This document shows, one piece after another, positions 1-54,335 of a DNA stretch of 54,335 bases. Both the position numbers and the translations under genes were made by a program. Positions within the stretch are counted from its first letter, which is position 1; the number at the start of each line of letters is the position of its first letter. The DNA comes from Anaerolineales bacterium (GTDB lineage Bacteria; Chloroflexota; Anaerolineae; Anaerolineales; UBA6663): NCBI GenBank assembly GCA_020850595.1, contig JADZEK010000009.1:1-54335 (forward strand), given 5' to 3'. The notes beneath the pieces were generated by a model. That model did no database searches. It was given only the letters and a program-made list of their open reading frames with translations, and had not been told where the DNA came from.

Positions 1-450
1 CACACTCACCAGGGGACTCAACGTATGGATCACTCGCGTGTACAATTCCCGGCTGCTGCTCATGGGTTTGGCTCCTTTGGCTCTCGACAACCAAATTATG
101 CCAAATCTCGTGGGCAGCAGCCTGTTTAATGAAATCTGTAAGTGAATCAGATAAAACATGTAGTTTTCATCAGGGTGTACGGCAAATATCCTGTCTAATA
201 ACTGCTTGTGTGTCATAACTCTAAAGTTCCCCTCAAAAATCACGTCAATCCCTCGATCTAAGCACGTCAATATGTTGTTCTCGATTAGCTCCTTGTCTGG
301 GACGACTGAACCATCGTCAGGCATAAACATGAACATGTAATAATCACGTTCAATTAGAGCCGTAGTCTTCGTAACCAGATCCATGAGTGCCTTAGCAACA
401 GTGCTTTTCCCGGCGCCAGACGGGCCCCGAATAATGATGAATTTGCTCAT
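1..450 (-). CDS. P-loop kinase-like ATPase, partial (runs off window)
   Basis: The frame starts at the ATG at 450 and stays open to the edge (150 codons, no stop). The N-terminus has a Walker A motif, IIRGPSGAGKST, followed by an ALIERDYY stretch and later DVIFEGNFRVM. This is the layout of small AAA/shikimate-kinase-like proteins (zeta-toxin or phosphotransferase type) found in many bacteria. After about residue 100 (downstream of ENYMFYL) the sequence no longer resembles the family, where a conserved ETLRRH-like lid would be expected. A frameshift or a divergent C-terminus is possible. It follows the PD-(D/E)XK gene on the same strand with a 78-base gap and an AAAGAGA ribosome site. Its substrate cannot be told. 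Confidence 0.6.
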   Translation of the reverse strand, partial: MSKFIIIRGPSGAGKSTVAKALMDLVTKTTALIERDYYMFMFMPDDGSVVPDKELIENNILTCLDRGIDVIFEGNFRVMTHKQLLDRIFAVHPDENYMFYLIHLQISLNRLLPTRFGIIWLSRAKGAKPMSSSRELYTRVIHTLSPLVSV

Positions 451-528
451 GAAGTCTCTTTTTGCATTCTAGCCATCGCCCATCTGCACACGATTGAACG
501 GCCTAGAAATTGGGTTATAAAACGACTT

Positions 529-1140
529 CTAGGTAGTTGGCCGTCTTCGTAACTCGCTCAGGCCGGTGAAGAGACCAGTAGTCCATGTCCTATACCTCTC
601 AAGCAGTTCAAGGTACTCATGATTTTGCCAGGTCACAAGGTCCTCGATAATTCCCTCAAGCGAAAGAATTTCTCTGAAACCATATTGAGTCATAACCGAG
701 GCGCGCCCCTGGTCTGAGCATCTCCCCCAAACCAGAATGGAACCTGAAATCGGATGGGGCTTGCCGCCAATATTCACGATATATAGGTTCGGATTCTTTG
801 CCACATCGAGAAACACTCGAAAAGCCTCATTGCGATGGTGGTCGAGTTGCGAGGGCGTGTTAAGAGTAAGGTACCTGTAGCCCTCGTACTCTAGTTCGCA
901 CTTCATTTCGGAAATGTAGGCATTACCGTCACTCTTGGACAAGAAGGTAAAGTCAAGCGTGCGGCCACGTTGTTGACCCGCGGCTCGCACCGTTGGTCGC
1001 CCCAAATTAGTATATGGAGCCTGCCTGTCCCGAGCCCAGCAACGGACTATTTCCTCACTGAATATTCCGAAGAGGCGTGACCTAAACTTGTCACGTTGGC
1101 TGTGATCGGAGCGAAATAGACTCTGAAAATCGGCTGTCAT
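529..1140 (-). CDS. Hypothetical protein with PD-(D/E)XK nuclease-like motif
   Basis: A protein of 203 residues from the ATG at 1140. An upstream in-frame start at 1188 is possible but would overlap the CAP gene, while 1140 leaves an 11-base gap. The first half holds E29/E30, then TLDF with D63, then ISEMKCE with E78 and K80. This spacing (acidic residue, D, ExK) fits the catalytic core of PD-(D/E)XK nucleases such as restriction or Holliday-junction enzymes. The family link rests on motif spacing only. The C-terminal half (LDVAKNPNLYIVNIGGKP, then a segment ending in YRTWTTGL) is not recognised. It is probably co-transcribed with the CAP gene and may be element cargo or a defence nuclease. 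I cannot assign a specific function. Confidence 0.55.
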   Translation of the reverse strand: MTADFQSLFRSDHSQRDKFRSRLFGIFSEEIVRCWARDRQAPYTNLGRPTVRAAGQQRGRTLDFTFLSKSDGNAYISEMKCELEYEGYRYLTLNTPSQLDHHRNEAFRVFLDVAKNPNLYIVNIGGKPHPISGSILVWGRCSDQGRASVMTQYGFREILSLEGIIEDLVTWQNHEYLELLERYRTWTTGLFTGLSELRRRPTT

Positions 1141-1151
1141 GGTCTTTATTA

Positions 1152-1901
1152 TTAGGGCGCAAACAACTGCGTCACCACCGCGCCCCACCGCCCTCCAACC
1201 GCCACGCCAATTCCAACTCGCCCAAACTCCGTTCGCAGCATGTTGGCCCTGTGCCCATCACTAGCCAGCCAACGGCCCACTACATTTGACTCGGCGTCAG
1301 CCAGCCCACCGGCACCAGCCAGGTTCTCCCCGCAATACGCCACGCCAAGCGGCGCGATGCAGTACGCCTGGACCAAGGAGCCACCAGTCACCGGATCTGT
1401 ATGGCTGAAGAAATCTCGGTCAATCATATCCTGGCTGCGCTGACGCGCCAGTTCAGTCAACGCCGCATCCACTTGCAGCGGCGGCAGGCCAGCCGCAGCT
1501 CGAGCGGCATTGGTCTGCGCAACCAGGCTTGCTTCCACTTGCCCAACGGTCAGGCTGGCGGGCGCCGGCGCAGGATTGGCAACAACGACCGAGGGCTCGC
1601 TGCTCACCGCCGGCTCGGGCGCGTGCGCCGCCACGACATCAATGACGCCATCGAGCCACTTGGAGACTCGCTGCAGCAACTCCTCCAGCCACGGCGGTAC
1701 TCCCGAAGTAGCACCCCGCAAATGCACATCGGTGGCGGAGTAGCGTGACTGAGCAATGCCCCAAATAGATATTGCGCTGGATATGTCACCATGCTCGTGG
1801 TGAACGGTGGCCGCAAAGGGCGCGGCGGCGGCAGCCGGGGACAATGATCCCAGGCCAGCACACAACGTCATCACACTCACGAGCCGCACAACCGTCAACA
1901 T
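1152..1901 (-). CDS. Secreted CAP/SCP domain protein (YkwD-like)
   Basis: A protein of 249 residues with a cleavable-looking signal peptide (hydrophobic to about residue 27, ending SPAAAAAP), a low-complexity linker, and a CAP domain from about residue 125 to the end. CAP signatures visible are the FFSHTDP motif (His near 167), CGENLAG and the DGHRANML helix. These form the conserved His/Glu cleft of bacterial CAP proteins, which are exported and of mostly unknown activity. The gene sits in the leftward operon of the element, 94 bases after the replication-relaxation-like gene. That gap contains a TTGACA hexamer and a small GCATCG/CGATGC inverted repeat, so it may have its own promoter. A secreted CAP protein on an integrative element is unusual and may act at the cell surface. 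Confidence 0.85.
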   Translation of the reverse strand: MLTVVRLVSVMTLCAGLGSLSPAAAAAPFAATVHHEHGDISSAISIWGIAQSRYSATDVHLRGATSGVPPWLEELLQRVSKWLDGVIDVVAAHAPEPAVSSEPSVVVANPAPAPASLTVGQVEASLVAQTNAARAAAGLPPLQVDAALTELARQRSQDMIDRDFFSHTDPVTGGSLVQAYCIAPLGVAYCGENLAGAGGLADAESNVVGRWLASDGHRANMLRTEFGRVGIGVAVGGRWGAVVTQLFAP

Positions 1902-1995
1902 CTTGCCCTTGTCACCTTGTCGTCTAAACGCTTATGTCATCTACCACTTTGCATTGTGCATCGGATGCGATGCCTGTCAATAGCCAAACCAGATT

Positions 1996-3315
1996 TCATC
2001 GCTGGTGCGTCCAAATTGAACCGTTAGGACCACGACTCCCAGCGGCATGCTCACTGATATTGAAAGCCCAAATCTTGTGCTCACTACCAGTGGTGGCTTT
2101 GATCTCCGACGTGATGGCATCCATGATCTTTCGGTTGGGAGTAACCAGGTAGATCGTGCCACCATTGGCCTCCGCCGCCCGGGTCCACTTTGCCTCACGC
2201 GCCTTGATCTGCGATCGCTCGCATTCTACGTAGACAATCCTGCCGTCCTTGCGCGCTGCAATATCGGGACAGTACTCGCCATCCGCGACCTGAAGACACT
2301 CAGGCAAATAGGTCACCGCCTCGTATCCATCGGCGCTCAGGATGTCGGCAGTTTTGAGCACCAGGTACAAGTGATCGGCCGTCTTGTGCAGCTTCATGCC
2401 GCCTTCGAATTCGCTCTCGACGGGCACAACACCAAGCTCAACCGCCCGCGCCCGTCCAGCCGGCGTCAGCACCAGGAACTGTCGCGTCCTCTCACCTGGC
2501 CACTCGACAATGCACGGGAATGTGTCCACCAGCCCACGATGCAGTGCAGCGCGCACCGGCAATCCCACGCGGCTACTGCTTCGTCGCGCTCCCCACTCCA
2601 CCGCCAGCCGTTCCCGCACCTCATCGCTTCTCGACAGCCCAGTCGCAGCCATCACTTTGATGACTGCATCAATCCGCTCGGGTGAGACCGCCTCAAGCTC
2701 TTTGGCACCGTCGGTCAATTCACCGGCAACTTCGGCGGGTTCGCTCTCGGCTGACTCAGCTGGTGACGCCTGGGCAACGGCACGAACGCCATGTTTGCCC
2801 TGAGCAGTTTGTCCTGATTGTGCAGCAGCGTTTCGCGCCACCGCCTGTGCGTGTTGGAGCTGAAGCTTCAAGCGGCTGAGCTCCCCATTGGCGGCTGTGA
2901 GCTCCCGACTCGTCCTTTCATATTCCGCAGCCAGGTCGGTTTGTTGCGCCAAGTACCCGTGTTGCAGTGCGGAAAGCGTATGGCGGACCACAAACTCGCC
3001 AATGTGTTCGGGCGGCCACTCCTCGGGGCTATGCCCGGCACGCTTCTCCGCATCCCATTGGCTAGGGCACAACGCCTCGGCGGTCGTCACCAGGGCACGG
3101 ATTGCGTGAACCCGGCTGGCTTGCGCGGCTTCCCGCAGCCGAAACTGGGCATCCAGCATATCGGACATTTGCTGTACGTCCATCGCCGTGCTCGCCACGC
3201 TAATCTGTCGAGTGGGGTGCTGTCCTGGCCTTTGTGCTGCTTCCTGCCCGTTGGTGCGAAATCCGCCTCGCAGCAGGTCCTCAAAGCCAGCTGGTAGTTG
3301 TGCCGGGCCGCTCAT
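1996..3315 (-). CDS. Replication-relaxation-like protein, coiled coil plus PD-(D/E)XK-like C-domain
   Basis: A protein of 439 residues in three parts. An N-terminal region contains a coiled coil at about residues 118-165. A central segment (about 200-300) resembles a winged helix. The C-terminal domain has CPDIAARKDGRIVYVECERS with P350-D351 and E364/E366, followed by a long helix and a Rossmann-like strand. The PD...WVEVE-type motif followed by a YxVxP strand is characteristic of replication-relaxation family proteins of plasmids and integrative elements, which combine a winged helix with a nuclease-like fold. That assignment is by motif recall and is tentative. The ATG overlaps the upstream membrane-protein stop (ATGA), so the two are translationally coupled. 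Its likely role is in element replication or relaxation. Confidence 0.55.
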   Translation of the reverse strand: MSGPAQLPAGFEDLLRGGFRTNGQEAAQRPGQHPTRQISVASTAMDVQQMSDMLDAQFRLREAAQASRVHAIRALVTTAEALCPSQWDAEKRAGHSPEEWPPEHIGEFVVRHTLSALQHGYLAQQTDLAAEYERTSRELTAANGELSRLKLQLQHAQAVARNAAAQSGQTAQGKHGVRAVAQASPAESAESEPAEVAGELTDGAKELEAVSPERIDAVIKVMAATGLSRSDEVRERLAVEWGARRSSSRVGLPVRAALHRGLVDTFPCIVEWPGERTRQFLVLTPAGRARAVELGVVPVESEFEGGMKLHKTADHLYLVLKTADILSADGYEAVTYLPECLQVADGEYCPDIAARKDGRIVYVECERSQIKAREAKWTRAAEANGGTIYLVTPNRKIMDAITSEIKATTGSEHKIWAFNISEHAAGSRGPNGSIWTHQR

Positions 3316-3839
3316 GGCGTGTTTACCTCACTTGCCGGCGCGATCCAATCGTTGGCCTCCAACACCGCCAGGGCCGCATTAGCGTTTGCTAACGCCGCAT
3401 CCGCAGCAGCTCGGTTCTCATCGGTCGGAGCTGAAAGCCAACGCGCGATTGCCGCGCTTGCTTCGATCTGGGCGTTGCTGTTAGATGCCGCTTGCTCATG
3501 CAATCCCAAGAGGGCCGACGGTGCTTCTGTGCCATCCACTTCCTGTGCTAGGGCTACCGCCCGGTCGAACACGCGCTGCGCCTGTCGGCTACGCGTCAGC
3601 AACTGCACGTCAGCATCGCTGAGGATCTGCTCAAGGTCCGCGCTCATACTCTTCCATTCATTGGCCCACCCGACCGCGCTTCGACGATAGAGTTCAACGG
3701 CCCGCACGTCGGGCAGCAGAAGCACCGGGCGGCCGGCTTCATCGCGGGGCGACGATTGGTAGCCCAAGAGCGTCAGGAGAAAGATTGCACTCACTGCAAG
3801 TACCATAGTGAACGTACCAGGCCGAATCTCGATTTCCAT
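3312..3839 (-). CDS. Single-pass membrane protein of unknown function
   Basis: A protein of 175 residues with one N-terminal transmembrane segment (about residues 11-27, TMVLAVSAIFLLTLLGYQ). The rest is a helical, Ala-rich soluble domain with no family I recognise. The topology suggests a short cytoplasmic tail and a bulk domain outside the membrane. It lies 4 bases after the SSB gene and overlaps the next start codon by 4 bases, so it belongs to the ParA-SSB operon. It could be a membrane anchor for the element's DNA machinery, but that is a guess from position only. Confidence 0.7.
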   Translation of the reverse strand: MEIEIRPGTFTMVLAVSAIFLLTLLGYQSSPRDEAGRPVLLLPDVRAVELYRRSAVGWANEWKSMSADLEQILSDADVQLLTRSRQAQRVFDRAVALAQEVDGTEAPSALLGLHEQAASNSNAQIEASAAIARWLSAPTDENRAAADAALANANAALAVLEANDWIAPASEVNTP

Positions 3840-3843
3840 ACAA

Positions 3844-4365
3844 TCAGGCCGGGTCCAAGACCACGTCTTCTGGTCCTAGCACGATCGGGCCGCGTACCAG
3901 GTCAGCCGGCACTGACGCGCGATCTGTCTCGAGCTGTGCAAGGATCGAAAGGCGCTGCCGCTCACCGCGCTCGAAGTCACAGCCGCGCCCGTAGCTGATC
4001 TTTTGCGCGTTGACTTCGGTCACCCGCCGCATACGCTTTGCACCACGGTCAAAGTAGCGCCGCGATTGCAGCCAGCCACTTATGGCGACATGCGCGCCCT
4101 TCTTGAGAAAGAAGAAGTCAATCCTGGCTCGGACTCCATATTCTGTCACGCGGATCAAATCAGCGCGCCGGTCATCGGCTCGTCCGGCGAATCCATCCTG
4201 GCTGCCGGCGGGATCGAGCGAGCTCGGCCCACCCTGCCCAGAGTCGCGTTCCACGACCATGTCGAAACGGATATATGGCGTCTTGCCTTTCTCGCCCGAA
4301 AGCATTTCAAAGTAAGGATCGTCGGCCAGGTTGCCCGACAAGTAAATGAAGTTGTTTTGCGGCAC
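3844..4365 (-). CDS. ssb: Single-stranded DNA-binding protein (element copy)
   Basis: A protein of 173 residues with an OB fold over about residues 1-130. It starts NNFIYLSGNLADDPYF, continues with YIRFDMVVER, and then FFFLKKGAHVAISGWLQSRRYFD, matching the SSB pattern of N-terminal strand, shared-core strand and the KG..V.V.G.L strand. The tail does not end in the acidic DDDIPF-like tip used by chromosomal SSBs to recruit partners. It ends GPEDVVLDPA, so it is probably a specialised mobile-element SSB. It lies 12 bases downstream of the ParA-like gene in one operon. A role in protecting single strands during element replication or transfer is likely. Confidence 0.8.
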   Translation of the reverse strand: MPQNNFIYLSGNLADDPYFEMLSGEKGKTPYIRFDMVVERDSGQGGPSSLDPAGSQDGFAGRADDRRADLIRVTEYGVRARIDFFFLKKGAHVAISGWLQSRRYFDRGAKRMRRVTEVNAQKISYGRGCDFERGERQRLSILAQLETDRASVPADLVRGPIVLGPEDVVLDPA

Positions 4366-4377
4366 TGAACACCTCCG

Positions 4378-5109
4378 TTACACCGGATGAACTTCCAACA
4401 AACTACGGGTGATACCTTGGATGTCTTGCGCAAAAGCGGTTTCCGGTCGGGTCTGAACAGGCGGCAGCCCCCGCCAGTACATTTCCGGCAATTCCGGCGC
4501 GTATCTCACACTGCCCAGGGGGCGAGATGGGACACTTCCCCTGCCTTGGCCGTCCAGTTCCGACAGAGACCAGTCTGGTAAGACTTTGTTCGCAACGGCT
4601 GCTACCGCTCCGGTAACATAGGCGTACTGTAGGCGCGGCAAGGTCGGTCGATTGCGGCCATCCGCTTGGCCCGGACAATAGACAATGACGACCTGTTCTG
4701 CCAGTGTCAGAGCCAATGACTCGACCGGACCGATATTTGCAGAACAATCGAGCACGGCAAATCGGTAGTCGGTACCAAGCGCACCCAGTTGCTCACGTAG
4801 CAGAGGCAATGCCTGCGAGAACGCATCCGCCGGCAGGGCAGTGTCTTGATAACCAGCAACGAGATCAATGCCCGAAGCCGTGGGCAGCCTGACCGACCTG
4901 AGCGATGCCTTTCCTTCCAAGACTGCGCCAGCGGAGAACAGGTACGACCGTAGGCTGACGCCGAGCACACGGCTGGCGCTGGCGCCTGCACCCAGGTCTA
5001 TAAGCATGCAGGAGTGCCCCTCCAATACCAAGCTAGCGGCAAGATTCACGGCAACGGTAGTCTTTCCAGATCTCGGTTGAGACCCGCTTACGGTAATGAC
5101 ACACGCCAT
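4378..5109 (-). CDS. ParA/MinD-type ATPase (first gene of leftward operon)
   Basis: A protein of 243 residues. The P-loop is GSQPRSGKTT (residues 9-18), followed by the VNLAASLV helix, LIDLGAGASASRVLG (Walker A-prime region) and VLDCSANIG (switch/Walker B). This is the SIMIBI ParA fold. The signature lysine of deviant Walker A motifs (KGGxGKT) is replaced: the equivalent position is Gln, with Pro-Arg after it. ATP-dependent dimer activation may therefore differ from classical ParA. No ParB-like partner is visible. It heads the leftward operon and shares its promoter region with the response regulator gene. Partition of the excised element is plausible, and a different signalling ATPase role remains possible. 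Confidence 0.75.
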   Translation of the reverse strand: MACVITVSGSQPRSGKTTVAVNLAASLVLEGHSCMLIDLGAGASASRVLGVSLRSYLFSAGAVLEGKASLRSVRLPTASGIDLVAGYQDTALPADAFSQALPLLREQLGALGTDYRFAVLDCSANIGPVESLALTLAEQVVIVYCPGQADGRNRPTLPRLQYAYVTGAVAAVANKVLPDWSLSELDGQGRGSVPSRPLGSVRYAPELPEMYWRGLPPVQTRPETAFAQDIQGITRSLLEVHPV

Positions 5110-5165
5110 CGGTACTTACACTCGGAACTAGGCTAACCAAACTGGCCTGCCTCTTCGATGCCCGC

Positions 5166-5171
5166 ATACTA
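5166..5171 (-). promoter_or_regulatory. Candidate -10 of the leftward ParA operon
   Basis: On the minus strand the sequence reads TAGTAT. A start near 5159 would leave a leader of about 50 bases before the ATG at 5109. It is chosen partly because it places the 5196-5211 palindrome at about -44, mirroring the rightward promoter, so it is the weaker of the two promoter calls. Confidence 0.35.
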
Positions 5172-5195
5172 CGTCCAAGCGCGCCCTCATGTCTA

Positions 5196-5211
5196 TGACG
5201 TATCTGCGTCA
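5196..5211. promoter_or_regulatory. Palindromic operator 1 (imperfect)
   Basis: TGACGTATCTGCGTCA. The arms pair over five bases (TGACG/CGTCA) with one mismatch at the sixth. It shares the TGAC-N8-GTCA frame with the other sites and is the one nearest the ParA operon. Confidence 0.6.
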
Positions 5212-5286
5212 TTTTACGGCTCACCCCCCAGTGTCATGGCATGGAAACGGGCTCCGTCCGAGAGGTTTAGTCTCCCCTTATGTATC

Positions 5287-5302
5287 TGACACCTGGGTGT
5301 CA
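5287..5302. promoter_or_regulatory. Palindromic operator 2 (perfect arms)
   Basis: TGACACCTGGGTGTCA. The arms TGACAC/GTGTCA are perfect, and pairing extends to a seventh base each side. It lies 45 bases upstream of operator 3, so the two sites fall on roughly the same helix face. Confidence 0.7.
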
Positions 5303-5331
5303 TCCCCTCTCGCTGGGGGGCTATGCAGAAA

Positions 5332-5347
5332 TGACGCAAACGCGTCA
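5332..5347. promoter_or_regulatory. Palindromic operator 3 (perfect arms, next to comA promoter)
   Basis: TGACGCAAACGCGTCA. The perfect 6-base arms have a 4-base spacer, the same geometry as the Bacillus ComA box (TTGCGG-N4-CCGCAA) but with different half-site sequence. It ends 23 bases before the TATAAT, so its centre is near -43. Confidence 0.7.
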
Positions 5348-5370
5348 TAGCGACCAGTTACAAATCCTCA

Positions 5371-5376
5371 TATAAT
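5371..5376 (+). promoter_or_regulatory. -10 element of the response-regulator operon (near-leaderless)
   Basis: A perfect TATAAT. Transcription would start near 5383, only about three bases before the ATG at 5386. This rules out the in-frame TTG at 5377 as start and makes the mRNA nearly leaderless. No recognisable -35 hexamer lies 17 bases upstream; palindrome 3 ends at 5347, directly beside where it would be. Confidence 0.65.
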
Positions 5377-5385
5377 TTGGACAAG

Positions 5386-6147
5386 ATGGAGACAGGATCG
5401 GCCCGTCCGCCTATAAAAGTCGCCCTGATAGACGATCACCATCTCATTCTTGAGTCTGTCAGGCACAAGCTCGCGGGCAACCCCGAGTTCGATCTGGTTG
5501 CCACCGGCACCGCCGGAGAAATGATCGAGCCCATCATCGAGCAGCATCGCCCGGACGTCGTCCTTCTGGACCTAGGCATCCCGGCCAAGGCGGGGACCAC
5601 CATCCGAGATGGCGGGCGATACCAGGTGCTCCCTGCCATCCGACGGATGCGCCAGAAGTTCCCTGAAACGCAGTTCCTCATCCTTTCGAGCGACGTCGAT
5701 TCATCCCTGGTCGAGGGTGCGCTTGAGGTCGAGGCGATGGGATATTTGCTCAAGGATGATGAGCTCTCTGTCGACCTGCTCCAGGCCATTCGCGCCGTCA
5801 ACAATGGCGCCGTATACTTTTCTAAGGAAATTCAGCGTAGATACATGGCTCGCCGAACAGAGCGGCAAGCTAAGGTTTTGACTGAGCGCCAACTTGAAGT
5901 CCTCCTGGCCATCTGGCAGAAACCCGAATTGACATACGCCGAGCACGCCAAGATCCTCCAAATTTCCGAGAACACGTTCGACAATCATATGAAAGCGGTA
6001 TTTCGCGAGTTGCGCGTGAAAAACCTCGCGGCCGCTATGATTCGGGCCTTCCAGGCCGGCCTAATTCCATTGCATATTCAGAACAGCCCTGGCACAGCGG
6101 ACGAGCAAAGTAGTTCTTCTAGTGGCAAGCGGGATGTCCAAGAATAA
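5386..6147 (+). CDS. comA: NarL/LuxR-family response regulator, ComA-like
   Basis: A protein of 253 residues from the ATG at 5386. The receiver domain covers residues 10-140, with the acidic pair D16-D17, phospho-acceptor D62 in VVLLDLGIP, and the conserved Lys in YLLKDDE. It carries a short insertion after D62 (AKAGTTIRDGGRYQ). The C-terminal half is a LuxR-type helix-turn-helix (LTERQLEVL, then ISENTFDNHMKAVFRELRVKN). It is the first gene of an operon with a ComX-like peptide, a polyprenyl synthase and a HisKA_3 kinase, so its partner is almost certainly that kinase. By analogy with ComA it should dimerise on palindromic DNA, and the 6-4-6 palindromes just upstream are its likely targets, implying autoregulation. 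The symbol reflects the system context; sequence alone supports only a NarL-family regulator. Confidence 0.85.
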   Translation: METGSARPPIKVALIDDHHLILESVRHKLAGNPEFDLVATGTAGEMIEPIIEQHRPDVVLLDLGIPAKAGTTIRDGGRYQVLPAIRRMRQKFPETQFLILSSDVDSSLVEGALEVEAMGYLLKDDELSVDLLQAIRAVNNGAVYFSKEIQRRYMARRTERQAKVLTERQLEVLLAIWQKPELTYAEHAKILQISENTFDNHMKAVFRELRVKNLAAAMIRAFQAGLIPLHIQNSPGTADEQSSSSSGKRDVQE

Positions 6148-6212
6148 CTGGCGTCCACACTGTAATCGCACAAATCGTCGGGCAGGCAGCCTGGAGCCAA
6201 AGGAGGCAAACA

Positions 6213-6419
6213 ATGTTTGACAAATTGCTGGAAGAGTCCGTGACAGAAGCAGAAGCCCTCACTGAAACGATTGGACAGCAGGAAGAGCATCAGGCGTCAC
6301 GCACTGCGATCGGAACCACAGTTACCCGGGCGATCCGTTCACTTCCAGTTGACGCCATGCTGGTTGCCCTTGTGATGGTGTGGGCCGTCCCACAAAAGAG
6401 CATTGCTTGGTGGGGTTAA
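6213..6419 (+). CDS. comX: ComX-like prenylated-peptide pheromone precursor (candidate)
   Basis: A small protein of 68 residues with a strong ribosome site (AGGAGG at 6201-6206, seven bases before the ATG). The first half is acidic (Glu/Thr-rich leader, residues 5-28). A hydrophobic stretch follows (AMLVALVMVWAV), and the tail ends KSIAWWG. In Bacillus, ComX precursors of about 55 residues end in a short peptide whose Trp, three or four residues from the C-terminus, is cyclised and prenylated by ComQ. Here tandem Trp residues occupy that position. The gene sits directly before a polyprenyl synthase and a ComP-type kinase. ComX precursors diverge so fast that sequence similarity is not expected, so the call rests on size, tail and context. 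No other function is suggested. Confidence 0.7.
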   Translation: MFDKLLEESVTEAEALTETIGQQEEHQASRTAIGTTVTRAIRSLPVDAMLVALVMVWAVPQKSIAWWG

Positions 6420-6448
6420 CAGCTTTGTGAAGGTGCGTCCGCCCCGAC

Positions 6449-6479
6449 AGCAGCCCGCCCACGGGCTGCTCGTCTTTTA
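6449..6479 (+). terminator. Hairpin with U-rich tail between comX and comQ (attenuator-like)
   Basis: A perfect 9-base stem AGCAGCCCG/CGGGCTGCT (6449-6457 and 6462-6470), loop CCCA, then CGTCTTTTA. It resembles a rho-independent terminator inside the operon. Partial read-through would give much more peptide mRNA than comQ-comP mRNA. Confidence 0.6.
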
Positions 6480-6491
6480 GGGATCCATCAC

Positions 6492-7415
6492 ATGTCGTGG
6501 AATAACGCGGTGCTTGCTTACATCCACCAGCATCCGCACCTAGCGAACTGGCCCGACTCTCGTGAAGTCTTGGGGTTTTTCGATGCCAAGCTTCGGACCT
6601 TACTTCCGACGGCCCTGCCTGTTCATACCTGTCACGCCGCCCTCGGCGATCCCGCGCTTGCAGTACCACTCGGCGCGGCGTTCACGCTACTGCACATGGC
6701 CGCCTCAGTGCTCGACGATTTTCAAGATCAGGACACTGACAACCCATGGTCGGCCTGGACACTGGACCGCATCCTTAGTTCGACCTTGGCGATGGTCTTT
6801 CTATCCCAGTCCTGTTTGGCGCAGCTCGATACCGGTGAGCGGGTAAAGCGTGAAGTTATCGACGGCTACGCTCAGGGGTGGCTGCTCGCCTCCGTTGGGC
6901 AGAACCGGCCCGTACAGCCAGACGAGTTGGTTGCCAGCTATTGGCGGCATGCCCTGGCTAAAGCAAGTATTGGGTTTGCCGTTGCAGCGTGGAGCGGAGC
7001 CCGCATCGCTACCGAGGAACCAAGGGCGCATCAGGCGGCCAAGGAATTTGGGATGTCGCTTGGCACCTTGCTCCAAATCGCAGACGACATTCAGGACTTC
7101 ATTGCTGCGCCCACGGCCAAATCGCCCAGCGCCCTTAGCGCTTCCTTGCCGGTGATCCTTGCCAGTGAGCGACGAGAGCATTTGGACCACGCCGCATTAG
7201 TTCACCTCATTGGTCAGGAGCATCCGCGCAAGGATTCGGAATGGGCAAAATCCGTCTATGAGCTAGTGCTGAGCCTTGGCGGCCTGTCCAAGACGTTAGA
7301 ACTCGGCAAGGTCTATGAGCAAAAGGCTGTGGCGGCATTGGCGGTGTTTGAACCAGACCGTACCGCGCCCCTGATCGCTTATGCCAGGTCTATCCTCCCT
7401 TCTTTCGACGCTTAA
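6492..7415 (+). CDS. comQ: Polyprenyl synthase family protein, ComQ-like
   Basis: A protein of 307 residues of the trans-isoprenyl diphosphate synthase fold. The first Asp-rich motif is DDFQDQD (D75, D76, D79) and the second is DDIQDF (D198, D199, D202), both intact, so magnesium and diphosphate binding should be preserved. Chain-building synthases use similar motifs. What points to ComQ, the enzyme that transfers a farnesyl or geranyl group to Trp of ComX, is the position between a 68-residue Trp-ending peptide and a ComP-type kinase. No isoprenoid-pathway genes are nearby. It lies 72 bases after comX, behind a hairpin, and overlaps the kinase start by 35 bases. A standalone prenyl diphosphate synthase is the alternative reading but does not explain the neighbours. 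Confidence 0.8.
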   Translation: MSWNNAVLAYIHQHPHLANWPDSREVLGFFDAKLRTLLPTALPVHTCHAALGDPALAVPLGAAFTLLHMAASVLDDFQDQDTDNPWSAWTLDRILSSTLAMVFLSQSCLAQLDTGERVKREVIDGYAQGWLLASVGQNRPVQPDELVASYWRHALAKASIGFAVAAWSGARIATEEPRAHQAAKEFGMSLGTLLQIADDIQDFIAAPTAKSPSALSASLPVILASERREHLDHAALVHLIGQEHPRKDSEWAKSVYELVLSLGGLSKTLELGKVYEQKAVAALAVFEPDRTAPLIAYARSILPSFDA

Positions 7416-9765
7416 GCCTCGACTCCCGCTTTCGCGCTGGCGGGTCTTCGTTGGGCTGTGGGTCGGATGCGTCATCCTGTTCTTCGCATATGAGTATGCC
7501 TTCGTTGTCCCCTACCAGTCGGTCTGGGTCGACTGGCTCCCGGGTGGAACAGCAGTTGTAGCGCGAGACCTGCAACCATCCGCGGACACATCAGCCGAAC
7601 AGCCTTTGGTGCAAGTTGGGGATGTTCTACTCGCCATTGATGGTATCCCCACGAGATACACTGACCTGGCGTTTCGATTTGGTCCGAAAAGCCCTGCGCA
7701 CATCTATGCGTTTAGCCGTGGTCAAGAAGTCTTTTCAGTTTCAATAGCTTCAGGCATCCCTACCCCGCTTGAACTGCTCAATCTTTTGTTACCCGCCCTT
7801 GTCGCCCTGGAAGCCTGGCTGGTTGGCTTTGTCATTGTTCTCATGGCACGTCAGCGAGACCGCGATGCGTGGCACCTGGGTGTTGTTCTCCTCGCATTTA
7901 GTGTCGCGCTTGTGGCAGCGCCAGCCGGCGGAGCAGGCGTTCCAGGGGCACGCCTTGCCTATGGCGTATTATTGCCCGTCGCAAGCGTCGGATATTTCGA
8001 GATGGCTTTCTTGCCGGACCGGGATAGATGGCGATCATCGATTCTCTTCCGGATTCTTTATGCGATAGCCGCATTGCTTGCCGCCGGGATCATTTTTGAG
8101 GTTCTATTTCTCAATCCTGACTCTAGCTGGACATCAGTGCTCGGCGTTCGCCTGGAGGCCCTTTCGTTGGCTCTCCTGGCACTGTCCTTCCTTTCTACGC
8201 CTTTCATTCTGACAGTACGCGCACGGCGACAACAATCAGGCTACTCGCGCCGTCAGGCCGGCCTGCTTCTGCTCGGCACCGGGGTGGCGCTGTTGCCATT
8301 CGTGCTCTTCACAGCCTTGCCGCAAGCAATTACCTCAGCCACGCTCCTGCCCGTCGAGTTGACCTTGCCGTTACTAGGGGCGATCCCGGCCACATATGCG
8401 TACGTCATCTATCGGCATCGCTTCCTGAAGCTAGATTTGTATGCCGGACGAACCCTGTTGCTCCTGGTGGCTGGCCTTATTGTTTCTGTAATCTTCTTCT
8501 CCAGCTTGCGGTTATCGCAAGCCTCCCGGCAGCTCGCATCGATTTCTCCAGTCGTTGGCATGATTTCTGTGCTAGTTGCCGTCGGGGTCGTTAGTCAGGC
8601 AAATTCGCGTCTCAAGCCAGCCATTGATGTCCTGCTCTACGGACCAGACAGGCACTTTAACCGCGCTTTGCAGGTCTTGACCGGAGAGCTAACAGCTAAT
8701 CCGCAGAGCCACACGCTTCACCAGGCTTTAGTGAAGACAGTGCCGGCTATCCTGGAGGTGCGCGACGCTGCCTTGTTCCTCCCCGATCAACAGGGTCAGC
8801 TAGTGCTCGCCGCCAGTACTGGCATGCAGGTGCAGCATGCGGATAGCTGCACAACTATTGACAACATCGAACAGGCGCTGCTCTTCCAGTCAGCACCCGA
8901 GGCCGAGTTGTTCCGGCATTATCCCTGGGCGCGCCTCGCCCTGCCCCTCCGAGGCAATGACGCCACCAGGGGCATACTCGTCCTTGGGGCAAAGGCCGCA
9001 GATGCCCCGTTTGATTTTCAGGAGATCACCTTTGTCGAGCAAGCAGTTGGGGCCTCTGCAATTGCCGTCGAAAACATCCGATTGTTTGAGGCACTGCAAG
9101 AAGTGGCTGAAGACCGCCTACGCGTACGTAGCGCTGAGCGAAGGGAACTGGCCCTTCGCTTACACGATGAGCCGTTGCAGCGAACATACACCTTGGCACA
9201 CGGATTGGAGATAGCCACGGCGGCACTTCCGCAAAATCATCCGGTGCTCGACCTTCTTCGCGCGCAAGTAGAAGAATTGCGGCGGCTCTCCAATGAATTG
9301 CGAGACATATCCGCTGGACTACGACCGCCCATCATGAACCAGGGGCTGTTATTGCCGCTCAAGCAGATCATCCGGACCTTCGAGGAAAAATATCCCGATC
9401 TCAACTTTGAACTGATCCTCGCGTTGGAAGACGAACCCCAGGTCAGTCAACAAGCTGTCGACGCCGCCTATCATGTCGTGACTGAGGCACTAAACAATGT
9501 GATCCGGCACGCTGCGGCAAAGAACGCTCGGGTAACTCTGGAAGCGCTATCTGACGGTATTCGAATTTGCATCACCGACGATGGAGGGGGAACGCCTCTT
9601 TCCACGCTATCGCTTCCCGAGCTGGTTCGTGACCGACACTTCGGCATTGCCGGTATGCATGAGTGGGCCGAAATGGCCAACGGTCGTCTGCGTATGATGG
9701 CTACCAGCCCCACAGGAACCTCTGTAGAGTTGTATCTCCCGTTTGCTGACAACCAGGCGAATTGA
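7381..9765 (+). CDS. comP: Membrane histidine kinase with ComP architecture
   Basis: A protein of 794 residues. Order: TM1 (about 21-41); an extracytoplasmic PDZ-like loop (about 45-130) containing VQVGDVLLAIDGIPTRYTD; a bundle of roughly eight TM helices to about 405; a GAF-like domain (about 425-585); a HisKA_3 dimerisation helix with phospho-acceptor H595 in RLHDEPLQ; and a HATPase domain (N-box EALNNVIRHA, G1 ITDDGGG, GIAGMHEW). Bacillus ComP has the same plan: one TM, a PDZ-like loop with a QGDIILKI-like strand, a TM bundle, and a HisKA_3 kinase. It therefore likely senses the extracellular prenylated peptide and phosphorylates the regulator encoded three genes upstream. The start overlaps comQ, with no clear ribosome site, implying coupling. 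Confidence 0.85.
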   Translation: MPGLSSLLSTLKPRLPLSRWRVFVGLWVGCVILFFAYEYAFVVPYQSVWVDWLPGGTAVVARDLQPSADTSAEQPLVQVGDVLLAIDGIPTRYTDLAFRFGPKSPAHIYAFSRGQEVFSVSIASGIPTPLELLNLLLPALVALEAWLVGFVIVLMARQRDRDAWHLGVVLLAFSVALVAAPAGGAGVPGARLAYGVLLPVASVGYFEMAFLPDRDRWRSSILFRILYAIAALLAAGIIFEVLFLNPDSSWTSVLGVRLEALSLALLALSFLSTPFILTVRARRQQSGYSRRQAGLLLLGTGVALLPFVLFTALPQAITSATLLPVELTLPLLGAIPATYAYVIYRHRFLKLDLYAGRTLLLLVAGLIVSVIFFSSLRLSQASRQLASISPVVGMISVLVAVGVVSQANSRLKPAIDVLLYGPDRHFNRALQVLTGELTANPQSHTLHQALVKTVPAILEVRDAALFLPDQQGQLVLAASTGMQVQHADSCTTIDNIEQALLFQSAPEAELFRHYPWARLALPLRGNDATRGILVLGAKAADAPFDFQEITFVEQAVGASAIAVENIRLFEALQEVAEDRLRVRSAERRELALRLHDEPLQRTYTLAHGLEIATAALPQNHPVLDLLRAQVEELRRLSNELRDISAGLRPPIMNQGLLLPLKQIIRTFEEKYPDLNFELILALEDEPQVSQQAVDAAYHVVTEALNNVIRHAAAKNARVTLEALSDGIRICITDDGGGTPLSTLSLPELVRDRHFGIAGMHEWAEMANGRLRMMATSPTGTSVELYLPFADNQAN

Positions 9766-11078
9766 CGCGCACCAAGGGCAACGCATTGAAGGCTTACGAT
9801 TACCTATCCGATCTACAACAAACTGTTGGCGCGCGGCTGCCCGGTAGCCAGGGCGAGGCCAAAGCAATCGCCTGGCTGCAGCAGCAATGCAAGGCCATTG
9901 GTCTTACGCCTGAGAACGAGCGCTTTGTCTATCAGGCAGATTCCTGGTTAACACGCATACGAAGCGCCGGCCTGGCCTATAGCATGGTGGTCTTGACGTT
10001 GTTATCAGCGCGGCTGAATCCCTGGCTAATCTTGGCCGGCGTGCTAGTGTCGTTTGTTGTTTTTGGGCAACTGTGGCGTCTTCTGGAGCGAGGCACAGCG
10101 AGAGCAGTTGGGCAGAACATTCTTGCCGGAATAACGCGGCCGTGGTCCGAAATCGTCGCGCAACCAGCTCAGCGCGTGGTCTTTCTTTGCGCCCACTATG
10201 ACACAGCACCGAGTGTCCCAGCATGGCGCCGGAGCCTCGGGCGATACAACGACTTTGCAGCCGGATTTGCCTTTCTGGGGGTGTTGATCCTGGTAGCTTA
10301 CAGCTTGGTCGCCGGCAGCCTGTCAGTTATCACCGCAACGGCAAGGCTTGCCGAAAGTTTGCGCTTCATTTGGCAGTCATTTGGTGCCTGGCTGGTACTT
10401 GCACTCGGATTACCGGGGGCGGTCATCGTCATGCTTTCGCTCCTCACCTATCGGTCTGGCGGCAAGCTCTCAGAGAATCCGGGGGCCGATGACAATGGCT
10501 CGGGCGTCGCGGTAGTGCTTGAGCTAGCCAACAAACTTAAGCAGCACTCGACAACTGGGGTGGACCTAGCCGTGGCATTCTGGGCGGCTGAGGAAACCGG
10601 TCTGTGGGGATCAGAGGCTTTTGTCGAAAAGTACCAGCACCGCTTGGATCGTGAGAAGACCCTGATCATCAATGTGGACACAGTTGGTCGCGGCCAGTGT
10701 CTCATGGCGGTATCCGGTGAGGGGGTGTTGCGCCGGCGCGCAGTAGATGGGTCCGTCCTTCTGCAATGGGAGCAGGCCTGCCAGCAAGTCGGTACCAGCA
10801 CGATTCGCGAATGGCTCACGCCGCTGGCCGGATCCAGCGATCACGCCGCTTGGCTCAATTCCGGCTTCAATCGCGCCCTTTCCGTGGGCCGCGGCAATCT
10901 CGTCCCTATCGCTCCACCCATTCGCCTTCTAAATCGTCTTCTGGGCATCCCAACCGGCGCGACGCAGACGGATATCAGCCACGTCCACTCACCCAGTGAT
11001 AGCCTGACAAACATTCGCCCCGAATGCCTGGACGAGACCACCGACGGCATTCGTACCTTTCTCGACCTGCAAGTGTAG
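9762..11078 (+). CDS. Membrane-embedded M28-family zinc peptidase
   Basis: A protein of 438 residues starting at a TTG that overlaps the comP stop (TTGA). M28 zinc ligands are visible: H145 in CAHYDT, D243/D244 in GADDNGSG, EE in AAEETGLWGS, D in NVDTVG, and the late His in HVHSPSDS. The fold is interrupted. One hydrophobic hairpin lies near residues 65-105, and two more TM helices sit between the HYD and GADDN motifs (about 165-235). This would place the active site at a membrane face. M28 enzymes are aminopeptidases or carboxypeptidases. Because it is coupled to the pheromone genes, trimming the prenylated peptide after export, or degrading it, is a reasonable inference. No such gene is in the Bacillus locus. 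Confidence 0.8.
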   Translation: MTRTKGNALKAYDYLSDLQQTVGARLPGSQGEAKAIAWLQQQCKAIGLTPENERFVYQADSWLTRIRSAGLAYSMVVLTLLSARLNPWLILAGVLVSFVVFGQLWRLLERGTARAVGQNILAGITRPWSEIVAQPAQRVVFLCAHYDTAPSVPAWRRSLGRYNDFAAGFAFLGVLILVAYSLVAGSLSVITATARLAESLRFIWQSFGAWLVLALGLPGAVIVMLSLLTYRSGGKLSENPGADDNGSGVAVVLELANKLKQHSTTGVDLAVAFWAAEETGLWGSEAFVEKYQHRLDREKTLIINVDTVGRGQCLMAVSGEGVLRRRAVDGSVLLQWEQACQQVGTSTIREWLTPLAGSSDHAAWLNSGFNRALSVGRGNLVPIAPPIRLLNRLLGIPTGATQTDISHVHSPSDSLTNIRPECLDETTDGIRTFLDLQV

Positions 11079-11119
11079 GTTCTCGGATCAAGCCATTGGG
11101 AAAGAGCTGTGAAAGCCCT

Positions 11120-12208
11120 ATGTTTAGAGCCGGGATTTATATAGAGACTCCAGCTACGGAGTTCCTTGATTGGCTCGAAGAGTGGACAAAACGCGATCAG
11201 AGTACAGAATCCGCTGTCAGCCCCTGCCACGTCACCGTGGGCACAATCCAACAGAGAATGTTGCTTTCTCAAAAGCGGGTTATCGAAATTCTGGGCACCT
11301 TACGTAGTGAGATTAACGGGGCCGAGGAAATGCCGTTTGAGGTATCCTTTCACATCCTCCCAGTCGGTCTGGGTAATAGCGTTGAAGTGGTTGGCGTCAG
11401 TGACACTCAGGAGCTAATTCCTTACATCGTTGAGCTTGCTTCGGCGGTAGGTAAGCGCTGGCCTCACGCTTCTCCCATGGCCTGGTTTGGAGAGCCGGCA
11501 TGCCGGCCTGTCGAACTGTGTGCCATAAGCATTCCGACTACCATCCCTGCCATCGAGAGACACCTGAGTGAGTTTGCTGCTGGATTTGTCTCATCCGAAA
11601 TTCGCTCCGTGTCATTCGTCCAGACGCTGCACCTGTTGGCCAGTGGACCTGAGCCAATACATTCCAATTTCCGCGAGGCGAACTGGACATTTCATTTGTC
11701 TCTCCAAAGCGCCGGTGACTGGCAGGGCATTGACCTCATACCGTTGACTTGCCTGATTTCCCGCCCATTTACTGGGCAGCCCTTGAAATTGACACTTAGG
11801 TGTCAGGGCTTCATCTATAAGGAAATAAGGTCCTTTGTGGCAGCCCTCCTCGCCCAATGCCGGGCACGCTGGGATGACACCCAGGTGTTACATCTTCTAC
11901 CGAAATATGACACGCTTACTGAATTGTCCACCAAGAGACCACGGTCGAACCGCACACAGGTTGTCCGAACGCGTTGGACGGTTTCCGACCAGCCCTGGAA
12001 TATGATCCCCGACTACAAATGGGATCGCGAAGCGCTAAGACTATGGTGGATGAATCACTCCTCCGCTGAGATCGGTCAAGCCCTTTTTGTCGCATCCAAG
12101 ACCATCCGGAATAGACTATGTCAGATTCGGAAGACCTTCGGAGGTGAAATCGTACCCAAAGGATATCAGCCGCGCAGGAGAGGTGACACCGGCGGGACGT
12201 CGGGATAG
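11120..12208 (+). CDS. Unknown protein with C-terminal helix-turn-helix, end of the quorum operon
   Basis: A protein of 362 residues from the ATG at 11120 (MFRAGIYIETPA). The longer frame to 11024 overlaps the peptidase and is less likely. No family is recognised. Two HxT/S motifs, CHVTVG (H37) and FHLSLQ (H192), recall 2H phosphoesterases, but the 155-residue spacing is longer than usual, so this is speculative. The last quarter holds a convincing helix-turn-helix, NHSSAEIGQALFVASKTIRNRL. The gene is 41 bases after the peptidase and is followed by a terminator, so it probably belongs to the rightward operon. Its coding sequence contains two copies of the operator palindrome found in the promoter region. 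It may be a DNA-binding effector of the system. Confidence 0.65.
   Translation: MFRAGIYIETPATEFLDWLEEWTKRDQSTESAVSPCHVTVGTIQQRMLLSQKRVIEILGTLRSEINGAEEMPFEVSFHILPVGLGNSVEVVGVSDTQELIPYIVELASAVGKRWPHASPMAWFGEPACRPVELCAISIPTTIPAIERHLSEFAAGFVSSEIRSVSFVQTLHLLASGPEPIHSNFREANWTFHLSLQSAGDWQGIDLIPLTCLISRPFTGQPLKLTLRCQGFIYKEIRSFVAALLAQCRARWDDTQVLHLLPKYDTLTELSTKRPRSNRTQVVRTRWTVSDQPWNMIPDYKWDREALRLWWMNHSSAEIGQALFVASKTIRNRLCQIRKTFGGEIVPKGYQPRRRGDTGGTSG
11790..11805. promoter_or_regulatory. Palindromic operator 4 inside a coding sequence
   Basis: TGACACTTAGGTGTCA, with perfect 6-base arms and a 4-base spacer, the same motif as at 5287-5302. No -10 element is apparent at the spacing seen in the comA promoter on either side. 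Confidence 0.6.
11875..11890. promoter_or_regulatory. Palindromic operator 5 inside a coding sequence (one mismatch)
   Basis: TGACACCCAGGTGTTA, 85 bases (about eight helical turns) after operator 4. One arm base differs from a perfect palindrome. Confidence 0.5.
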
Positions 12209-12238
12209 TGACAGACGAAAGGCCCTTATGCTAATGTG

Positions 12239-12269
12239 ACGGCGTACTCACCAAGTACGCCGTTTTTGT
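12239..12269 (+). terminator. Rho-independent terminator of the quorum operon
   Basis: A perfect 10-base stem ACGGCGTACT/AGTACGCCGT, loop CACCA, then a TTTTTGTT tail. It lies 30 bases after the HTH gene and separates the operon from the recombinase module. Confidence 0.85.
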
Positions 12270-12294
12270 TGTGGCGCCACGGAGACCATAGCCT

Positions 12295-12702
12295 ATGGAG
12301 CCTACCCATATCAAAAATGCCCGCCCCCGCTTGTCACGCCACATTATCGTCAAGGCGCCAGGCTTGCTGCCTATGTTGTACACCCCGGTCGAACTTGCTG
12401 AAGAATTGGATGTTGCAGCCATCACGATCAGGGAGTGGACGAATTGCGGCTTGCCCCACACGCGGGATGAGACTGGCCACATCTGGATTAGCGGCACGGC
12501 CTTCTCCACCTGGGTGACTAACAGTCGTCCAGTCCACAAGGGGCACCGGCTTGCACCCGGACAGGCGTATTGCCTGCGTTGTCGCAAAGCAGTGGAGCTC
12601 AGCGAAGCCACGCGTTCACTCCGCAACAAGCACGTAATACTGAGTGGCATCTGCCCGATTTGCGGGCACAAGATCAATCGCGGCGGTCGCCTTGATCAAT
12701 AG
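12295..12702 (+). CDS. HTH plus zinc-ribbon protein (excisionase-like)
   Basis: A protein of 135 residues. Residues 29-75 form a MerR/excisionase-type winged helix (LYTPVELAEELDVAAITIRE, then RDETGHIWI). The C-terminus is a small zinc ribbon with C93/C96 and C120/C123 (YCLRC, then GICPICGHK), resembling DUF5679-type ribbons. It overlaps the start of the tyrosine recombinase gene, so the two form one unit. Small winged-helix proteins paired with tyrosine recombinases often direct excision, so a recombination directionality role is likely. The zinc ribbon is an unusual addition and could mediate protein contacts. Confidence 0.7.
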   Translation: MEPTHIKNARPRLSRHIIVKAPGLLPMLYTPVELAEELDVAAITIREWTNCGLPHTRDETGHIWISGTAFSTWVTNSRPVHKGHRLAPGQAYCLRCRKAVELSEATRSLRNKHVILSGICPICGHKINRGGRLDQ

Positions 12703-13795
12703 ACAGAACTATATCTGGACAAAGGCACACTTAGCCTATCTCCGCGAGGTGATGCAGCTCGGCAAAAACTCCGTTGGTAGATATTGGTCCTACCTTCGAC
12801 ATGTGTTGCTGTGGGCAGACGAGGCCTCGTTGGCACAGGCTCACAAGTTGCGCCCGACCCTGCCCGATCATCTGATTGCAATCGGAACAGGCGATGGCTT
12901 GGCTCCCCGAGCGGCCACCACGCAAAAGAAAATCGTTCAGAACGCCAAGCGCCTATTTACATGGGCCAAAATGACCTATGCCCGGGAGTTCCGAGAGATG
13001 CCCATGGCCTGGATCGAGACGCTGCGCCCACCGCGCAGTGTCATTGTCTCGCCGGGAGAGCATGTCTTTGTTAGCCTTGATGAAGTCAGACAGATAACCG
13101 CGATGCCCATCCCTACTACCGATCTGGCGGTCTGGCGCGACCAGGCTGCCGCAGCCCTCCTTTTCGTCTCGGGCATGCGGGCCAGCGCACTCGGCTCACT
13201 CCCCTTGGCAGCTGTGGACTTGCCAAGCCGAACGATCAGGCAATGGCCATCACTCGGGGTGCGGACGAAGAACAGTAAGTCAGCGACAACCTACCTCCTG
13301 GAATTACCGGAACTCTTGGCGGTCATTGAGAAATGGGACTCTTTCGTTCGGGAACAGTTGCCGCCTGAGGCAATGTGGTACTCGCCAATCGTCGTCCGTT
13401 GGAGCGATGCGTCCCTTTCCGCTCAACTGGCTGGAGAACAGCGTCATATCGCACTTGCTAGGCGCTTACAGCGACTGTTCACTGCCGCCGGTTTGCAGCC
13501 CAAATCACCACACAAATTCCGCCACGGTCACGCCGTGTGGGCGCTTCAGCACGCACGAACCATGGCGGACTACAAGGCAGTTAGCATGAACCTAATGCAC
13601 GAGGATGTGCGCGTGACGGATGGCATCTACGCGCCGTTATTAGGTTCCGAGGTCCGTGATCGGATCAGTCGCCTTGCTGGTCCTGGCACTTTGAAGCTTG
13701 AAGCGGACAGCGATCTCGAGCGCTTGTTGCGTGGACTTTCAAGGGGCCAAGTCGCCCAGGCACTACATATTCTTGCTAGTGAACTCGCCAGCTAA
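12692..13795 (+). CDS. Tyrosine recombinase/integrase
   Basis: About 367 residues if translation begins at the TTG at 12692, overlapping the preceding stop by 11 bases. The frame is open further up to an ATG at 12644, so the start is unsure. The N-terminal part is a SAM-like core-binding domain (IWTKAHLAYLREV, then YWSYLRHVLLWA). Catalytic residues are visible as Arg in GMRASAL, HxxR in HKFRHGHA, His in NLMHEDVRV, and the nucleophile Tyr in DGIYAPL. The protein is thus probably active. It is coupled to the HTH/zinc-ribbon gene and converges on a second integrase. Having two integrases suggests a composite or nested element. Confidence 0.85.
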   Translation: MINRQNYIWTKAHLAYLREVMQLGKNSVGRYWSYLRHVLLWADEASLAQAHKLRPTLPDHLIAIGTGDGLAPRAATTQKKIVQNAKRLFTWAKMTYAREFREMPMAWIETLRPPRSVIVSPGEHVFVSLDEVRQITAMPIPTTDLAVWRDQAAAALLFVSGMRASALGSLPLAAVDLPSRTIRQWPSLGVRTKNSKSATTYLLELPELLAVIEKWDSFVREQLPPEAMWYSPIVVRWSDASLSAQLAGEQRHIALARRLQRLFTAAGLQPKSPHKFRHGHAVWALQHARTMADYKAVSMNLMHEDVRVTDGIYAPLLGSEVRDRISRLAGPGTLKLEADSDLERLLRGLSRGQVAQALHILASELAS

Positions 13796-13815
13796 TGTCC
13801 ACCGCCTGGAACGCA

Positions 13816-13851
13816 ATGGCCGGGCGCGCCCGCACGAACGTGCCCGGCCAT
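13816..13851. terminator. Hairpin between convergent recombinase genes
   Basis: The perfect 10-base arms ATGGCCGGGC/GCCCGGCCAT enclose 16 bases between the two converging recombinase genes. It has no T-run on either strand, so it may be a bidirectional terminator of reduced strength or an mRNA-protecting stem. Confidence 0.45.
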
Positions 13852-13874
13852 CAAGACATGCTCCGTCGCGCCAG

Positions 13875-14867
13875 TTACAAACGCCAGTTGTCGGCTGGGC
13901 TTGCCTTCCGATGAGCCTGTTCAACATCAATTTGAGCCAGCCGAGCGTAGTGCTGCACCATCTCAAGCGTGCTATGCCCGAGCAGGGATTGCAGCGTGAA
14001 GACATCGCCCCCCGAACGAAGATAGGTGATCGCGAAGGTATGGCGGAACCGGTGCGGATGGCACTTGGCTACACCTGCCTTCTCACCCAGCCGGGCGATC
14101 AGCTGCCGGAGCACATTCTTGTTGAAGCGCCGATTAAGCCGCCCCAAGAACAGCGGTGCCTGTGGATCATCGGCGTCATCGCGTTCAGCCAGGTGCCGCC
14201 ACAAGCTGCGCCGGGCCGCCTTGCCCAGGTAAACCGTCCGTCCCTTGCCGCCTTTAGCGCCGCCCAGTGCCCCATGTTTGATCAGTACCCGCCCGTTCTT
14301 CTGGTCCACATCACCAATCGTCAGCGAACACAGTTCACTGGCCCGCAAACCCGTATCCAGCAGCGTCAAGATGATGGCACGATCCCGGTTCCCTGAGCTC
14401 CGCCGCATGGTGAAAGCCTGACGATGATCAGTCTTTGCCTCGCGGCAATATTCCACTGCCTTCAGCAGCTTTTCGATTTCTTCACGGGCAAAAGGCTCGA
14501 CCGGCGCATCTTCGAACTTAGGAGCCGGTACGGCCGTCATCGGGTTGGGGAAGCCGAACTCTCCGCTCGCCCATCGATAGAAGGCGGACAGTGTGACCCA
14601 GAAGTTGCGGATTGTTTTGGGGGAAAGTGGCTGATCGCCGCCGGTAAGACGGCGTGGCTTGTACTCGGCGCGCAACCAGGCCAGAAAGGCGCGGACTTGT
14701 TGCGTGCTGACGCGGCTCACGTCAATGTCGCCGATGTACTCTTGCCACCGGTCGAGGTGGTCTTGATAGCTTTCGAGGGTGCGGGGGCTGAGGGCTTCGG
14801 CGGCCTTGTATTGCACAAAGCCAGAAACAGCCTGAACAAGCTTCAAGCCCGGTGTGCTACGTTTCAT
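13875..14867 (-). CDS. XerC/D-type tyrosine integrase next to tRNA-fMet
   Basis: A protein of 330 residues. The core-binding domain covers about residues 10-105, and the catalytic domain follows with Arg in GLRASEL (about 179), H272-x-x-R275 (HPHRFRH), H298 (LLGHS) and nucleophile Y307 (VQHYARL). All are present, so it should be active. The upstream gap to the tRNA gene is 91 bases and contains the tRNA terminator. Its position right at the 3' side of a tRNA gene makes it the best candidate for having inserted the element there. Length and motifs are like XerD, but the chromosomal dimer-resolution enzyme would not normally sit at a tRNA gene. Confidence 0.9.
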   Translation of the reverse strand: MKRSTPGLKLVQAVSGFVQYKAAEALSPRTLESYQDHLDRWQEYIGDIDVSRVSTQQVRAFLAWLRAEYKPRRLTGGDQPLSPKTIRNFWVTLSAFYRWASGEFGFPNPMTAVPAPKFEDAPVEPFAREEIEKLLKAVEYCREAKTDHRQAFTMRRSSGNRDRAIILTLLDTGLRASELCSLTIGDVDQKNGRVLIKHGALGGAKGGKGRTVYLGKAARRSLWRHLAERDDADDPQAPLFLGRLNRRFNKNVLRQLIARLGEKAGVAKCHPHRFRHTFAITYLRSGGDVFTLQSLLGHSTLEMVQHYARLAQIDVEQAHRKASPADNWRL

Positions 14868-14920
14868 CTAAACCTCCATGTTGGTTAGAGGTTCGTTGAA
14901 CTGATGCACACCGGGCCAAA

Positions 14921-14949
14921 CAAAAACCGTAGCCTGGAGGGCTACGGTT
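14921..14949 (-). terminator. Terminator of tRNA-fMet
   Basis: On the minus strand, stem AACCGTAGCC/GGCTACGGTT with a 5-base loop followed by TTTTTG. It begins 10 bases after the tRNA 3' end. Confidence 0.85.
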
Positions 14950-14958
14950 CGTTCACAG

Positions 14959-15030
14959 TAGCGGGGCTAGGATTCGAACCTAGGACCTCCGGGTTATGAG
15001 CCCGACGAGCTGCCACTGCTCTACCCCGCA
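14959..15030 (-). tRNA. tRNA-fMet (CAT), initiator
   Basis: A 72-base cloverleaf with CAT anticodon in GGGCTCATAACCC. Two initiator marks are visible: three consecutive G:C pairs at the bottom of the anticodon stem and a mismatch (U:U) at the 1:72 position of the acceptor stem. The discriminator is A and CCA is not encoded. The gene is intact, so if the element targets it, the 3' end was restored by insertion. Confidence 0.9.
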
Positions 15031-15074
15031 TCAATTGGAACGCCGGTGGGTGATTCTCTTGCCAGCGTGGAGCG

Positions 15075-15103
15075 AGTATACCAGGCGAAGCGCAGCGCGT
15101 CAA
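15075..15103 (-). promoter_or_regulatory. Promoter of tRNA-fMet
   Basis: On the minus strand, -35 TTGACG (15103-15098), a 17-base spacer and -10 TATACT (15080-15075), about 45 bases before the tRNA 5' end. Confidence 0.8.
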
Positions 15104-15194
15104 GGTCACGCGTTAGCATTGGCTCACGATGATCCTTGCCGGCAGCCGGTGTGGCAGGTGCGTTCCAACCGCGTGACAGGCGGCCCGCGTGACT

Positions 15195-15608
15195 CTAGGG
15201 AGTGATCGGCGGCCGCAGGTCAAAGAACAAGTTCCACCACAACACCCATGTCTCGGGCGCGGGCGGCGGCGGTGGCTGCGCAGGCGCACTCGTCGCCGCG
15301 GCGGTGGGTACAATCGGCACCACCAACACCTCATCGGGCTGCACTAACTTTCCCTGCTCGTGCGCCCAAGCAATCACGGCCGCGTCGGTTGTCGCGTAGG
15401 CCACCTGCGTCGCGAGCACGGCGTTGGCATACGCCAGGTCGGCCACTTCCGTCGCCAAGTGATCGCGGTCGGCCTCGAGGCGCTGGGCCTCGGCCTGCCG
15501 CCGATTGAAATCGAGCATGATCAGCAAGGCGGCCGCAATGCCGATGATGACGACGATCTGCAGCAACGTCAGGGGCGGCCGAGCGGCCCCGCGGGAGCTT
15601 TGCGTCAC
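15195..15608 (-). CDS. FtsB/DivIC-like septum-formation initiator protein
   Basis: A protein of 137 residues starting at GTG with a perfect ribosome site (AGGAGGT, seven bases upstream). One TM helix (about 15-34) is followed by a coiled coil (about 36-75, NRRQAEAQRLEADRDHLATE) and the segment VIAWAHEQGKLVQPDEVLVV, which matches the ARRELGLVRPGE-type end of the FtsB/DivIC family. A Pro-rich stretch and a WVLWWNLFFD tail follow. FtsB-like proteins help assemble the divisome at the septum. It stands alone between two tRNA genes, separate from the min and rod genes further on. Confidence 0.75.
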   Translation of the reverse strand: MTQSSRGAARPPLTLLQIVVIIGIAAALLIMLDFNRRQAEAQRLEADRDHLATEVADLAYANAVLATQVAYATTDAAVIAWAHEQGKLVQPDEVLVVPIVPTAAATSAPAQPPPPPAPETWVLWWNLFFDLRPPITP

Positions 15609-15682
15609 GCCTACCTCCTGGTTGGGGTTAACCCGCGGGCATCATACCTCAGACGGCCGCCCGCGCAACCCGACCCAACAAA

Positions 15683-15710
15683 AAATCCCGGACAGAAGGT
15701 CCCGGGATTT
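15683..15710 (-). terminator. Terminator of tRNA-Leu
   Basis: On the minus strand, stem AAATCCCGG/CCGGGATTT followed by a run of T, six bases after the tRNA 3' end. Confidence 0.85.
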
Positions 15711-15716
15711 CCTGAG

Positions 15717-15800
15717 TGCCGAAGCTGGGAGTTGAACCCAGACGGCTTTACAGCCACTACGCCCTGAACGTAGCGCGTCTGCCAATTCCGCCACTTCGGC
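15717..15800 (-). tRNA. tRNA-Leu (CAG)
   Basis: An 84-base class II tRNA with a long variable arm. The anticodon loop TTCAGGG sits in stem CTACG/CGTAG, giving CAG and reading the CUG codon, which dominates in this GC-rich genome. The discriminator is A; CCA is not encoded. Confidence 0.93.
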
Positions 15801-15812
15801 TTGCCGGGGTGC

Positions 15813-15840
15813 ATTTTACCCAGAACCCTGTATTTGTCAA
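15813..15840 (-). promoter_or_regulatory. Promoter of tRNA-Leu
   Basis: On the minus strand, consensus -35 TTGACA (15840-15835), a 16-base spacer and -10 TAAAAT (15818-15813), divergent from the histidine kinase promoter. Confidence 0.8.
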
Positions 15841-15877
15841 CGTACAAGTTGCGTGCCAGTCGCAATTCTGCGCGGCT

Positions 15878-15893
15878 ATGCTATAATCCGCGC
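15878..15893 (+). promoter_or_regulatory. Extended -10 promoter of the sensor gene
   Basis: ATGCTATAATCCGCGC contains an extended -10 (TGCTATAAT). The same 16 bases recur exactly before minC (34258-34273). No good -35 is seen, as expected for extended -10 promoters. Confidence 0.7.
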
Positions 15894-15930
15894 CAATCGC
15901 AGGCCAATTTGGGGGCAGCGCCCAGTGAGC

Positions 15931-18903
15931 ATGCTCGAGCTCTTGCAGCAAACCATCGTCCAGATCGGCGAACTGCCCGGCAGCCTCGTCTATCAGCTGG
16001 TGCTGGCCTTCGCCGTGGCCTCGGCCTGGGCCGTAGCGCTGGGCTATTGGTGGCGCAGCCGCGCCGCGCCCACGGCCGACCCCGGCGCGGGGCGGCTGGC
16101 GCTGGCCACCGGCTGCTTGTTCGTCATCCGGCTCGTTAGCCTGGCACTGGCCCTGCTGGCCGCGGCCGGCGTGCTCGACCCGCTCGTGCTGCCGCCGCCC
16201 TACGAGCGCGCCGCGGGCCTGCTGACCACCCTGCTGATCCTCTGGCTCGTGGCCTTCCCCCAGCCAGCGCGGCTGGCCGATGCCGCCTTCGGCGGAGCAG
16301 CCGTGCTGGTGCTCGTCGCGCTCGGCATCAGCTGGGGCGTGTGGGCCCAAGAAGCGCGCGTCAACGCGTTCTACAACAACACCTTCCAAGAAACTCTGTG
16401 GGAGTGGGCGCAGATCATCGTGCTCGCCGGCGGCCTGCTTGGCCTGCTGGCCCTGGCCCTGCGCCGCCGGCCGTATGCACTCCTGGGCAGCCTGATGCTG
16501 GCGCTCCTGCTCACTGGCCATGTGCTGCACTACCTGTACACCATCGCCGGCACAAACGTCCCGGGCGCCGCCCGGCTGTTTGAGATGGCGGCGCTGCCGC
16601 TGCTGGCGGCGCTGGCCTACCTGCGCCTGCCGGTCAGCGCCCCGGCGCCGGTCAGCCCAACCCCAGCGCCGGAACCGGATGTGCCAACCGCCCCGGTGAC
16701 GCTTCCGCCGGGGGCGGACGCCGCTCCGACGGATGCCGCCGCGCTAGCTCTGGCGGCGCTGGGCAGAGCAACGACACAGCCCGAACTAGCCGCCGCGATA
16801 GCGCGCGGCGCCGCCCATCTGCTCCAGCAACCGATGGCACTGGTCCTCACGCTCGCCGCCGATGGGCAGTCGGCCGTCATCGCCGCAGGCTACGACCGCG
16901 AGCAGGATCAACCCGTGGCGGCCGGTTTGCCCGTGCTGCACCACAGCCCTGACCTGCTAGCCGCCGGCGCGTGCGGTGAAGCGCCAGCCTGGACACCCCC
17001 CGACGCCGAGGCCGAATTGCGCAGCCTGGCGTTTGCCGCCGGCCACAACGCATCTGTGCCACTGCTCACCCTGCCCTTGCGGAGCGCCGCGGGAGAACTG
17101 TGGGCGCTGGTGATGGTCATGCCTGGGCCGCAGGGCCTGCCCTGGTCCGCCGACGCGGCCAAGCGCCTGGCCGCGCTGGGCGCGCCGTTGACTGCCGCGT
17201 GGCAGCGCGTGGCAGACACAGCCGCCTCGATAGCCGCCGCCGAGACCGCCCCCGCCCAACTGCCGCCGCTTGAGATAATGGCCGAGCGCGACGCGGCCCA
17301 ACTCGCCGCCGCCCGGTATCAGCAGGAGAACCAGGCGCTGCTCAGCCAATTGGCGGCCATGCAGCACGCCGCCAACGTCTATGCCGACCAGTTGCACGAA
17401 CTGGACAGCCTGCGCGCCAGCCTGCTGGCTCTGCAGCCCGAACTGGAGGAAACCCGCCAGCGCGAGGTGGCCGCCGCCACCGAACTGACCGAGCTGCGCG
17501 CGCGCCTGGCCGCGGCCGCGCCCGCCGACCAGCCGCAACTACAAGCCGAACTCGCCGCCACCCAGGCACAGGTGGCGGAGCTAAGCGCGGAACTGGCCGA
17601 GGCCGGTTGGCTCCGGGCCAACCTGAGCCTGTTGTCAGCCGAGATCGAGACGTTCCGGGCCCGCGAGGCCGAACTGCTGGCGCAGATCGAACGCCTACAG
17701 AGCAAGGCCGGCACCGCGCCGTTGCGCCCGCTGCCACCGGCCAGCAACGGCGCGCATGCGCCCGCCGACGAGGCCGCGGCTTCGGCCCCGACGGTGGCGA
17801 TGGACGTACCCGCGCTGCCGCCGCCGGAACGCGCCACAACCCCGGTAACCGAGGCGCAAGCGCCTGGGCCTGACGCGGCCGCCGAACTGGAAACGGCCCG
17901 CCAGCAACTGGTGCGGCTGCAAACCGAGCTAGACCTGACCCGCGCCGAGCTAAGCCAGCGCCCCGCCGGCGGCGCCGTCAGCGCGTTCGATTCGTCCGAG
18001 GACGGCCTGTCTGAAATGTTGGAAGCGCTGGCCACCGCCGAAGCCAAGCTGACCGCCCAGGCCGCCGAGCTGGAAGCAGCGCGGCAGGCCCTGGCCGAGA
18101 GCGAGCGACAGCGCCTCATCCCGGCCGCGCCCAACCGCCCCATGCAGGCCGCCGACATGGAGTTCATTGTGTCGCTGGCACAGGAGCTGCGTCAGCCCAT
18201 GTCGTCCATCATCGGCTATGCCGATTTGCTGCTGAGCGAATCGGTCGGCATCGTGGGCGCGCTGCAGCGCAAATTCCTCGAGCGAATCCGGGCCTCCTCC
18301 GAGCGCATCGGCGTGCTGCTTGATGACCTGATGCGCGTCATGGATATCGATTCGGGCAACTTGCAACTGGCCCAGGAGAGCGTGGACGTGGCGCGGGTGG
18401 TGGAAGATGTGCTGCGCACGACCAGCGGTCAGTTCCTGGAGAAGAACCTGCGCCTAGTCACCGCGGTGTCGCCCCACCTGCCGCCGCTGCAAGCCGACCG
18501 CGACGCCCTGCTGCAAATCTTCACGCACTTGCTCGGCAACTCGGGGGCGGCCTCGGCCGCCGACAGCGAGGTGCGGCTGAGCGTGCAGCTTCAGTCGGAG
18601 GCGCGGCCGGGCCTTGACCCGCTCAATTACCTCATCATCTCCGTGACCGACACAGGCGGCGGCATCGCGCCCGAAGACCAGCCGCGTGTGTTCTCGCGCC
18701 TCTACCGCGCGGACGCCCCGCTCATCGCCGGCCTGGGCGATAACGGCATGGGCCTGTCCATCGTCAAGGCGCTGGTTGAGGGCCACGGCGGCCGCATCTG
18801 GGTCATCAGCGAGGCCGGCGTGGGCAGCACTTTCTATGTGCTGCTGCCGCTCGAAGGCAAGGCAGCCAAGGCGGCCCCCGCCAAAGCGCCCGCGCCACTA
18901 TGA
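15931..18903 (+). CDS. Membrane histidine-kinase-like sensor lacking the phospho-acceptor His
   Basis: A protein of 990 residues from the ATG at 15931; an earlier in-frame start at 15853 lies upstream of the promoter. About six to seven TM helices cover residues 15-245, followed by a Pro-rich linker, a GAF-like domain (about 270-430), a long Ala/Glu coiled coil (about 440-740), a HisKA-like helix pair and a HATPase (HLLGNS N-box, TDTGGGI, DNGMGLSI). In the H-box the canonical SHELRTP reads AQELRQP, with Gln at 751 where the phosphorylated His should be. The ATP-binding half looks intact. It may therefore be a pseudokinase, a scaffold or a partner in heterodimers. No response regulator is adjacent. 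Confidence 0.8.
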   Translation: MLELLQQTIVQIGELPGSLVYQLVLAFAVASAWAVALGYWWRSRAAPTADPGAGRLALATGCLFVIRLVSLALALLAAAGVLDPLVLPPPYERAAGLLTTLLILWLVAFPQPARLADAAFGGAAVLVLVALGISWGVWAQEARVNAFYNNTFQETLWEWAQIIVLAGGLLGLLALALRRRPYALLGSLMLALLLTGHVLHYLYTIAGTNVPGAARLFEMAALPLLAALAYLRLPVSAPAPVSPTPAPEPDVPTAPVTLPPGADAAPTDAAALALAALGRATTQPELAAAIARGAAHLLQQPMALVLTLAADGQSAVIAAGYDREQDQPVAAGLPVLHHSPDLLAAGACGEAPAWTPPDAEAELRSLAFAAGHNASVPLLTLPLRSAAGELWALVMVMPGPQGLPWSADAAKRLAALGAPLTAAWQRVADTAASIAAAETAPAQLPPLEIMAERDAAQLAAARYQQENQALLSQLAAMQHAANVYADQLHELDSLRASLLALQPELEETRQREVAAATELTELRARLAAAAPADQPQLQAELAATQAQVAELSAELAEAGWLRANLSLLSAEIETFRAREAELLAQIERLQSKAGTAPLRPLPPASNGAHAPADEAAASAPTVAMDVPALPPPERATTPVTEAQAPGPDAAAELETARQQLVRLQTELDLTRAELSQRPAGGAVSAFDSSEDGLSEMLEALATAEAKLTAQAAELEAARQALAESERQRLIPAAPNRPMQAADMEFIVSLAQELRQPMSSIIGYADLLLSESVGIVGALQRKFLERIRASSERIGVLLDDLMRVMDIDSGNLQLAQESVDVARVVEDVLRTTSGQFLEKNLRLVTAVSPHLPPLQADRDALLQIFTHLLGNSGAASAADSEVRLSVQLQSEARPGLDPLNYLIISVTDTGGGIAPEDQPRVFSRLYRADAPLIAGLGDNGMGLSIVKALVEGHGGRIWVISEAGVGSTFYVLLPLEGKAAKAAPAKAPAPL

Positions 18904-18996
18904 ACGGGTAACCGCCGCGCTGCCGCCGCCGCCCGCCGCGCCCCACGCCATAACGGGCGGCGGGTAACCGCCAGCCGCCAATCCAACTTTCCAGTA

Positions 18997-19002
18997 TATA
19001 AT
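18997..19002 (+). promoter_or_regulatory. -10 element of the LCP gene
   Basis: TATAAT followed by CGCC, 23 bases before the ATG at 19026. It is of the same TATAATCG/TATAATCC type as several promoters in this window. Confidence 0.6.
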
Positions 19003-19025
19003 CGCCCCGGCCTTCTCCAACGAAC

Positions 19026-20660
19026 ATGCGTGTGCCGGATACACTTGCCGCTTGGGTGCGTCGGTTGACGCCGCCTACGGGGCGCACGGCGGCCGCGCGA
19101 CGCTTCGGTGTGGTCGCCCTGGCAGCGCTGCTGAGCGCCTGTGCCATTGCCCACGCCTCCGCGCCGACTCCCGCCACACCCCTGCCCACCGCTGATGCGC
19201 GCGGCGGGCAGTTCGACTCAGGCGACGCCGCCCGGCCCTCGACCACACCGCCGCCCGCCGACCCCGGCGGCACCGCGGCCCCGAGCCAGGACCTTGAGCA
19301 ACCCTCGCCCGTAACGCTGATACCCAGCGGCTCGACCGCCACACTCGCGCCCCCGCAGGCGCCGGCCAGCGCCACCCCCACCGCGCAGGACAAACCCGCG
19401 CCGACCCTGGGCGCGTTCAGCATCACGCCGGCCGCCGGGGCCACGCTCGTCACGCCTAACGCCACCGCCGTGACACCGCTGGAGGTGGCCGACGCGGTCG
19501 TAAACGTGCTGCTCATCGGCACCGACTACCGCGCCACTGACAGCACCTTCCGCACCGACACACTTATCGTGGCCTCGATTAACAAGGCGGCCGGCACGGT
19601 CAGCCTGTTGTCTGTCCCGCGTGACCTGTTCGTCTATGTGCCCATGTGGGGCATGACCCGCATCAATCGCGCCTATGGCGCGGGCGAGACGAACGGCTAC
19701 CCGGGCGGCGGGCCGGCCCTGCTGGAGCAGACCATCCTGTACAACCTGGGCATCCCGATTCACTACTACGCCCTGGTAAACTTCGACGGCTTCCGGCAGA
19801 TTGTGGACACGCTGGGCGGCGTGGAAGTGCCGGTGACCTGTCAACTGACCGAGTATAAGCTGCTCGACCCACACCTCGATGAGCGGCTGCCGGAGAACTA
19901 CGCCCTCTACACCCAGCCCGCCGGCGTGACCCACATGGACGGCGCGCTGGCGCTGTGGTACGCGCGCGCCCGGCCGGTAGGCGGCGACTTCTTCCGCGGC
20001 TACCGCCAGCGCCAGGTGCTGCGGGCCATGTATCACAAGGCGCAGAGCGCGGGCGTGCTGCCGCAGATCCCGGCGCTGTATGCGGATTTTCAGGACGTTG
20101 TGGAAAGCGACATGGGCCTGTGGGATATTATGCAGTTCGTGCCGCTGGCGACCCGCATGGACGACGCCGCCATCCGCAGCTTGAACATCGGCCCGAACCA
20201 GACCACCGGCTGGACCACCCCCGGCGGCGAGGCGGTGCTGCTGCCTAAGCCCGATGCGCTGCGCGCCCTGGTGACCGACTTCCTGGCCGACCCAGCCACG
20301 AACCGGCTGGCGCGCGACTTGACCTGGGTGCGGATCGTGAACGCCGCGCCCGGGATGATTGACCCGCGCCTCGCCGCTGAGACTCTGCGCGGCGACGGTT
20401 TCGGCGTGTTGTTGGGCGACGACGATGCCATGTCTCAGACCGAAACTATGCTGATTGACCACAGCACCAGCAGTAAAGGCTCGCCGGTCGCGCGGCTGAA
20501 AGCCCTCCTGCACCTGAGCGACGCGCAGGTGCTGGCCGACCCCGACGCCGGCAGCCCGGCGCAGTTTGAGGTGATCCTCGGCAGCGACTATAACGCCTGC
20601 CCGCGCCTCGACTGGATGGACACGGCCCACAGCGACACCACCCCAACGCCGGCCCCCTAA
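19026..20660 (+). CDS. LytR-CpsA-Psr (LCP) family lipoprotein
   Basis: A protein of 544 residues. The N-terminus has a hydrophobic stretch ending in a lipobox-like LLSAC (Cys near 39), then a long Pro/Thr/Ala linker. The LCP domain (about 155-340) shows NVLLIGTDYR, FRTDTLIVAS, LLSVPRDLFV and the RGYRQRQVLRA helix, the Arg and Asp residues that bind polyprenyl-pyrophosphate. The C-terminal part (about 430-540, TWVRIVNAAPG then LRGDGFGVLLGD) resembles the LytR C-terminal domain. LCP enzymes transfer glycopolymers from lipid carriers to peptidoglycan or proteins at the outer membrane face. The stop overlaps the convergent DUF3224 gene by 4 bases. Confidence 0.88.
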   Translation: MRVPDTLAAWVRRLTPPTGRTAAARRFGVVALAALLSACAIAHASAPTPATPLPTADARGGQFDSGDAARPSTTPPPADPGGTAAPSQDLEQPSPVTLIPSGSTATLAPPQAPASATPTAQDKPAPTLGAFSITPAAGATLVTPNATAVTPLEVADAVVNVLLIGTDYRATDSTFRTDTLIVASINKAAGTVSLLSVPRDLFVYVPMWGMTRINRAYGAGETNGYPGGGPALLEQTILYNLGIPIHYYALVNFDGFRQIVDTLGGVEVPVTCQLTEYKLLDPHLDERLPENYALYTQPAGVTHMDGALALWYARARPVGGDFFRGYRQRQVLRAMYHKAQSAGVLPQIPALYADFQDVVESDMGLWDIMQFVPLATRMDDAAIRSLNIGPNQTTGWTTPGGEAVLLPKPDALRALVTDFLADPATNRLARDLTWVRIVNAAPGMIDPRLAAETLRGDGFGVLLGDDDAMSQTETMLIDHSTSSKGSPVARLKALLHLSDAQVLADPDAGSPAQFEVILGSDYNACPRLDWMDTAHSDTTPTPAP

Positions 20661-21076
20661 CCCGCCGCCGCAAAACCTGCCAGGGTATACAGCAGCGTGA
20701 ACACGGCCCCGGCCTCATCGTGCCGGAACAGCACGGTGCCCGCCAGGCCGGCGAAGCCGCCCGTGCCGGAGTGCGGCACCACATAGCCGAACTGGTACCG
20801 GGTGACCCCGCCGGGCAGAGCCGCGCCGCCGGGCTGCATGTCGAAGGCGCCGACGCGGTCGCCCAACCGGCCGACGAAACGCTCCTGCGCAATGTACCCG
20901 GCCCCGGTGGCCGGCTCTCCGGCCATCAGCAACTCAGCCCGGCTGGTTCCCTTCAACTCACCGTCAAACGATTTCAACACCACTGCGCGCGCCCAGGCTG
21001 GTCCACCGCCGGCCGCCTCGATCGTGGTTTGCTCCCAGTGCGTGACCGTGTACTTGGCCTGAGCCTGCTGCGACAT
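20657..21076 (-). CDS. DUF3224 family protein
   Basis: A protein of 139 residues, a small beta-barrel-like protein. The stretch VLKSFDGELKGTSRAELL, then IAQERFVGRLGDRVGAFDM and SGTGGFAGLAGT match DUF3224, a single-domain family related to allene-oxide-cyclase-like barrels with no established function. It has no signal peptide. It converges on the LCP gene and is divergent from the DUF1801 gene. Confidence 0.8.
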   Translation of the reverse strand: MSQQAQAKYTVTHWEQTTIEAAGGGPAWARAVVLKSFDGELKGTSRAELLMAGEPATGAGYIAQERFVGRLGDRVGAFDMQPGGAALPGGVTRYQFGYVVPHSGTGGFAGLAGTVLFRHDEAGAVFTLLYTLAGFAAAG

Positions 21077-21187
21077 GACGCCTCCTCGGTGAATGATGTG
21101 ATGGCGGCGGCGCGCAGCGCCGCTAGAACATATATGCTACCATAGGCGGCAGCTTGCACAAACCCACTTCAGCCAGGAGCCACGCCC

Positions 21188-21619
21188 ATGCCTGCCAGGC
21201 CCAACAAGACCCAGGTCACGACCGCATCGGTAGCCGACTTCATCGCGAAGGTGCCCGATGAGCAGAAGCGCAGCGATGCCGCGATGATCGTCGCGCTGAT
21301 GGAGAAAGCCACCAAGCAGCCGGGCAGAATGTGGGGCCAAGCCATCATCGGCTTTGGTGAGGTCCATTACGTGTATGCCAGCGGCCGCGAGGGCGACTGG
21401 TTTCTGATGGGGCTGTCGCCGCGCAAGGCGGCGCTATCTTTGTACGCCCTGGGCGGCTATGCGGCTCACACCGAACTGCTGGCGGGTCTGGGCAAGCACA
21501 CGCTGGGCGTCGGCTGCCTATACATCAAGCAACTGGCGGATGTGAAGCTGCCGGTGCTCAAGCAGCTGATCCAGGCGGCGGCCAAGGCTGCCAAGACCCA
21601 GGCGATGACAGTAAAGTGA
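21188..21619 (+). CDS. DUF1801 (YdhG-like) family protein
   Basis: A protein of 143 residues. Recognisable features are the N-terminal helix VADFIAKVPDEQKRSDAAMI, the MWGQAIIGFG strand and YASGREGDWFLMGLSPRK, typical of DUF1801 proteins with a YdhG-like fold. The biochemical role of the family is unknown. The C-terminal Lys/Ala helix (LIQAAAKAAKTQAMTVK) looks basic. It appears to be a single-gene unit. Confidence 0.82.
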   Translation: MPARPNKTQVTTASVADFIAKVPDEQKRSDAAMIVALMEKATKQPGRMWGQAIIGFGEVHYVYASGREGDWFLMGLSPRKAALSLYALGGYAAHTELLAGLGKHTLGVGCLYIKQLADVKLPVLKQLIQAAAKAAKTQAMTVK

Positions 21620-21704
21620 AGACGGCGGCTGCGCATTTGACGCTGCCTGCTATTTCGCATAGCATTTGAGTGGGATACTCCAAGCGCCGACTTGCGGAGC
21701 CGTT

Positions 21705-22673
21705 ATGAGCGACCAACTGCCCCTGTTCTCCACGCCGCAGCCAGAAAGCAGCGGCCCGCCCGCCGCCCAGCCGGAGGCGGCGTCTGCCTTGGCGCGCAGC
21801 ACCACGGTCGTGCCGAGCGCCTCACTCAGCGCGGGCATTCACGCCTGGCGCGAACACCTTACCCGCGAGCGCACGCCCGACAACACGATCAAAGCCTTTG
21901 CCGGCGACCTGACGCTGGCGGCGCAATACCTGGGCGCGTTCAAGAGCCTTAACCAGATCGGCACACGCGAGCTTGATCAGTGGCTCCAGCACCAGCGCAC
22001 GGCGCAAAAGGTCAGTCCGAAGACCTACTCGCGGCGAGTCACGTCGCTTAAGTCGTTCTTTCGATGGCTGCACCAGACCGGCGCGCTGGGCCATGACCCC
22101 GCCGCGGCGCTGATCCAGCAGACAGTGCTCAGCCCGCTGCCGGAGATCCTCAGCCCAGATGAGATTGAGGGAGCGCTTGGGACGGGCGAGGCGCTGCGCC
22201 ACGCCGCCAAGCCCGATCCGCGGCCCTATGTGCTCTTCCGGCTGCTGCTCGACACCGGCCTGAAGAAGGGCGAGGTCCTCAAGCTCGTGCCCAACCACGT
22301 AGACTTGAGCAACGCGGCCGAACCGGTGTTGTGGGTACGCTACCCCGATCCGCGCCACCGCTACAAGGAGCGCAAGCTGGCGCTGCAACCCGGCTGGGTG
22401 CCGGCCTACCAGCAGTATCTGGCTCAATACGCGCCCGACGACAAGCTGTTCCCCTGGTCGCCGCGGCGGCTGGAATATCTGCTGCAAGACCTGAGCGCCG
22501 CCGCGGGCCTGACCAAGCGCATCTCGTTCGAGATGTGCCGCTGGACGTGCGCCGTGCGCGATCTGCGCGCCGGCATGGACGAGAACCATCTGCGCCAGAA
22601 GTTGGGCCTCTCCAAGATCCAGTGGCGCGAGATCGGCATGAAGCTCGGCAAGTTGACCGGGCCGGCGCTGTAG
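21705..22673 (+). CDS. Tyrosine-recombinase-like protein without catalytic residues
   Basis: A protein of 322 residues from the ATG at 21705; the frame also opens at a TTG at 21666, which is less likely. The N-terminal half is a clear core-binding domain (NTIKAFAGDLTLAAQYLG, then SPKTYSRRVTSLKSFFRWL). The catalytic half keeps the fold (LLLDTGLKKGEVLKL) but loses the active site. The first Arg is Lys (GLKKGE for GLRxGE), HxxR has lost its His (EMCRWTCA), LGH is LGLSK, and no Tyr is present where LGH...Y should follow. It is therefore probably a DNA-binding paralogue without strand-cleavage activity. It lies directly before the PCMT-like gene. Confidence 0.75.
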   Translation: MSDQLPLFSTPQPESSGPPAAQPEAASALARSTTVVPSASLSAGIHAWREHLTRERTPDNTIKAFAGDLTLAAQYLGAFKSLNQIGTRELDQWLQHQRTAQKVSPKTYSRRVTSLKSFFRWLHQTGALGHDPAAALIQQTVLSPLPEILSPDEIEGALGTGEALRHAAKPDPRPYVLFRLLLDTGLKKGEVLKLVPNHVDLSNAAEPVLWVRYPDPRHRYKERKLALQPGWVPAYQQYLAQYAPDDKLFPWSPRRLEYLLQDLSAAAGLTKRISFEMCRWTCAVRDLRAGMDENHLRQKLGLSKIQWREIGMKLGKLTGPAL

Positions 22674-22681
22674 CCCGCCGC

Positions 22682-23971
22682 ATGTCCGCGACCCATGGCG
22701 ATCTGCGCGCGGCTCTGATCCAGGCGCTGTACCGCAACGGCTCGCTGCACGACGCGCGCGTGGCCGAGGCGTTCCGGGCCGTGCCGCGCCACGTGTTTCT
22801 GCCCGACGTGACGCCCGAGGCGGCCTACCAGGATGAGGCCATCCCTACCAAATACGCCCCCGACGGCACACACGCGATATCGTCTTCCTCCCAGCCCTCC
22901 ATCATGGCGATCATGCTCGAACAACTGGATGTGCAGCCCGGCCAGCGCCTGCTAGAGATCGGCGCGGGCACGGGGTACAACGCGGCGCTGCTGGCCTTTC
23001 TAGCCGGGCCACACGGCCAGGTGACCACGCTCGACCTGGACGAGGACGTCGTAGCGGCGGCGCGTGAGCATCTGGCGGCGGCCGGCTTTGGGGAGGTGGC
23101 GGCCATCACCGCCGACGGCGCGGAGGGCTTTCCGCCCGGCGCGCCGTACGATGGCATCATCCTAACGGTTGGCGCGTGGGATGTCGCGCCTGCCTGGCAT
23201 TCCCAATTACGGCCCGGCGGCCGGCTCGTGCTACCGCTGGAGATTGCCTCTGGCGCTCAGAAGTCGGCGGCCCTAGTCAAGCCAGCGGCCCCCGAAGCGA
23301 GCGGCCGATGGTTTATCAGCGAGGCGCTGCGTAATTGCGGTTTCATGCCGCTGCGCGGCGCGCTGGCCCAGCCCGAGTATAACGTGGCGCTGGGGCCGGA
23401 GGCGGGGCTGAGCGCGTTCAGTTCGGCCCCGCTCGCGGCCGATGGCGCAACGCTCTATGATTGGCTGCAGACGGGAGGCCGAGCCGAGCCGACCGGCAGT
23501 AATGTAACTGAGCACGAAGCATGGGGTTCGTGGAATCTGTGGTTCGGCCTGCACGCCGCCGACATGACCACCCTGGTGGCAATCGGGGCGCCGGCCGAGA
23601 GCGGCCAGGTGCCGCGCACCCTGGGCTATCGCAGCCACGGCCAGGCGACTACGGTGAGTTCGGGGTTGGTGACGGCCGGAGGCTGCTGTTGGCTGGGGCG
23701 CGGCCCCGACAGCCAGCCTGACCGCCAGATGGAGGGCGACCACCCGTTCGAGTTATATTGCTGGAAGTTCGGCCCTGACCCAGCGCGGGCCGAGGCGCGG
23801 CTGTTGGGCATTTTGGCCGGTTGGGAAGCGGCGAAGCGCCCCGGCACGGACGGCCTGACGCTGGAGGTGTTCGACCGCGCCGCGCCGCCGCCCACGCTGC
23901 CGGGGGCGGGCGCGATCGTGGAGAAGCCCGCGACGCGCCTGCGGCTGACCTACGCGCCGCCCGCTCGGTAA
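22682..23971 (+). CDS. PCMT-like methyltransferase with extra C-terminal domain
   Basis: A protein of 429 residues from the ATG at 22682, 8 bases after the previous stop. The first 215 residues are a protein-L-isoaspartate methyltransferase-type Rossmann domain: VAEAFRAVPRHVFLP, AISSSSQPSIMAIMLEQL, LLEIGAGTGYNAALLA (SAM-binding loop) and LRPGGRLVLP. True PCMTs are about 210 residues. The remaining 210 residues, including SEALRNCGFMPLRGALA and FELYCWKFGPDP, are not recognised. Similar long PCMT-like enzymes occur with peptide-modification systems, but no precursor peptide was found beside this one. Repair methylation of isoaspartate or a specialised substrate are both possible. Confidence 0.75.
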   Translation: MSATHGDLRAALIQALYRNGSLHDARVAEAFRAVPRHVFLPDVTPEAAYQDEAIPTKYAPDGTHAISSSSQPSIMAIMLEQLDVQPGQRLLEIGAGTGYNAALLAFLAGPHGQVTTLDLDEDVVAAAREHLAAAGFGEVAAITADGAEGFPPGAPYDGIILTVGAWDVAPAWHSQLRPGGRLVLPLEIASGAQKSAALVKPAAPEASGRWFISEALRNCGFMPLRGALAQPEYNVALGPEAGLSAFSSAPLAADGATLYDWLQTGGRAEPTGSNVTEHEAWGSWNLWFGLHAADMTTLVAIGAPAESGQVPRTLGYRSHGQATTVSSGLVTAGGCCWLGRGPDSQPDRQMEGDHPFELYCWKFGPDPARAEARLLGILAGWEAAKRPGTDGLTLEVFDRAAPPPTLPGAGAIVEKPATRLRLTYAPPAR

Positions 23972-23987
23972 TGGCGGGCAGCCGGCT

Positions 23988-24320
23988 TCAGTTCGGGAAC
24001 GCACTCGCGTAGCGTTCGACCACTTCCTGTTCAAACCCCGCCGCGAAGGCCAGGAACTGTTCGATGGCGTGCGCCCCGGCAGGCGTGAGGCGCGCGCCGC
24101 CGCCGCCCGCGCCGCCCACAGCCGTTTCCACGAGCTTCAGGCCCAGCCCCTGCTCCATTTCTTGCAGCTTTTCCCACGCGCGGCGGTAGGGCACTTTGAG
24201 CTGTTCGGCGGCGGCGCTAATCGAGCCGGTGACGTGGATGGCCTGCAGCAACTGCACGCGCCACGCGCTCAGCACCACTACGCCTTCCTGCTCGATCCAC
24301 AGGTTGAACTTAGGCTCCAT
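23988..24320 (-). CDS. ModE-like LysR-type winged-helix regulator
   Basis: A protein of 110 residues, with only the DNA-binding domain of the ModE/LysR type: FNLWIEQEGVVVLSAWRVQLL, then TGSISAAAEQLKVPYRRAWE, a Gly-rich wing (AVGGAGGGGARLT) and TPAGAHAIEQF. Such single-domain proteins are related to the N-terminus of ModE, which represses molybdate transport, but without the molybdate-binding domain they need another signal or a partner. The ATG overlaps the tilS stop (TGATG), so it is translated from the tilS transcript. No molybdate genes are in the window. Confidence 0.8.
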   Translation of the reverse strand: MEPKFNLWIEQEGVVVLSAWRVQLLQAIHVTGSISAAAEQLKVPYRRAWEKLQEMEQGLGLKLVETAVGGAGGGGARLTPAGAHAIEQFLAFAAGFEQEVVERYASAFPN

Positions 24321-25825
24321 CAGCTCTCCAGTTGTAATTGGCTTGGACCAACGCGCGCGAAGCGCAGCCGTGTGCGCGGAGCGCCGGCCGACCGCACGGC
24401 AAACCGCTCGTCGAGCCTTAAGCCGGCAACCCAGACGACGGCGTCCCCACAGACGACCAGCGGCCAGCGCACTCGGGCTACGGCGGCGATCCTCAGGTTA
24501 ATGAAGAAGTCGGACAGCTTAACTGACCGTCCGCCCATCCCGACAGGCTGAAAGCGCTCGCCGCGCCGACGGGCGCGCACAGCCAGCGGGCCAGCCAGCG
24601 CCTCGGTTGAGACCTCGACCTCCCACCGATCCTTCTGGTGGGCTGACCGCGAATCGGCCTCGACCGGCTCAGCCACCAGCCGACAATCGGCCGGCAGACG
24701 GCCCGCCGCATCCAACAGCAGCGGATAGTCAGGGAGCGGGTCTGCGCCACGGAACAGCACCAGCCGGTCGCGCTCGATTTTCAACCGCACTCCGCGCACA
24801 ATGGCGCAGCCACGGCCGGGGGCGGCTGTCTCGGCAAACCGGCGGGCGGCCTGAAACGGCTCCAGGCCAAGCTCGCGGTCATCGCCCAACACCTGCGCCG
24901 CACCCTGGCGCAACATAGCCAACTGATCGGCAGGCGATAGCCGCAGCAACGCCGCGCGGTCAAGGCGCGCTGCCTGGCCGGGCGTCTGCTCCGCAGCGGG
25001 CGCGGTCAGCCCCCAGAGCCGAGTGACGTGCTGAGCCAACTGTGCCCGCTGCATGCCCAGCAGTTCGGCATTGCGGGCCAGCGTTTCCCGCAAATTGGGG
25101 TTTTCGCGCTCCAAGCCGGGCAGGAGGTCGTGCCGCACGCGGTTGCGGGTATAGCGGCGGTCAACGTTACTAGGATCGCATCGCGGCTGGAGGCCATGCT
25201 CGGCGCAATACTGCTCCACCTGCGCGCGGCTGATTCCCAGCAGCGGGCGAATGAGAATCAGCGGGTGATCGCCGGGCAGGTCTCCTGTTTCCAGGCCGCG
25301 CTCCCCGGTTAACATGGCTTCGGCCCAGTCGGGGGCTGGGTGCGCGGGCAGCACCACGCGAGGCTGCATGCCGCTCAGCCCGGCGACGCCGCTGCCGCGC
25401 AGAAAGTGCATGAGCACGGTTTCGGCCTGGTCATCCTGGGTGTGGGCCACGGCGATATAACTCATGCCGGCCTGCCGAGCCGCGCGCGCCAGGAAATCAT
25501 AGCGTCGGGCGCGCGCCGCGGCCTCGATAGACAACTTGTGCTCACTGGCGTAAGCGGCGGTGTCGGCGCGCTCGGCGTAGAACGGCAGGCCGCGCCGTTC
25601 AGAATCGGCGCGCACAAAGGCCGCGTCCTCGGCCGAGTCTGAGCGCAGACTGTGGTCAAAGTGGGCGACGGCCAGCGGAAAGGCGTGGAGCGCGGCCAGG
25701 CGATGCAGCCGGTCGAGCAGGCAGAGGCTATCCGGCCCGCCGGAGACGCCCACCAGCACGGCGCGGCCAGGGGCGAGCAGGTCGTGGAGGCGGCAGTAGT
25801 CCCACAGCGGGTCGCGGCGCGGCAT
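24320..25825 (-). CDS. tilS: tRNA(Ile)-lysidine synthetase
   Basis: About 501 residues from the ATG at 25825. The PP-loop SGGPDS lies near residue 30, AHFDHSLRSDSAEDAAFV and the VAHTQDDQAETVLMHFLRGSG helix follow, and then a C-terminal domain. TilS makes lysidine at C34 of the tRNA that reads AUA. A promoter with TATAAT on the minus strand at 25848-25843 puts the transcript start near 25836. The leader is only about 10 bases, and an in-frame GTG at 25834 would be effectively leaderless. The C-terminal third is only weakly conserved, as is usual for this family. It is followed with a 1-base overlap by the ModE-like gene. Confidence 0.92.
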   Translation of the reverse strand: MPRRDPLWDYCRLHDLLAPGRAVLVGVSGGPDSLCLLDRLHRLAALHAFPLAVAHFDHSLRSDSAEDAAFVRADSERRGLPFYAERADTAAYASEHKLSIEAAARARRYDFLARAARQAGMSYIAVAHTQDDQAETVLMHFLRGSGVAGLSGMQPRVVLPAHPAPDWAEAMLTGERGLETGDLPGDHPLILIRPLLGISRAQVEQYCAEHGLQPRCDPSNVDRRYTRNRVRHDLLPGLERENPNLRETLARNAELLGMQRAQLAQHVTRLWGLTAPAAEQTPGQAARLDRAALLRLSPADQLAMLRQGAAQVLGDDRELGLEPFQAARRFAETAAPGRGCAIVRGVRLKIERDRLVLFRGADPLPDYPLLLDAAGRLPADCRLVAEPVEADSRSAHQKDRWEVEVSTEALAGPLAVRARRRGERFQPVGMGGRSVKLSDFFINLRIAAVARVRWPLVVCGDAVVWVAGLRLDERFAVRSAGAPRTRLRFARVGPSQLQLES

Positions 25826-25842
25826 GGCGGACACTCGGGATG

Positions 25843-25848
25843 ATTATA
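25843..25848 (-). promoter_or_regulatory. -10 element of tilS
   Basis: TATAAT on the minus strand, about 17 bases before the ATG. It implies a very short leader. Confidence 0.6.
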
Positions 25849-25898
25849 GCCTCATTTGGCCGACAATCCGGGTAAAAAGGCGGGGATGGGCGCGGTGG

Positions 25899-25904
25899 TA
25901 TAAT
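25899..25904 (+). promoter_or_regulatory. -10 element of the mreBCD-mrdA operon
   Basis: TATAAT followed by CGTCGG; transcription would start near 25911. The ribosome site GGAGG (25922-25926) precedes the TTG start at 25934 by seven bases. Confidence 0.65.
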
Positions 25905-25933
25905 CGTCGGCCAAGAGAAGCGGAGGAACGGCT

Positions 25934-27016
25934 TTGGCCTTTAACCCCCTGATAAATAACCCAATTACCAAGTGGTTTTTGGGTTTGTTTTCGCTGGACA
26001 TCGGCATTGACCTGGGCACCGCCAACACCCTGGTCAATGTCCGTAATAAGGGCATTGTCATCAACGAGCCATCGTGGGTGGCCATAGACAAGAAAACCAA
26101 GCGGCCGGTCGCCATTGGGGCGGAGGCCAAGGAAATCGCCGGGCGCACCCCGGCCAACATCACAGCCATCCGGCCGCTGCGCGACGGCGTCATTTCGGAA
26201 TTCGAGATCACGGAGGCGATGCTGGAATACTTCATCGCCAAGGCGCACGAACACAGCTTTGTGCCCATCCCCAGCCCGCGGGTGGTGGTCGGTGTGCCCT
26301 CCGGGGTGACCGAGGTCGAGAAACGCGCAGTGTACGACGCCACCATGGCGGCCGGAGCGCGCGAGGCCTTTCTGATCGAAGAACCCATGGCCTCCGCGCT
26401 GGGGGCCGGGCTGCCGGTCGCCGAGCCATTGGGCAGCATGGTCATAGACATCGGCGGCGGAACGACCGAAGTGGCCGTGTTCTCCATGGGCGGCATCGTG
26501 CTCTCGCGCTCGCTGCGGGTGGCCGGCGATGAGATGGACCAGGACATCATTCAATACGCCCGCAACAAATACAACCTGCTCATCGGCGAGCGCATGGCCG
26601 AAAAGGTCAAGATGACCATCGGCTCGGCGCACCCGCTCTGGGAAGAAAAAACTTTCACTCTGCGCGGACGCAACCTGGTCTCGGGCCTGCCGGAGGCCGT
26701 GGAGGTCTCGTCCATCGAGGTGCGCGAGGCGCTCGCGGCTTCCGTCAACACCATCGTGGCCGCGATCAAGGACGCGATTGATGAGACGCCGCCGGAGATC
26801 ATCGCCGACTTGATGGAAAGCGGTGTGTGCATGGCGGGCGGCGGAGCGCTGCTCCAGGGGCTGTGCGAGCGACTACAAGAGGAATTGAAGATTCGCGTGT
26901 GGGTGGCAGAGGACCCCATGACGTGCGTGGCGCGCGGCGCCGGCCGCGTCTTGGAAGACTACGACAACCTGCGCCGGCTGCTGGTCGGTCTGGAGCGAGG
27001 CAGCACGGCGCGCTAG
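25934..27016 (+). CDS. mreB: Rod-shape-determining actin homologue MreB
   Basis: A protein of 360 residues starting at TTG with a good ribosome site. Actin-fold ATP motifs: DIGIDLGTANTLV (phosphate 1), VIDIGGGTTEVAVFS (phosphate 2) and MAGGGALLQGL (adenosine). The N-terminal segment FNPLINNPITKWFLGLF is amphipathic and should bind membrane. MreB filaments position the elongation machinery (MreC, MreD, PBP2, RodA). All of these are encoded nearby, with mreC starting 3 bases after the stop. Confidence 0.97.
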   Translation: MAFNPLINNPITKWFLGLFSLDIGIDLGTANTLVNVRNKGIVINEPSWVAIDKKTKRPVAIGAEAKEIAGRTPANITAIRPLRDGVISEFEITEAMLEYFIAKAHEHSFVPIPSPRVVVGVPSGVTEVEKRAVYDATMAAGAREAFLIEEPMASALGAGLPVAEPLGSMVIDIGGGTTEVAVFSMGGIVLSRSLRVAGDEMDQDIIQYARNKYNLLIGERMAEKVKMTIGSAHPLWEEKTFTLRGRNLVSGLPEAVEVSSIEVREALAASVNTIVAAIKDAIDETPPEIIADLMESGVCMAGGGALLQGLCERLQEELKIRVWVAEDPMTCVARGAGRVLEDYDNLRRLLVGLERGSTAR

Positions 27017-27019
27017 GCC

Positions 27020-27877
27020 ATGAGCCGGCTGCAAACCCGCACCATCGTCGTGGCGGCGCTGCTGGCCGTCAGCGTGGGCCTGTTGGCGCTCAACCAGATG
27101 GGCCGGCTGGAGGGGGTCAAAGCGGTGCTGCGCATCCCGCTCACCGCCCTGCAGCGCAGCGTGACGGGCATCACGGCGGGCGTGGGCGGGTTGTTTGGCC
27201 CCAGCGGCGACGCGGCCGCGCTGCAGGCCCGGATTGAAGCCCTCGAGGCCGAGAACGTGCAGCTGCGCGCCGAAAACAGCCAACTCAAAGAAGACACGGC
27301 TGACCTGCAACTGCTGACGGCGCTGCTCGACTTTGAGCGCACCATCCCCGACAACCGCTACGCCGCGGCCAACGTCATCGGCCGCGATTCGTCACCCTTC
27401 TTGGGCTACATCATGATTGACCTCGGCTCCGACGCCGGGCTGGCGCGCGAGATGCCGGTCGTCACTCAGCAGGGACTGGTTGGCACGATCGTGCAGACCA
27501 CCTGCTGCGCGGCCGTGGTGCGCCTGGTGACGGATGCCGAATCAGCGGTCAACGCCCGCCTGCAAACCTCGCGCGACGAGGGAATCGCCGTGGGCAACTT
27601 CAGCGGCGGGCTGGAACTGCAATTCCTCGCGCAGCAGGCCACGGTGACGCTGGGCGACACCGTGCTCACCTCCGGCCTGGGCGGCACTTACCCGGAGGGG
27701 TTGGTGCTGGGCACGGTGAGCGCCGTGCAGCGCCAGGACTACGAGGTGCTGCAAAAGGCCATTTTGACCCCGGCGGTGGACTTCACGCGGCTGGAGATTG
27801 TGCTGGTGATCATTGATTTCCAGCCGGTGGACCTTTCGCCGCTGATTTTGGAAACCCCCGCCGCGCCGCCGCCATGA
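27020..27877 (+). CDS. mreC: Rod-shape-determining protein MreC
   Basis: A protein of 285 residues with an N-terminal TM helix (about 8-25), a coiled coil (about 68-95, LQARIEALEAENVQLRAENSQ) and a periplasmic-type double beta-barrel region (VIGRDSSPFLGYIMIDLGSDAGL, then GLVGTI). It links MreB to PBP2 and RodA outside the membrane. The stop overlaps the mreD start (ATGA). Confidence 0.93.
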   Translation: MSRLQTRTIVVAALLAVSVGLLALNQMGRLEGVKAVLRIPLTALQRSVTGITAGVGGLFGPSGDAAALQARIEALEAENVQLRAENSQLKEDTADLQLLTALLDFERTIPDNRYAAANVIGRDSSPFLGYIMIDLGSDAGLAREMPVVTQQGLVGTIVQTTCCAAVVRLVTDAESAVNARLQTSRDEGIAVGNFSGGLELQFLAQQATVTLGDTVLTSGLGGTYPEGLVLGTVSAVQRQDYEVLQKAILTPAVDFTRLEIVLVIIDFQPVDLSPLILETPAAPPP

Positions 27878-28383
27878 GCACGTATCTCCTGGGTGTGCCG
27901 CTTTTGGCCGTGGCGGCCGTGCTGCAAGCCACCGTGCTGGCGCGGCTGCATCTGGCCGGCGGCACGGCCGATCTGGTGCTGCTGCTGGCCTTGAGCTGGA
28001 CGCTGGTGGGCGAGTGGCAGGGCGGCCCGGTGTGGGGGCTGATCGGCGGGTTGTGCCTCGACCTGCTCTCGGGTGGGCCGCTGGGGGCCAGCGCTGTGGG
28101 GCTGGTGCTGGTAACCTACCTGGCGAGTTTGACCGAAGGGCGCTTCTATCGGAGCCACGTGCTGTTGCCGCTGGCGACGGTGCTGGGCGGCACGGTGGTG
28201 TACCACCTCGTTTCGCTGACGGTGCTAGCAGTGACGGGCCACAGTGTGGCGTGGCTGTCGAGCCTGGCGCGGGTTACGCTGCCCGCGGTGTTGTTGAATA
28301 CGCTGTTAATGCTGCCGGTATATCAGGCGCTGCGCCTGGTGCACGGGCTGCTGCACCCCGCGCCGGTGACGATTGAGCCATGA
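27874..28383 (+). CDS. mreD: Rod-shape-determining membrane protein MreD
   Basis: A protein of 169 residues, almost entirely hydrophobic, with about five TM helices. The pattern LAGGTADLVLLLALSWTLVG, then GLIGGLCLDLLSGGPLGASA, is characteristic of MreD, with the DLLSG...LG signature. It overlaps mreC upstream and mrdA downstream by 4 bases each, so translation is coupled across the block. Confidence 0.92.
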   Translation: MSTYLLGVPLLAVAAVLQATVLARLHLAGGTADLVLLLALSWTLVGEWQGGPVWGLIGGLCLDLLSGGPLGASAVGLVLVTYLASLTEGRFYRSHVLLPLATVLGGTVVYHLVSLTVLAVTGHSVAWLSSLARVTLPAVLLNTLLMLPVYQALRLVHGLLHPAPVTIEP

Positions 28384-30464
28384 AAATCGCTCAACCCGCG
28401 CCGGCCTGGCGCACAGGCTTCTTCTTCGGGTTCCTGGCAGTGGCGGCTTTGGGCCTGCTGCTGCGCGCTTTTTGGCTGACGGTGATCGAGAACCCACAGT
28501 GGGCGGCCGAGGCGGTTGAGAACCGCGTGTCGCGCGTGAGCGACCCGGCCCCACGCGGCATCATTTACGACGCCCGCGGCGTGCCGCTGGTGCTCAATGT
28601 GCCCTCGTTCAACGTGGTAGTCGTGCCGGCCAACCTGCCCGACAGCGAGGCGCAGACCGAACGCATTTACCAGCGGCTGGCCGACCTACTCAACATGCCG
28701 ATTACCGTGCCCGGCTCGACGCCGCAGGCGGCCTGCACCCAGGGCACCGGCCCGAATGCCACGCGCGGCGTGCGCGACCTGGTGGAAGAGGGTGCGGGCT
28801 TTCGGCCGTTCGACGCGGTAAAGGTCGGCTGCGACGTGACCAAGGAAATCGCCCTGGTGGTGCGGGAGGAAAAGGATCAACTGCCCGGCGTGGATGTGGT
28901 GGTGGAGCCGCTGCGCCAGTACCCGACCGGCGAGTTGACCGCCGCGCTGGTGGGCTACATGGCCGCCATCCCCTCGCCCGACGACGCGCCGCTCACCTAC
29001 GCCTACCTGACCGGCCGCGGCTTCGTGCCGGGGCGCGACCGCTACGGCGTGGCCGGGATCGAGGCCTCCATGCAGGACGAGTTGGGCGGCCAAAACGGCA
29101 GTTCGCTGGTGGAAAAGGACGTCAGCGGCCAGGTGCTGCGCGTGCTCGGCGTGGAGACGGCCACCGTCCCCGGCAATAACGTGCAGTTGACCATTGACGT
29201 GCGCCTGCAAAACGCGGCCTTCGCGGCGGTGCAGCACCGCATTGATTACGTCAACGCCTTCAACAACTACGCCCAAAACGTGCAGGTGTTCACTGGCGTG
29301 GCGATTGTGATGAACCCCAGGACCGGGCAGGTGCTGGCGATGGTGTCGTGGCCGACCTACGACAACAACCGCTTCGCCCGCTCGATTGACCTAGACTATT
29401 ACGAAGAGCTGGCCGGGCAGGCCAACGCCGATGTGCCCGCCGACCCGTATTACCCGCTGCTGAACCATGCGGTGAATGTGCTCTACCCGCCCGGCTCGGT
29501 GTTCAAGGTGGTCACGGCCGTTGGCGCGCTCGAAGAAAACGTGATTGAACCGGAACGCTTCATCAATGACCCCGGCAAAATCACCATTCGCGACCAATAC
29601 TTCCCCGCCGACCTGGGCCGCGCGCGCGACTTCGTGTGCTGGAATCGCCAAGGGCATGGCGAGGTCAACTTCATCACCGGCATCGCGCAAAGCTGCAACG
29701 TGTACTTCTACAAGATCGGCGGCGGGTATCCCGACGACGGCATTGTGGGCCTGGGCATCGAGCGGCTGGGCAAGTGGATGAACCTGTTCGGCTTTGGCGA
29801 GACCACCGGGATTGAGCTGCCGGGTGAATTGGCGGGGTACATTCCCAGCCGCGACCGCAAGCGCATCACCTGGGGCGAAAGCTGGTCCACCGGCGACACC
29901 TACAACGCCGTCATCGGCCAGGGGTACGTGAGTGTCACGCCGCTGCAAATGCTCAACGCTTACAATGCCGTCATCAACGGCGGCTGGCTCTACAAGCCGA
30001 CCATCATTGACAAGATTCTGGACGGCGAGGGCAACGTGATCACACAGTATGAGCCACAGTTGCTTAGCCCCGAGCGACTGCCTATCTCGCAGACCACGCT
30101 CGACTACGTGCGCACGGGGATGCGCAAGGCCGTGGTAGACGGCACGCTCTCCGGCGACCTGAACGTTTACGGCCAGATCGGCGTGCCCAAGCTCGACCTG
30201 CCGGAAGACCTGCACGTGGCGGGCAAGACCGGCACGGCCGAGTTCTGCGACAAGTTCGCCTGGCCGCGGGGCTGGTGTATTCCCGGCACCTTCCCCACGC
30301 ACGCCTGGACCACGCTGTATGCCCCCTACGAAGACCCGGAAGTGTCGGTGATCGTCTTCGTCTACCACGGCGGCGAAGGCTCGCTGATGGCGGCCCCCAT
30401 CGCGGGCGAAATCCTGCGCGCCTACTTTGAGCTCAAGGCGCAGGACGCCGGCGCGGGCAACTAG
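28380..30464 (+). CDS. mrdA: Penicillin-binding protein 2 (elongasome transpeptidase)
   Basis: A protein of 694 residues. One N-terminal TM helix (about 12-34) is followed by a dimerisation/pedestal domain containing the APRGIIYDARGVPL motif, then the transpeptidase domain. The catalytic motifs are S373-V-F-K376 (PPGSVFK), S438-C-N440 and K616-T-G618 (AGKTGTAEF). Class B PBP2 cross-links peptidoglycan during side-wall growth together with RodA, whose gene is about 6 kb downstream in the same block. A Cys-containing insert (about residues 113-120, PQAACTQG) is unlike the E. coli enzyme. Confidence 0.95.
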   Translation: MKIAQPAPAWRTGFFFGFLAVAALGLLLRAFWLTVIENPQWAAEAVENRVSRVSDPAPRGIIYDARGVPLVLNVPSFNVVVVPANLPDSEAQTERIYQRLADLLNMPITVPGSTPQAACTQGTGPNATRGVRDLVEEGAGFRPFDAVKVGCDVTKEIALVVREEKDQLPGVDVVVEPLRQYPTGELTAALVGYMAAIPSPDDAPLTYAYLTGRGFVPGRDRYGVAGIEASMQDELGGQNGSSLVEKDVSGQVLRVLGVETATVPGNNVQLTIDVRLQNAAFAAVQHRIDYVNAFNNYAQNVQVFTGVAIVMNPRTGQVLAMVSWPTYDNNRFARSIDLDYYEELAGQANADVPADPYYPLLNHAVNVLYPPGSVFKVVTAVGALEENVIEPERFINDPGKITIRDQYFPADLGRARDFVCWNRQGHGEVNFITGIAQSCNVYFYKIGGGYPDDGIVGLGIERLGKWMNLFGFGETTGIELPGELAGYIPSRDRKRITWGESWSTGDTYNAVIGQGYVSVTPLQMLNAYNAVINGGWLYKPTIIDKILDGEGNVITQYEPQLLSPERLPISQTTLDYVRTGMRKAVVDGTLSGDLNVYGQIGVPKLDLPEDLHVAGKTGTAEFCDKFAWPRGWCIPGTFPTHAWTTLYAPYEDPEVSVIVFVYHGGEGSLMAAPIAGEILRAYFELKAQDAGAGN

Positions 30465-30477
30465 GCGCGCGTTTCAC

Positions 30478-33400
30478 ATGACTCACCGCGCCGCCCGGAG
30501 GCCCAGCGCTCGCGTGGCTGCACCGGCGCAGTGGGTGTGGCTGCCTGCGGCGAGCGGCGGGGCTGTGGGACTGAGTGTGGCGCGGCTGCTGTTTGAGGCC
30601 GCGCCCTGGCAGTTCACGGCGCTTGGCACGCTGCCAGGCGCGCTTGGGCTGGCCGCCGTGGGGGCGCTGGTCGCTTATGGGTTGGCGGCCTGGGGCCGCG
30701 CAGCGACCCCGCCGCGCACGATCAGCCCGGCGGCCTGGGCGCCGTTTGCCCTGCTCTTGCCCGCCTTGCTCGCCCCGGACGTCAACCCATTACGCGACTG
30801 GACCCTGCTGATCGGCGCGTCGGCATTGGCGCTGCTGGTGCTGGCGCAACCCAAGCCGTGGGCCTTGCGCCTGTTCCCACTCTTTCTCTTTCTGGTTCTC
30901 TTTTCTCTCTATCTTGTTACCCTCGCCCCGGCCGTGGGCGAAGCCGACACATTTGAGTTCCAGGTCGGCATTGCGCGGCTGGGCATCGCGCACGGCTCGG
31001 GCTACCCGCTGCTCATGCTGGTGGGCAAGCTGTTCACGCTGCTGCCCGTGGGCGGCACGCTGGCCTGGCGCGCCAACCTCACCTCGGCATTCTTTGGCGC
31101 GGCGGCGGGCGTGGGCGCGGAACGGCTGGCGCGGCGGCTGGGCGCTGGGCCGCCCGCGGCGCTGCTGGCCGGGCTGACGTGCGGGGTCGCGCCGACCTTG
31201 TGGTCACGCGCGGTGGAGGTGGAGGCCTATACCCTCAACGCCGCCTTCGTCGCGGCCCTGCTGCTGTTGAGTCTGCGGCTGACGGCCAGGCCCCCCGCGC
31301 CCGCCCGGCTGCCCGCCCTCACGGCGCTGTGTTTCGGCCTCAGCCTGACCAACCACCTGACGACGCTGCTGCTGGCGCCCGCCGTGGGCGTGGGGTTGGG
31401 CTGGGCGATGTGGTGCGATGCGCGCACACATCCAGCGGGACGCGCCCGGATGCGCGCCGTGGCACCGGCCGCGCTGCGGCTGGCGGGCTGGGCGCTGCTC
31501 GGCCTGGCGGTGTACCTGTACGTGCCGCTGCGCTGGCCGGCTGTGAACCACGGCGAGGCGCTGTCGTTGGCGCAGTTCGCCAACGTCCTGAGCGGCAATG
31601 AGGCCAAGGGCGCGTTCGACTGGGCCTTGCCGCTGCGCGACGGCGGACGCTATGCCATCGTGGGGAGCAAGCTGGTGGGCGAGTACGGTTGGGCGGGGCT
31701 AGCGCTAGGGGTGCTGGGCCTGGGGGCGCTGGTCGTCAGGGCGGGCCGCGCCTGGCCGCGTGACCGCCGGCCCGCCTTCGCGCCGCTGATCGTGGCGCTG
31801 GCCTACCTGCCCTATGCCTACTTCGCGCTGGCGTTCAACGTGCCCGACCCCGACTTCAGCGCCTTCTTGATCCCACTGCACATGATGCTGGCGGCGCTGA
31901 TGGGCGTAGGCGTGCAATCGGTGCTGAACGGGGTGCGCGCCGGGCACGGGACCGCCGCGGGCCAACTCAGCGCGTCGCCGGCGGGCGGGCTGGTGCTGGC
32001 GGCGACGGCACTGCTGCCGCTGACGAGCCTGTACACCGCCCTGCCGCGCGTCAGCCAGGCGGGCGACTGGGCCAAGCAGCGCTTCGGCGAATTGATGCTG
32101 CGAGAGCCGCTCGCGCTCGACGCGCTGGTGCTGGCTGACAGCCAGAAGATTGCGCCGCTCTACTACTTGCAGGTGGCCGAGGGTGTGCGGCCCGATCTCG
32201 ACATCCGCGTACTGCCGGACGAGGCCGGCTACCTGGCCGCGCTGGATGAAGGTGTGGCAACGGGGCGCACGGTGTATCTGGGCCGCTACCTGCCGGGGGT
32301 GAGCGCGGGCTACAGCTTACGCTCGGTCGGCCCGCTGGCCGAGGTGAGCGCTGCGCCATTCACCACCCGGCCGCCGGGGCTGCTGCCGCCAACCAGCGAA
32401 GTGGCCGCGGGCGGCGTGCGGCTGATTGGCGTCGCAGCCGAGGGCGAGCTGACCGGGGCGGCCCCGAACGCGCTGAGCCTCACGCTGGTGTGGCAGGCCG
32501 ACGCAACGTTGACCGAGAACCTCCTGGTAAACTTGCGGCTGGTGGACGCGGCGGGCACGGTGCGCTGGCAAGGCGCGGGCAGTGCCCCAGTGAGCGGCCT
32601 CTACCCCACCAATGCGTGGCGGCCCGGCGAAATCATCTCCGACTATTATCAAATCCCGATCGCGGCCACACTGCCACCGGGGACGTATCGGTTGGAGGCG
32701 GGGCTGTTCTCGCCCTTTGCGGTGAGCGCGGCGGGCTGGGGCGCGGTGGGCGCTGTAACGGTGCTGCCGCCAGACGCCGCGCCCCGACCTGAGCACCTGC
32801 TGCGAGCACGGATCGGCGCGGACTGGCTGTTGGGCTACGACGCGCCGGAAGCGGTGGCCCCTTCCAGCGCCGCCACGGTCACGCTCTTCTGGCGGCGCGC
32901 GGGCGCGGCGCAAGCGGTGACCGCTTTGGGCGAGGCCCGCGACCTCTCGGCGTGGCTGGAAGGTGAATTAGCCCCGCAGGTGTATCACTTGAGCGCGCCA
33001 CCCGCCGGCGACTGGTGGAGCCTGGAGTTGGCCGGCGACGGACCGAGCATGTGCGGCTGGCTGCGGATGCCCACGCCAAGTTGCGGCCTGCCGCCGCTGC
33101 GACTGGCGGGCGAGGCGGCGGCCGAGGGGGCCTACAACTTCGCGGGCCTGATCTTGCTGCGCGCCGCCACGCTCGAGACGACCCGCGCCAACCCCGGCGG
33201 CGAGGTGGCCGTGACACTCACCTGGCAAGCCCTGCAAGCCCTGCCGGAAGACTACACCGTGTTTGTCCATCTGCTGGGGCCGGACGGCCGGGTGCATGGC
33301 CAGGTGGATGCGTGGCCGGTCTCCGGCACACGCGCCACCAGCGGCTGGGCGCCGGGCGAGAAAGTCCGAGACCCGTATCGGGTGCGCGTGGACGCTGACG

Positions 33401-33534
33401 CCCCGGCGGGCGACTATCAGGTGGAGATTGGGCTGTACCTGCTGGCCACGAACGCACGCCTGCCGCTGCTCAACAGCGACGGCGCGCCGGTAGATGATCG
33501 GGTCCTGGTCGCGGGGCTGACCATTGGCCCATAG
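30478..33534 (+). CDS. DUF2723 membrane glycosyltransferase-like protein
   Basis: About 1018 residues from the ATG at 30478, 13 bases after mrdA; an upstream in-frame start inside mrdA is unlikely. The first half has about twelve TM helices and the DUF2723 signature: LAPAVGEADTFEFQVGIARL, HGSGYPLLMLVGKL, EVEAYTLNAAFVAALLL and LTNHLTTLLLAPAVG. DUF2723 proteins are related to GT-C enzymes, including TMEM260-type O-mannosyltransferases, which use lipid-linked sugars. The C-terminal half carries at least two beta-sandwich repeats (LSLTLVWQADATLTENLLVN and VAVTLTWQALQALPEDYTVF), each followed by a PxxxWxPGE motif. These are probably extracytoplasmic. Confidence 0.82.
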   Translation: MTHRAARRPSARVAAPAQWVWLPAASGGAVGLSVARLLFEAAPWQFTALGTLPGALGLAAVGALVAYGLAAWGRAATPPRTISPAAWAPFALLLPALLAPDVNPLRDWTLLIGASALALLVLAQPKPWALRLFPLFLFLVLFSLYLVTLAPAVGEADTFEFQVGIARLGIAHGSGYPLLMLVGKLFTLLPVGGTLAWRANLTSAFFGAAAGVGAERLARRLGAGPPAALLAGLTCGVAPTLWSRAVEVEAYTLNAAFVAALLLLSLRLTARPPAPARLPALTALCFGLSLTNHLTTLLLAPAVGVGLGWAMWCDARTHPAGRARMRAVAPAALRLAGWALLGLAVYLYVPLRWPAVNHGEALSLAQFANVLSGNEAKGAFDWALPLRDGGRYAIVGSKLVGEYGWAGLALGVLGLGALVVRAGRAWPRDRRPAFAPLIVALAYLPYAYFALAFNVPDPDFSAFLIPLHMMLAALMGVGVQSVLNGVRAGHGTAAGQLSASPAGGLVLAATALLPLTSLYTALPRVSQAGDWAKQRFGELMLREPLALDALVLADSQKIAPLYYLQVAEGVRPDLDIRVLPDEAGYLAALDEGVATGRTVYLGRYLPGVSAGYSLRSVGPLAEVSAAPFTTRPPGLLPPTSEVAAGGVRLIGVAAEGELTGAAPNALSLTLVWQADATLTENLLVNLRLVDAAGTVRWQGAGSAPVSGLYPTNAWRPGEIISDYYQIPIAATLPPGTYRLEAGLFSPFAVSAAGWGAVGAVTVLPPDAAPRPEHLLRARIGADWLLGYDAPEAVAPSSAATVTLFWRRAGAAQAVTALGEARDLSAWLEGELAPQVYHLSAPPAGDWWSLELAGDGPSMCGWLRMPTPSCGLPPLRLAGEAAAEGAYNFAGLILLRAATLETTRANPGGEVAVTLTWQALQALPEDYTVFVHLLGPDGRVHGQVDAWPVSGTRATSGWAPGEKVRDPYRVRVDADAPAGDYQVEIGLYLLATNARLPLLNSDGAPVDDRVLVAGLTIGP

Positions 33535-33577
33535 AGGCGAATAGCCAACCAGCCAAAAGGAGCCGAAACTAGCGGAC

Positions 33578-34081
33578 ATGGACCCAATGGATAGCGCTCG
33601 CCTGTGGACACTGGGGGCCGCCTGCCTGGGCGGGTTGGTGCTGGGCGTCATCGGGGCCGGCATCGTCTTGATCGCGGGCTATCTGCGCAATCGCGCGGCA
33701 CGAAGCCAGCAATGGCCCAGTACGCTGGGCCAGGTACTCACGAGCGGGGTGCGCGAAATTGCTACGGATGATGGCCGCTTCGACTGGCCCAATGTGACCT
33801 ATCAATATGCTGTCGGAGCGCGGACGTACACCAGCAACCGCGTGAGTTTCGGGCCGGCGAGCGCATTTGGCGGTTATACGGCTCAGAACGTGCAAGCCCG
33901 CTACCCCGTTGGGCAAGCGGTCACCGTGTACTATGATCCCGGCAACCCCAGCGAGGCCGTGCTGGAGCGGCGTGAGCACGCCAGCCGGGCCTACCTCATC
34001 ATTGCGCTGATCGTTTTCCTGCTGGCGCTGTGTTTTCCCCCGCTGGCCGCGTTGGCCGGCATCGCGGCCATGGGCCAGTGA
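33578..34081 (+). CDS. DUF3592 membrane protein
   Basis: A protein of 167 residues. Two TM helices flank a soluble beta domain of the DUF3592 type: SQQWPSTLGQVLTSGV, VTYQYAVGARTYTSNRVSF, and QAVTVYYDPGNPSEAVLE followed by a C-terminal TM. The family has no assigned function. A second in-frame ATG three codons in (MDSARL) may be the true start. It sits between the DUF2723 gene and minC. Confidence 0.82.
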   Translation: MDPMDSARLWTLGAACLGGLVLGVIGAGIVLIAGYLRNRAARSQQWPSTLGQVLTSGVREIATDDGRFDWPNVTYQYAVGARTYTSNRVSFGPASAFGGYTAQNVQARYPVGQAVTVYYDPGNPSEAVLERREHASRAYLIIALIVFLLALCFPPLAALAGIAAMGQ

Positions 34082-34257
34082 CCGGAAAGCCCTGAACCCG
34101 GCAACGCGCGCGACCTCGCTCAGCGCCGACAAATGGCTGGACGGCCTCCCCAGTGCCCTGAACAATGTATATCAACCGGTTATGTCAACTTCTAATGGCT
34201 CGCCGAGCATCCGCCACATGTGGCTGCCCGCGACCGAATAGCGCCAGTTGTGGCGTC

Positions 34258-34273
34258 ATGCTATAATCCGCGC
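34258..34273 (+). promoter_or_regulatory. Extended -10 promoter of minCDE
   Basis: ATGCTATAATCCGCGC, identical over 16 bases to the promoter at 15878-15893. The transcript start would be near 34274, about 16 bases before the minC ATG. Confidence 0.75.
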
Positions 34274-34289
34274 AATTCGGAGCTTGTCC

Positions 34290-34979
34290 ATGCCCGACCC
34301 CATTACAATCAAAGGCATACGCGAGGGCCTGCTGGTGACGGTGAGTGACGGCGAAACCTGGCCGGCCACGGCGCAGGGATTGCTCACCCATATTGACCAG
34401 GCGACCGATTTCTTTAAGGGGGCGCGGGTGGCGCTCGCCATTGGTCCGCGCGCGCTCTCGGCGGCGGACCTGGGGCGGCTGCGTGACGATCTCTCTGACC
34501 GCAGCGTGAGCCTGTGGGCGGTGCTAAGCGACTCGACCGCCACGGTGAAGGCCGCGCAGGCGTTGGGCCTGAATGTGGCCCTGCCGACCAGTGCGCCCGC
34601 CCGGCGGGAGCAGCCGGAGGCGGCGGTGGACCCGGAGGTCGCGCGGCAGGAGGCGGTGTATGTGCGGCGCACGCTGCGCTCGGGCCAGAGCGTCAGCCAC
34701 CCGGGCCACGTGATCGTGGTCGGCGACGTGAACGCGGGGGCCGAAATTGTGGCCGAGGGCGATATCATTGTCTGGGGCCGGCTGCGGGGCACGGTGCACG
34801 CCGGGGCGAGCGGCGACGCGGAAGCCATTGTGTGCGCGCTGGACCTGTCGCCCACCCAACTGCGCATCGCGAACTCAATTGCGATTTCGCCGCCGCGCAA
34901 GGGTGAGCCGCGGCCCGAACTGGCGCGCATCAAAGATGGTCACATCACCGCCGAGCGGTGGAGCTATAAGGGCAAATAG
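34290..34979 (+). CDS. minC: Septum site-determining protein MinC
   Basis: A protein of 229 residues from the ATG at 34290. An upstream in-frame ATG at 34248 lies before the promoter and is excluded. The N-terminal domain runs to about 110. The C-terminal beta-helix domain is clear: RRTLRSGQSVSHPGHVIVVG, DVNAGAEIVAEGDIIVWG and LRGTVHAGASGDAEAIVCAL, the repeats that bind FtsZ and MinD. It blocks FtsZ ring formation away from mid-cell. minD and minE follow. Confidence 0.93.
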   Translation: MPDPITIKGIREGLLVTVSDGETWPATAQGLLTHIDQATDFFKGARVALAIGPRALSAADLGRLRDDLSDRSVSLWAVLSDSTATVKAAQALGLNVALPTSAPARREQPEAAVDPEVARQEAVYVRRTLRSGQSVSHPGHVIVVGDVNAGAEIVAEGDIIVWGRLRGTVHAGASGDAEAIVCALDLSPTQLRIANSIAISPPRKGEPRPELARIKDGHITAERWSYKGK

Positions 34980-35015
34980 CCGCCCGCCGGCGGCCGGAGA
35001 ACCGGAGACCACACG

Positions 35016-35819
35016 ATGACGGGAAAAGTACTGACCATCACGTCAGGCAAGGGCGGCGTGGGCAAGACCACCACCTGCGCCAACATCGCCGTGGCCCTGG
35101 CCGCCATGGGGGGCCGGGTGGTGTGCATTGACGGCGACATCGGCCTGCGCAACCTGGACGTGGTGATGGGGCTGGAGAACCGCATCGTGTACGACATTGT
35201 GGATGTGGTGGAGGGCCGCGCCCGCCTGCGGCAGGCCATGATTAAGGACAAGCGGCTGCCGGAGCTGAACCTGATCCCGGCGGCGCAAACGCGTGATAAG
35301 AGCGCCGTCAGCCCGGCCGACATGATTAAGGTGTGCAATGACCTGCGCGCCGACTTCGACTGGATCATGATTGACTCGCCGGCCGGCATTGAGCGCGGCT
35401 TTCGCAACTCCATCGCCCCGGCCGATGTGATCTTGATCGTAACCAACCCGGAGGTCTCGGCCGTGCGTGACGCCGACCGGGTGATCGGGCTGATTGAAGC
35501 CGAGGAAAAAGGGCCGGGGCAACTCATCATCAACCGCGTGAAGATGGACATGGTCAAGCGCGGCGACATGCTCAGCACTGACGACGTGCTCGACATCCTG
35601 GCCGTGCCGCTGCTGGGCGTCATCCCCGACGACGAATCGATCTTGGTAGCCACCAACCGCGGCACCCCGGCGGCCATGGACGAAAAGAGCCGGCTGGGGC
35701 AGGCCTTCCGCGACATCGCGCGCCGCCTGAAGGGTGAAGAGGTGCCGTTCATGTCGCTGGAAGACAACCGAGGCTTTTTCCAGAAGCTGGCCGCGCGCTT
35801 CGCGCGCCCGGGAGGCTAA
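35016..35819 (+). CDS. minD: Septum site-determining ATPase MinD
   Basis: A protein of 267 residues. Deviant Walker A SGKGGVGKTT (about residues 9-18), DGDIGLRNLDVVMGLENR, the MIDSPAGIERGF switch and the ITNPEVSAVRDADRVIGL helix are all standard MinD. The C-terminus ends FFQKLAARFARPGG, an amphipathic membrane-targeting helix. MinD recruits MinC and is stimulated by MinE, encoded immediately after with a 1-base gap. Confidence 0.97.
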   Translation: MTGKVLTITSGKGGVGKTTTCANIAVALAAMGGRVVCIDGDIGLRNLDVVMGLENRIVYDIVDVVEGRARLRQAMIKDKRLPELNLIPAAQTRDKSAVSPADMIKVCNDLRADFDWIMIDSPAGIERGFRNSIAPADVILIVTNPEVSAVRDADRVIGLIEAEEKGPGQLIINRVKMDMVKRGDMLSTDDVLDILAVPLLGVIPDDESILVATNRGTPAAMDEKSRLGQAFRDIARRLKGEEVPFMSLEDNRGFFQKLAARFARPGG

Positions 35820-35820
35820 C

Positions 35821-36111
35821 ATGGCAAACTTCTTCGAGCGCCTGTTTGGCCGCCGCGACGCCCCCAGCGCGCAGACCGCGAAGGAACGCCTACAGTTCGT
35901 GCTCATTCACGACCGAACCGACATCTCGCCGGCCGTGCTGGAGCAGCTCAAGGATGAGATCATTGCCGTAATCTCCAAGCACGTGGACATCAACCGCGCC
36001 GGGGTCGAGATCAACCTATCGCAGAGCCAGCGCGAGAATAAGCTGATCGCCAACATCCCGCTGGTGAGCGGGCCGAGCGGCGGCAAGAAGCGCAAGCGCG
36101 AGAATCGGTAG
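35821..36111 (+). CDS. minE: Cell division topological specificity factor MinE
   Basis: A protein of 96 residues from the ATG at 35821. It starts with the amphipathic MANFFERLFGRR, followed by the anti-MinCD helix/strand region (AKERLQFVLIHDRTDISPAVLEQ) and the dimerisation domain (IIAVISKHVDINRAGVEINL). The tail is basic (KKRKRENR). With MinC and MinD complete, this organism should position division by a Min oscillation or gradient. Confidence 0.93.
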   Translation: MANFFERLFGRRDAPSAQTAKERLQFVLIHDRTDISPAVLEQLKDEIIAVISKHVDINRAGVEINLSQSQRENKLIANIPLVSGPSGGKKRKRENR

Positions 36112-36123
36112 GCCCGGCGGTTG

Positions 36124-36168
36124 GCGCCGGAGGCCGCGCACGCCGCGCCTCCGGCGCTTTTGTTTCTG
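36124..36168 (+). terminator. Terminator of minCDE
   Basis: An 11-base perfect stem GCGCCGGAGGC/GCCTCCGGCGC (36124-36134, 36147-36157) followed by TTTTGTTT. It lies just before the rodA promoter. Confidence 0.85.
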
Positions 36169-36169
36169 G

Positions 36170-36175
36170 TATAGT
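36170..36175 (+). promoter_or_regulatory. -10 element of rodA (leaderless)
   Basis: TATAGT directly after the minCDE terminator. Transcription would begin near 36182, one base before the ATG at 36183, so the mRNA would be leaderless and the upstream in-frame GTG at 36174 is excluded. Confidence 0.55.
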
Positions 36176-36182
36176 GGGCGGC

Positions 36183-37307
36183 ATGGACCAGGGCAAAATC
36201 TGGCGGCATTTCGACTTTGCGCTGCTTGGCGCGGTGGCAATCCTGATCATCTTCGGCTCGGCGATGATTCGGTCTACGCTGCTGTCTTCGCCGGACGGCG
36301 GGGCGTTCGAGATGGGCCGGCAGGTGATCTATGTGCTAGCCGGCGTGCCGATTGTGTTCGTGGTAGCGGCGCTAGACTACCGGCTGTGGGGGGCCATGTC
36401 GGGCGCCATCTATGCGTTGCTGCTCGGACTACTGCTGCTGGTGGAACTGCTGGCGGTGGCTTCGTTCGGCGCGGCGCGCTGGCTCGACCTGGGTATCGTC
36501 CAGTTCCAGCCTTCCGAGTTAGGCAAATTCCTCATCACGCTGACGCTGGGCACGATGGTGGCGGCCAACAGCGACAAGGTGGGCAAGCTGGGCTTCATCC
36601 TGAAGTCGCTGGTGCACCTGGGCGTGCCGGTGGCGCTGATCTTCATCCAGCCCGACCTGAGCACGTCTATCATCTACGTCGTCATCTGGTTCGCCATCAT
36701 GTGGGCGGCGGGGGTGCGGCTCCAGCACCTGGCGCTGCTGGGCGGCGCGGCGGCGGCGGCGGTGCCGGTGGCGTTCCTGGCGGTGCTCAACACGCCCAGC
36801 CTGAGCTACATGGCCGACCGCATTATCCACTTCATCATCCCCGACACGACCTCGGTGGAGTATCAGGACGCGGCCTACAACGTGCGCCAGGCGCTCATCA
36901 GCATCGGCTCGGGCGGCTGGCTGGGCCAAGGCTACGGTCACGGTAGCCAGGTGCAGCTGCGCTTTCTCAAGGTGCGCCACACCGACTTTATCTTTTCGGC
37001 CATCACCAATGAGTTCGGCTTTGTGGGCGCGCTGATCGTGATTGGGCTGCTGGCGTTTATCATCTACCGCATCTTCCGGGCCGGCACGCTGGCGCGCGAC
37101 CCGTTCGGCAGCTACATCTGCTACGGCGTGGGCGCGGTGATCCTCTATCAGTCCTTTTTCAACATCGGCATGAACATGAACCTGCTGCCGGTGAGCGGTC
37201 TGCCGCTGCCGTTTGTGAGCTATGGCGGCAGCGCGTTATGGACGTTCTTGTTCGGGATTGGCCTGGTAGAGTCGGTGATCCTGAGACAAAAGCAGATCGA
37301 GTTCTAG
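36183..37307 (+). CDS. rodA: RodA/FtsW-family peptidoglycan polymerase (RodA type)
   Basis: A protein of 374 residues with about ten TM helices. SEDS signatures are FGAARWLDLGIVQFQPSELGK, IFIQPDLSTSIIYVVIW, LISIGSGGWLGQGYG with RHTDFIFSAITNEFGFVGAL, and the LPVSGLPLPFVSYGGSALWT motif. SEDS proteins polymerise glycan strands with a class B PBP; the mreBCD-mrdA genes upstream argue for RodA, while proximity to minCDE leaves an FtsW role possible. It has its own promoter. Confidence 0.9.
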   Translation: MDQGKIWRHFDFALLGAVAILIIFGSAMIRSTLLSSPDGGAFEMGRQVIYVLAGVPIVFVVAALDYRLWGAMSGAIYALLLGLLLLVELLAVASFGAARWLDLGIVQFQPSELGKFLITLTLGTMVAANSDKVGKLGFILKSLVHLGVPVALIFIQPDLSTSIIYVVIWFAIMWAAGVRLQHLALLGGAAAAAVPVAFLAVLNTPSLSYMADRIIHFIIPDTTSVEYQDAAYNVRQALISIGSGGWLGQGYGHGSQVQLRFLKVRHTDFIFSAITNEFGFVGALIVIGLLAFIIYRIFRAGTLARDPFGSYICYGVGAVILYQSFFNIGMNMNLLPVSGLPLPFVSYGGSALWTFLFGIGLVESVILRQKQIEF

Positions 37308-37377
37308 GAGCAGTCGCCCTCATCCCCCGACCCCGGCTCCAACCGGAGAAGGGACGCCTCGCGGCATGGGGACCCTT

Positions 37378-37468
37378 ACTCAGAAACTTGACCCGGACAG
37401 GACGACCCAAGACGCTGCGCGTCACCGGCCACAAGATAAGGTGAGGGCCACCGACCTGAGGCCGGGTT
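37378..37468. repeat. Dispersed intergenic repeat, copy A (before gltX)
   Basis: It contains ACTCAGAAACTTGACCCGG (37378-37396), GACGCTGCGCGTCACCGGCC plus ACAAG (37411-37435) and ACCGACCTGAGGCCGGGTT (37450-37468). These modules recur in a different order at 54095-54258. The GC-rich ends can pair (ACCGGCC with GGCCGGGT), so the repeat may form a stem-loop. Confidence 0.7.
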
Positions 37469-37562
37469 CGAAATGACAATTAACATAGGAGATCGGGTCG
37501 GTGCGACTGTTTCGGCCGGTAGGGTGGCCACGCAGCGGCCTGGTTGTTTCGGAAGCAACCGC

Positions 37563-39062
37563 ATGATTGACAGCCACAACGTAAAACCGGCCCGCGTGCG
37601 CATGGCGCCCTCGCCGACGGGGCACTTCCACATCGGCGGGGCGCGCACGGCGCTCTACAATTACCTGTTCGCCCGGCAAACCGGCGGGCAGTTTATCCTG
37701 CGCATAGAAGACACTGACCTGAAGCGCAATACACCCGAAGCGCAAGCCGAGTTGATGGAGGCGCTGCGCTGGCTGGGCATCCAATGGGACGAAGGCCCGG
37801 AGGTGGGCGGGCCGCACGCGCCCTACAACCAGACCGCCCGCAAGCAGATTTACCTGGAGCACGCGCGTGAACTGGTGGCGCGCGGCCACGCCTATTACTG
37901 CTTCTGCGCGCCCGAGCGGCTGGCGCAGGTGCGGGCCGAGCAGCAGGCGCGCAAGGTGTCGCCGCGCTACGACGGCCTGTGCCGCGCCCTGCCGCCGGCC
38001 GAAGGCGCAGCGCGCGCGGCCGCGGGCGAAAAACACGTCATCCGCTTTAAGACGCCCAAGACCGGCGCGACCACCGTGCGCGACTATCTGCGCGGCGACA
38101 TCACGGTGGATAACAGCACCATTGACGACTTCATCCTGGTGAAGAGCGACGGCTTCGCGCTCTATCACCTGGCCGCGATGGTGGACGACCACCTGATGGG
38201 CATTACGCACGTCTTCCGCGGCAGCGAGTGGCTGGGCACGTTCCCGCTGCACGCGCTGATTATCCGCGCCTTCGGCTGGGAAGAGCCAGTGTGGGCGCAC
38301 CTTTCAGTCTTTCTCAAGCCCTCCGGCAAGGGCAAGATGAGCAAGCGCGATGTGACCTCCGAGCAGTCCATCTTCGTCTTGGGCCTGCGCGACCTGGGTT
38401 ATGTGCCGGAGGCTATCAATAATTGGATCGCGCTGATGGGGGCGAGTTTTGGGTCGGAAGAAAGACTGCTGACTGAGGCTGAGCTGATTGCGGGCTTCAG
38501 CCTCGACCACCTCTCACCCTCGGCGGCGCGTGTGAATTTTGAGAAGCTGGACTACTTCAACGGCCAGTACTTGCGCCAGTTGGAAGCCGGCGACCTGGCC
38601 GCGCGCGTGCGGCCGTTCTTGGAGCAGGCCGGGCTGCGGCCCGACCCCGAGGTGCTGCGGCAGGTCGCGCCGCTGATTCGCGAGCGAATTGTCACGCTCG
38701 ACGACGCGGTGGAGATGGCGGGTTTTTTCTTTCGGTCCGCGCCGCGGCCCGCCGCTGAGGCGTTGTTGGTCAAGGGCCTGACCGCCGCCCAATGCGGCAC
38801 AAGCGTGCGCCTGGCGCGCGCGGCTATTAGCGGCCTGGGCGCGGCGGGCTTCACCCACGCGGCGCTGGAGGAAGCGCTGCGGGCGTTGGCCGAGGGGTTG
38901 GGCCAGAAGCCGGGGCAGTTGTTCAGCCTGCTGCGCGTGGCCGTCACGGGCCAGCCGGTCAGCCCGCCGCTGTTCGAGACGATGCTCGTCATCGGCCGCG
39001 ACGAAGTGCTGCGGCGGCTGGGTTTCGCCGAAGATCAGCTCGCGAGCGCGGCGGCGGCATAG
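37563..39062 (+). CDS. gltX: Glutamyl-tRNA synthetase
   Basis: A protein of 499 residues from the ATG at 37563; an upstream in-frame start at 37473 would add a repeat-derived sequence and is not favoured. Class I motifs: SPTGHFHIGGARTALYNYLF (HIGH-type) and KMSKR (K258-R262). RIEDTDLKR and the LRWLGIQWDEGP segment are typical of discriminating bacterial GluRS. It charges tRNA-Glu, and perhaps tRNA-Gln too if the organism uses the transamidation route. A tRNA-Gln gene follows within 40 bases. Confidence 0.95.
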   Translation: MIDSHNVKPARVRMAPSPTGHFHIGGARTALYNYLFARQTGGQFILRIEDTDLKRNTPEAQAELMEALRWLGIQWDEGPEVGGPHAPYNQTARKQIYLEHARELVARGHAYYCFCAPERLAQVRAEQQARKVSPRYDGLCRALPPAEGAARAAAGEKHVIRFKTPKTGATTVRDYLRGDITVDNSTIDDFILVKSDGFALYHLAAMVDDHLMGITHVFRGSEWLGTFPLHALIIRAFGWEEPVWAHLSVFLKPSGKGKMSKRDVTSEQSIFVLGLRDLGYVPEAINNWIALMGASFGSEERLLTEAELIAGFSLDHLSPSAARVNFEKLDYFNGQYLRQLEAGDLAARVRPFLEQAGLRPDPEVLRQVAPLIRERIVTLDDAVEMAGFFFRSAPRPAAEALLVKGLTAAQCGTSVRLARAAISGLGAAGFTHAALEEALRALAEGLGQKPGQLFSLLRVAVTGQPVSPPLFETMLVIGRDEVLRRLGFAEDQLASAAAA

Positions 39063-39083
39063 ACAAGCGTCTGAACCTTATGG

Positions 39084-39089
39084 TACAAT
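39084..39089 (+). promoter_or_regulatory. -10 element of tRNA-Gln
   Basis: TACAAT followed by CCGCACC, 12 bases before the tRNA. The discriminator resembles the TATAATCCGC promoters in this window. Confidence 0.65.
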
Positions 39090-39100
39090 CCGCACCGCTC

Positions 39101-39174
39101 TGGGGATTCGTCTAATGGCAGGACGACACACTCTGGATGTGTTTGTGGAGGTTCGAATCCTTCATCCCCAGCCA
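39101..39174 (+). tRNA. tRNA-Gln (CTG), CCA encoded
   Basis: A 74-base cloverleaf. Acceptor TGGGGAT pairs with ATCCCCA, the anticodon loop CTCTGGA gives CTG, and the T arm is GGTTCGAATCC. The gene encodes its own CCA end, unlike the tRNA-fMet and tRNA-Leu genes in this window. Confidence 0.95.
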
Positions 39175-39179
39175 CACTG

Positions 39180-39213
39180 ACAGCGCCCGCCGCCCCGCGG
39201 GCGCGCTGTGTTT
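39180..39213 (+). terminator. Probable terminator after tRNA-Gln
   Basis: An imperfect GC-rich stem ACAGCGCCCGC/GCGGGCGCGCTGT with a short GTTTAA tail, six bases after the tRNA. Confidence 0.55.
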
Positions 39214-39230
39214 AAGCCACAAGGTGAACC

Positions 39231-39989
39231 ATGAGCGCAATCGCAAAGGCCCTGGCTCAAACCGCGCACCGGCCGTGGCCGCTGCCGGCGGGGCCATGGG
39301 TGATGACGCAGACCTGGTATGACCTGCTGTTCGCCCACTGGCCGGTGCCCGTGGCCGACCTGCGGCACGTCGTGCCGCCCCAACTGGAGCTAGACACTTA
39401 TGAGGGGCAGGCCTGGCTGGGCGTGGTGCCGTTCGGCATGAGCCGCGTCTATCCCCGCTTCACCTTCCCGGTGCCGTGGCTGTCGGTGTTCCTGGAACTG
39501 AACGTCCGCACTTACGTGCGCGTGGGCGCTAAGCCGGGGGTGTATTTCTTTAGCCTCGATGCGGCCAACCCCGCGGCGGTGGAGATCGCGCGGCGCACGT
39601 ACCGCCTGCCCTACTACAACGCGCGCATGAGCAAGCAGGCCGACGGCGACTGGCTCGACTACTCCAGCTACCGCACGCACCGCGGCGCGCCGCCCGCCGA
39701 ACTGCGCGCCCGCTACCGGCCGACAGGCGAGGTCTACTTATCTCAGCCGGGCACGCTCGAGAGCTGGCTGACCGAACGCTACTGCCTCTATACCTTTGGA
39801 CGCGCAAACACGGTGCTGCGCGGGGAGATTCATCACGCGCCGTGGCCGCTGCAGCCCGCCGAAGCTGAGATCACCGCTAACAGCATGGCCGCTCCGCACG
39901 GCTTGACCCTGCCCGACACGCCGCCGCTGTTGCATTTCGTCCGCAGCATCCTGACGGTGGAGTGGCCGATTGGGCCGGCCGCCGGCTGA
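39231..39989 (+). CDS. DUF2071 (YqjF-like) family protein
   Basis: A protein of 252 residues. Signatures of DUF2071 are TQTWYDLLFAHWPVP, LRHVVPPQLELDTYEGQAWL, VPFGMSRVYPRF, FLELNVRTYVRVGAKPGVYF and the RLPYYNARM strand. The fold resembles acetoacetate decarboxylase, but YqjF-type proteins have no confirmed reaction and the catalytic Lys is not evident. Its end faces the convergent carboxylase genes 57 bases away. Confidence 0.85.
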   Translation: MSAIAKALAQTAHRPWPLPAGPWVMTQTWYDLLFAHWPVPVADLRHVVPPQLELDTYEGQAWLGVVPFGMSRVYPRFTFPVPWLSVFLELNVRTYVRVGAKPGVYFFSLDAANPAAVEIARRTYRLPYYNARMSKQADGDWLDYSSYRTHRGAPPAELRARYRPTGEVYLSQPGTLESWLTERYCLYTFGRANTVLRGEIHHAPWPLQPAEAEITANSMAAPHGLTLPDTPPLLHFVRSILTVEWPIGPAAG

Positions 39990-40045
39990 CGGCCGGCGGC
40001 GACGGGCCGGTAGAGTTGAGCGCTGCTGAAAACCAATACAGCCGA

Positions 40046-40573
40046 TCAGGCGGCGAGGTCAACGAGCGGCTGGCCGCGCTCCACGGATTGCCCGGCGGCC
40101 ACCGCCACCGCCCGTACGGTGCCACTGTGCGGCGCGGCGACCTTGATCTCCAGCTTCATGGCTTCCAGCAACACAAGCGTCTGGCCGCGCTCTACGGCTT
40201 CCCCCGGCGTCACCAGCACCTGCTGCACCACGCCCGGCATCTGGGCGACCAGCGCGTCATGCCCCCCGGCGGCTCCACGGCGGCGCAGCCCTTCGGCCGG
40301 CACGGTGAGCACGAACGGCCCGGCACTGGTTGCCCCCGGGAGGGCCACCCAGCGCTGCGCGCCAGTGACGACGATGACGGCCAATTGTTGACCCGACTCG
40401 GCCAGGTCAACCAGCAACTCGCCGGGCCGCCGCGGTGTCACCCGCGCAAAGTAGGTCTGGCCGTCTAGCGTAACGGCGAAACCGTCGGCCTGCGGTTCGA
40501 CTCGCACACGTTTCACCTCGCCGCCCGCTTCGTACTGATACTCCACTTCAGCGGCCCCCAATCCGAAAACCAT
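40046..40573 (-). CDS. Biotin carboxyl carrier part of an acyl-CoA carboxylase
   Basis: A protein of 175 residues from the ATG at 40573. The C-terminal 75 residues are a biotinyl domain: MPGVVQQVLVTPGEAVERGQ, LLEAMKLEIKVAAPHSGTV (biotinylated Lys in EAMKLE) and GQSVERGQPLVDLA. The N-terminal half (EVEYQYEAGGEVKRVRVEPQ) looks like the linker/BT region that in methylcrotonyl- and propionyl-CoA carboxylase alpha chains joins the biotin carboxylase to the carrier. It overlaps the carboxylase gene by 26 bases in another frame. A one-base change in the GGGGG run (complement of 40555-40559) would fuse the two into one continuous chain, so this may be the C-terminus of a frameshifted alpha subunit. 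Confidence 0.75.
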   Translation of the reverse strand: MVFGLGAAEVEYQYEAGGEVKRVRVEPQADGFAVTLDGQTYFARVTPRRPGELLVDLAESGQQLAVIVVTGAQRWVALPGATSAGPFVLTVPAEGLRRRGAAGGHDALVAQMPGVVQQVLVTPGEAVERGQTLVLLEAMKLEIKVAAPHSGTVRAVAVAAGQSVERGQPLVDLAA

Positions 40574-42068
40574 CGGCCAGCGCCCAGGGGTTGCGGTCGG
40601 CCGCTGGCGCGGGCGCGGCGGCGACCGACAGGCCCACGAGGCCCAGGTGGTCGGCCAACGCGGCGGCGAGGAAGGCCAGCGGCGGCGGTGCGGGCGGCTG
40701 CCAGTCGGCAAAGTGTTCGGCAATCAGCCGCGTCGTGGCCGTGCCCGCAACGAACTCCGGGTGTAGTAACAGCGCGCGCAGGAACGCCAGGTTCGTCGTC
40801 ACGCCCAGAATGGTCGTCGCGGCCAGCGCGGCCTCGGCCCGCGCCAGCGCGGCGGCCCGGTCGGGCGCGTGCACAATGAGTTTGGCGAGCAGCGCGTCGT
40901 AGTGCGGGCTGACCACGTCGCCCGTCGCGTAGCCGGCATCTATGCGCACGCCGGGGGCGCTGGGGAAAGCGCAAGCCAGCAGCGGACCGGCGTCGGGCAA
41001 GAAGTCGTGGGCCGGGTCTTCGGCGTAGAGGCGGCACTCCAGGGCGTGGCCGCGCGCGGCGAGGTCGGCCTGAGTGACCGGCAGCGCCTCGCCGGCCGCC
41101 ACGCGCAGTTGCAGTTGCACGAGGTCTAGCCCGGTGACGGCCTCGGTCACCGGGTGCTCGACCTGCAAGCGCGTATTCATCTCCAGAAAGTAGAAGGCCA
41201 GCGTGTCGGGGTCCACGATGAACTCGACCGTGCCGGCGTTGGTGTAGCCCACGGCTTGGGCCGCGGCCACCGCCGCCTGCCCCATGGCGGCGCGCAGACC
41301 GGGATGCGCCTCCAGCAGGGGCGAGGGTGCTTCCTCGATGACTTTTTGGTGGCGGCGCTGCACCGAGCATTCGCGCTCGCCCAACTGGATGACGTGGCCG
41401 TGGTCATCACCGAACACCTGAAACTCAATGTGGCGGGCGCGCGGCAGGTATTTCTCCAGAAACACGGCCGGGTCGCCAAAAGCCCCGGCGGACTCGCGGC
41501 GGGCCGAGTCGAGCGCCGCAGCCAGGTCAGCCGGGGAGGCCACCACTCGCATCCCGCGGCCACCGCCCCCGCCCGCGGCCTTGACCAGCACCGGGTAGCC
41601 CAGCGCGGCGGCGGCGGCGGCCCACGCTTCCGGCGGCGGCGTGTCGCCCAACTGGGGTTGAAAGCCGGGCACGACCGGCACGCCCGCCGCCTGCATCCGC
41701 GCGCGAGCTTCCGTCTTGCTCCCCATCAGCCGCATGGCCTCGGCAGACGGTCCGACGAAGATCAACCCCGCAGCCCGCACGGCCGCGGCGAAGTTCGCGT
41801 TCTCGGAGAGGAAGCCGTAGCCGGGGTGAACGGCGTCAACCCCGGCCTCTCGCGCGGCGGCCAGGAGGCGCTCCACGTTGAGGTAGGATGCGGCGGGCGC
41901 GGCGGGGCCGAGCCGCACGGCCCGGTCGGCCAAGCGCGCGTGCAGCGCTCCGGCGTCGGCATCGGAGTAGACCGCGATGGCGCGCACGTCCGCTTCCCGA
42001 CAAGCGCGGATCAGGCGGACGGCAATCTCGCCGCGATTGGCGATCAGCAGGGCGCGGATCGGCGGCAT
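40548..42068 (-). CDS. Biotin carboxylase subunit of acyl-CoA carboxylase (MccA/AccC type)
   Basis: A protein of 506 residues from the ATG at 42068; a longer frame to 42197 would overlap the beta subunit gene. ATP-grasp signatures: IANRGEIAVRLIRACRE, AVHPGYGFLSEN, VKAAGGGGGRGMR, the IQLGERECSVQRRHQKVIEEAPS region and EMNTRLQVEHPVTE. The end reads NPWALADGFRIGGR then stop, which is the beginning of the BT segment in full-length alpha chains, so the chain looks cut. It carboxylates biotin on the carrier with bicarbonate and ATP. It is 14 bases after the carboxyltransferase gene in one operon. Confidence 0.88.
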   Translation of the reverse strand: MPPIRALLIANRGEIAVRLIRACREADVRAIAVYSDADAGALHARLADRAVRLGPAAPAASYLNVERLLAAAREAGVDAVHPGYGFLSENANFAAAVRAAGLIFVGPSAEAMRLMGSKTEARARMQAAGVPVVPGFQPQLGDTPPPEAWAAAAAALGYPVLVKAAGGGGGRGMRVVASPADLAAALDSARRESAGAFGDPAVFLEKYLPRARHIEFQVFGDDHGHVIQLGERECSVQRRHQKVIEEAPSPLLEAHPGLRAAMGQAAVAAAQAVGYTNAGTVEFIVDPDTLAFYFLEMNTRLQVEHPVTEAVTGLDLVQLQLRVAAGEALPVTQADLAARGHALECRLYAEDPAHDFLPDAGPLLACAFPSAPGVRIDAGYATGDVVSPHYDALLAKLIVHAPDRAAALARAEAALAATTILGVTTNLAFLRALLLHPEFVAGTATTRLIAEHFADWQPPAPPPLAFLAAALADHLGLVGLSVAAAPAPAADRNPWALADGFRIGGR

Positions 42069-42082
42069 GACCCTAGCCGTCC

Positions 42083-43693
42083 CTACATACGGAAGACGCC
42101 ATAGCGGGTAGGCTCGGCGGGCGCGTTCAGCGTGACGGCCAGCGCCAGCGCCAGCACCCGCCGCGTCTCGGCCGGGTCGAGGATGCCGTCGTCCCACAGG
42201 CGGGCGGTGGAATAGTAAGGGCTGCCCTCGGCTTCGTACTTGGCAAGGATGGGTTGGGTGAAGGCCTGCGCTTCGACGGCCGTCAGCGGATCACGCCCGG
42301 CGCGCGCCAGTTGCTCCTGTTTCACGGTGAGGAGCACATGGGCGGCCTGCTCGGCCCCCATGACGCTGATGCGGGCGTTGGGCCACATCCAGAGAAAGCG
42401 CGGCTGGTAGGCGCGGCCCGCCATGCCGTAGTTGCCCGCGCCAAAGCTGCCGCCGATGATGACAGTGAGCTTGGGCACACGCGCGTTCGCCACGGCGTGG
42501 ACCAGCTTGGCCCCGTCTTTGGCGATGCCGCCCGCTTCGTAGGCGCGGCCGACCATGAAGCCGGTGATGTTTTGCAGGAACAGCAGCGGCACGCCCCGCG
42601 CGGCGCACAACTCAATGAAGTGCGCGCCCTTGAGGGCGCTTTCGCTGAACAGCACGCCGTTGTTGGCGACGATGCCCAGCGGCATGCCGGCCAGCCGCGC
42701 AAAGCCGGTGACGAGCGTTTGGCCGTACTCGGCCTTGAACTCGCGGAAGCGGCTGCCATCCACCAGGCGGGCGATGATCTCGCGCACCTCGTAGGCCTCG
42801 CGGAAGCTGCGCGGCAGCACGCTGTACAACTCCTCGGCGGGGTAGAGCGGCTCTTCCGGCGCGGCCAGGTCGAGGCTGGGGCGCGGCGCGCGGCCCAGCC
42901 CGGCCACGATGTCGCGCAAGATCGCCAGGGCGTGATCGTCGTCCTCGGCCAGGTGGTCGGCCACGCCCGACTGGCGGGTGTGCACTAACGCGCCGCCCAG
43001 CGCCTCGGCGCTCACTTCCTCGCCCGTGGCGGCCTTCACCAGGGGCGGCCCGCCGAGGAAGATGGTGCCGGTGCCCTTGACGATCACGGTCTCGTCGCTC
43101 ATAGCGGGCACGTAGGCGCCGCCCGCCGTGCAGGAACCCATGACCGCCGCGATCTGCGGGATGCCCAGCGCGCTCAGGCGCGCCTGGTTGTAGAAGATGC
43201 GGCCGAAGTGGTCGCGGTCGGGGAAGACCTCGGCTTGCAGCGGCAGAAACGCGCCGCCCGAGTCCACCAGGTAGAGACAGGGCAGGTGGTTCTCCTCGGC
43301 GACCTCTTGCGCGCGCAGGTGCTTCTTGACCGTCAGGGGGTAGTAGCTGCCGCCTTTCACCGTGGCGTCGTTGGCTACGATCAGGCACTCGCGCCCGCTG
43401 ACGCGGCCGAGGCCGGTGACCAGCCCCGCGCCGGGGGCGTCGTTATTGTATAGGCCGTCGGCGGCCAGGGGGTTTAGCTCGAGGAAGGGCGCGCCGGGGT
43501 CGAGCAGCCGGTCTATACGGTCGCGGACGAAAAGCTTGCCCTGTTCGCGCTGGCGCTGCTGGTAACGTTCGCCCCCGCCTTGGCGGGCCTGCGCCAAACG
43601 CGCGCGCAGTTCAGCCGCCAGCGCCCGGTGATGGGCGGCGTTGGCCTGCGCGGCGTCGGCGCGCGCGTCGAGCGTCGTCTCAATTACGTCCAT
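42083..43693 (-). CDS. Methylcrotonyl-CoA carboxylase-type carboxyltransferase (beta)
   Basis: A protein of 536 residues. Motifs [68 protein letters not shown] and [17 protein letters not shown] fit MccB-type carboxyltransferases, which use 3-methylcrotonyl-CoA in leucine breakdown. Related geranyl-CoA and other acyl-CoA enzymes share them, so the substrate is inferred. It heads the leftward operon with the biotin carboxylase and carrier. No other leucine-catabolism gene (isovaleryl-CoA dehydrogenase, AUH) is in the window. Confidence 0.87.
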
Positions 43694-43722
43694 AGGCAGG
43701 GCGACACCAGCCGAAGGGCGTC

Positions 43723-43735
43723 ATACTCAAAGTAT
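43723..43735. promoter_or_regulatory. Small inverted repeat between divergent genes
   Basis: ATACT-CAA-AGTAT lies in the 66-base gap between the carboxyltransferase gene and the divergent membrane-protein gene. It may hold overlapping -10 elements (GTATAG rightward, GTATGA leftward) or be an operator. Confidence 0.35.
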
Positions 43736-43759
43736 AGCGCAATGAGGTAAACTGAGCCG

Positions 43760-44488
43760 ATGCTAAAGACCATCGCGAAAAACGATCCTAGCTTGCTGGC
43801 CGCGGTCGCCCGCCTGCGGCGCGTGCAGCAGGTGTGGGGCCTCCTGCTCATCCTGTGGGGCGTCATCACCGCATATGCGGGCGGCAGCGCGCACCCGTTG
43901 GCGGGCCTGCCGTTCATTGCCATCGGGCTGCTGGCGCTGCTGTGGCGCGAGCCGGCGCTGCTGGCGGCGGTCGCCACGCTGATGGCCTTCGCCATCGTGC
44001 CGGGGCTGAACCCGCGCCTGACCGTACTCGGGCCAGACCCGGTGGTGATCTTCGGCCAGCTTAGTTGGCTCGAAACCGCCGCCATCGTGGTCGGCAAGCT
44101 GCTGATCGTGCTCACCGCCGCCAACCAGTTCTTCCTCTACCGCTTTCTCTATGGCACCGAGCGCGCCACCACCAGCCAGCCCGATCTCGCCATCATCCCG
44201 GCGATGGTGCCCAACCGCACCGACGGCCTGGCGCGCGCCGCGCGGCTGATGGGCATGACGGCGGCCGGCCTGGGCGCGCTGGCTGTTTTGCTCACTTTCG
44301 TGGACGCGACCGCATACCTGCCTAGCGTGCTGGCCGAGATGGCCGGCAGCCTGGGCGTGACGGCTCTGGGCCTCGGCCTGGGCGCGGCCTTCAGCCCCAC
44401 CGACGAGCGCCCCGCCGCGCTGCTGGCCGCCATGACAGGCTTGCTCGGTTATGCGCTGTGCGCGGTGGCTTTGATCCGACTGGGGTAA
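43760..44488 (+). CDS. Polytopic membrane protein of unknown function
   Basis: A protein of 242 residues with about seven TM helices in two groups (residues 25-130 and 170-240), separated by a soluble loop containing RFLYGTERATTSQPDLAII and MVPNRTDGLARAARLMG. No family is recognised. The N-terminus is basic and cytoplasmic by the positive-inside rule. It is 6 bases upstream of the glycosidase-like lipoprotein gene, so the two are probably co-transcribed. Confidence 0.7.
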   Translation: MLKTIAKNDPSLLAAVARLRRVQQVWGLLLILWGVITAYAGGSAHPLAGLPFIAIGLLALLWREPALLAAVATLMAFAIVPGLNPRLTVLGPDPVVIFGQLSWLETAAIVVGKLLIVLTAANQFFLYRFLYGTERATTSQPDLAIIPAMVPNRTDGLARAARLMGMTAAGLGALAVLLTFVDATAYLPSVLAEMAGSLGVTALGLGLGAAFSPTDERPAALLAAMTGLLGYALCAVALIRLG

Positions 44489-44494
44489 AGGGAC

Positions 44495-47002
44495 ATGGCG
44501 ATGGGGACTCGGCGGACTCAAGGGACTCAGGGACAGGCGAGGCGCCGACGCGCTTGGGCCAGCCGGCTGGGGACTGTGGCGTTGCTGCTGGCGACGGCCT
44601 GCACTCTGCCGCTGCCGCGCCTGGTGTTCGACACGCCCACGCCGGTCGCCACGGAGGGACCGCCCGCCACCCCCCTGCCCGCCGCCGCTATCACGTTCAA
44701 CGTCCACGTCCCGGCCAACTCGCCGCCGGGCAGCGCGCCCGCCGTGGCTTTGCTGGATCAGGTCGGCGGCCGCCGCACGATGGTGGTGCTGACGGAGGCC
44801 GCCAACAACACCTGGACCGGCACGGCCAGCGCCACCGCCGGAGCGGTGCTGCGCTATCGGTATGTGCGACCTCTACCCAACTTTGTGGAGGAGCTGACAC
44901 CCAACCGCGCGGCGGTTCCGTTCCGGCTGCTGGCAGTCGGCAGCGAGCCGCTAACGGTAGATGACACCGTGGCGGCCTGGACCGATACGCTCTACACGGG
45001 CGACACGGGCGGCGTGGAGGGCCGCGTGTGGAACGGCAACAGCGGGCGGGGCGTGCCTGGGGTGCTGGTGGCCGTCGGTGGGCAGGTGGTCGTCACCGGG
45101 CAAGACGGCAGTTTCCTCGTCTATGGCCTGCCGGTCGGCCAGCAGCGCGCCACGGCCCTAGCGCCGGATGGCAGCCTGCGCCCCGCGCAGCAGGCGGCGA
45201 CCGTCAGCGCCAACCAGGTCGCGCCGCTCGATATCGTCAGCGCCGACCCCAACGCCGTCCACGTCACGTTTCTGGTACGCCCGCCCGCGGAGGCCGACGC
45301 AGGCGCGGTGCTGCGCATGGTCGGCGATATGTGGCAACTAGGCGACAACTTCTTCGAGGGGCCGGGCGGCTCGTCGGTCTCGGCTGTGCGCGCGCCGCTG
45401 CTCACCCCGCTGGCCGACGGCCGCTGGACCGTGCGCGTGCAGCTCTATACCGGCACGGTGCTGCGCTACAAGTACACCCTGGGCGACGGCGTGTGGAACG
45501 GCGAGCTGACCAGCGCGGGCCGGGCGCGCCTACGCGAGTACGTGGTGCCCGCCACCGACGCGCTGGTGGATGACACCATCAGCACCTGGAAGGACGGCAG
45601 CAACCCCAGCGTGACGTTTGAAGCCCTGACGCCCGCCGACACGCCGCCCAACGACGCCGTTACGCTCCAGTTCCGGCCGGGCAGCGCGTGGCACACGCCG
45701 CTGCCCATGTGGCGCATCGGCCCCAACGACTGGCGCTTCGTGCTCTACAACCCGACTGACTTCAGCGGCAGTGTGTATTACCGCTACTGCCGCAACGCCG
45801 CGTGCGGCACCGCCGACGACGCCGACACAGCCGGCGCGGGCGCGACCGGGCACTTCTTTACGGCGGCGCTGTTCGGGCAGAACTTGCGCGACCAGGTGAA
45901 GCGCTGGCAGTGGCTCGGCCCGGTCAGCGGAGGCTCGGCCGCGCTGCCGACTATCAACGCCCATGTGAACTTCGCGGCGGGCTTCGACCTGGCCGATGGC
46001 TGGGCGCCGGAGGCGCTGCCGCTATATGCACAGACCTTCGACGCCATGCGGGCCGCCGGCGCGGGCTGGGTGAGCTTCACGCGGCGGGCGGTTACGCGGC
46101 CCGGCGCCGGGGCCGCGCCCAGCTTTGGCGGCGACCCGGCCCTCGCACCGCTGCCGGTGGCGTGGAACGAAATCAGCAGCGTCGCCCATGCCGTCGGCCT
46201 GCGCGTCAGTCTGCACCCGACCACCTGCCACTACACGCCCTACGGCGTGTGCGACTATTGGACCGGCGCGCCCTATGGCGGCGCCTTCTGGGACCAGTGG
46301 TTCGCGAGCTACGAGCGTTACATCCTGTCGCAGGCCGTGTTGGCCCAGCAAAGCAGCACCGACCAGCTCGTCATCGGCGACTTTAAACTACGCCCGGCCC
46401 TGCCCGGCGAACCCGAGGCCCCGCCGGACGCCGAGCAGCGCTGGCGCAGCCTGATCGCCAAGGTGCGCAGTGTGTACGGCGGCGCGCTGGCGTTTGAGCT
46501 GCTCTTCAGCGACGCCGCGTGGCCCAGCCCGCCCGCCTTCCTCGACAGTGTGGATGTCATCCGCCTGTGGTGGTGGAGCCCGCTGGCGGCCAGCGGCACG
46601 GGCACGCCGGCCGACATGACCAGCGCGGCGGCCGCGCTGCTGGACACACAGGTGCAGCCGCTGCAGGCGCGTTTTGGCAAGCCGGTGGTGCTCAGCGCCG
46701 CCTACCTCTCGGCCGACAGCGCCGCCACGCAGTGCCTGCGCCGCGCCGACGGCAGCTGCTACAACGTGGAGGACTTCGAGCCGGGCGCGCCCGACACCAG
46801 CCCCTACGGCCTCGACCTACAAGAGCAGGCCGACGCCTACGATGCGCTGCTGCGGGCTGTAAACGACCGGCCGTGGGTGGGCGGGCTGTTCAGCTATGGC
46901 TACAACCCCATGGCGCTGCTGCGCGACAAGTCGCTCTCGGTGCGCGGCAAGCCGGCCGAGGTGCTGCTCTCGGCCTGGTGGCCCAAGCTGCAAGGACGTT
47001 AG
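44495..47002 (+). CDS. Lipoprotein with carbohydrate-binding-like modules and glycosidase-like barrel
   Basis: A protein of 835 residues. The lipobox LLLATAC puts the lipid-bearing Cys near residue 36. Three beta modules follow: one at about 65-150 (FNVHVPANSPPGSAPAVALL, then VLRYRYVR), a carboxypeptidase-regulatory-like fold (about 170-245, EGRVWNGNSGRGVPGVLVAV) and another CBM20-like module (about 255-365, VLRYKYTLGDGVWNGE). The second half looks like a TIM barrel resembling GH113-type glycosidases (FAAGFDLADGWAPEALPLYA, VISLHPTT-like strand RVSLHPTTCHYTPYG, and the closing WVGGLFSYGYNP). The catalytic acids cannot be assigned. It is likely anchored outside the cytoplasmic membrane. Confidence 0.6.
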   Translation: MAMGTRRTQGTQGQARRRRAWASRLGTVALLLATACTLPLPRLVFDTPTPVATEGPPATPLPAAAITFNVHVPANSPPGSAPAVALLDQVGGRRTMVVLTEAANNTWTGTASATAGAVLRYRYVRPLPNFVEELTPNRAAVPFRLLAVGSEPLTVDDTVAAWTDTLYTGDTGGVEGRVWNGNSGRGVPGVLVAVGGQVVVTGQDGSFLVYGLPVGQQRATALAPDGSLRPAQQAATVSANQVAPLDIVSADPNAVHVTFLVRPPAEADAGAVLRMVGDMWQLGDNFFEGPGGSSVSAVRAPLLTPLADGRWTVRVQLYTGTVLRYKYTLGDGVWNGELTSAGRARLREYVVPATDALVDDTISTWKDGSNPSVTFEALTPADTPPNDAVTLQFRPGSAWHTPLPMWRIGPNDWRFVLYNPTDFSGSVYYRYCRNAACGTADDADTAGAGATGHFFTAALFGQNLRDQVKRWQWLGPVSGGSAALPTINAHVNFAAGFDLADGWAPEALPLYAQTFDAMRAAGAGWVSFTRRAVTRPGAGAAPSFGGDPALAPLPVAWNEISSVAHAVGLRVSLHPTTCHYTPYGVCDYWTGAPYGGAFWDQWFASYERYILSQAVLAQQSSTDQLVIGDFKLRPALPGEPEAPPDAEQRWRSLIAKVRSVYGGALAFELLFSDAAWPSPPAFLDSVDVIRLWWWSPLAASGTGTPADMTSAAAALLDTQVQPLQARFGKPVVLSAAYLSADSAATQCLRRADGSCYNVEDFEPGAPDTSPYGLDLQEQADAYDALLRAVNDRPWVGGLFSYGYNPMALLRDKSLSVRGKPAEVLLSAWWPKLQGR

Positions 47003-48832
47003 ATGCCCATTCCGGTCGAACGATTCTTTAGCATTCGAGTGGCCTATGGGCCGACGTTTGGTCCCGACGGCGCGCGGCTGGCCTTCGTTGCCACCATCAG
47101 CGGCGTGCCGCAAGCCTACGTGCTACCGGCCGGAGGCGGCTGGCCCGACCCGATCACCTTTGGCGCGGATCGCGTGGTCACGGTGAACTGGTCACCCGCC
47201 GGCGACGTGCTGGCCTTCGCGCGCGACACGGGCGGCAATGAGTGCACACAGCTCTACCTCGTCAACGCCGACGGCTCGGGCGAGCGCCAGATCACCGGCG
47301 ACTTAGCCGCGATGCACCTGTTCGGAGCGTGGTCACCCGATGGGCAGACGATCTACTTCACGGCCAACCGGCGCGACCGGCGCTACTACGATGCCTATGC
47401 GCTCGACCTGACTACCGGCGCGGAGCGCTTGCTGTGGCAGAACGACCAGAGCGGCTACTTGCTGGCCACACAGGTGGCCCCCGGCAGCCACCCGCCGCGC
47501 CTGCTGCTCTCGCTGGCGCGCAGCAGCACCGACAACGACCTGTATGAGCTGGAAGTGACGGCCGAGCCGCGCACCCGCCACCTAACACCCCACGCGGGCG
47601 AGGCGCGCTACCTCAGCCCGGTCTACGCCGCCGATGGCCGGGGCGTGTTCGTCGCCACCGACCAGGGCCGTGACCTGGCGGCGGTGGCGCGGATTGACGC
47701 CACTACCCTGGAGCAAGCCGGCGTGGCCGAGCCGCCCGCCGAAGTAGAAGAATTGGCGGCCTCCGCCGATGGGCGCTGGCTGGCGTGGGCCGAAAACGTG
47801 GAGGGCCGCCACGCGCTGCGGGCGCTCGACCTGCACACGCGCAAAGTTCACACCGCCCCGCTGCCCCGCGGGGTCGTCGTGGCGCCGCCCGCTGATTTGG
47901 TGCTGGCCGGGATGACGTTTAGCCCGGCGGGGCCGGTGGCGGCTTTCGGCTTCTCCACGCCGACCCGCACGCCGGATGTGTGGACGTGGGACCTGGCGGC
48001 CAACACGGTCAGGCAGGTGACGCACAGCAGCCACGCCGGCATCCCGGCCGCGGCGCTCACCGAGCCGGAGTTGATCCGCTACCCCACGTTCGATGGGCGG
48101 AGAATCCCGGCCTGGTTCTACCGGGCGGGCGCGCCGGATAGGCGGAGGCCGGTGGTCGTGTTCGTCCACGGCGGGCCGGAGGGGCAGACGCAAGCGCTGC
48201 TGATCCCCGTCATCCAGTACCTGACGCACCGCGGCTACCATGTGCTCGCGCCCAACGTGCGCGGCTCCAGCGGCTACGGCAAGACCTATCTCAACCTAGA
48301 CAACGTGGAGAAGCGGCTCGACGCAGTGGCCGACCTGGCGCACGCCGCGCAGTGGCTGCGCGCCCAACCGGAGGTGGACGGCCATCGCCTGGCCGTGTAC
48401 GGCGGCAGTTACGGCGGCTTCATGGTGCTGGCGGCCATCACCCGCTACCCCGACCTGTGGGCGGCGGCGGTGGATATTGTCGGCATCGCCAATTTCGTGA
48501 CGTTTCTGGAGAACACCGGCGCTTACCGCCGCGCCATCCGCGAAGCCGAGTACGGCAGCCTGGCGCGCGACCGCGACCTGCTGACCGAGATTTCGCCTAT
48601 CCATCGGGCCGACGAGATTCGCGCGCCGCTGTTCGTCATCCACGGACGCAACGACCCGCGCGTGCCGCTGGCCGAAGCTGAGCAAATCGTGGCGGCGCTG
48701 CGGCGGTGGGGCGTGCCGGTGGAGCTGGCCGTTTACGACGACGAGGGGCACGGCCTGGTCAAGCTCAAGAACAAGCTCGACGCCTTCCCGCGCGTGGCGG
48801 CCTTCTTGGACGCGCACCTGATGGATGACTAG
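47003..48832 (+). CDS. S9 family prolyl-oligopeptidase-like peptidase
   Basis: A protein of 609 residues starting directly after the previous stop codon. The N-terminal half is a WD40/TolB-like beta-propeller (repeats such as WSPAGDVLAFARDTGG and WSPDGQTIYFTANRRD). The C-terminal alpha/beta hydrolase has FVHGGPEGQTQ, VRGSSGYGKTYLN and the triad S469 (GGSYGGF), D551 (GRNDPRVP) and H583 (DEGHGL). It has no signal peptide, so it probably acts on small peptides in the cytoplasm. Acylaminoacyl peptidase or dipeptidyl-peptidase-like activity is the usual family role. The tight junction suggests co-expression with the lipoprotein. Confidence 0.9.
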   Translation: MPIPVERFFSIRVAYGPTFGPDGARLAFVATISGVPQAYVLPAGGGWPDPITFGADRVVTVNWSPAGDVLAFARDTGGNECTQLYLVNADGSGERQITGDLAAMHLFGAWSPDGQTIYFTANRRDRRYYDAYALDLTTGAERLLWQNDQSGYLLATQVAPGSHPPRLLLSLARSSTDNDLYELEVTAEPRTRHLTPHAGEARYLSPVYAADGRGVFVATDQGRDLAAVARIDATTLEQAGVAEPPAEVEELAASADGRWLAWAENVEGRHALRALDLHTRKVHTAPLPRGVVVAPPADLVLAGMTFSPAGPVAAFGFSTPTRTPDVWTWDLAANTVRQVTHSSHAGIPAAALTEPELIRYPTFDGRRIPAWFYRAGAPDRRRPVVVFVHGGPEGQTQALLIPVIQYLTHRGYHVLAPNVRGSSGYGKTYLNLDNVEKRLDAVADLAHAAQWLRAQPEVDGHRLAVYGGSYGGFMVLAAITRYPDLWAAAVDIVGIANFVTFLENTGAYRRAIREAEYGSLARDRDLLTEISPIHRADEIRAPLFVIHGRNDPRVPLAEAEQIVAALRRWGVPVELAVYDDEGHGLVKLKNKLDAFPRVAAFLDAHLMDD

Positions 48833-48910
48833 CCCTGGCGCCGCGGCGCCCACGAAGTTCCCCGTCCAATCTGGGTTGGCCCGCCTCGGTCAGCCAGTCT
48901 CAAAATAGCC

Positions 48911-48939
48911 TTGATTTTAGGTATCCCGTAGGGTATCAT
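48911..48939 (+). promoter_or_regulatory. Promoter of rpe (decides the start codon)
   Basis: -35 TTGATT (48911-48916), a 17-base spacer and -10 TATCAT (48934-48939). The -10 overlaps the first in-frame ATG (48938), so translation must use the ATG at 48950, about four bases after the predicted transcript start. Confidence 0.7.
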
Positions 48940-48949
48940 GACCCCCGCC

Positions 48950-49624
48950 ATGAAGATTGCGGTGTCCATCCTGTCGGCCGATTTCACGCGGCTGGGGGCG
49001 CAAATCGCTGAGTGCGAAGCCGGTGGCGCCGACTGGATCCACATTGACGTGATGGATGGGCATTTCGTCCCGAATATCACGCTGGGGCCGGTGATTGTGG
49101 AGGCGGCGCGGCGCGCCACCCGGCTGCCGCTGGACGTGCATCTGATGATCGAAGCGCCCGAGCGTTACCTGGAAGCCTTTGCGGCGGCCGGCGCCGACCG
49201 GATGACCGTGCACCAGGAAACCTGCCCCCACTTGTATCAGACTGTGCAGCAGATCAAGGCCCTGGGCAAGCGCGCGGGCGTGGCGCTCAACCCCGGCACG
49301 CCCGCCGCCACTCTGAGCGAGGTGCTGACCGAGGTAGACATGGTGTTGGCGATGACGGTTGAACCGGGCTTTTCGGGCCAAAAGTTCATGCCGCACACGC
49401 TGCGCAAAGTGCGCCAGCTGCACGAACAAAAGGTCGCGCTGGGCGCGGCCTACGACATTCAGGTGGATGGCGGCATTGACCCGGCCACCGCGCCGCTAGC
49501 GGCCCAGGCAGGCGCTACGGTCATGGTGGCGGCAACGGCGATTTTTAAGAGCGGGGGAGTGATTGCGGAAGCGGTGCGGCGGCTGCGGCGCAGCGCCGAG
49601 GAGCACGACCGTGGGCCGGGGTGA
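48950..49624 (+). CDS. rpe: Ribulose-phosphate 3-epimerase
   Basis: A protein of 224 residues from the ATG at 48950 (MKIAVSILSADFTRLG). TIM-barrel motifs are WIHIDVMDGHFVPNITLGP (metal-binding His and Asp), LDVHLMIEAPERYL, MTVEPGFSGQKFM and IQVDGGIDPATAP. It interconverts ribulose-5-phosphate and xylulose-5-phosphate in the pentose phosphate pathway. The earlier in-frame ATG at 48938 lies inside the -10 element. It converges on rpmB. Confidence 0.95.
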   Translation: MKIAVSILSADFTRLGAQIAECEAGGADWIHIDVMDGHFVPNITLGPVIVEAARRATRLPLDVHLMIEAPERYLEAFAAAGADRMTVHQETCPHLYQTVQQIKALGKRAGVALNPGTPAATLSEVLTEVDMVLAMTVEPGFSGQKFMPHTLRKVRQLHEQKVALGAAYDIQVDGGIDPATAPLAAQAGATVMVAATAIFKSGGVIAEAVRRLRRSAEEHDRGPG

Positions 49625-49664
49625 GGCAGCGCGCGGCGCGGGCCGCCTCACCCTGGCCCACCGG

Positions 49665-49856
49665 CTAGGCGCTGACCTTGCCGAGGGTCTTAATGCACTT
49701 GGCGCACAGAGTCTTCTGCACGGTCCGCTTGGTCTGAGGATCGTACACCGCGGTCTTCTGCAGGTTGGGGCGGAAGAGGCGCGGGGTGCGGTTCTTGGCG
49801 TAAGAAACGTTGCGCCCGACCATCGGAACCTTGCCGCAATGAGCACATTTAGCCAT
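49665..49856 (-). CDS. rpmB: 50S ribosomal protein L28
   Basis: A protein of 63 residues from the ATG at 49856: MAKCAHCGKVPMVGRNVSYA, then RLFRPNLQKTAVYD and LCAKCIKTLGKVSA. It keeps two CxxC pairs (CAHC and CAKC), the zinc-binding form of L28. A longer open frame extends upstream but lacks any family similarity. It is preceded by a leader with a strong hairpin and a good promoter, listed separately. Confidence 0.95.
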   Translation of the reverse strand: MAKCAHCGKVPMVGRNVSYAKNRTPRLFRPNLQKTAVYDPQTKRTVQKTLCAKCIKTLGKVSA

Positions 49857-49910
49857 GGAAGCGCTTCCTTTTACTAATCTGCCGCGCAAGGCGGGCCTGA
49901 GACAATGAAG

Positions 49911-49933
49911 GGCGAACCACGCCGTGGTTCGCC
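49911..49933 (-). promoter_or_regulatory. Leader hairpin of rpmB mRNA
   Basis: GGCGAACCACG and CGTGGTTCGCC form an 11-base perfect stem around a single C at the start of the rpmB leader. It has no U-run, so it is not a terminator. It may be a translational operator or a stability element. Confidence 0.5.
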
Positions 49934-49942
49934 AAGGCGAGC

Positions 49943-49971
49943 ATGTTACCATAACTCGCCGTTTCTGACAA
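49943..49971 (-). promoter_or_regulatory. Promoter of rpmB
   Basis: On the minus strand, -35 TTGTCA (49971-49966), a 17-base spacer and -10 TAACAT (49948-49943). The transcript would start near 49936, so the hairpin at 49911-49933 forms the 5' end of the mRNA. Confidence 0.65.
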
Positions 49972-50049
49972 ACAGTTTGCCGGCCGGCCCGGCGGCGCGA
50001 CTGGCCGCAGCCCGCCGTCGAACACCGGCAACGCAGCGATAGGACGCGC

Positions 50050-50409
50050 ATGGCCCAAGAAATCAACCCACTGGGTAATATCGAGATCGCGCCGACCGCC
50101 ATCGCCACCATCGCCAGCCAGGCGGTGCTGCAATCGTATGGCGTGGTGGGCATGGCCGCCAAAAACGTGGTAGACGGCCTGACCAACCGCCTGACGCGCG
50201 ACCCACGCCACGGCATCGAGGTGCGCGTGGACGAGGGGACGATCACCATTGACGTCTACGTCATCGTTGAGTACGGCACGCGCGTCTCCTCGGTCGCCGC
50301 CAGCGTGGCGAATACCGTGCGCTTTCACGTCGAGAAGGCGCTGGGGGGGCCGATCGGCGACGTCAATGTCCATGTGCAGGGTCTGCGTGTCAGCAACCCC
50401 GACGCCTGA
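50050..50409 (+). CDS. Asp23/Gls24 family protein (YloU-like)
   Basis: A protein of 119 residues. Typical family features are GNIEIAPTAIATIASQAVLQ, SYGVVGMA, IEVRVDEGTITIDVYVIVEYG and VHVQGLRV. In Firmicutes the YloU homologue is encoded just before the DAK-type kinase YloV/FakA, and the same pair occurs here, 32 bases apart. Its function is unclear; it has been linked to envelope stress and membrane-associated roles. Confidence 0.92.
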   Translation: MAQEINPLGNIEIAPTAIATIASQAVLQSYGVVGMAAKNVVDGLTNRLTRDPRHGIEVRVDEGTITIDVYVIVEYGTRVSSVAASVANTVRFHVEKALGGPIGDVNVHVQGLRVSNPDA

Positions 50410-50441
50410 CCGCGCCCCGACGTCCTCACGAGAACTCCCTG

Positions 50442-52172
50442 ATGACCACACCTTCTGAACCAGATACGCTGCGCCCTGACCGGCAAATCTTGCTGGCGCG
50501 CGCGCTGCCGCACTGCGACGGCCTGGGCCTTAAGCACCTGACGCTGGCCGGCCTGACCTGGCTCGAAACCAATCACAAGGCCGTCAACGCCCTCAACGTC
50601 TTCCCCGTGCCCGATGGCGACACCGGCACGAATATGTTGATGACCATGCAGGCCGCCTACGCTGAGATTGCCAACAGCACCGAGGCCAACGTCAGCCGCG
50701 TGGCGCACGCCCTGGCCCACGGCGCGTTGATGGGCGCGCGCGGCAACTCGGGCGTCATCCTCTCGCAAATTTGGCGCGGCTTCGCGCGCGGCCTGGGCAC
50801 GGGGGCCAGTTTTGACGCCACGGCCCTGGCGCTGGCCCTGGCTCAGGCCAGTGAGACCGCCTACCGCGGCGTGGGCAAACCAGTCGAAGGCACGATCCTG
50901 ACCGTCATCAAAGACACCGCCGCCGCCGCCGAAACCGCCACGGCAGGGGGCGACCTGCGCCAGATGCTGACGCTGCTGGTCGAGGCCGCCTTCGCCTCAG
51001 TGGCGCGCACGCCGGAGCTAATGCCGCTGCTCAAGCAGGCGGGCGTGGTCGACTCGGGCGGCAAGGGCCTGGCCTTCATCATCGAAGGCATGCTGCGCTA
51101 CCTGCGCGGCCAGCCGCTGGATGCTTCGGAAGCCGTCGAAGTGGTGCCGCTTGACCTGAGCGCCGTGGGAGCCGCCCTTGACGCCGCCGAGCCGGGGCAA
51201 GAGTGGGAAGTGGTCGTGGACTTCCGGCCGCGCAACGGCCTGCTGCACCTGCCAACGCTCTACAGCAAGCTGGAGGAGTTGGGCACGTCTATCCAGGTCG
51301 GCGAAGGCGACGGCCTGTGGCGCGCGCACATCCACCTGCTCAAGGTGCGCCGGCACATGCCCATCGAGTTGGCCGAGGAACTCGGCACCGTCGTCAAAGT
51401 CCACATGGAGAACCTGCTCGACCAGGTTAGCCCGGGCGCGAGCGGTGAGGCGCCGCTGGCGCTGCACCCGGCCGCGCCAGAAGAGATCGCCGTGGTGGCC
51501 GTCTCGCCTGGGCCGGGCCTGGCGCGCATCATGGCCTCGCTGGGCGTCGCGGGAATCGTGAACGGCGGGCAGAGCATGAACCCGTCCACCCAAGACATCT
51601 TGGAGGCCATTGGACAGGTGGCGGCCGGGCGCGTCATCGTGCTGCCCAATAACAAGAACATCATCCTGGCGGCGCAGCAGGCCGCCGAACTGTCGGTTAA
51701 AGAGGTGGTTGTGGTGCCAGCCACGACCGTGCCGCAGGGCCTGGCGGCGCTGCTGAATTTTCTGCCGTTTGGCCCGAAGGGCGAGCTTGCCAAAGTCCGG
51801 GCCGCCATGGAGCGCGACTTAGCCGGCGTGCAGAGCGGCGAGGTGACAACCGCCAGCCGCAGCGTGGAACTGGACGGCTTAGCCGTGGCGGAGGGCCAGA
51901 TCATCGGCTTGCACAACGGCAAACTGGCGGCAGCCGGCGCGAGCGTGCCCCAGGTGACGTTGGCGCTGCTGGAGAAGATGGGCGGAGCCGCGCTCGGGGT
52001 GGCCACCCTCTACTATGGCGCTGAGATCACACCCGATGAAGCCGAGCGCCTGGGCGCTGAGGTGTTGGCGGCCCTGCCGAACTTGGGCAAGGCAGAAGGC
52101 TCAGAGACCGATAATCTGCAAGTGCTGCCGGGCGGGCAGCCGTACTATCACTACATCATTTCCGCCGAATAA
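50442..52172 (+). CDS. fakA: Fatty acid kinase FakA (DAK2 domain)
   Basis: A protein of 576 residues. The N-terminal DAK2 nucleotide domain shows VNALNVFPVPDGDTGTNML and LAHGALMGARGNSGVILSQ (magnesium and ATP residues). A middle domain follows (residues about 250-330), and the C-terminal DegV-interacting/phosphatase-like region has VNGGQSMNPSTQDILEAI and VIVLPNNKNIILAAQQAAEL. FakA phosphorylates fatty acids bound to FakB (DegV) proteins, feeding phospholipid synthesis. Two DegV genes follow directly, consistent with one kinase serving two carriers. Confidence 0.93.
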   Translation: MTTPSEPDTLRPDRQILLARALPHCDGLGLKHLTLAGLTWLETNHKAVNALNVFPVPDGDTGTNMLMTMQAAYAEIANSTEANVSRVAHALAHGALMGARGNSGVILSQIWRGFARGLGTGASFDATALALALAQASETAYRGVGKPVEGTILTVIKDTAAAAETATAGGDLRQMLTLLVEAAFASVARTPELMPLLKQAGVVDSGGKGLAFIIEGMLRYLRGQPLDASEAVEVVPLDLSAVGAALDAAEPGQEWEVVVDFRPRNGLLHLPTLYSKLEELGTSIQVGEGDGLWRAHIHLLKVRRHMPIELAEELGTVVKVHMENLLDQVSPGASGEAPLALHPAAPEEIAVVAVSPGPGLARIMASLGVAGIVNGGQSMNPSTQDILEAIGQVAAGRVIVLPNNKNIILAAQQAAELSVKEVVVVPATTVPQGLAALLNFLPFGPKGELAKVRAAMERDLAGVQSGEVTTASRSVELDGLAVAEGQIIGLHNGKLAAAGASVPQVTLALLEKMGGAALGVATLYYGAEITPDEAERLGAEVLAALPNLGKAEGSETDNLQVLPGGQPYYHYIISAE

Positions 52173-52209
52173 CCGCCCCGGCGGACGGCTATGAGAGCGC
52201 TGAGACCCT

Positions 52210-53139
52210 ATGGCTAAGGTTCGTATTGTTACCGACAGCACGGCGCATTTCTTCGACCCGGAATTCCCGGCGCGCCACAACGTTACCGTCATCCCGCTGG
52301 GCATTCAGTTCGGCAGCGAGGCCTACCAGGACGGCGTGGACATGACCACCGATCGCTTCTTCGCGCGGGTGGACGCCGGCGGGCCGATTCCGGTCGCCCA
52401 AGCGCCTTCACCCAAGCGGTTCGCGGCGGTGTACGAGAGCATTTGCAGCGGGCACGAAGATGTGCTCTCGATCCACGTCTCTAGCAAGCTCAGCCGCACC
52501 ATTGCCAATGCGCGCGCCGGCGCCGAAGAGGTGCTGGGGCGCTGCAAGATCACGATCATTGACTCGCTCACGACTTCCATCGGCCTAGGGTTGCTGGTGG
52601 AGGCGGCGGCGCTGGCCGCCGAGCGCGGCGCGTCGGAAGACGACATTGTGCGCATCGTGCGCGGCATGATCCCGCGGCTGTACGCCGTGTTCTTTATCGA
52701 GACCATGGAGTTCCTAGCCAAGGCCGAGCGCATCGGCAAGGCGCAGGCCGTGTTGGGGGCCATGCTGGGCATCAAGCCGTTCCTCACGCTCGAAGACGGC
52801 GACATCGTGCCGATGGAAAAGGTGCGCACGCGCCAGCAGGCCGTGGAGAAGCTGGTGGAGTTCGTGGTCGAGTTTGCCAACATCGAGCACCTGGCGATCT
52901 TGCAGAGCGCCTCTGCGCCCAGCGACGACTCGCGCCTGCTGCTGGAGCGCCTGGCCCTGGAGTTCCCAGGCCGCAGTTGGCCGGTGCTGGCCTATGGGCC
53001 GTCGCTGGCCACGTTCGTCGGGCCGCGCGCCATGGGGGTGGTGGTCTTCGAGGGCGAAGGCGAGCCGGAAGGCCCAGCCGCCTACGCCGGCCGCCCGCGC
53101 GACGAAGATGCGCGCCCGCCCCGGCGGGCCAAGGGCTAG
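52210..53139 (+). CDS. DegV family fatty-acid-binding protein (FakB-type), first copy
   Basis: A protein of 309 residues. VRIVTDSTAHFFDPEFPARH, VIPLGIQFGSEAYQDGVDMT and IDSLTTSIGLGLLVEAAALA are DegV signatures. The hydrophobic pocket between its two domains binds one fatty acid. The tail (GEGEPEGPAAYAGRPRDEDA) is longer and more acidic/Pro-rich than usual, which may affect partner choice. It lies 37 bases after fakA. Confidence 0.9.
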   Translation: MAKVRIVTDSTAHFFDPEFPARHNVTVIPLGIQFGSEAYQDGVDMTTDRFFARVDAGGPIPVAQAPSPKRFAAVYESICSGHEDVLSIHVSSKLSRTIANARAGAEEVLGRCKITIIDSLTTSIGLGLLVEAAALAAERGASEDDIVRIVRGMIPRLYAVFFIETMEFLAKAERIGKAQAVLGAMLGIKPFLTLEDGDIVPMEKVRTRQQAVEKLVEFVVEFANIEHLAILQSASAPSDDSRLLLERLALEFPGRSWPVLAYGPSLATFVGPRAMGVVVFEGEGEPEGPAAYAGRPRDEDARPPRRAKG

Positions 53140-53159
53140 CCGGGCCGCCCCCCGCGCCG

Positions 53160-54005
53160 ATGCCCGCGCGCGTTCGCCTCGTCACCGACTCCAACTGTGA
53201 CATCCCGCCCGACTTGGTGAGGCGCCACGCGCTGGTGGTCGTGCCGTCAATCCTGCACATTAGCCAGCGGGCTTATCGTGACGGCGTGGAGTTGAGCCGG
53301 GCGGAGTTCTACCAGCGGCTGCCAAGCTTGCGCCCGCCGCCCACCACCGCCGCGCCCTCGGCGGGCGAATTTGAGGCCGCCTATCGCGCCGCCGGCGATG
53401 GGCCTGTGGTTGGCATCTTCCTGGCGGCGGCCTTCAGCGGCCTGTGCGACATCGCTCGGCTGGGAGCCGAGGCGTTCGGCGAGCGGGTCAGCGTGGTGGA
53501 CTCGGGCTCGGTATCGCTTGGCCTCGGGTTTCAAGTGTTGGCCGCGGCCGAAGCAGCCGAGCGCGGGGCCACTGTAACCGAAGTGCTGGCCGTGGTGCGC
53601 AGTGTGCAGCGGCGACTGCGCCTGATCGCCGCGCTGGACACAGTGGAGTATCTGCGGCGCGGCGGGCGGGCCGGCGCCATCACAGCCGGGCTAAGCCACT
53701 TGCTCCAGATCAAGCCGCTGCTGGAAGTCAGCCACAGCCAGGTTCAGTCAGTGGCGCGGGTGCGCACCCGCGCTAAGGCCCACGCCGCCCTGGTTGAGCG
53801 CGTAGCGGCCCTGGCCCCGCTGGAGCGGCTGGCGGTGCTGCACACCGCCGCCCCCGAAGATGCGCTGGCGCTGGCCGAGCGCCTGGCACCGCTGGTCCAG
53901 CGAGCGCCGTTGGTAGCCGAAGCGACCGCCGTCATCGGCGCGCATGTCGGCCCGGGCGCGTTAGCGGCGGCCGTGGTCAGCGCGGATGCCGCGCCTCTGA
54001 CATAG
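53160..54005 (+). CDS. DegV family fatty-acid-binding protein (FakB-type), second copy
   Basis: A protein of 281 residues from the ATG at 53160, 20 bases after the first copy. VRLVTDSNCDIPPDLVRRHA, VVPSILHISQRAYRDGVELS, VVDSGSVSLGLGFQVLAAAE and ALDTVEYLRRGGRAGAITAG match DegV. It differs clearly from the first copy, so the pair may separate saturated from unsaturated or branched fatty acids, as FakB paralogues do elsewhere. The earlier open frame into the first gene is not used. Confidence 0.9.
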   Translation: MPARVRLVTDSNCDIPPDLVRRHALVVVPSILHISQRAYRDGVELSRAEFYQRLPSLRPPPTTAAPSAGEFEAAYRAAGDGPVVGIFLAAAFSGLCDIARLGAEAFGERVSVVDSGSVSLGLGFQVLAAAEAAERGATVTEVLAVVRSVQRRLRLIAALDTVEYLRRGGRAGAITAGLSHLLQIKPLLEVSHSQVQSVARVRTRAKAHAALVERVAALAPLERLAVLHTAAPEDALALAERLAPLVQRAPLVAEATAVIGAHVGPGALAAAVVSADAAPLT

Positions 54006-54094
54006 GCTTTATCAGGGCAATTGCATCTTATTTCCGTTTACTGAGAGAGTGCCGAAAGTGGCTCAGAAATCGGCTGCCAGCGATCATTACCCGA

Positions 54095-54167
54095 GACGCT
54101 GCGCGTCACCGGCCACAAGGCTACGCCAGGATGACCGACCTGAGGCCGGGTTGCTCAGAAACTAAAC
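54095..54167. repeat. Dispersed repeat, copy B
   Basis: It begins GACGCTGCGCGTCACCGGCC with ACAAG, as in copy A. It ends in a 34-base module (54134-54167, ACCGACCTGAGG...ACTAAAC) that is identical in copy C 91 bases further on. Confidence 0.75.
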
Positions 54168-54196
54168 GTGTGACACTGAGAATTGGCCGAGATTTC

Positions 54197-54258
54197 TCAC
54201 CGGCTACAAGGGAAGGTGAGGCCCACCGACCTGAGGCCGGGTTGCTCAGAAACTAAAC
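54197..54258. repeat. Dispersed repeat, copy C
   Basis: It starts TCACCGGCTACAAG, contains AAGGTGAGG as in copy A, and ends with the same 34-base module (54225-54258) as copy B. Confidence 0.75.
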
Positions 54259-54335
54259 CCGGTACGATCAAAGGGTCAGCCTGATCCTGGGTTGAGATTC
54301 CTCACCCCCCACAATGCCGAAGGATGGCCGGCAAC

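Follow-up and report, generated by a model that had tools for sequence, protein, structure and literature searches.

Gene content of the locus

The window, as we call the whole 54,335-nucleotide stretch of DNA analysed here, derives from a Chloroflexota bacterium (Anaerolineales) and carries at positions 5386–11078 a five-gene cluster on one strand, in the order A-X-Q-P followed by an M28 peptidase gene. An earlier note on this DNA had described a regulator, a 68-aa peptide, a synthase, a kinase and an M28 peptidase, and Pfam matches, open reading frames and motifs place all of them exactly there. The Q and P genes overlap, as do the P and M28 genes, in an operon-like manner.

The first gene (5386–6147, + strand) encodes A, a ComA-like NarL-type response regulator with Pfam matches to Response_reg (47 bits) and GerE (28 bits) and an LLDLG segment; its start was set at ATG 5386, with TTG 5377 as a possible alternative. 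Three inverted repeats, all candidate regulator sites, lie upstream of the operon: ATGACG-n6-CGTCAT (5195–5212) and the dyads TGACACC-TG-GGTGTCA (5287–5302) and ATGACGC-AAAC-GCGTCAT (5331–5348). Half-sites in 5110–5376 number seven, which was reached in 16 of 5000 random placements. The X–Q spacer holds a terminator-like hairpin with a 9-pair stem and a T-run (6449–6470, + strand), a possible attenuator that may let X exceed Q in amount. Its folding z-score is -2.3, and a similarly placed hairpin in the related locus L041 scores -2.7; over the whole region, terminator-like matches showed no excess (6 versus a chance mean of 5.6).

Enzyme Q and precursor peptide X

Q (6492–7415, + strand) is a predicted peptide Trp-prenyltransferase that matches PF00348 with 43.4 bits (cut-off 27), and its structure model (pLDDT 92.5) has the trans-prenyltransferase fold. 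It carries two Asp motifs, DDFQD at 75 and DDIQD at 198; D75 and D79 of the first, as ComQ requires, are invariant across 19 sequences, and an invariant Lys is kept in the enzymes along with this motif. The PF00348 match, the intact DDxxD pair and the best PDB matches of the model in Foldseek, which are GGPP and polyprenyl synthases, would all suit an ordinary chain-building polyprenyl synthase that has a two-component system and a spurious ORF as chance neighbours. Such synthases, unlike the Q-type enzymes, have GKRxRP, RRG after the first motif and GKxxxxD after the second: all three were present in 20 of 24 canonical synthases and at least one in every one of the 24, whereas all three were absent from 34/34 scored enzymes (a count that includes the truncated L089 and leaves L105 unscored) and from the four named ComQ proteins. 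Moreover, the window genome has two other synthases with PF00348 matches and canonical motifs elsewhere (C_L060 and C_L073), and the gene set around Q recurs in 35 loci. On motif loss and gene context we rejected canonical synthase identity for Q, and the chance-neighbour explanation is strongly disfavoured, to the point of being hardly credible. The grouping of Q with chain-building synthases that the earlier note had named as evidence against its own reading was not seen in a phylogeny, where the 24 canonical rows formed one side of a 100/98 branch; in the same tree, canonical synthases plus ComQ were also split from the Chloroflexota enzymes (97/94), with long branches.

Assignment to ComQ itself is a separate matter. 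A profile of these enzymes gave 75–110 bits for named ComQ and 56–123 bits for canonical synthases, and was dropped as a discriminator as ComQ scored no higher; a tblastn search of Q against plasmids matched one record, with no ComQ among the matches. At the level of sequence score, Q is thus not recognisable as a ComQ. The second Asp motif is DDIQD in Q versus GD or ND in the four named ComQ, and a 2017 review gives NDxxx or GDxxx as the pseudo second motif that ComQ requires (PMC5331326). The earlier note had counted the two intact motifs in favour of its reading; given this requirement, the intact DDIQD instead argues against a strict ComQ and resembles PalQ, which was compared by its published description. 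PalQ, too, has intact Asp residues in its second motif (D200 and D204) and remains active when both are replaced by Ala; its prenylation of the NHLP-type precursor PalX at the C-terminal Trp has been demonstrated (PMC10853753).

The predicted signal precursor X (68 aa; 6213–6419, + strand) is preceded by the ribosome-binding site AAAGGAGG and ends in KSIAWWG, with Trp at positions 57, 66 and 67, the last two being third and second from the end. Protein homologues of the window X were found at 97, 75, 68 and 64% identity, and Trp66 and Trp67 are invariant across six X sequences; the X peptides of L041 and L009 end in WW. Its length and its two penultimate Trp residues agree with the ComQXPA precursor criterion in the available text of a 2014 census, namely 52–73 aa with Trp within 5–10 residues of the C-terminus (PMC4008528).

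Across the 35 recurring loci, the enzyme gene has a small ORF next to it (40–80 aa, with an RBS and Trp among the last 10 residues) in 30 cases and lacks one by this rule in five, so that the widespread lack of a Trp-bearing ORF, which would have spoken against the earlier proposal, was not observed; the same rule was satisfied by 0/17 canonical synthase genes and 19/572 other ORFs that were 250 aa or longer. The small ORFs of different loci carry several unlike leaders. Peptide dN/dS ranged from 0.03 to 0.46 over 12 pairs in two related groups, with 11 of the 12 at or below 0.11 and the window-type peptide outside the test, and on these sequence comparisons the peptides of both groups are under purifying selection. 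One of these groups has an NHLP-like RiPP leader. An Os1348/NHLP-type leader was found in four of ten scanned peptides (L042, L045, L046 and L048; E 6e-10 to 5e-5, short of the curated cut-off), three of which (L045, L046 and L048) thus resemble PalX in kind; the window X, unlike PalX, matched no NHLP-type leader model, and ends in WWG where PalX ends in Trp. Nor did the window X match PF05952, the ComX Pfam family; a PF05952 search over 101 genomes was negative too, but its 14 control genomes also gave no match, so that this search is insensitive and uninformative.

A further possibility is that the substrate of Q is free Trp or some other small molecule, the small ORF being regulatory or a subunit. 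Ord1 (PDB 9v4g), which farnesylates free tryptophan according to the accessible part of a 2026 review (PMC13290415), shares the fold of Q and is among its fold matches (rank 24, TM-score 0.77). It also shares a Gln directly before the second Asp motif, which we rejected as a marker of Trp prenylation because 17 canonical synthases carry it. The Q model is no closer to Ord1 than to GGPP synthases, and Foldseek was dropped as a discriminator between the two activities since the TM-scores are similar. Trp lies within the last six residues of the small ORF in 28/35 loci, and this, together with the unlike leaders and the purifying selection in two groups, is the pattern expected of a substrate rather than a subunit, which leaves the free-Trp explanation very improbable.

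Bacillus ComX is hypervariable. Within one Chloroflexota genus, X identity exceeded sensor identity in 14/15 pairs, and a pherotype-like hypervariability of X was not seen at this level, which counts against the parallel with ComX. From the window to L041, by contrast, X diverges more than any other part (36%).

Sensor kinase, peptidase and recurrence of the system

P (7381–9765, + strand) was assigned as a ComP-like sensor histidine kinase from its topology, Pfam matches, homology to ComP and structure model. It comprises TM1, a PDZ-like loop, eight further TMs, GAF, HisKA_3 and HATPase. HATPase_c scores 43 bits, while HisKA_3 (19.4 of 24), GAF (21.6 of 22.4) and PDZ_6 (14.4 of 27) fall below their Pfam cut-offs; P holds LHDE, ALNN and DDGGG segments, and its homologues match these domains better. 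ComP has a sensor of TM1, a PDZ-like extracellular loop and further TMs (PMC9620489), and this module is present in P. The profile comparison with ComP that the earlier note had proposed gave HMM E-values of 1e-29 and 1e-11 (computed for a database size of 1000) and an hhalign profile E-value of 2e-15, while none of 12 controls matched, namely eight other proteins and four ComPs with scrambled sequence, indicating by sequence that the P sensor is homologous to the ComP sensor.

The M28 peptidase (9762–11078, + strand), already described as an addition to the system, matches PF04389 with 91 bits. It is a predicted membrane protein with three hydrophobic segments and contains AHYDT, ADDNGSG, AAEETG, NVDTVG and SSDHAAW, which we take to hold the zinc ligands. 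Its gene also lies beside the kinase gene in L041, and the peptidase is a candidate for signal maturation or turnover.

A divergent enzyme gene adjacent to a sensor kinase gene was found in at least 35 loci, which are spread over 30 of the 101 genomes sampled and nine of 15 family codes; the 35 loci are a lower bound and not mutually independent. The neighbourhood survey suggested earlier thus returned a recurring system, and this recurrence, together with the close protein homologues of X, places the gene set beyond chance. The enzymes fall into at least three clades. The A-X-Q-P order, earlier described as new, does differ from the Q-X-P-A of Bacillus-type loci, but is one of several, alongside X-Q-P-A (L070, L108 and L109), X-Q-P and a divergent form. 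Strong sensor matches (E <= 1e-60) adjoin a divergent synthase in 31 of 43 cases; the other 12 were without a detected neighbouring synthase, at least two of them at or near a contig end, and the sensor may accordingly have other ligands too. A phylum survey gave at least eight of 400 genomes at E <= 1e-40 with four candidates scored per genome, and is therefore no measure of absence.

Prenyl-Trp peptide signalling as the likely function

Taken together, we consider the cluster most likely (a probability of about 75%) to be a ComX-type quorum-sensing circuit in which Q isoprenylates a C-terminal Trp of X. As in ComQXPA, a prenyltransferase-type enzyme with the prenyl-synthase fold that keeps the first Asp motif and lacks three other synthase motifs, a short precursor with Trp near its C-terminus (named ComX end in GYWM, SYWK, EIWN and KKWDNE), a TM1-PDZ-multi-TM sensor kinase and a NarL-type regulator all lie within a single locus. 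Strict ComQXPA membership does not follow, because of the intact second Asp motif, the lack of a ComX Pfam match, the other gene order and the two competing splits around ComQ in the tree; the window further differs in its extra M28 peptidase and its phylum. Of the earlier claim of a distant ComQXPA system we would therefore retain a ComQXPA-like system in Chloroflexota, a phylum new to such systems, which we infer to signal through a prenyl-Trp peptide in the manner of ComQXPA and PalXQP.

In such a circuit, Q would transfer geranyl or farnesyl from its diphosphate onto X at Trp66 or Trp67, the leader would be removed, perhaps with help from the M28 peptidase, and the lipopeptide would leave the cell; no exporter gene for it was identified. 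The PDZ/TM sensor of P would bind the lipopeptide and P would phosphorylate A, which would act on further targets as well as on its own operon, there perhaps via the three TGAC/GTCA dyads.

Alternatively, Q may prenylate a Trp peptide that then serves mainly as an antimicrobial or surface-active RiPP, with the kinase and regulator controlling only its own production in a bacteriocin-like self-induction. Leaders of the NHLP-like kind are typical of RiPPs, and PalX-PalQ-PalP of Paenibacillus, which like the locus in the window groups a precursor, a prenyltransferase and a histidine kinase, came to light as a RiPP gene cluster (PMC10853753). However, Pfam recognised no immunity, transport or further tailoring gene among the five cluster genes, and ComP, to whose sensor that of P is related, is a pheromone receptor; we regard a RiPP product as unlikely, and favour the quorum-sensing circuit.

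The 2014 census, which covered 9,590 genomes, reports in its available text comQXPA-like loci in no phylum except Firmicutes (PMC4008528), while the accessible part of a KEGG-based study places a ComP-ComA pair in Chloroflexi (PMC8895600). Searches of the open-licence PMC literature turned up no description of a system of this kind in Chloroflexota, and 'Chloroflex' does not occur in the main text, as available, of the 2026 review (PMC13290415). These loci make peptide quorum sensing in Anaerolineales directly testable. If a second phylum does hold many divergent systems, signalling by lipidated-Trp peptides would prove widespread; such systems would bridge the ComQXPA and PalXQP types by combining a ComP-type sensor with NHLP-like leaders and an intact second Asp motif, and would be a source of new enzymes for peptide lipidation. 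To our knowledge, no peptide quorum sensing has been described for bacteria of the order Anaerolineales.

More tentatively, and with slightly less than even odds, prenyl-Trp pheromones may be one of the main languages in which Chloroflexota (Anaerolineales) signal, with diversified leader classes (window, NHLP, MSMQAFY, IEEFN and DTAS types) and as old as or older than Bacillus ComQXPA, and the window-type circuit may be cargo of an integrative element, using population density to time its own transfer.

The window locus lies on a putative integrative element beside a tRNA-Met gene; density signalling may govern this element. Divergent from the operon, an SSB gene (3844–4365, - strand) and a ParA-like gene (4378–5109, - strand), both identified by Pfam, form part of this putative element, and the same block occurs in L010. 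A tyrosine integrase gene (13875–14867, - strand; PF00589, 126 bits) marks its edge, as an integrase homologue does at the corresponding edge in L010. The likely integration site is the tRNA-Met gene (14958–15030, - strand), at a shift in GC content from 54–61% before it to 64–73% beyond 16,000. A second tRNA-Met 3' end, with 45 identical bp in an 89-bp, 93% remnant and no intact tRNA, occurs at G000:C109; no element genes were recognised beside this candidate for the other element end. Next to the L010 element, ARAGORN called a tRNA-Ala, which looks doubtful.

The putative signalling operon and its recurrence

The window operon (5386-11078, forward strand) encodes a regulator (A), a peptide (X), a polyprenyl-synthase-fold enzyme (Q), a kinase (P) and an M28 peptidase, and the gene positions proposed in the earlier note were correct for all five, which lie on a single strand with stop/start overlaps at Q/P and P/M28. 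Pfam scores exceed the cut-off for the regulator, for the polyprenyl-synthase fold of Q, for the ATPase domain of P and for the M28 peptidase, and fall under it for HisKA_3, GAF and PDZ in the kinase. The operon is carried on contig C9 of a 5.8 Mb genome from the order Anaerolineales, within Chloroflexota.

We estimate a probability of roughly three in four that this system works like ComQXPA of Bacillus or PalX-PalQ-PalP of Paenibacillus. To this extent the earlier proposal of a ComQXPA-like locus holds. We place the system as a strict member of neither family, because defining features of each were tested and not found. The Dogsa 2014 survey reported comQXPA-like loci from Firmicutes alone (PMC4008528), and our search of the open-licence PMC literature found no report of such a system in Chloroflexota.

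We searched 101 genomes with an enzyme profile (A1) and retrieved 40 of the matches listed, each with its flanking sequence; with the window and a second locus of its genome, L009, these make 42 neighbourhoods. A relative of the window kinase adjoins the enzyme in 24 of them, one further locus (L042) has its sensor cut off by the contig end, and the remaining 17 served as canonical, chain-building controls. A sensor-module-only profile (A5) matched at E <= 1e-5 in 70 of the same 101 genomes, many matches being short or partial, and 40 extra neighbourhoods from this search added ten synthase-kinase loci, including two in which the enzyme was found in part only (L105, L089) and one with a weak sensor match of 43 bits (L122). 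The neighbourhood survey suggested in the earlier note thereby returned at least 35 synthase-kinase loci in at least 30 of the 101 genomes and at least 9 of 15 family codes, a lower bound because only some hits were fetched. Beyond these genomes, L135 and L138 each hold enzyme, sensor and Trp peptide ORF; the genome of L135, with a listed contamination of 8%, has only its phylum in common with the window.

A divergent synthase adjoins 31 of the 43 sensor hits at E <= 1e-60 and was not detected beside the other 12. Kinases with PDZ/multi-TM sensors and no detected adjacent enzyme (L091-L095, L098-L104), several adjoining a NarL-type regulator, may respond to peptides made by other cells or to a different ligand; L100 belongs to the window genome itself (contig C94), and L098 and L100 are at or near contig ends. 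The same genome also holds a second, divergent system (L009, 4494-9073, contig C8) with a 54-64 aa peptide ending TTWGWW, a divergent enzyme, a GAF/HisKA-type sensor kinase and a response regulator.

Peptide, enzyme and sensor kinase

The window X follows a strong ribosome-binding site, contains a hydrophobic stretch and has Trp at positions 57, 66 and 67 of 68, hence at places 2 and 3 from the end; according to a review, RO-E-2 ComQ requires Trp at place 2, 3 or 4 counted in the same way (PMC5331326). The WW of the window X is kept in protein homologues at 97, 75, 68 and 64% identity. A peptide rule (ORF of 40-80 aa, ATG/GTG start, GGAG/GAGG/AGGA upstream, Trp within the last 10 residues, stop from -260 to +150 relative to the enzyme ORF start) was satisfied at 30 of the 35 loci, against 0/17 canonical synthase genes and 19/572 other ORFs, called mechanically and 250 aa or longer, so that the small Trp ORF expected beside homologous enzyme genes was indeed present at most loci; with Trp in the last 6, the counts were 28/35, 0/17 and 12/572. 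The five loci failing the last-10 rule comprise L064 and L076, whose Trp peptides miss it on Trp position or ribosome-binding site, L042, with an NHLP-like ORF and more internal Trp, L043, with just a doubtful 31-aa ORF, and L089. C-termini across loci include IAWWG, TTWGWW, DAPWW, YLGWR, HRGWM, AWDTWGEAK, FGWW, GWGGWY, ALAWD and VTANWS, and the identical script gave GYWM, SYWK, EIWN and KKWDNE for named Bacillota ComX.

Six pairs each from two peptide groups other than the window type gave dN/dS of 0.06-0.46 (MSMQAFY) and 0.03-0.08 (NHLP), with dS saturated in some. The Os1348/NHLP RiPP leader model matched 4 of 10 scanned peptides (E 6e-10 to 5e-5), under its curated cut-off, and PalQ is the closest parallel with experimental proof for the NHLP type (PMC10853753). 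L045 (G043 contig C98) carries a tandem pair of nearly identical 71-aa NHLP-type precursor genes, both ending HRGWM, 5' of a single enzyme.

Residues of the GKRxRP, RRG and GKxxxxD motifs of synthases bind diphosphate and IPP. Scored by simple patterns (RRG after the first Asp motif, GKxxxxD after the second), all three are absent from 34/34 divergent enzymes (the truncated L089 being covered and L105 left out), as from 4/4 named ComQ and from a related protein on an Acaryochloris plasmid; of 24 canonical synthases, 17 of which come from the searched genomes and 7 from other bacteria's named plasmids, 20 carry the full set and every one at least one motif. D75, D79, K157, Q195 and D198 are invariant across 19 diverse members. 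In a tree of 62 rows, excluding L089, the canonical rows form one side of a branch with support 100/98, and the grouping of the enzyme with chain-building synthases that the earlier note had raised as the alternative was thus not seen. The Chloroflexota enzymes split into at least three clades and ComQ forms its own (100/100); a shared origin of the two depends on root and long branches, because canonical plus ComQ also group at 97/94. Scores to the divergent-enzyme profile (ComQ 75-110 bits, canonical 56-123) overlap and do not decide origin, and tblastn of the window enzyme against plasmids met no ComQ. The predicted structure of the window enzyme is confident (pLDDT 92.5), with GGPP/polyprenyl synthases as best PDB matches and the free-Trp prenyltransferase Ord1 at rank 24 with a similar TM-score.

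Two plasmid records touch on this family. Acaryochloris marina pREC3 (L085, NZ_AP026078.1, 4833-5780) encodes a cyanobacterial enzyme with ComQ-like motif losses, with no annotated kinase within the fetched stretch and no small RBS-preceded ORF listed alongside. A ComQ-like match also occurs on a record labelled Stenotrophomonas rhizophila, a gammaproteobacterium (L087, CP065518.1), which may be mislabelled or the plasmid foreign.

By a hydropathy script, which fails to call TM1 in L043, the P sensor consists of TM1, a loop carrying the PDZ-like motif VGDVLLAIDG and a multi-TM bundle, the same layout as in the two named ComP (L082, L084); ComP is described with ten TMs and a PDZ-like first loop (PMC9620489). 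Profile-profile comparison of the sensor modules with ComP gave E 2e-15 across 332 columns, and the same sensor profile had no significant match among eight other controls, of which seven were membrane or transport proteins and one a ComQ, or to two reversed and two block-shuffled ComP. Among 24 kinases scanned at E <= 0.1, two of them Bacillota ComP, HATPase_c was found in 23, GAF_2 in 22, HisKA_3 in 12, HisKA in 9 and PDZ_2 in 9. AlphaFold models the kinase with moderate confidence (pLDDT 75; averages of 47-81 in ten-residue blocks of the loop region).

Regulation, divergence and a putative integrative element

Three TGAC/GTCA-type inverted repeats lie upstream of the window operon, where 7 half-sites per 267 bases were matched in 16/5000 random placements in the window; in L041, a related locus with a kinase-adjacent M28, 4 per 201 bases were matched in 53/5000. 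A terminator-like hairpin stands 3' of X in the window, with one at a like place in L041, and from their sequence and position these repeats and hairpins may act in regulation. Between the two loci X is most divergent, at 36% identity (Q 57, sensor 56, kinase 49, response regulator 54, M28 59). X identity exceeds sensor identity in 14/15 pairs from one genus code, and X is therefore not hypervariable within it.

GC content is 54-61% over window positions 1-14,000, 61.5% over 14,001-16,000 and 64-73% in the remainder, and the border carries a tyrosine integrase next to tRNA-Met. Of 13 window proteins compared with L010, a stretch of the SJ338 contig (JADLEU010000122.1, Anaerolineales bacterium isolate SJ338, same family as the window genome), ten have relatives with order and orientation kept (CAP, orf1996, orf3312, SSB, ParA, then regulator, enzyme, M28, orf11024 and integrase), and orf529, orf12295 and the second integrase have none there; GC in L010 is likewise higher past the integrase. 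The GC step, the integrase at tRNA-Met and the shared block indicate that the window-type system is probably cargo of an integrative element (window 1-14950 and 13875-15030; L010 4673-17087) with SSB, ParA, a CAP protein, two tyrosine integrases and tRNA-Met. On either side of the signalling operon, the window element and the SJ338 contig have their genes in a common order. Elsewhere in the window genome, G000:C109:5724-5768 (L141) holds a remnant of the tRNA-Met 3' end (45 bp identical, 89 bp at 93%); ARAGORN called no tRNA in the 12-kb stretch holding it, and it is a candidate attachment-site scar or far end of an element.
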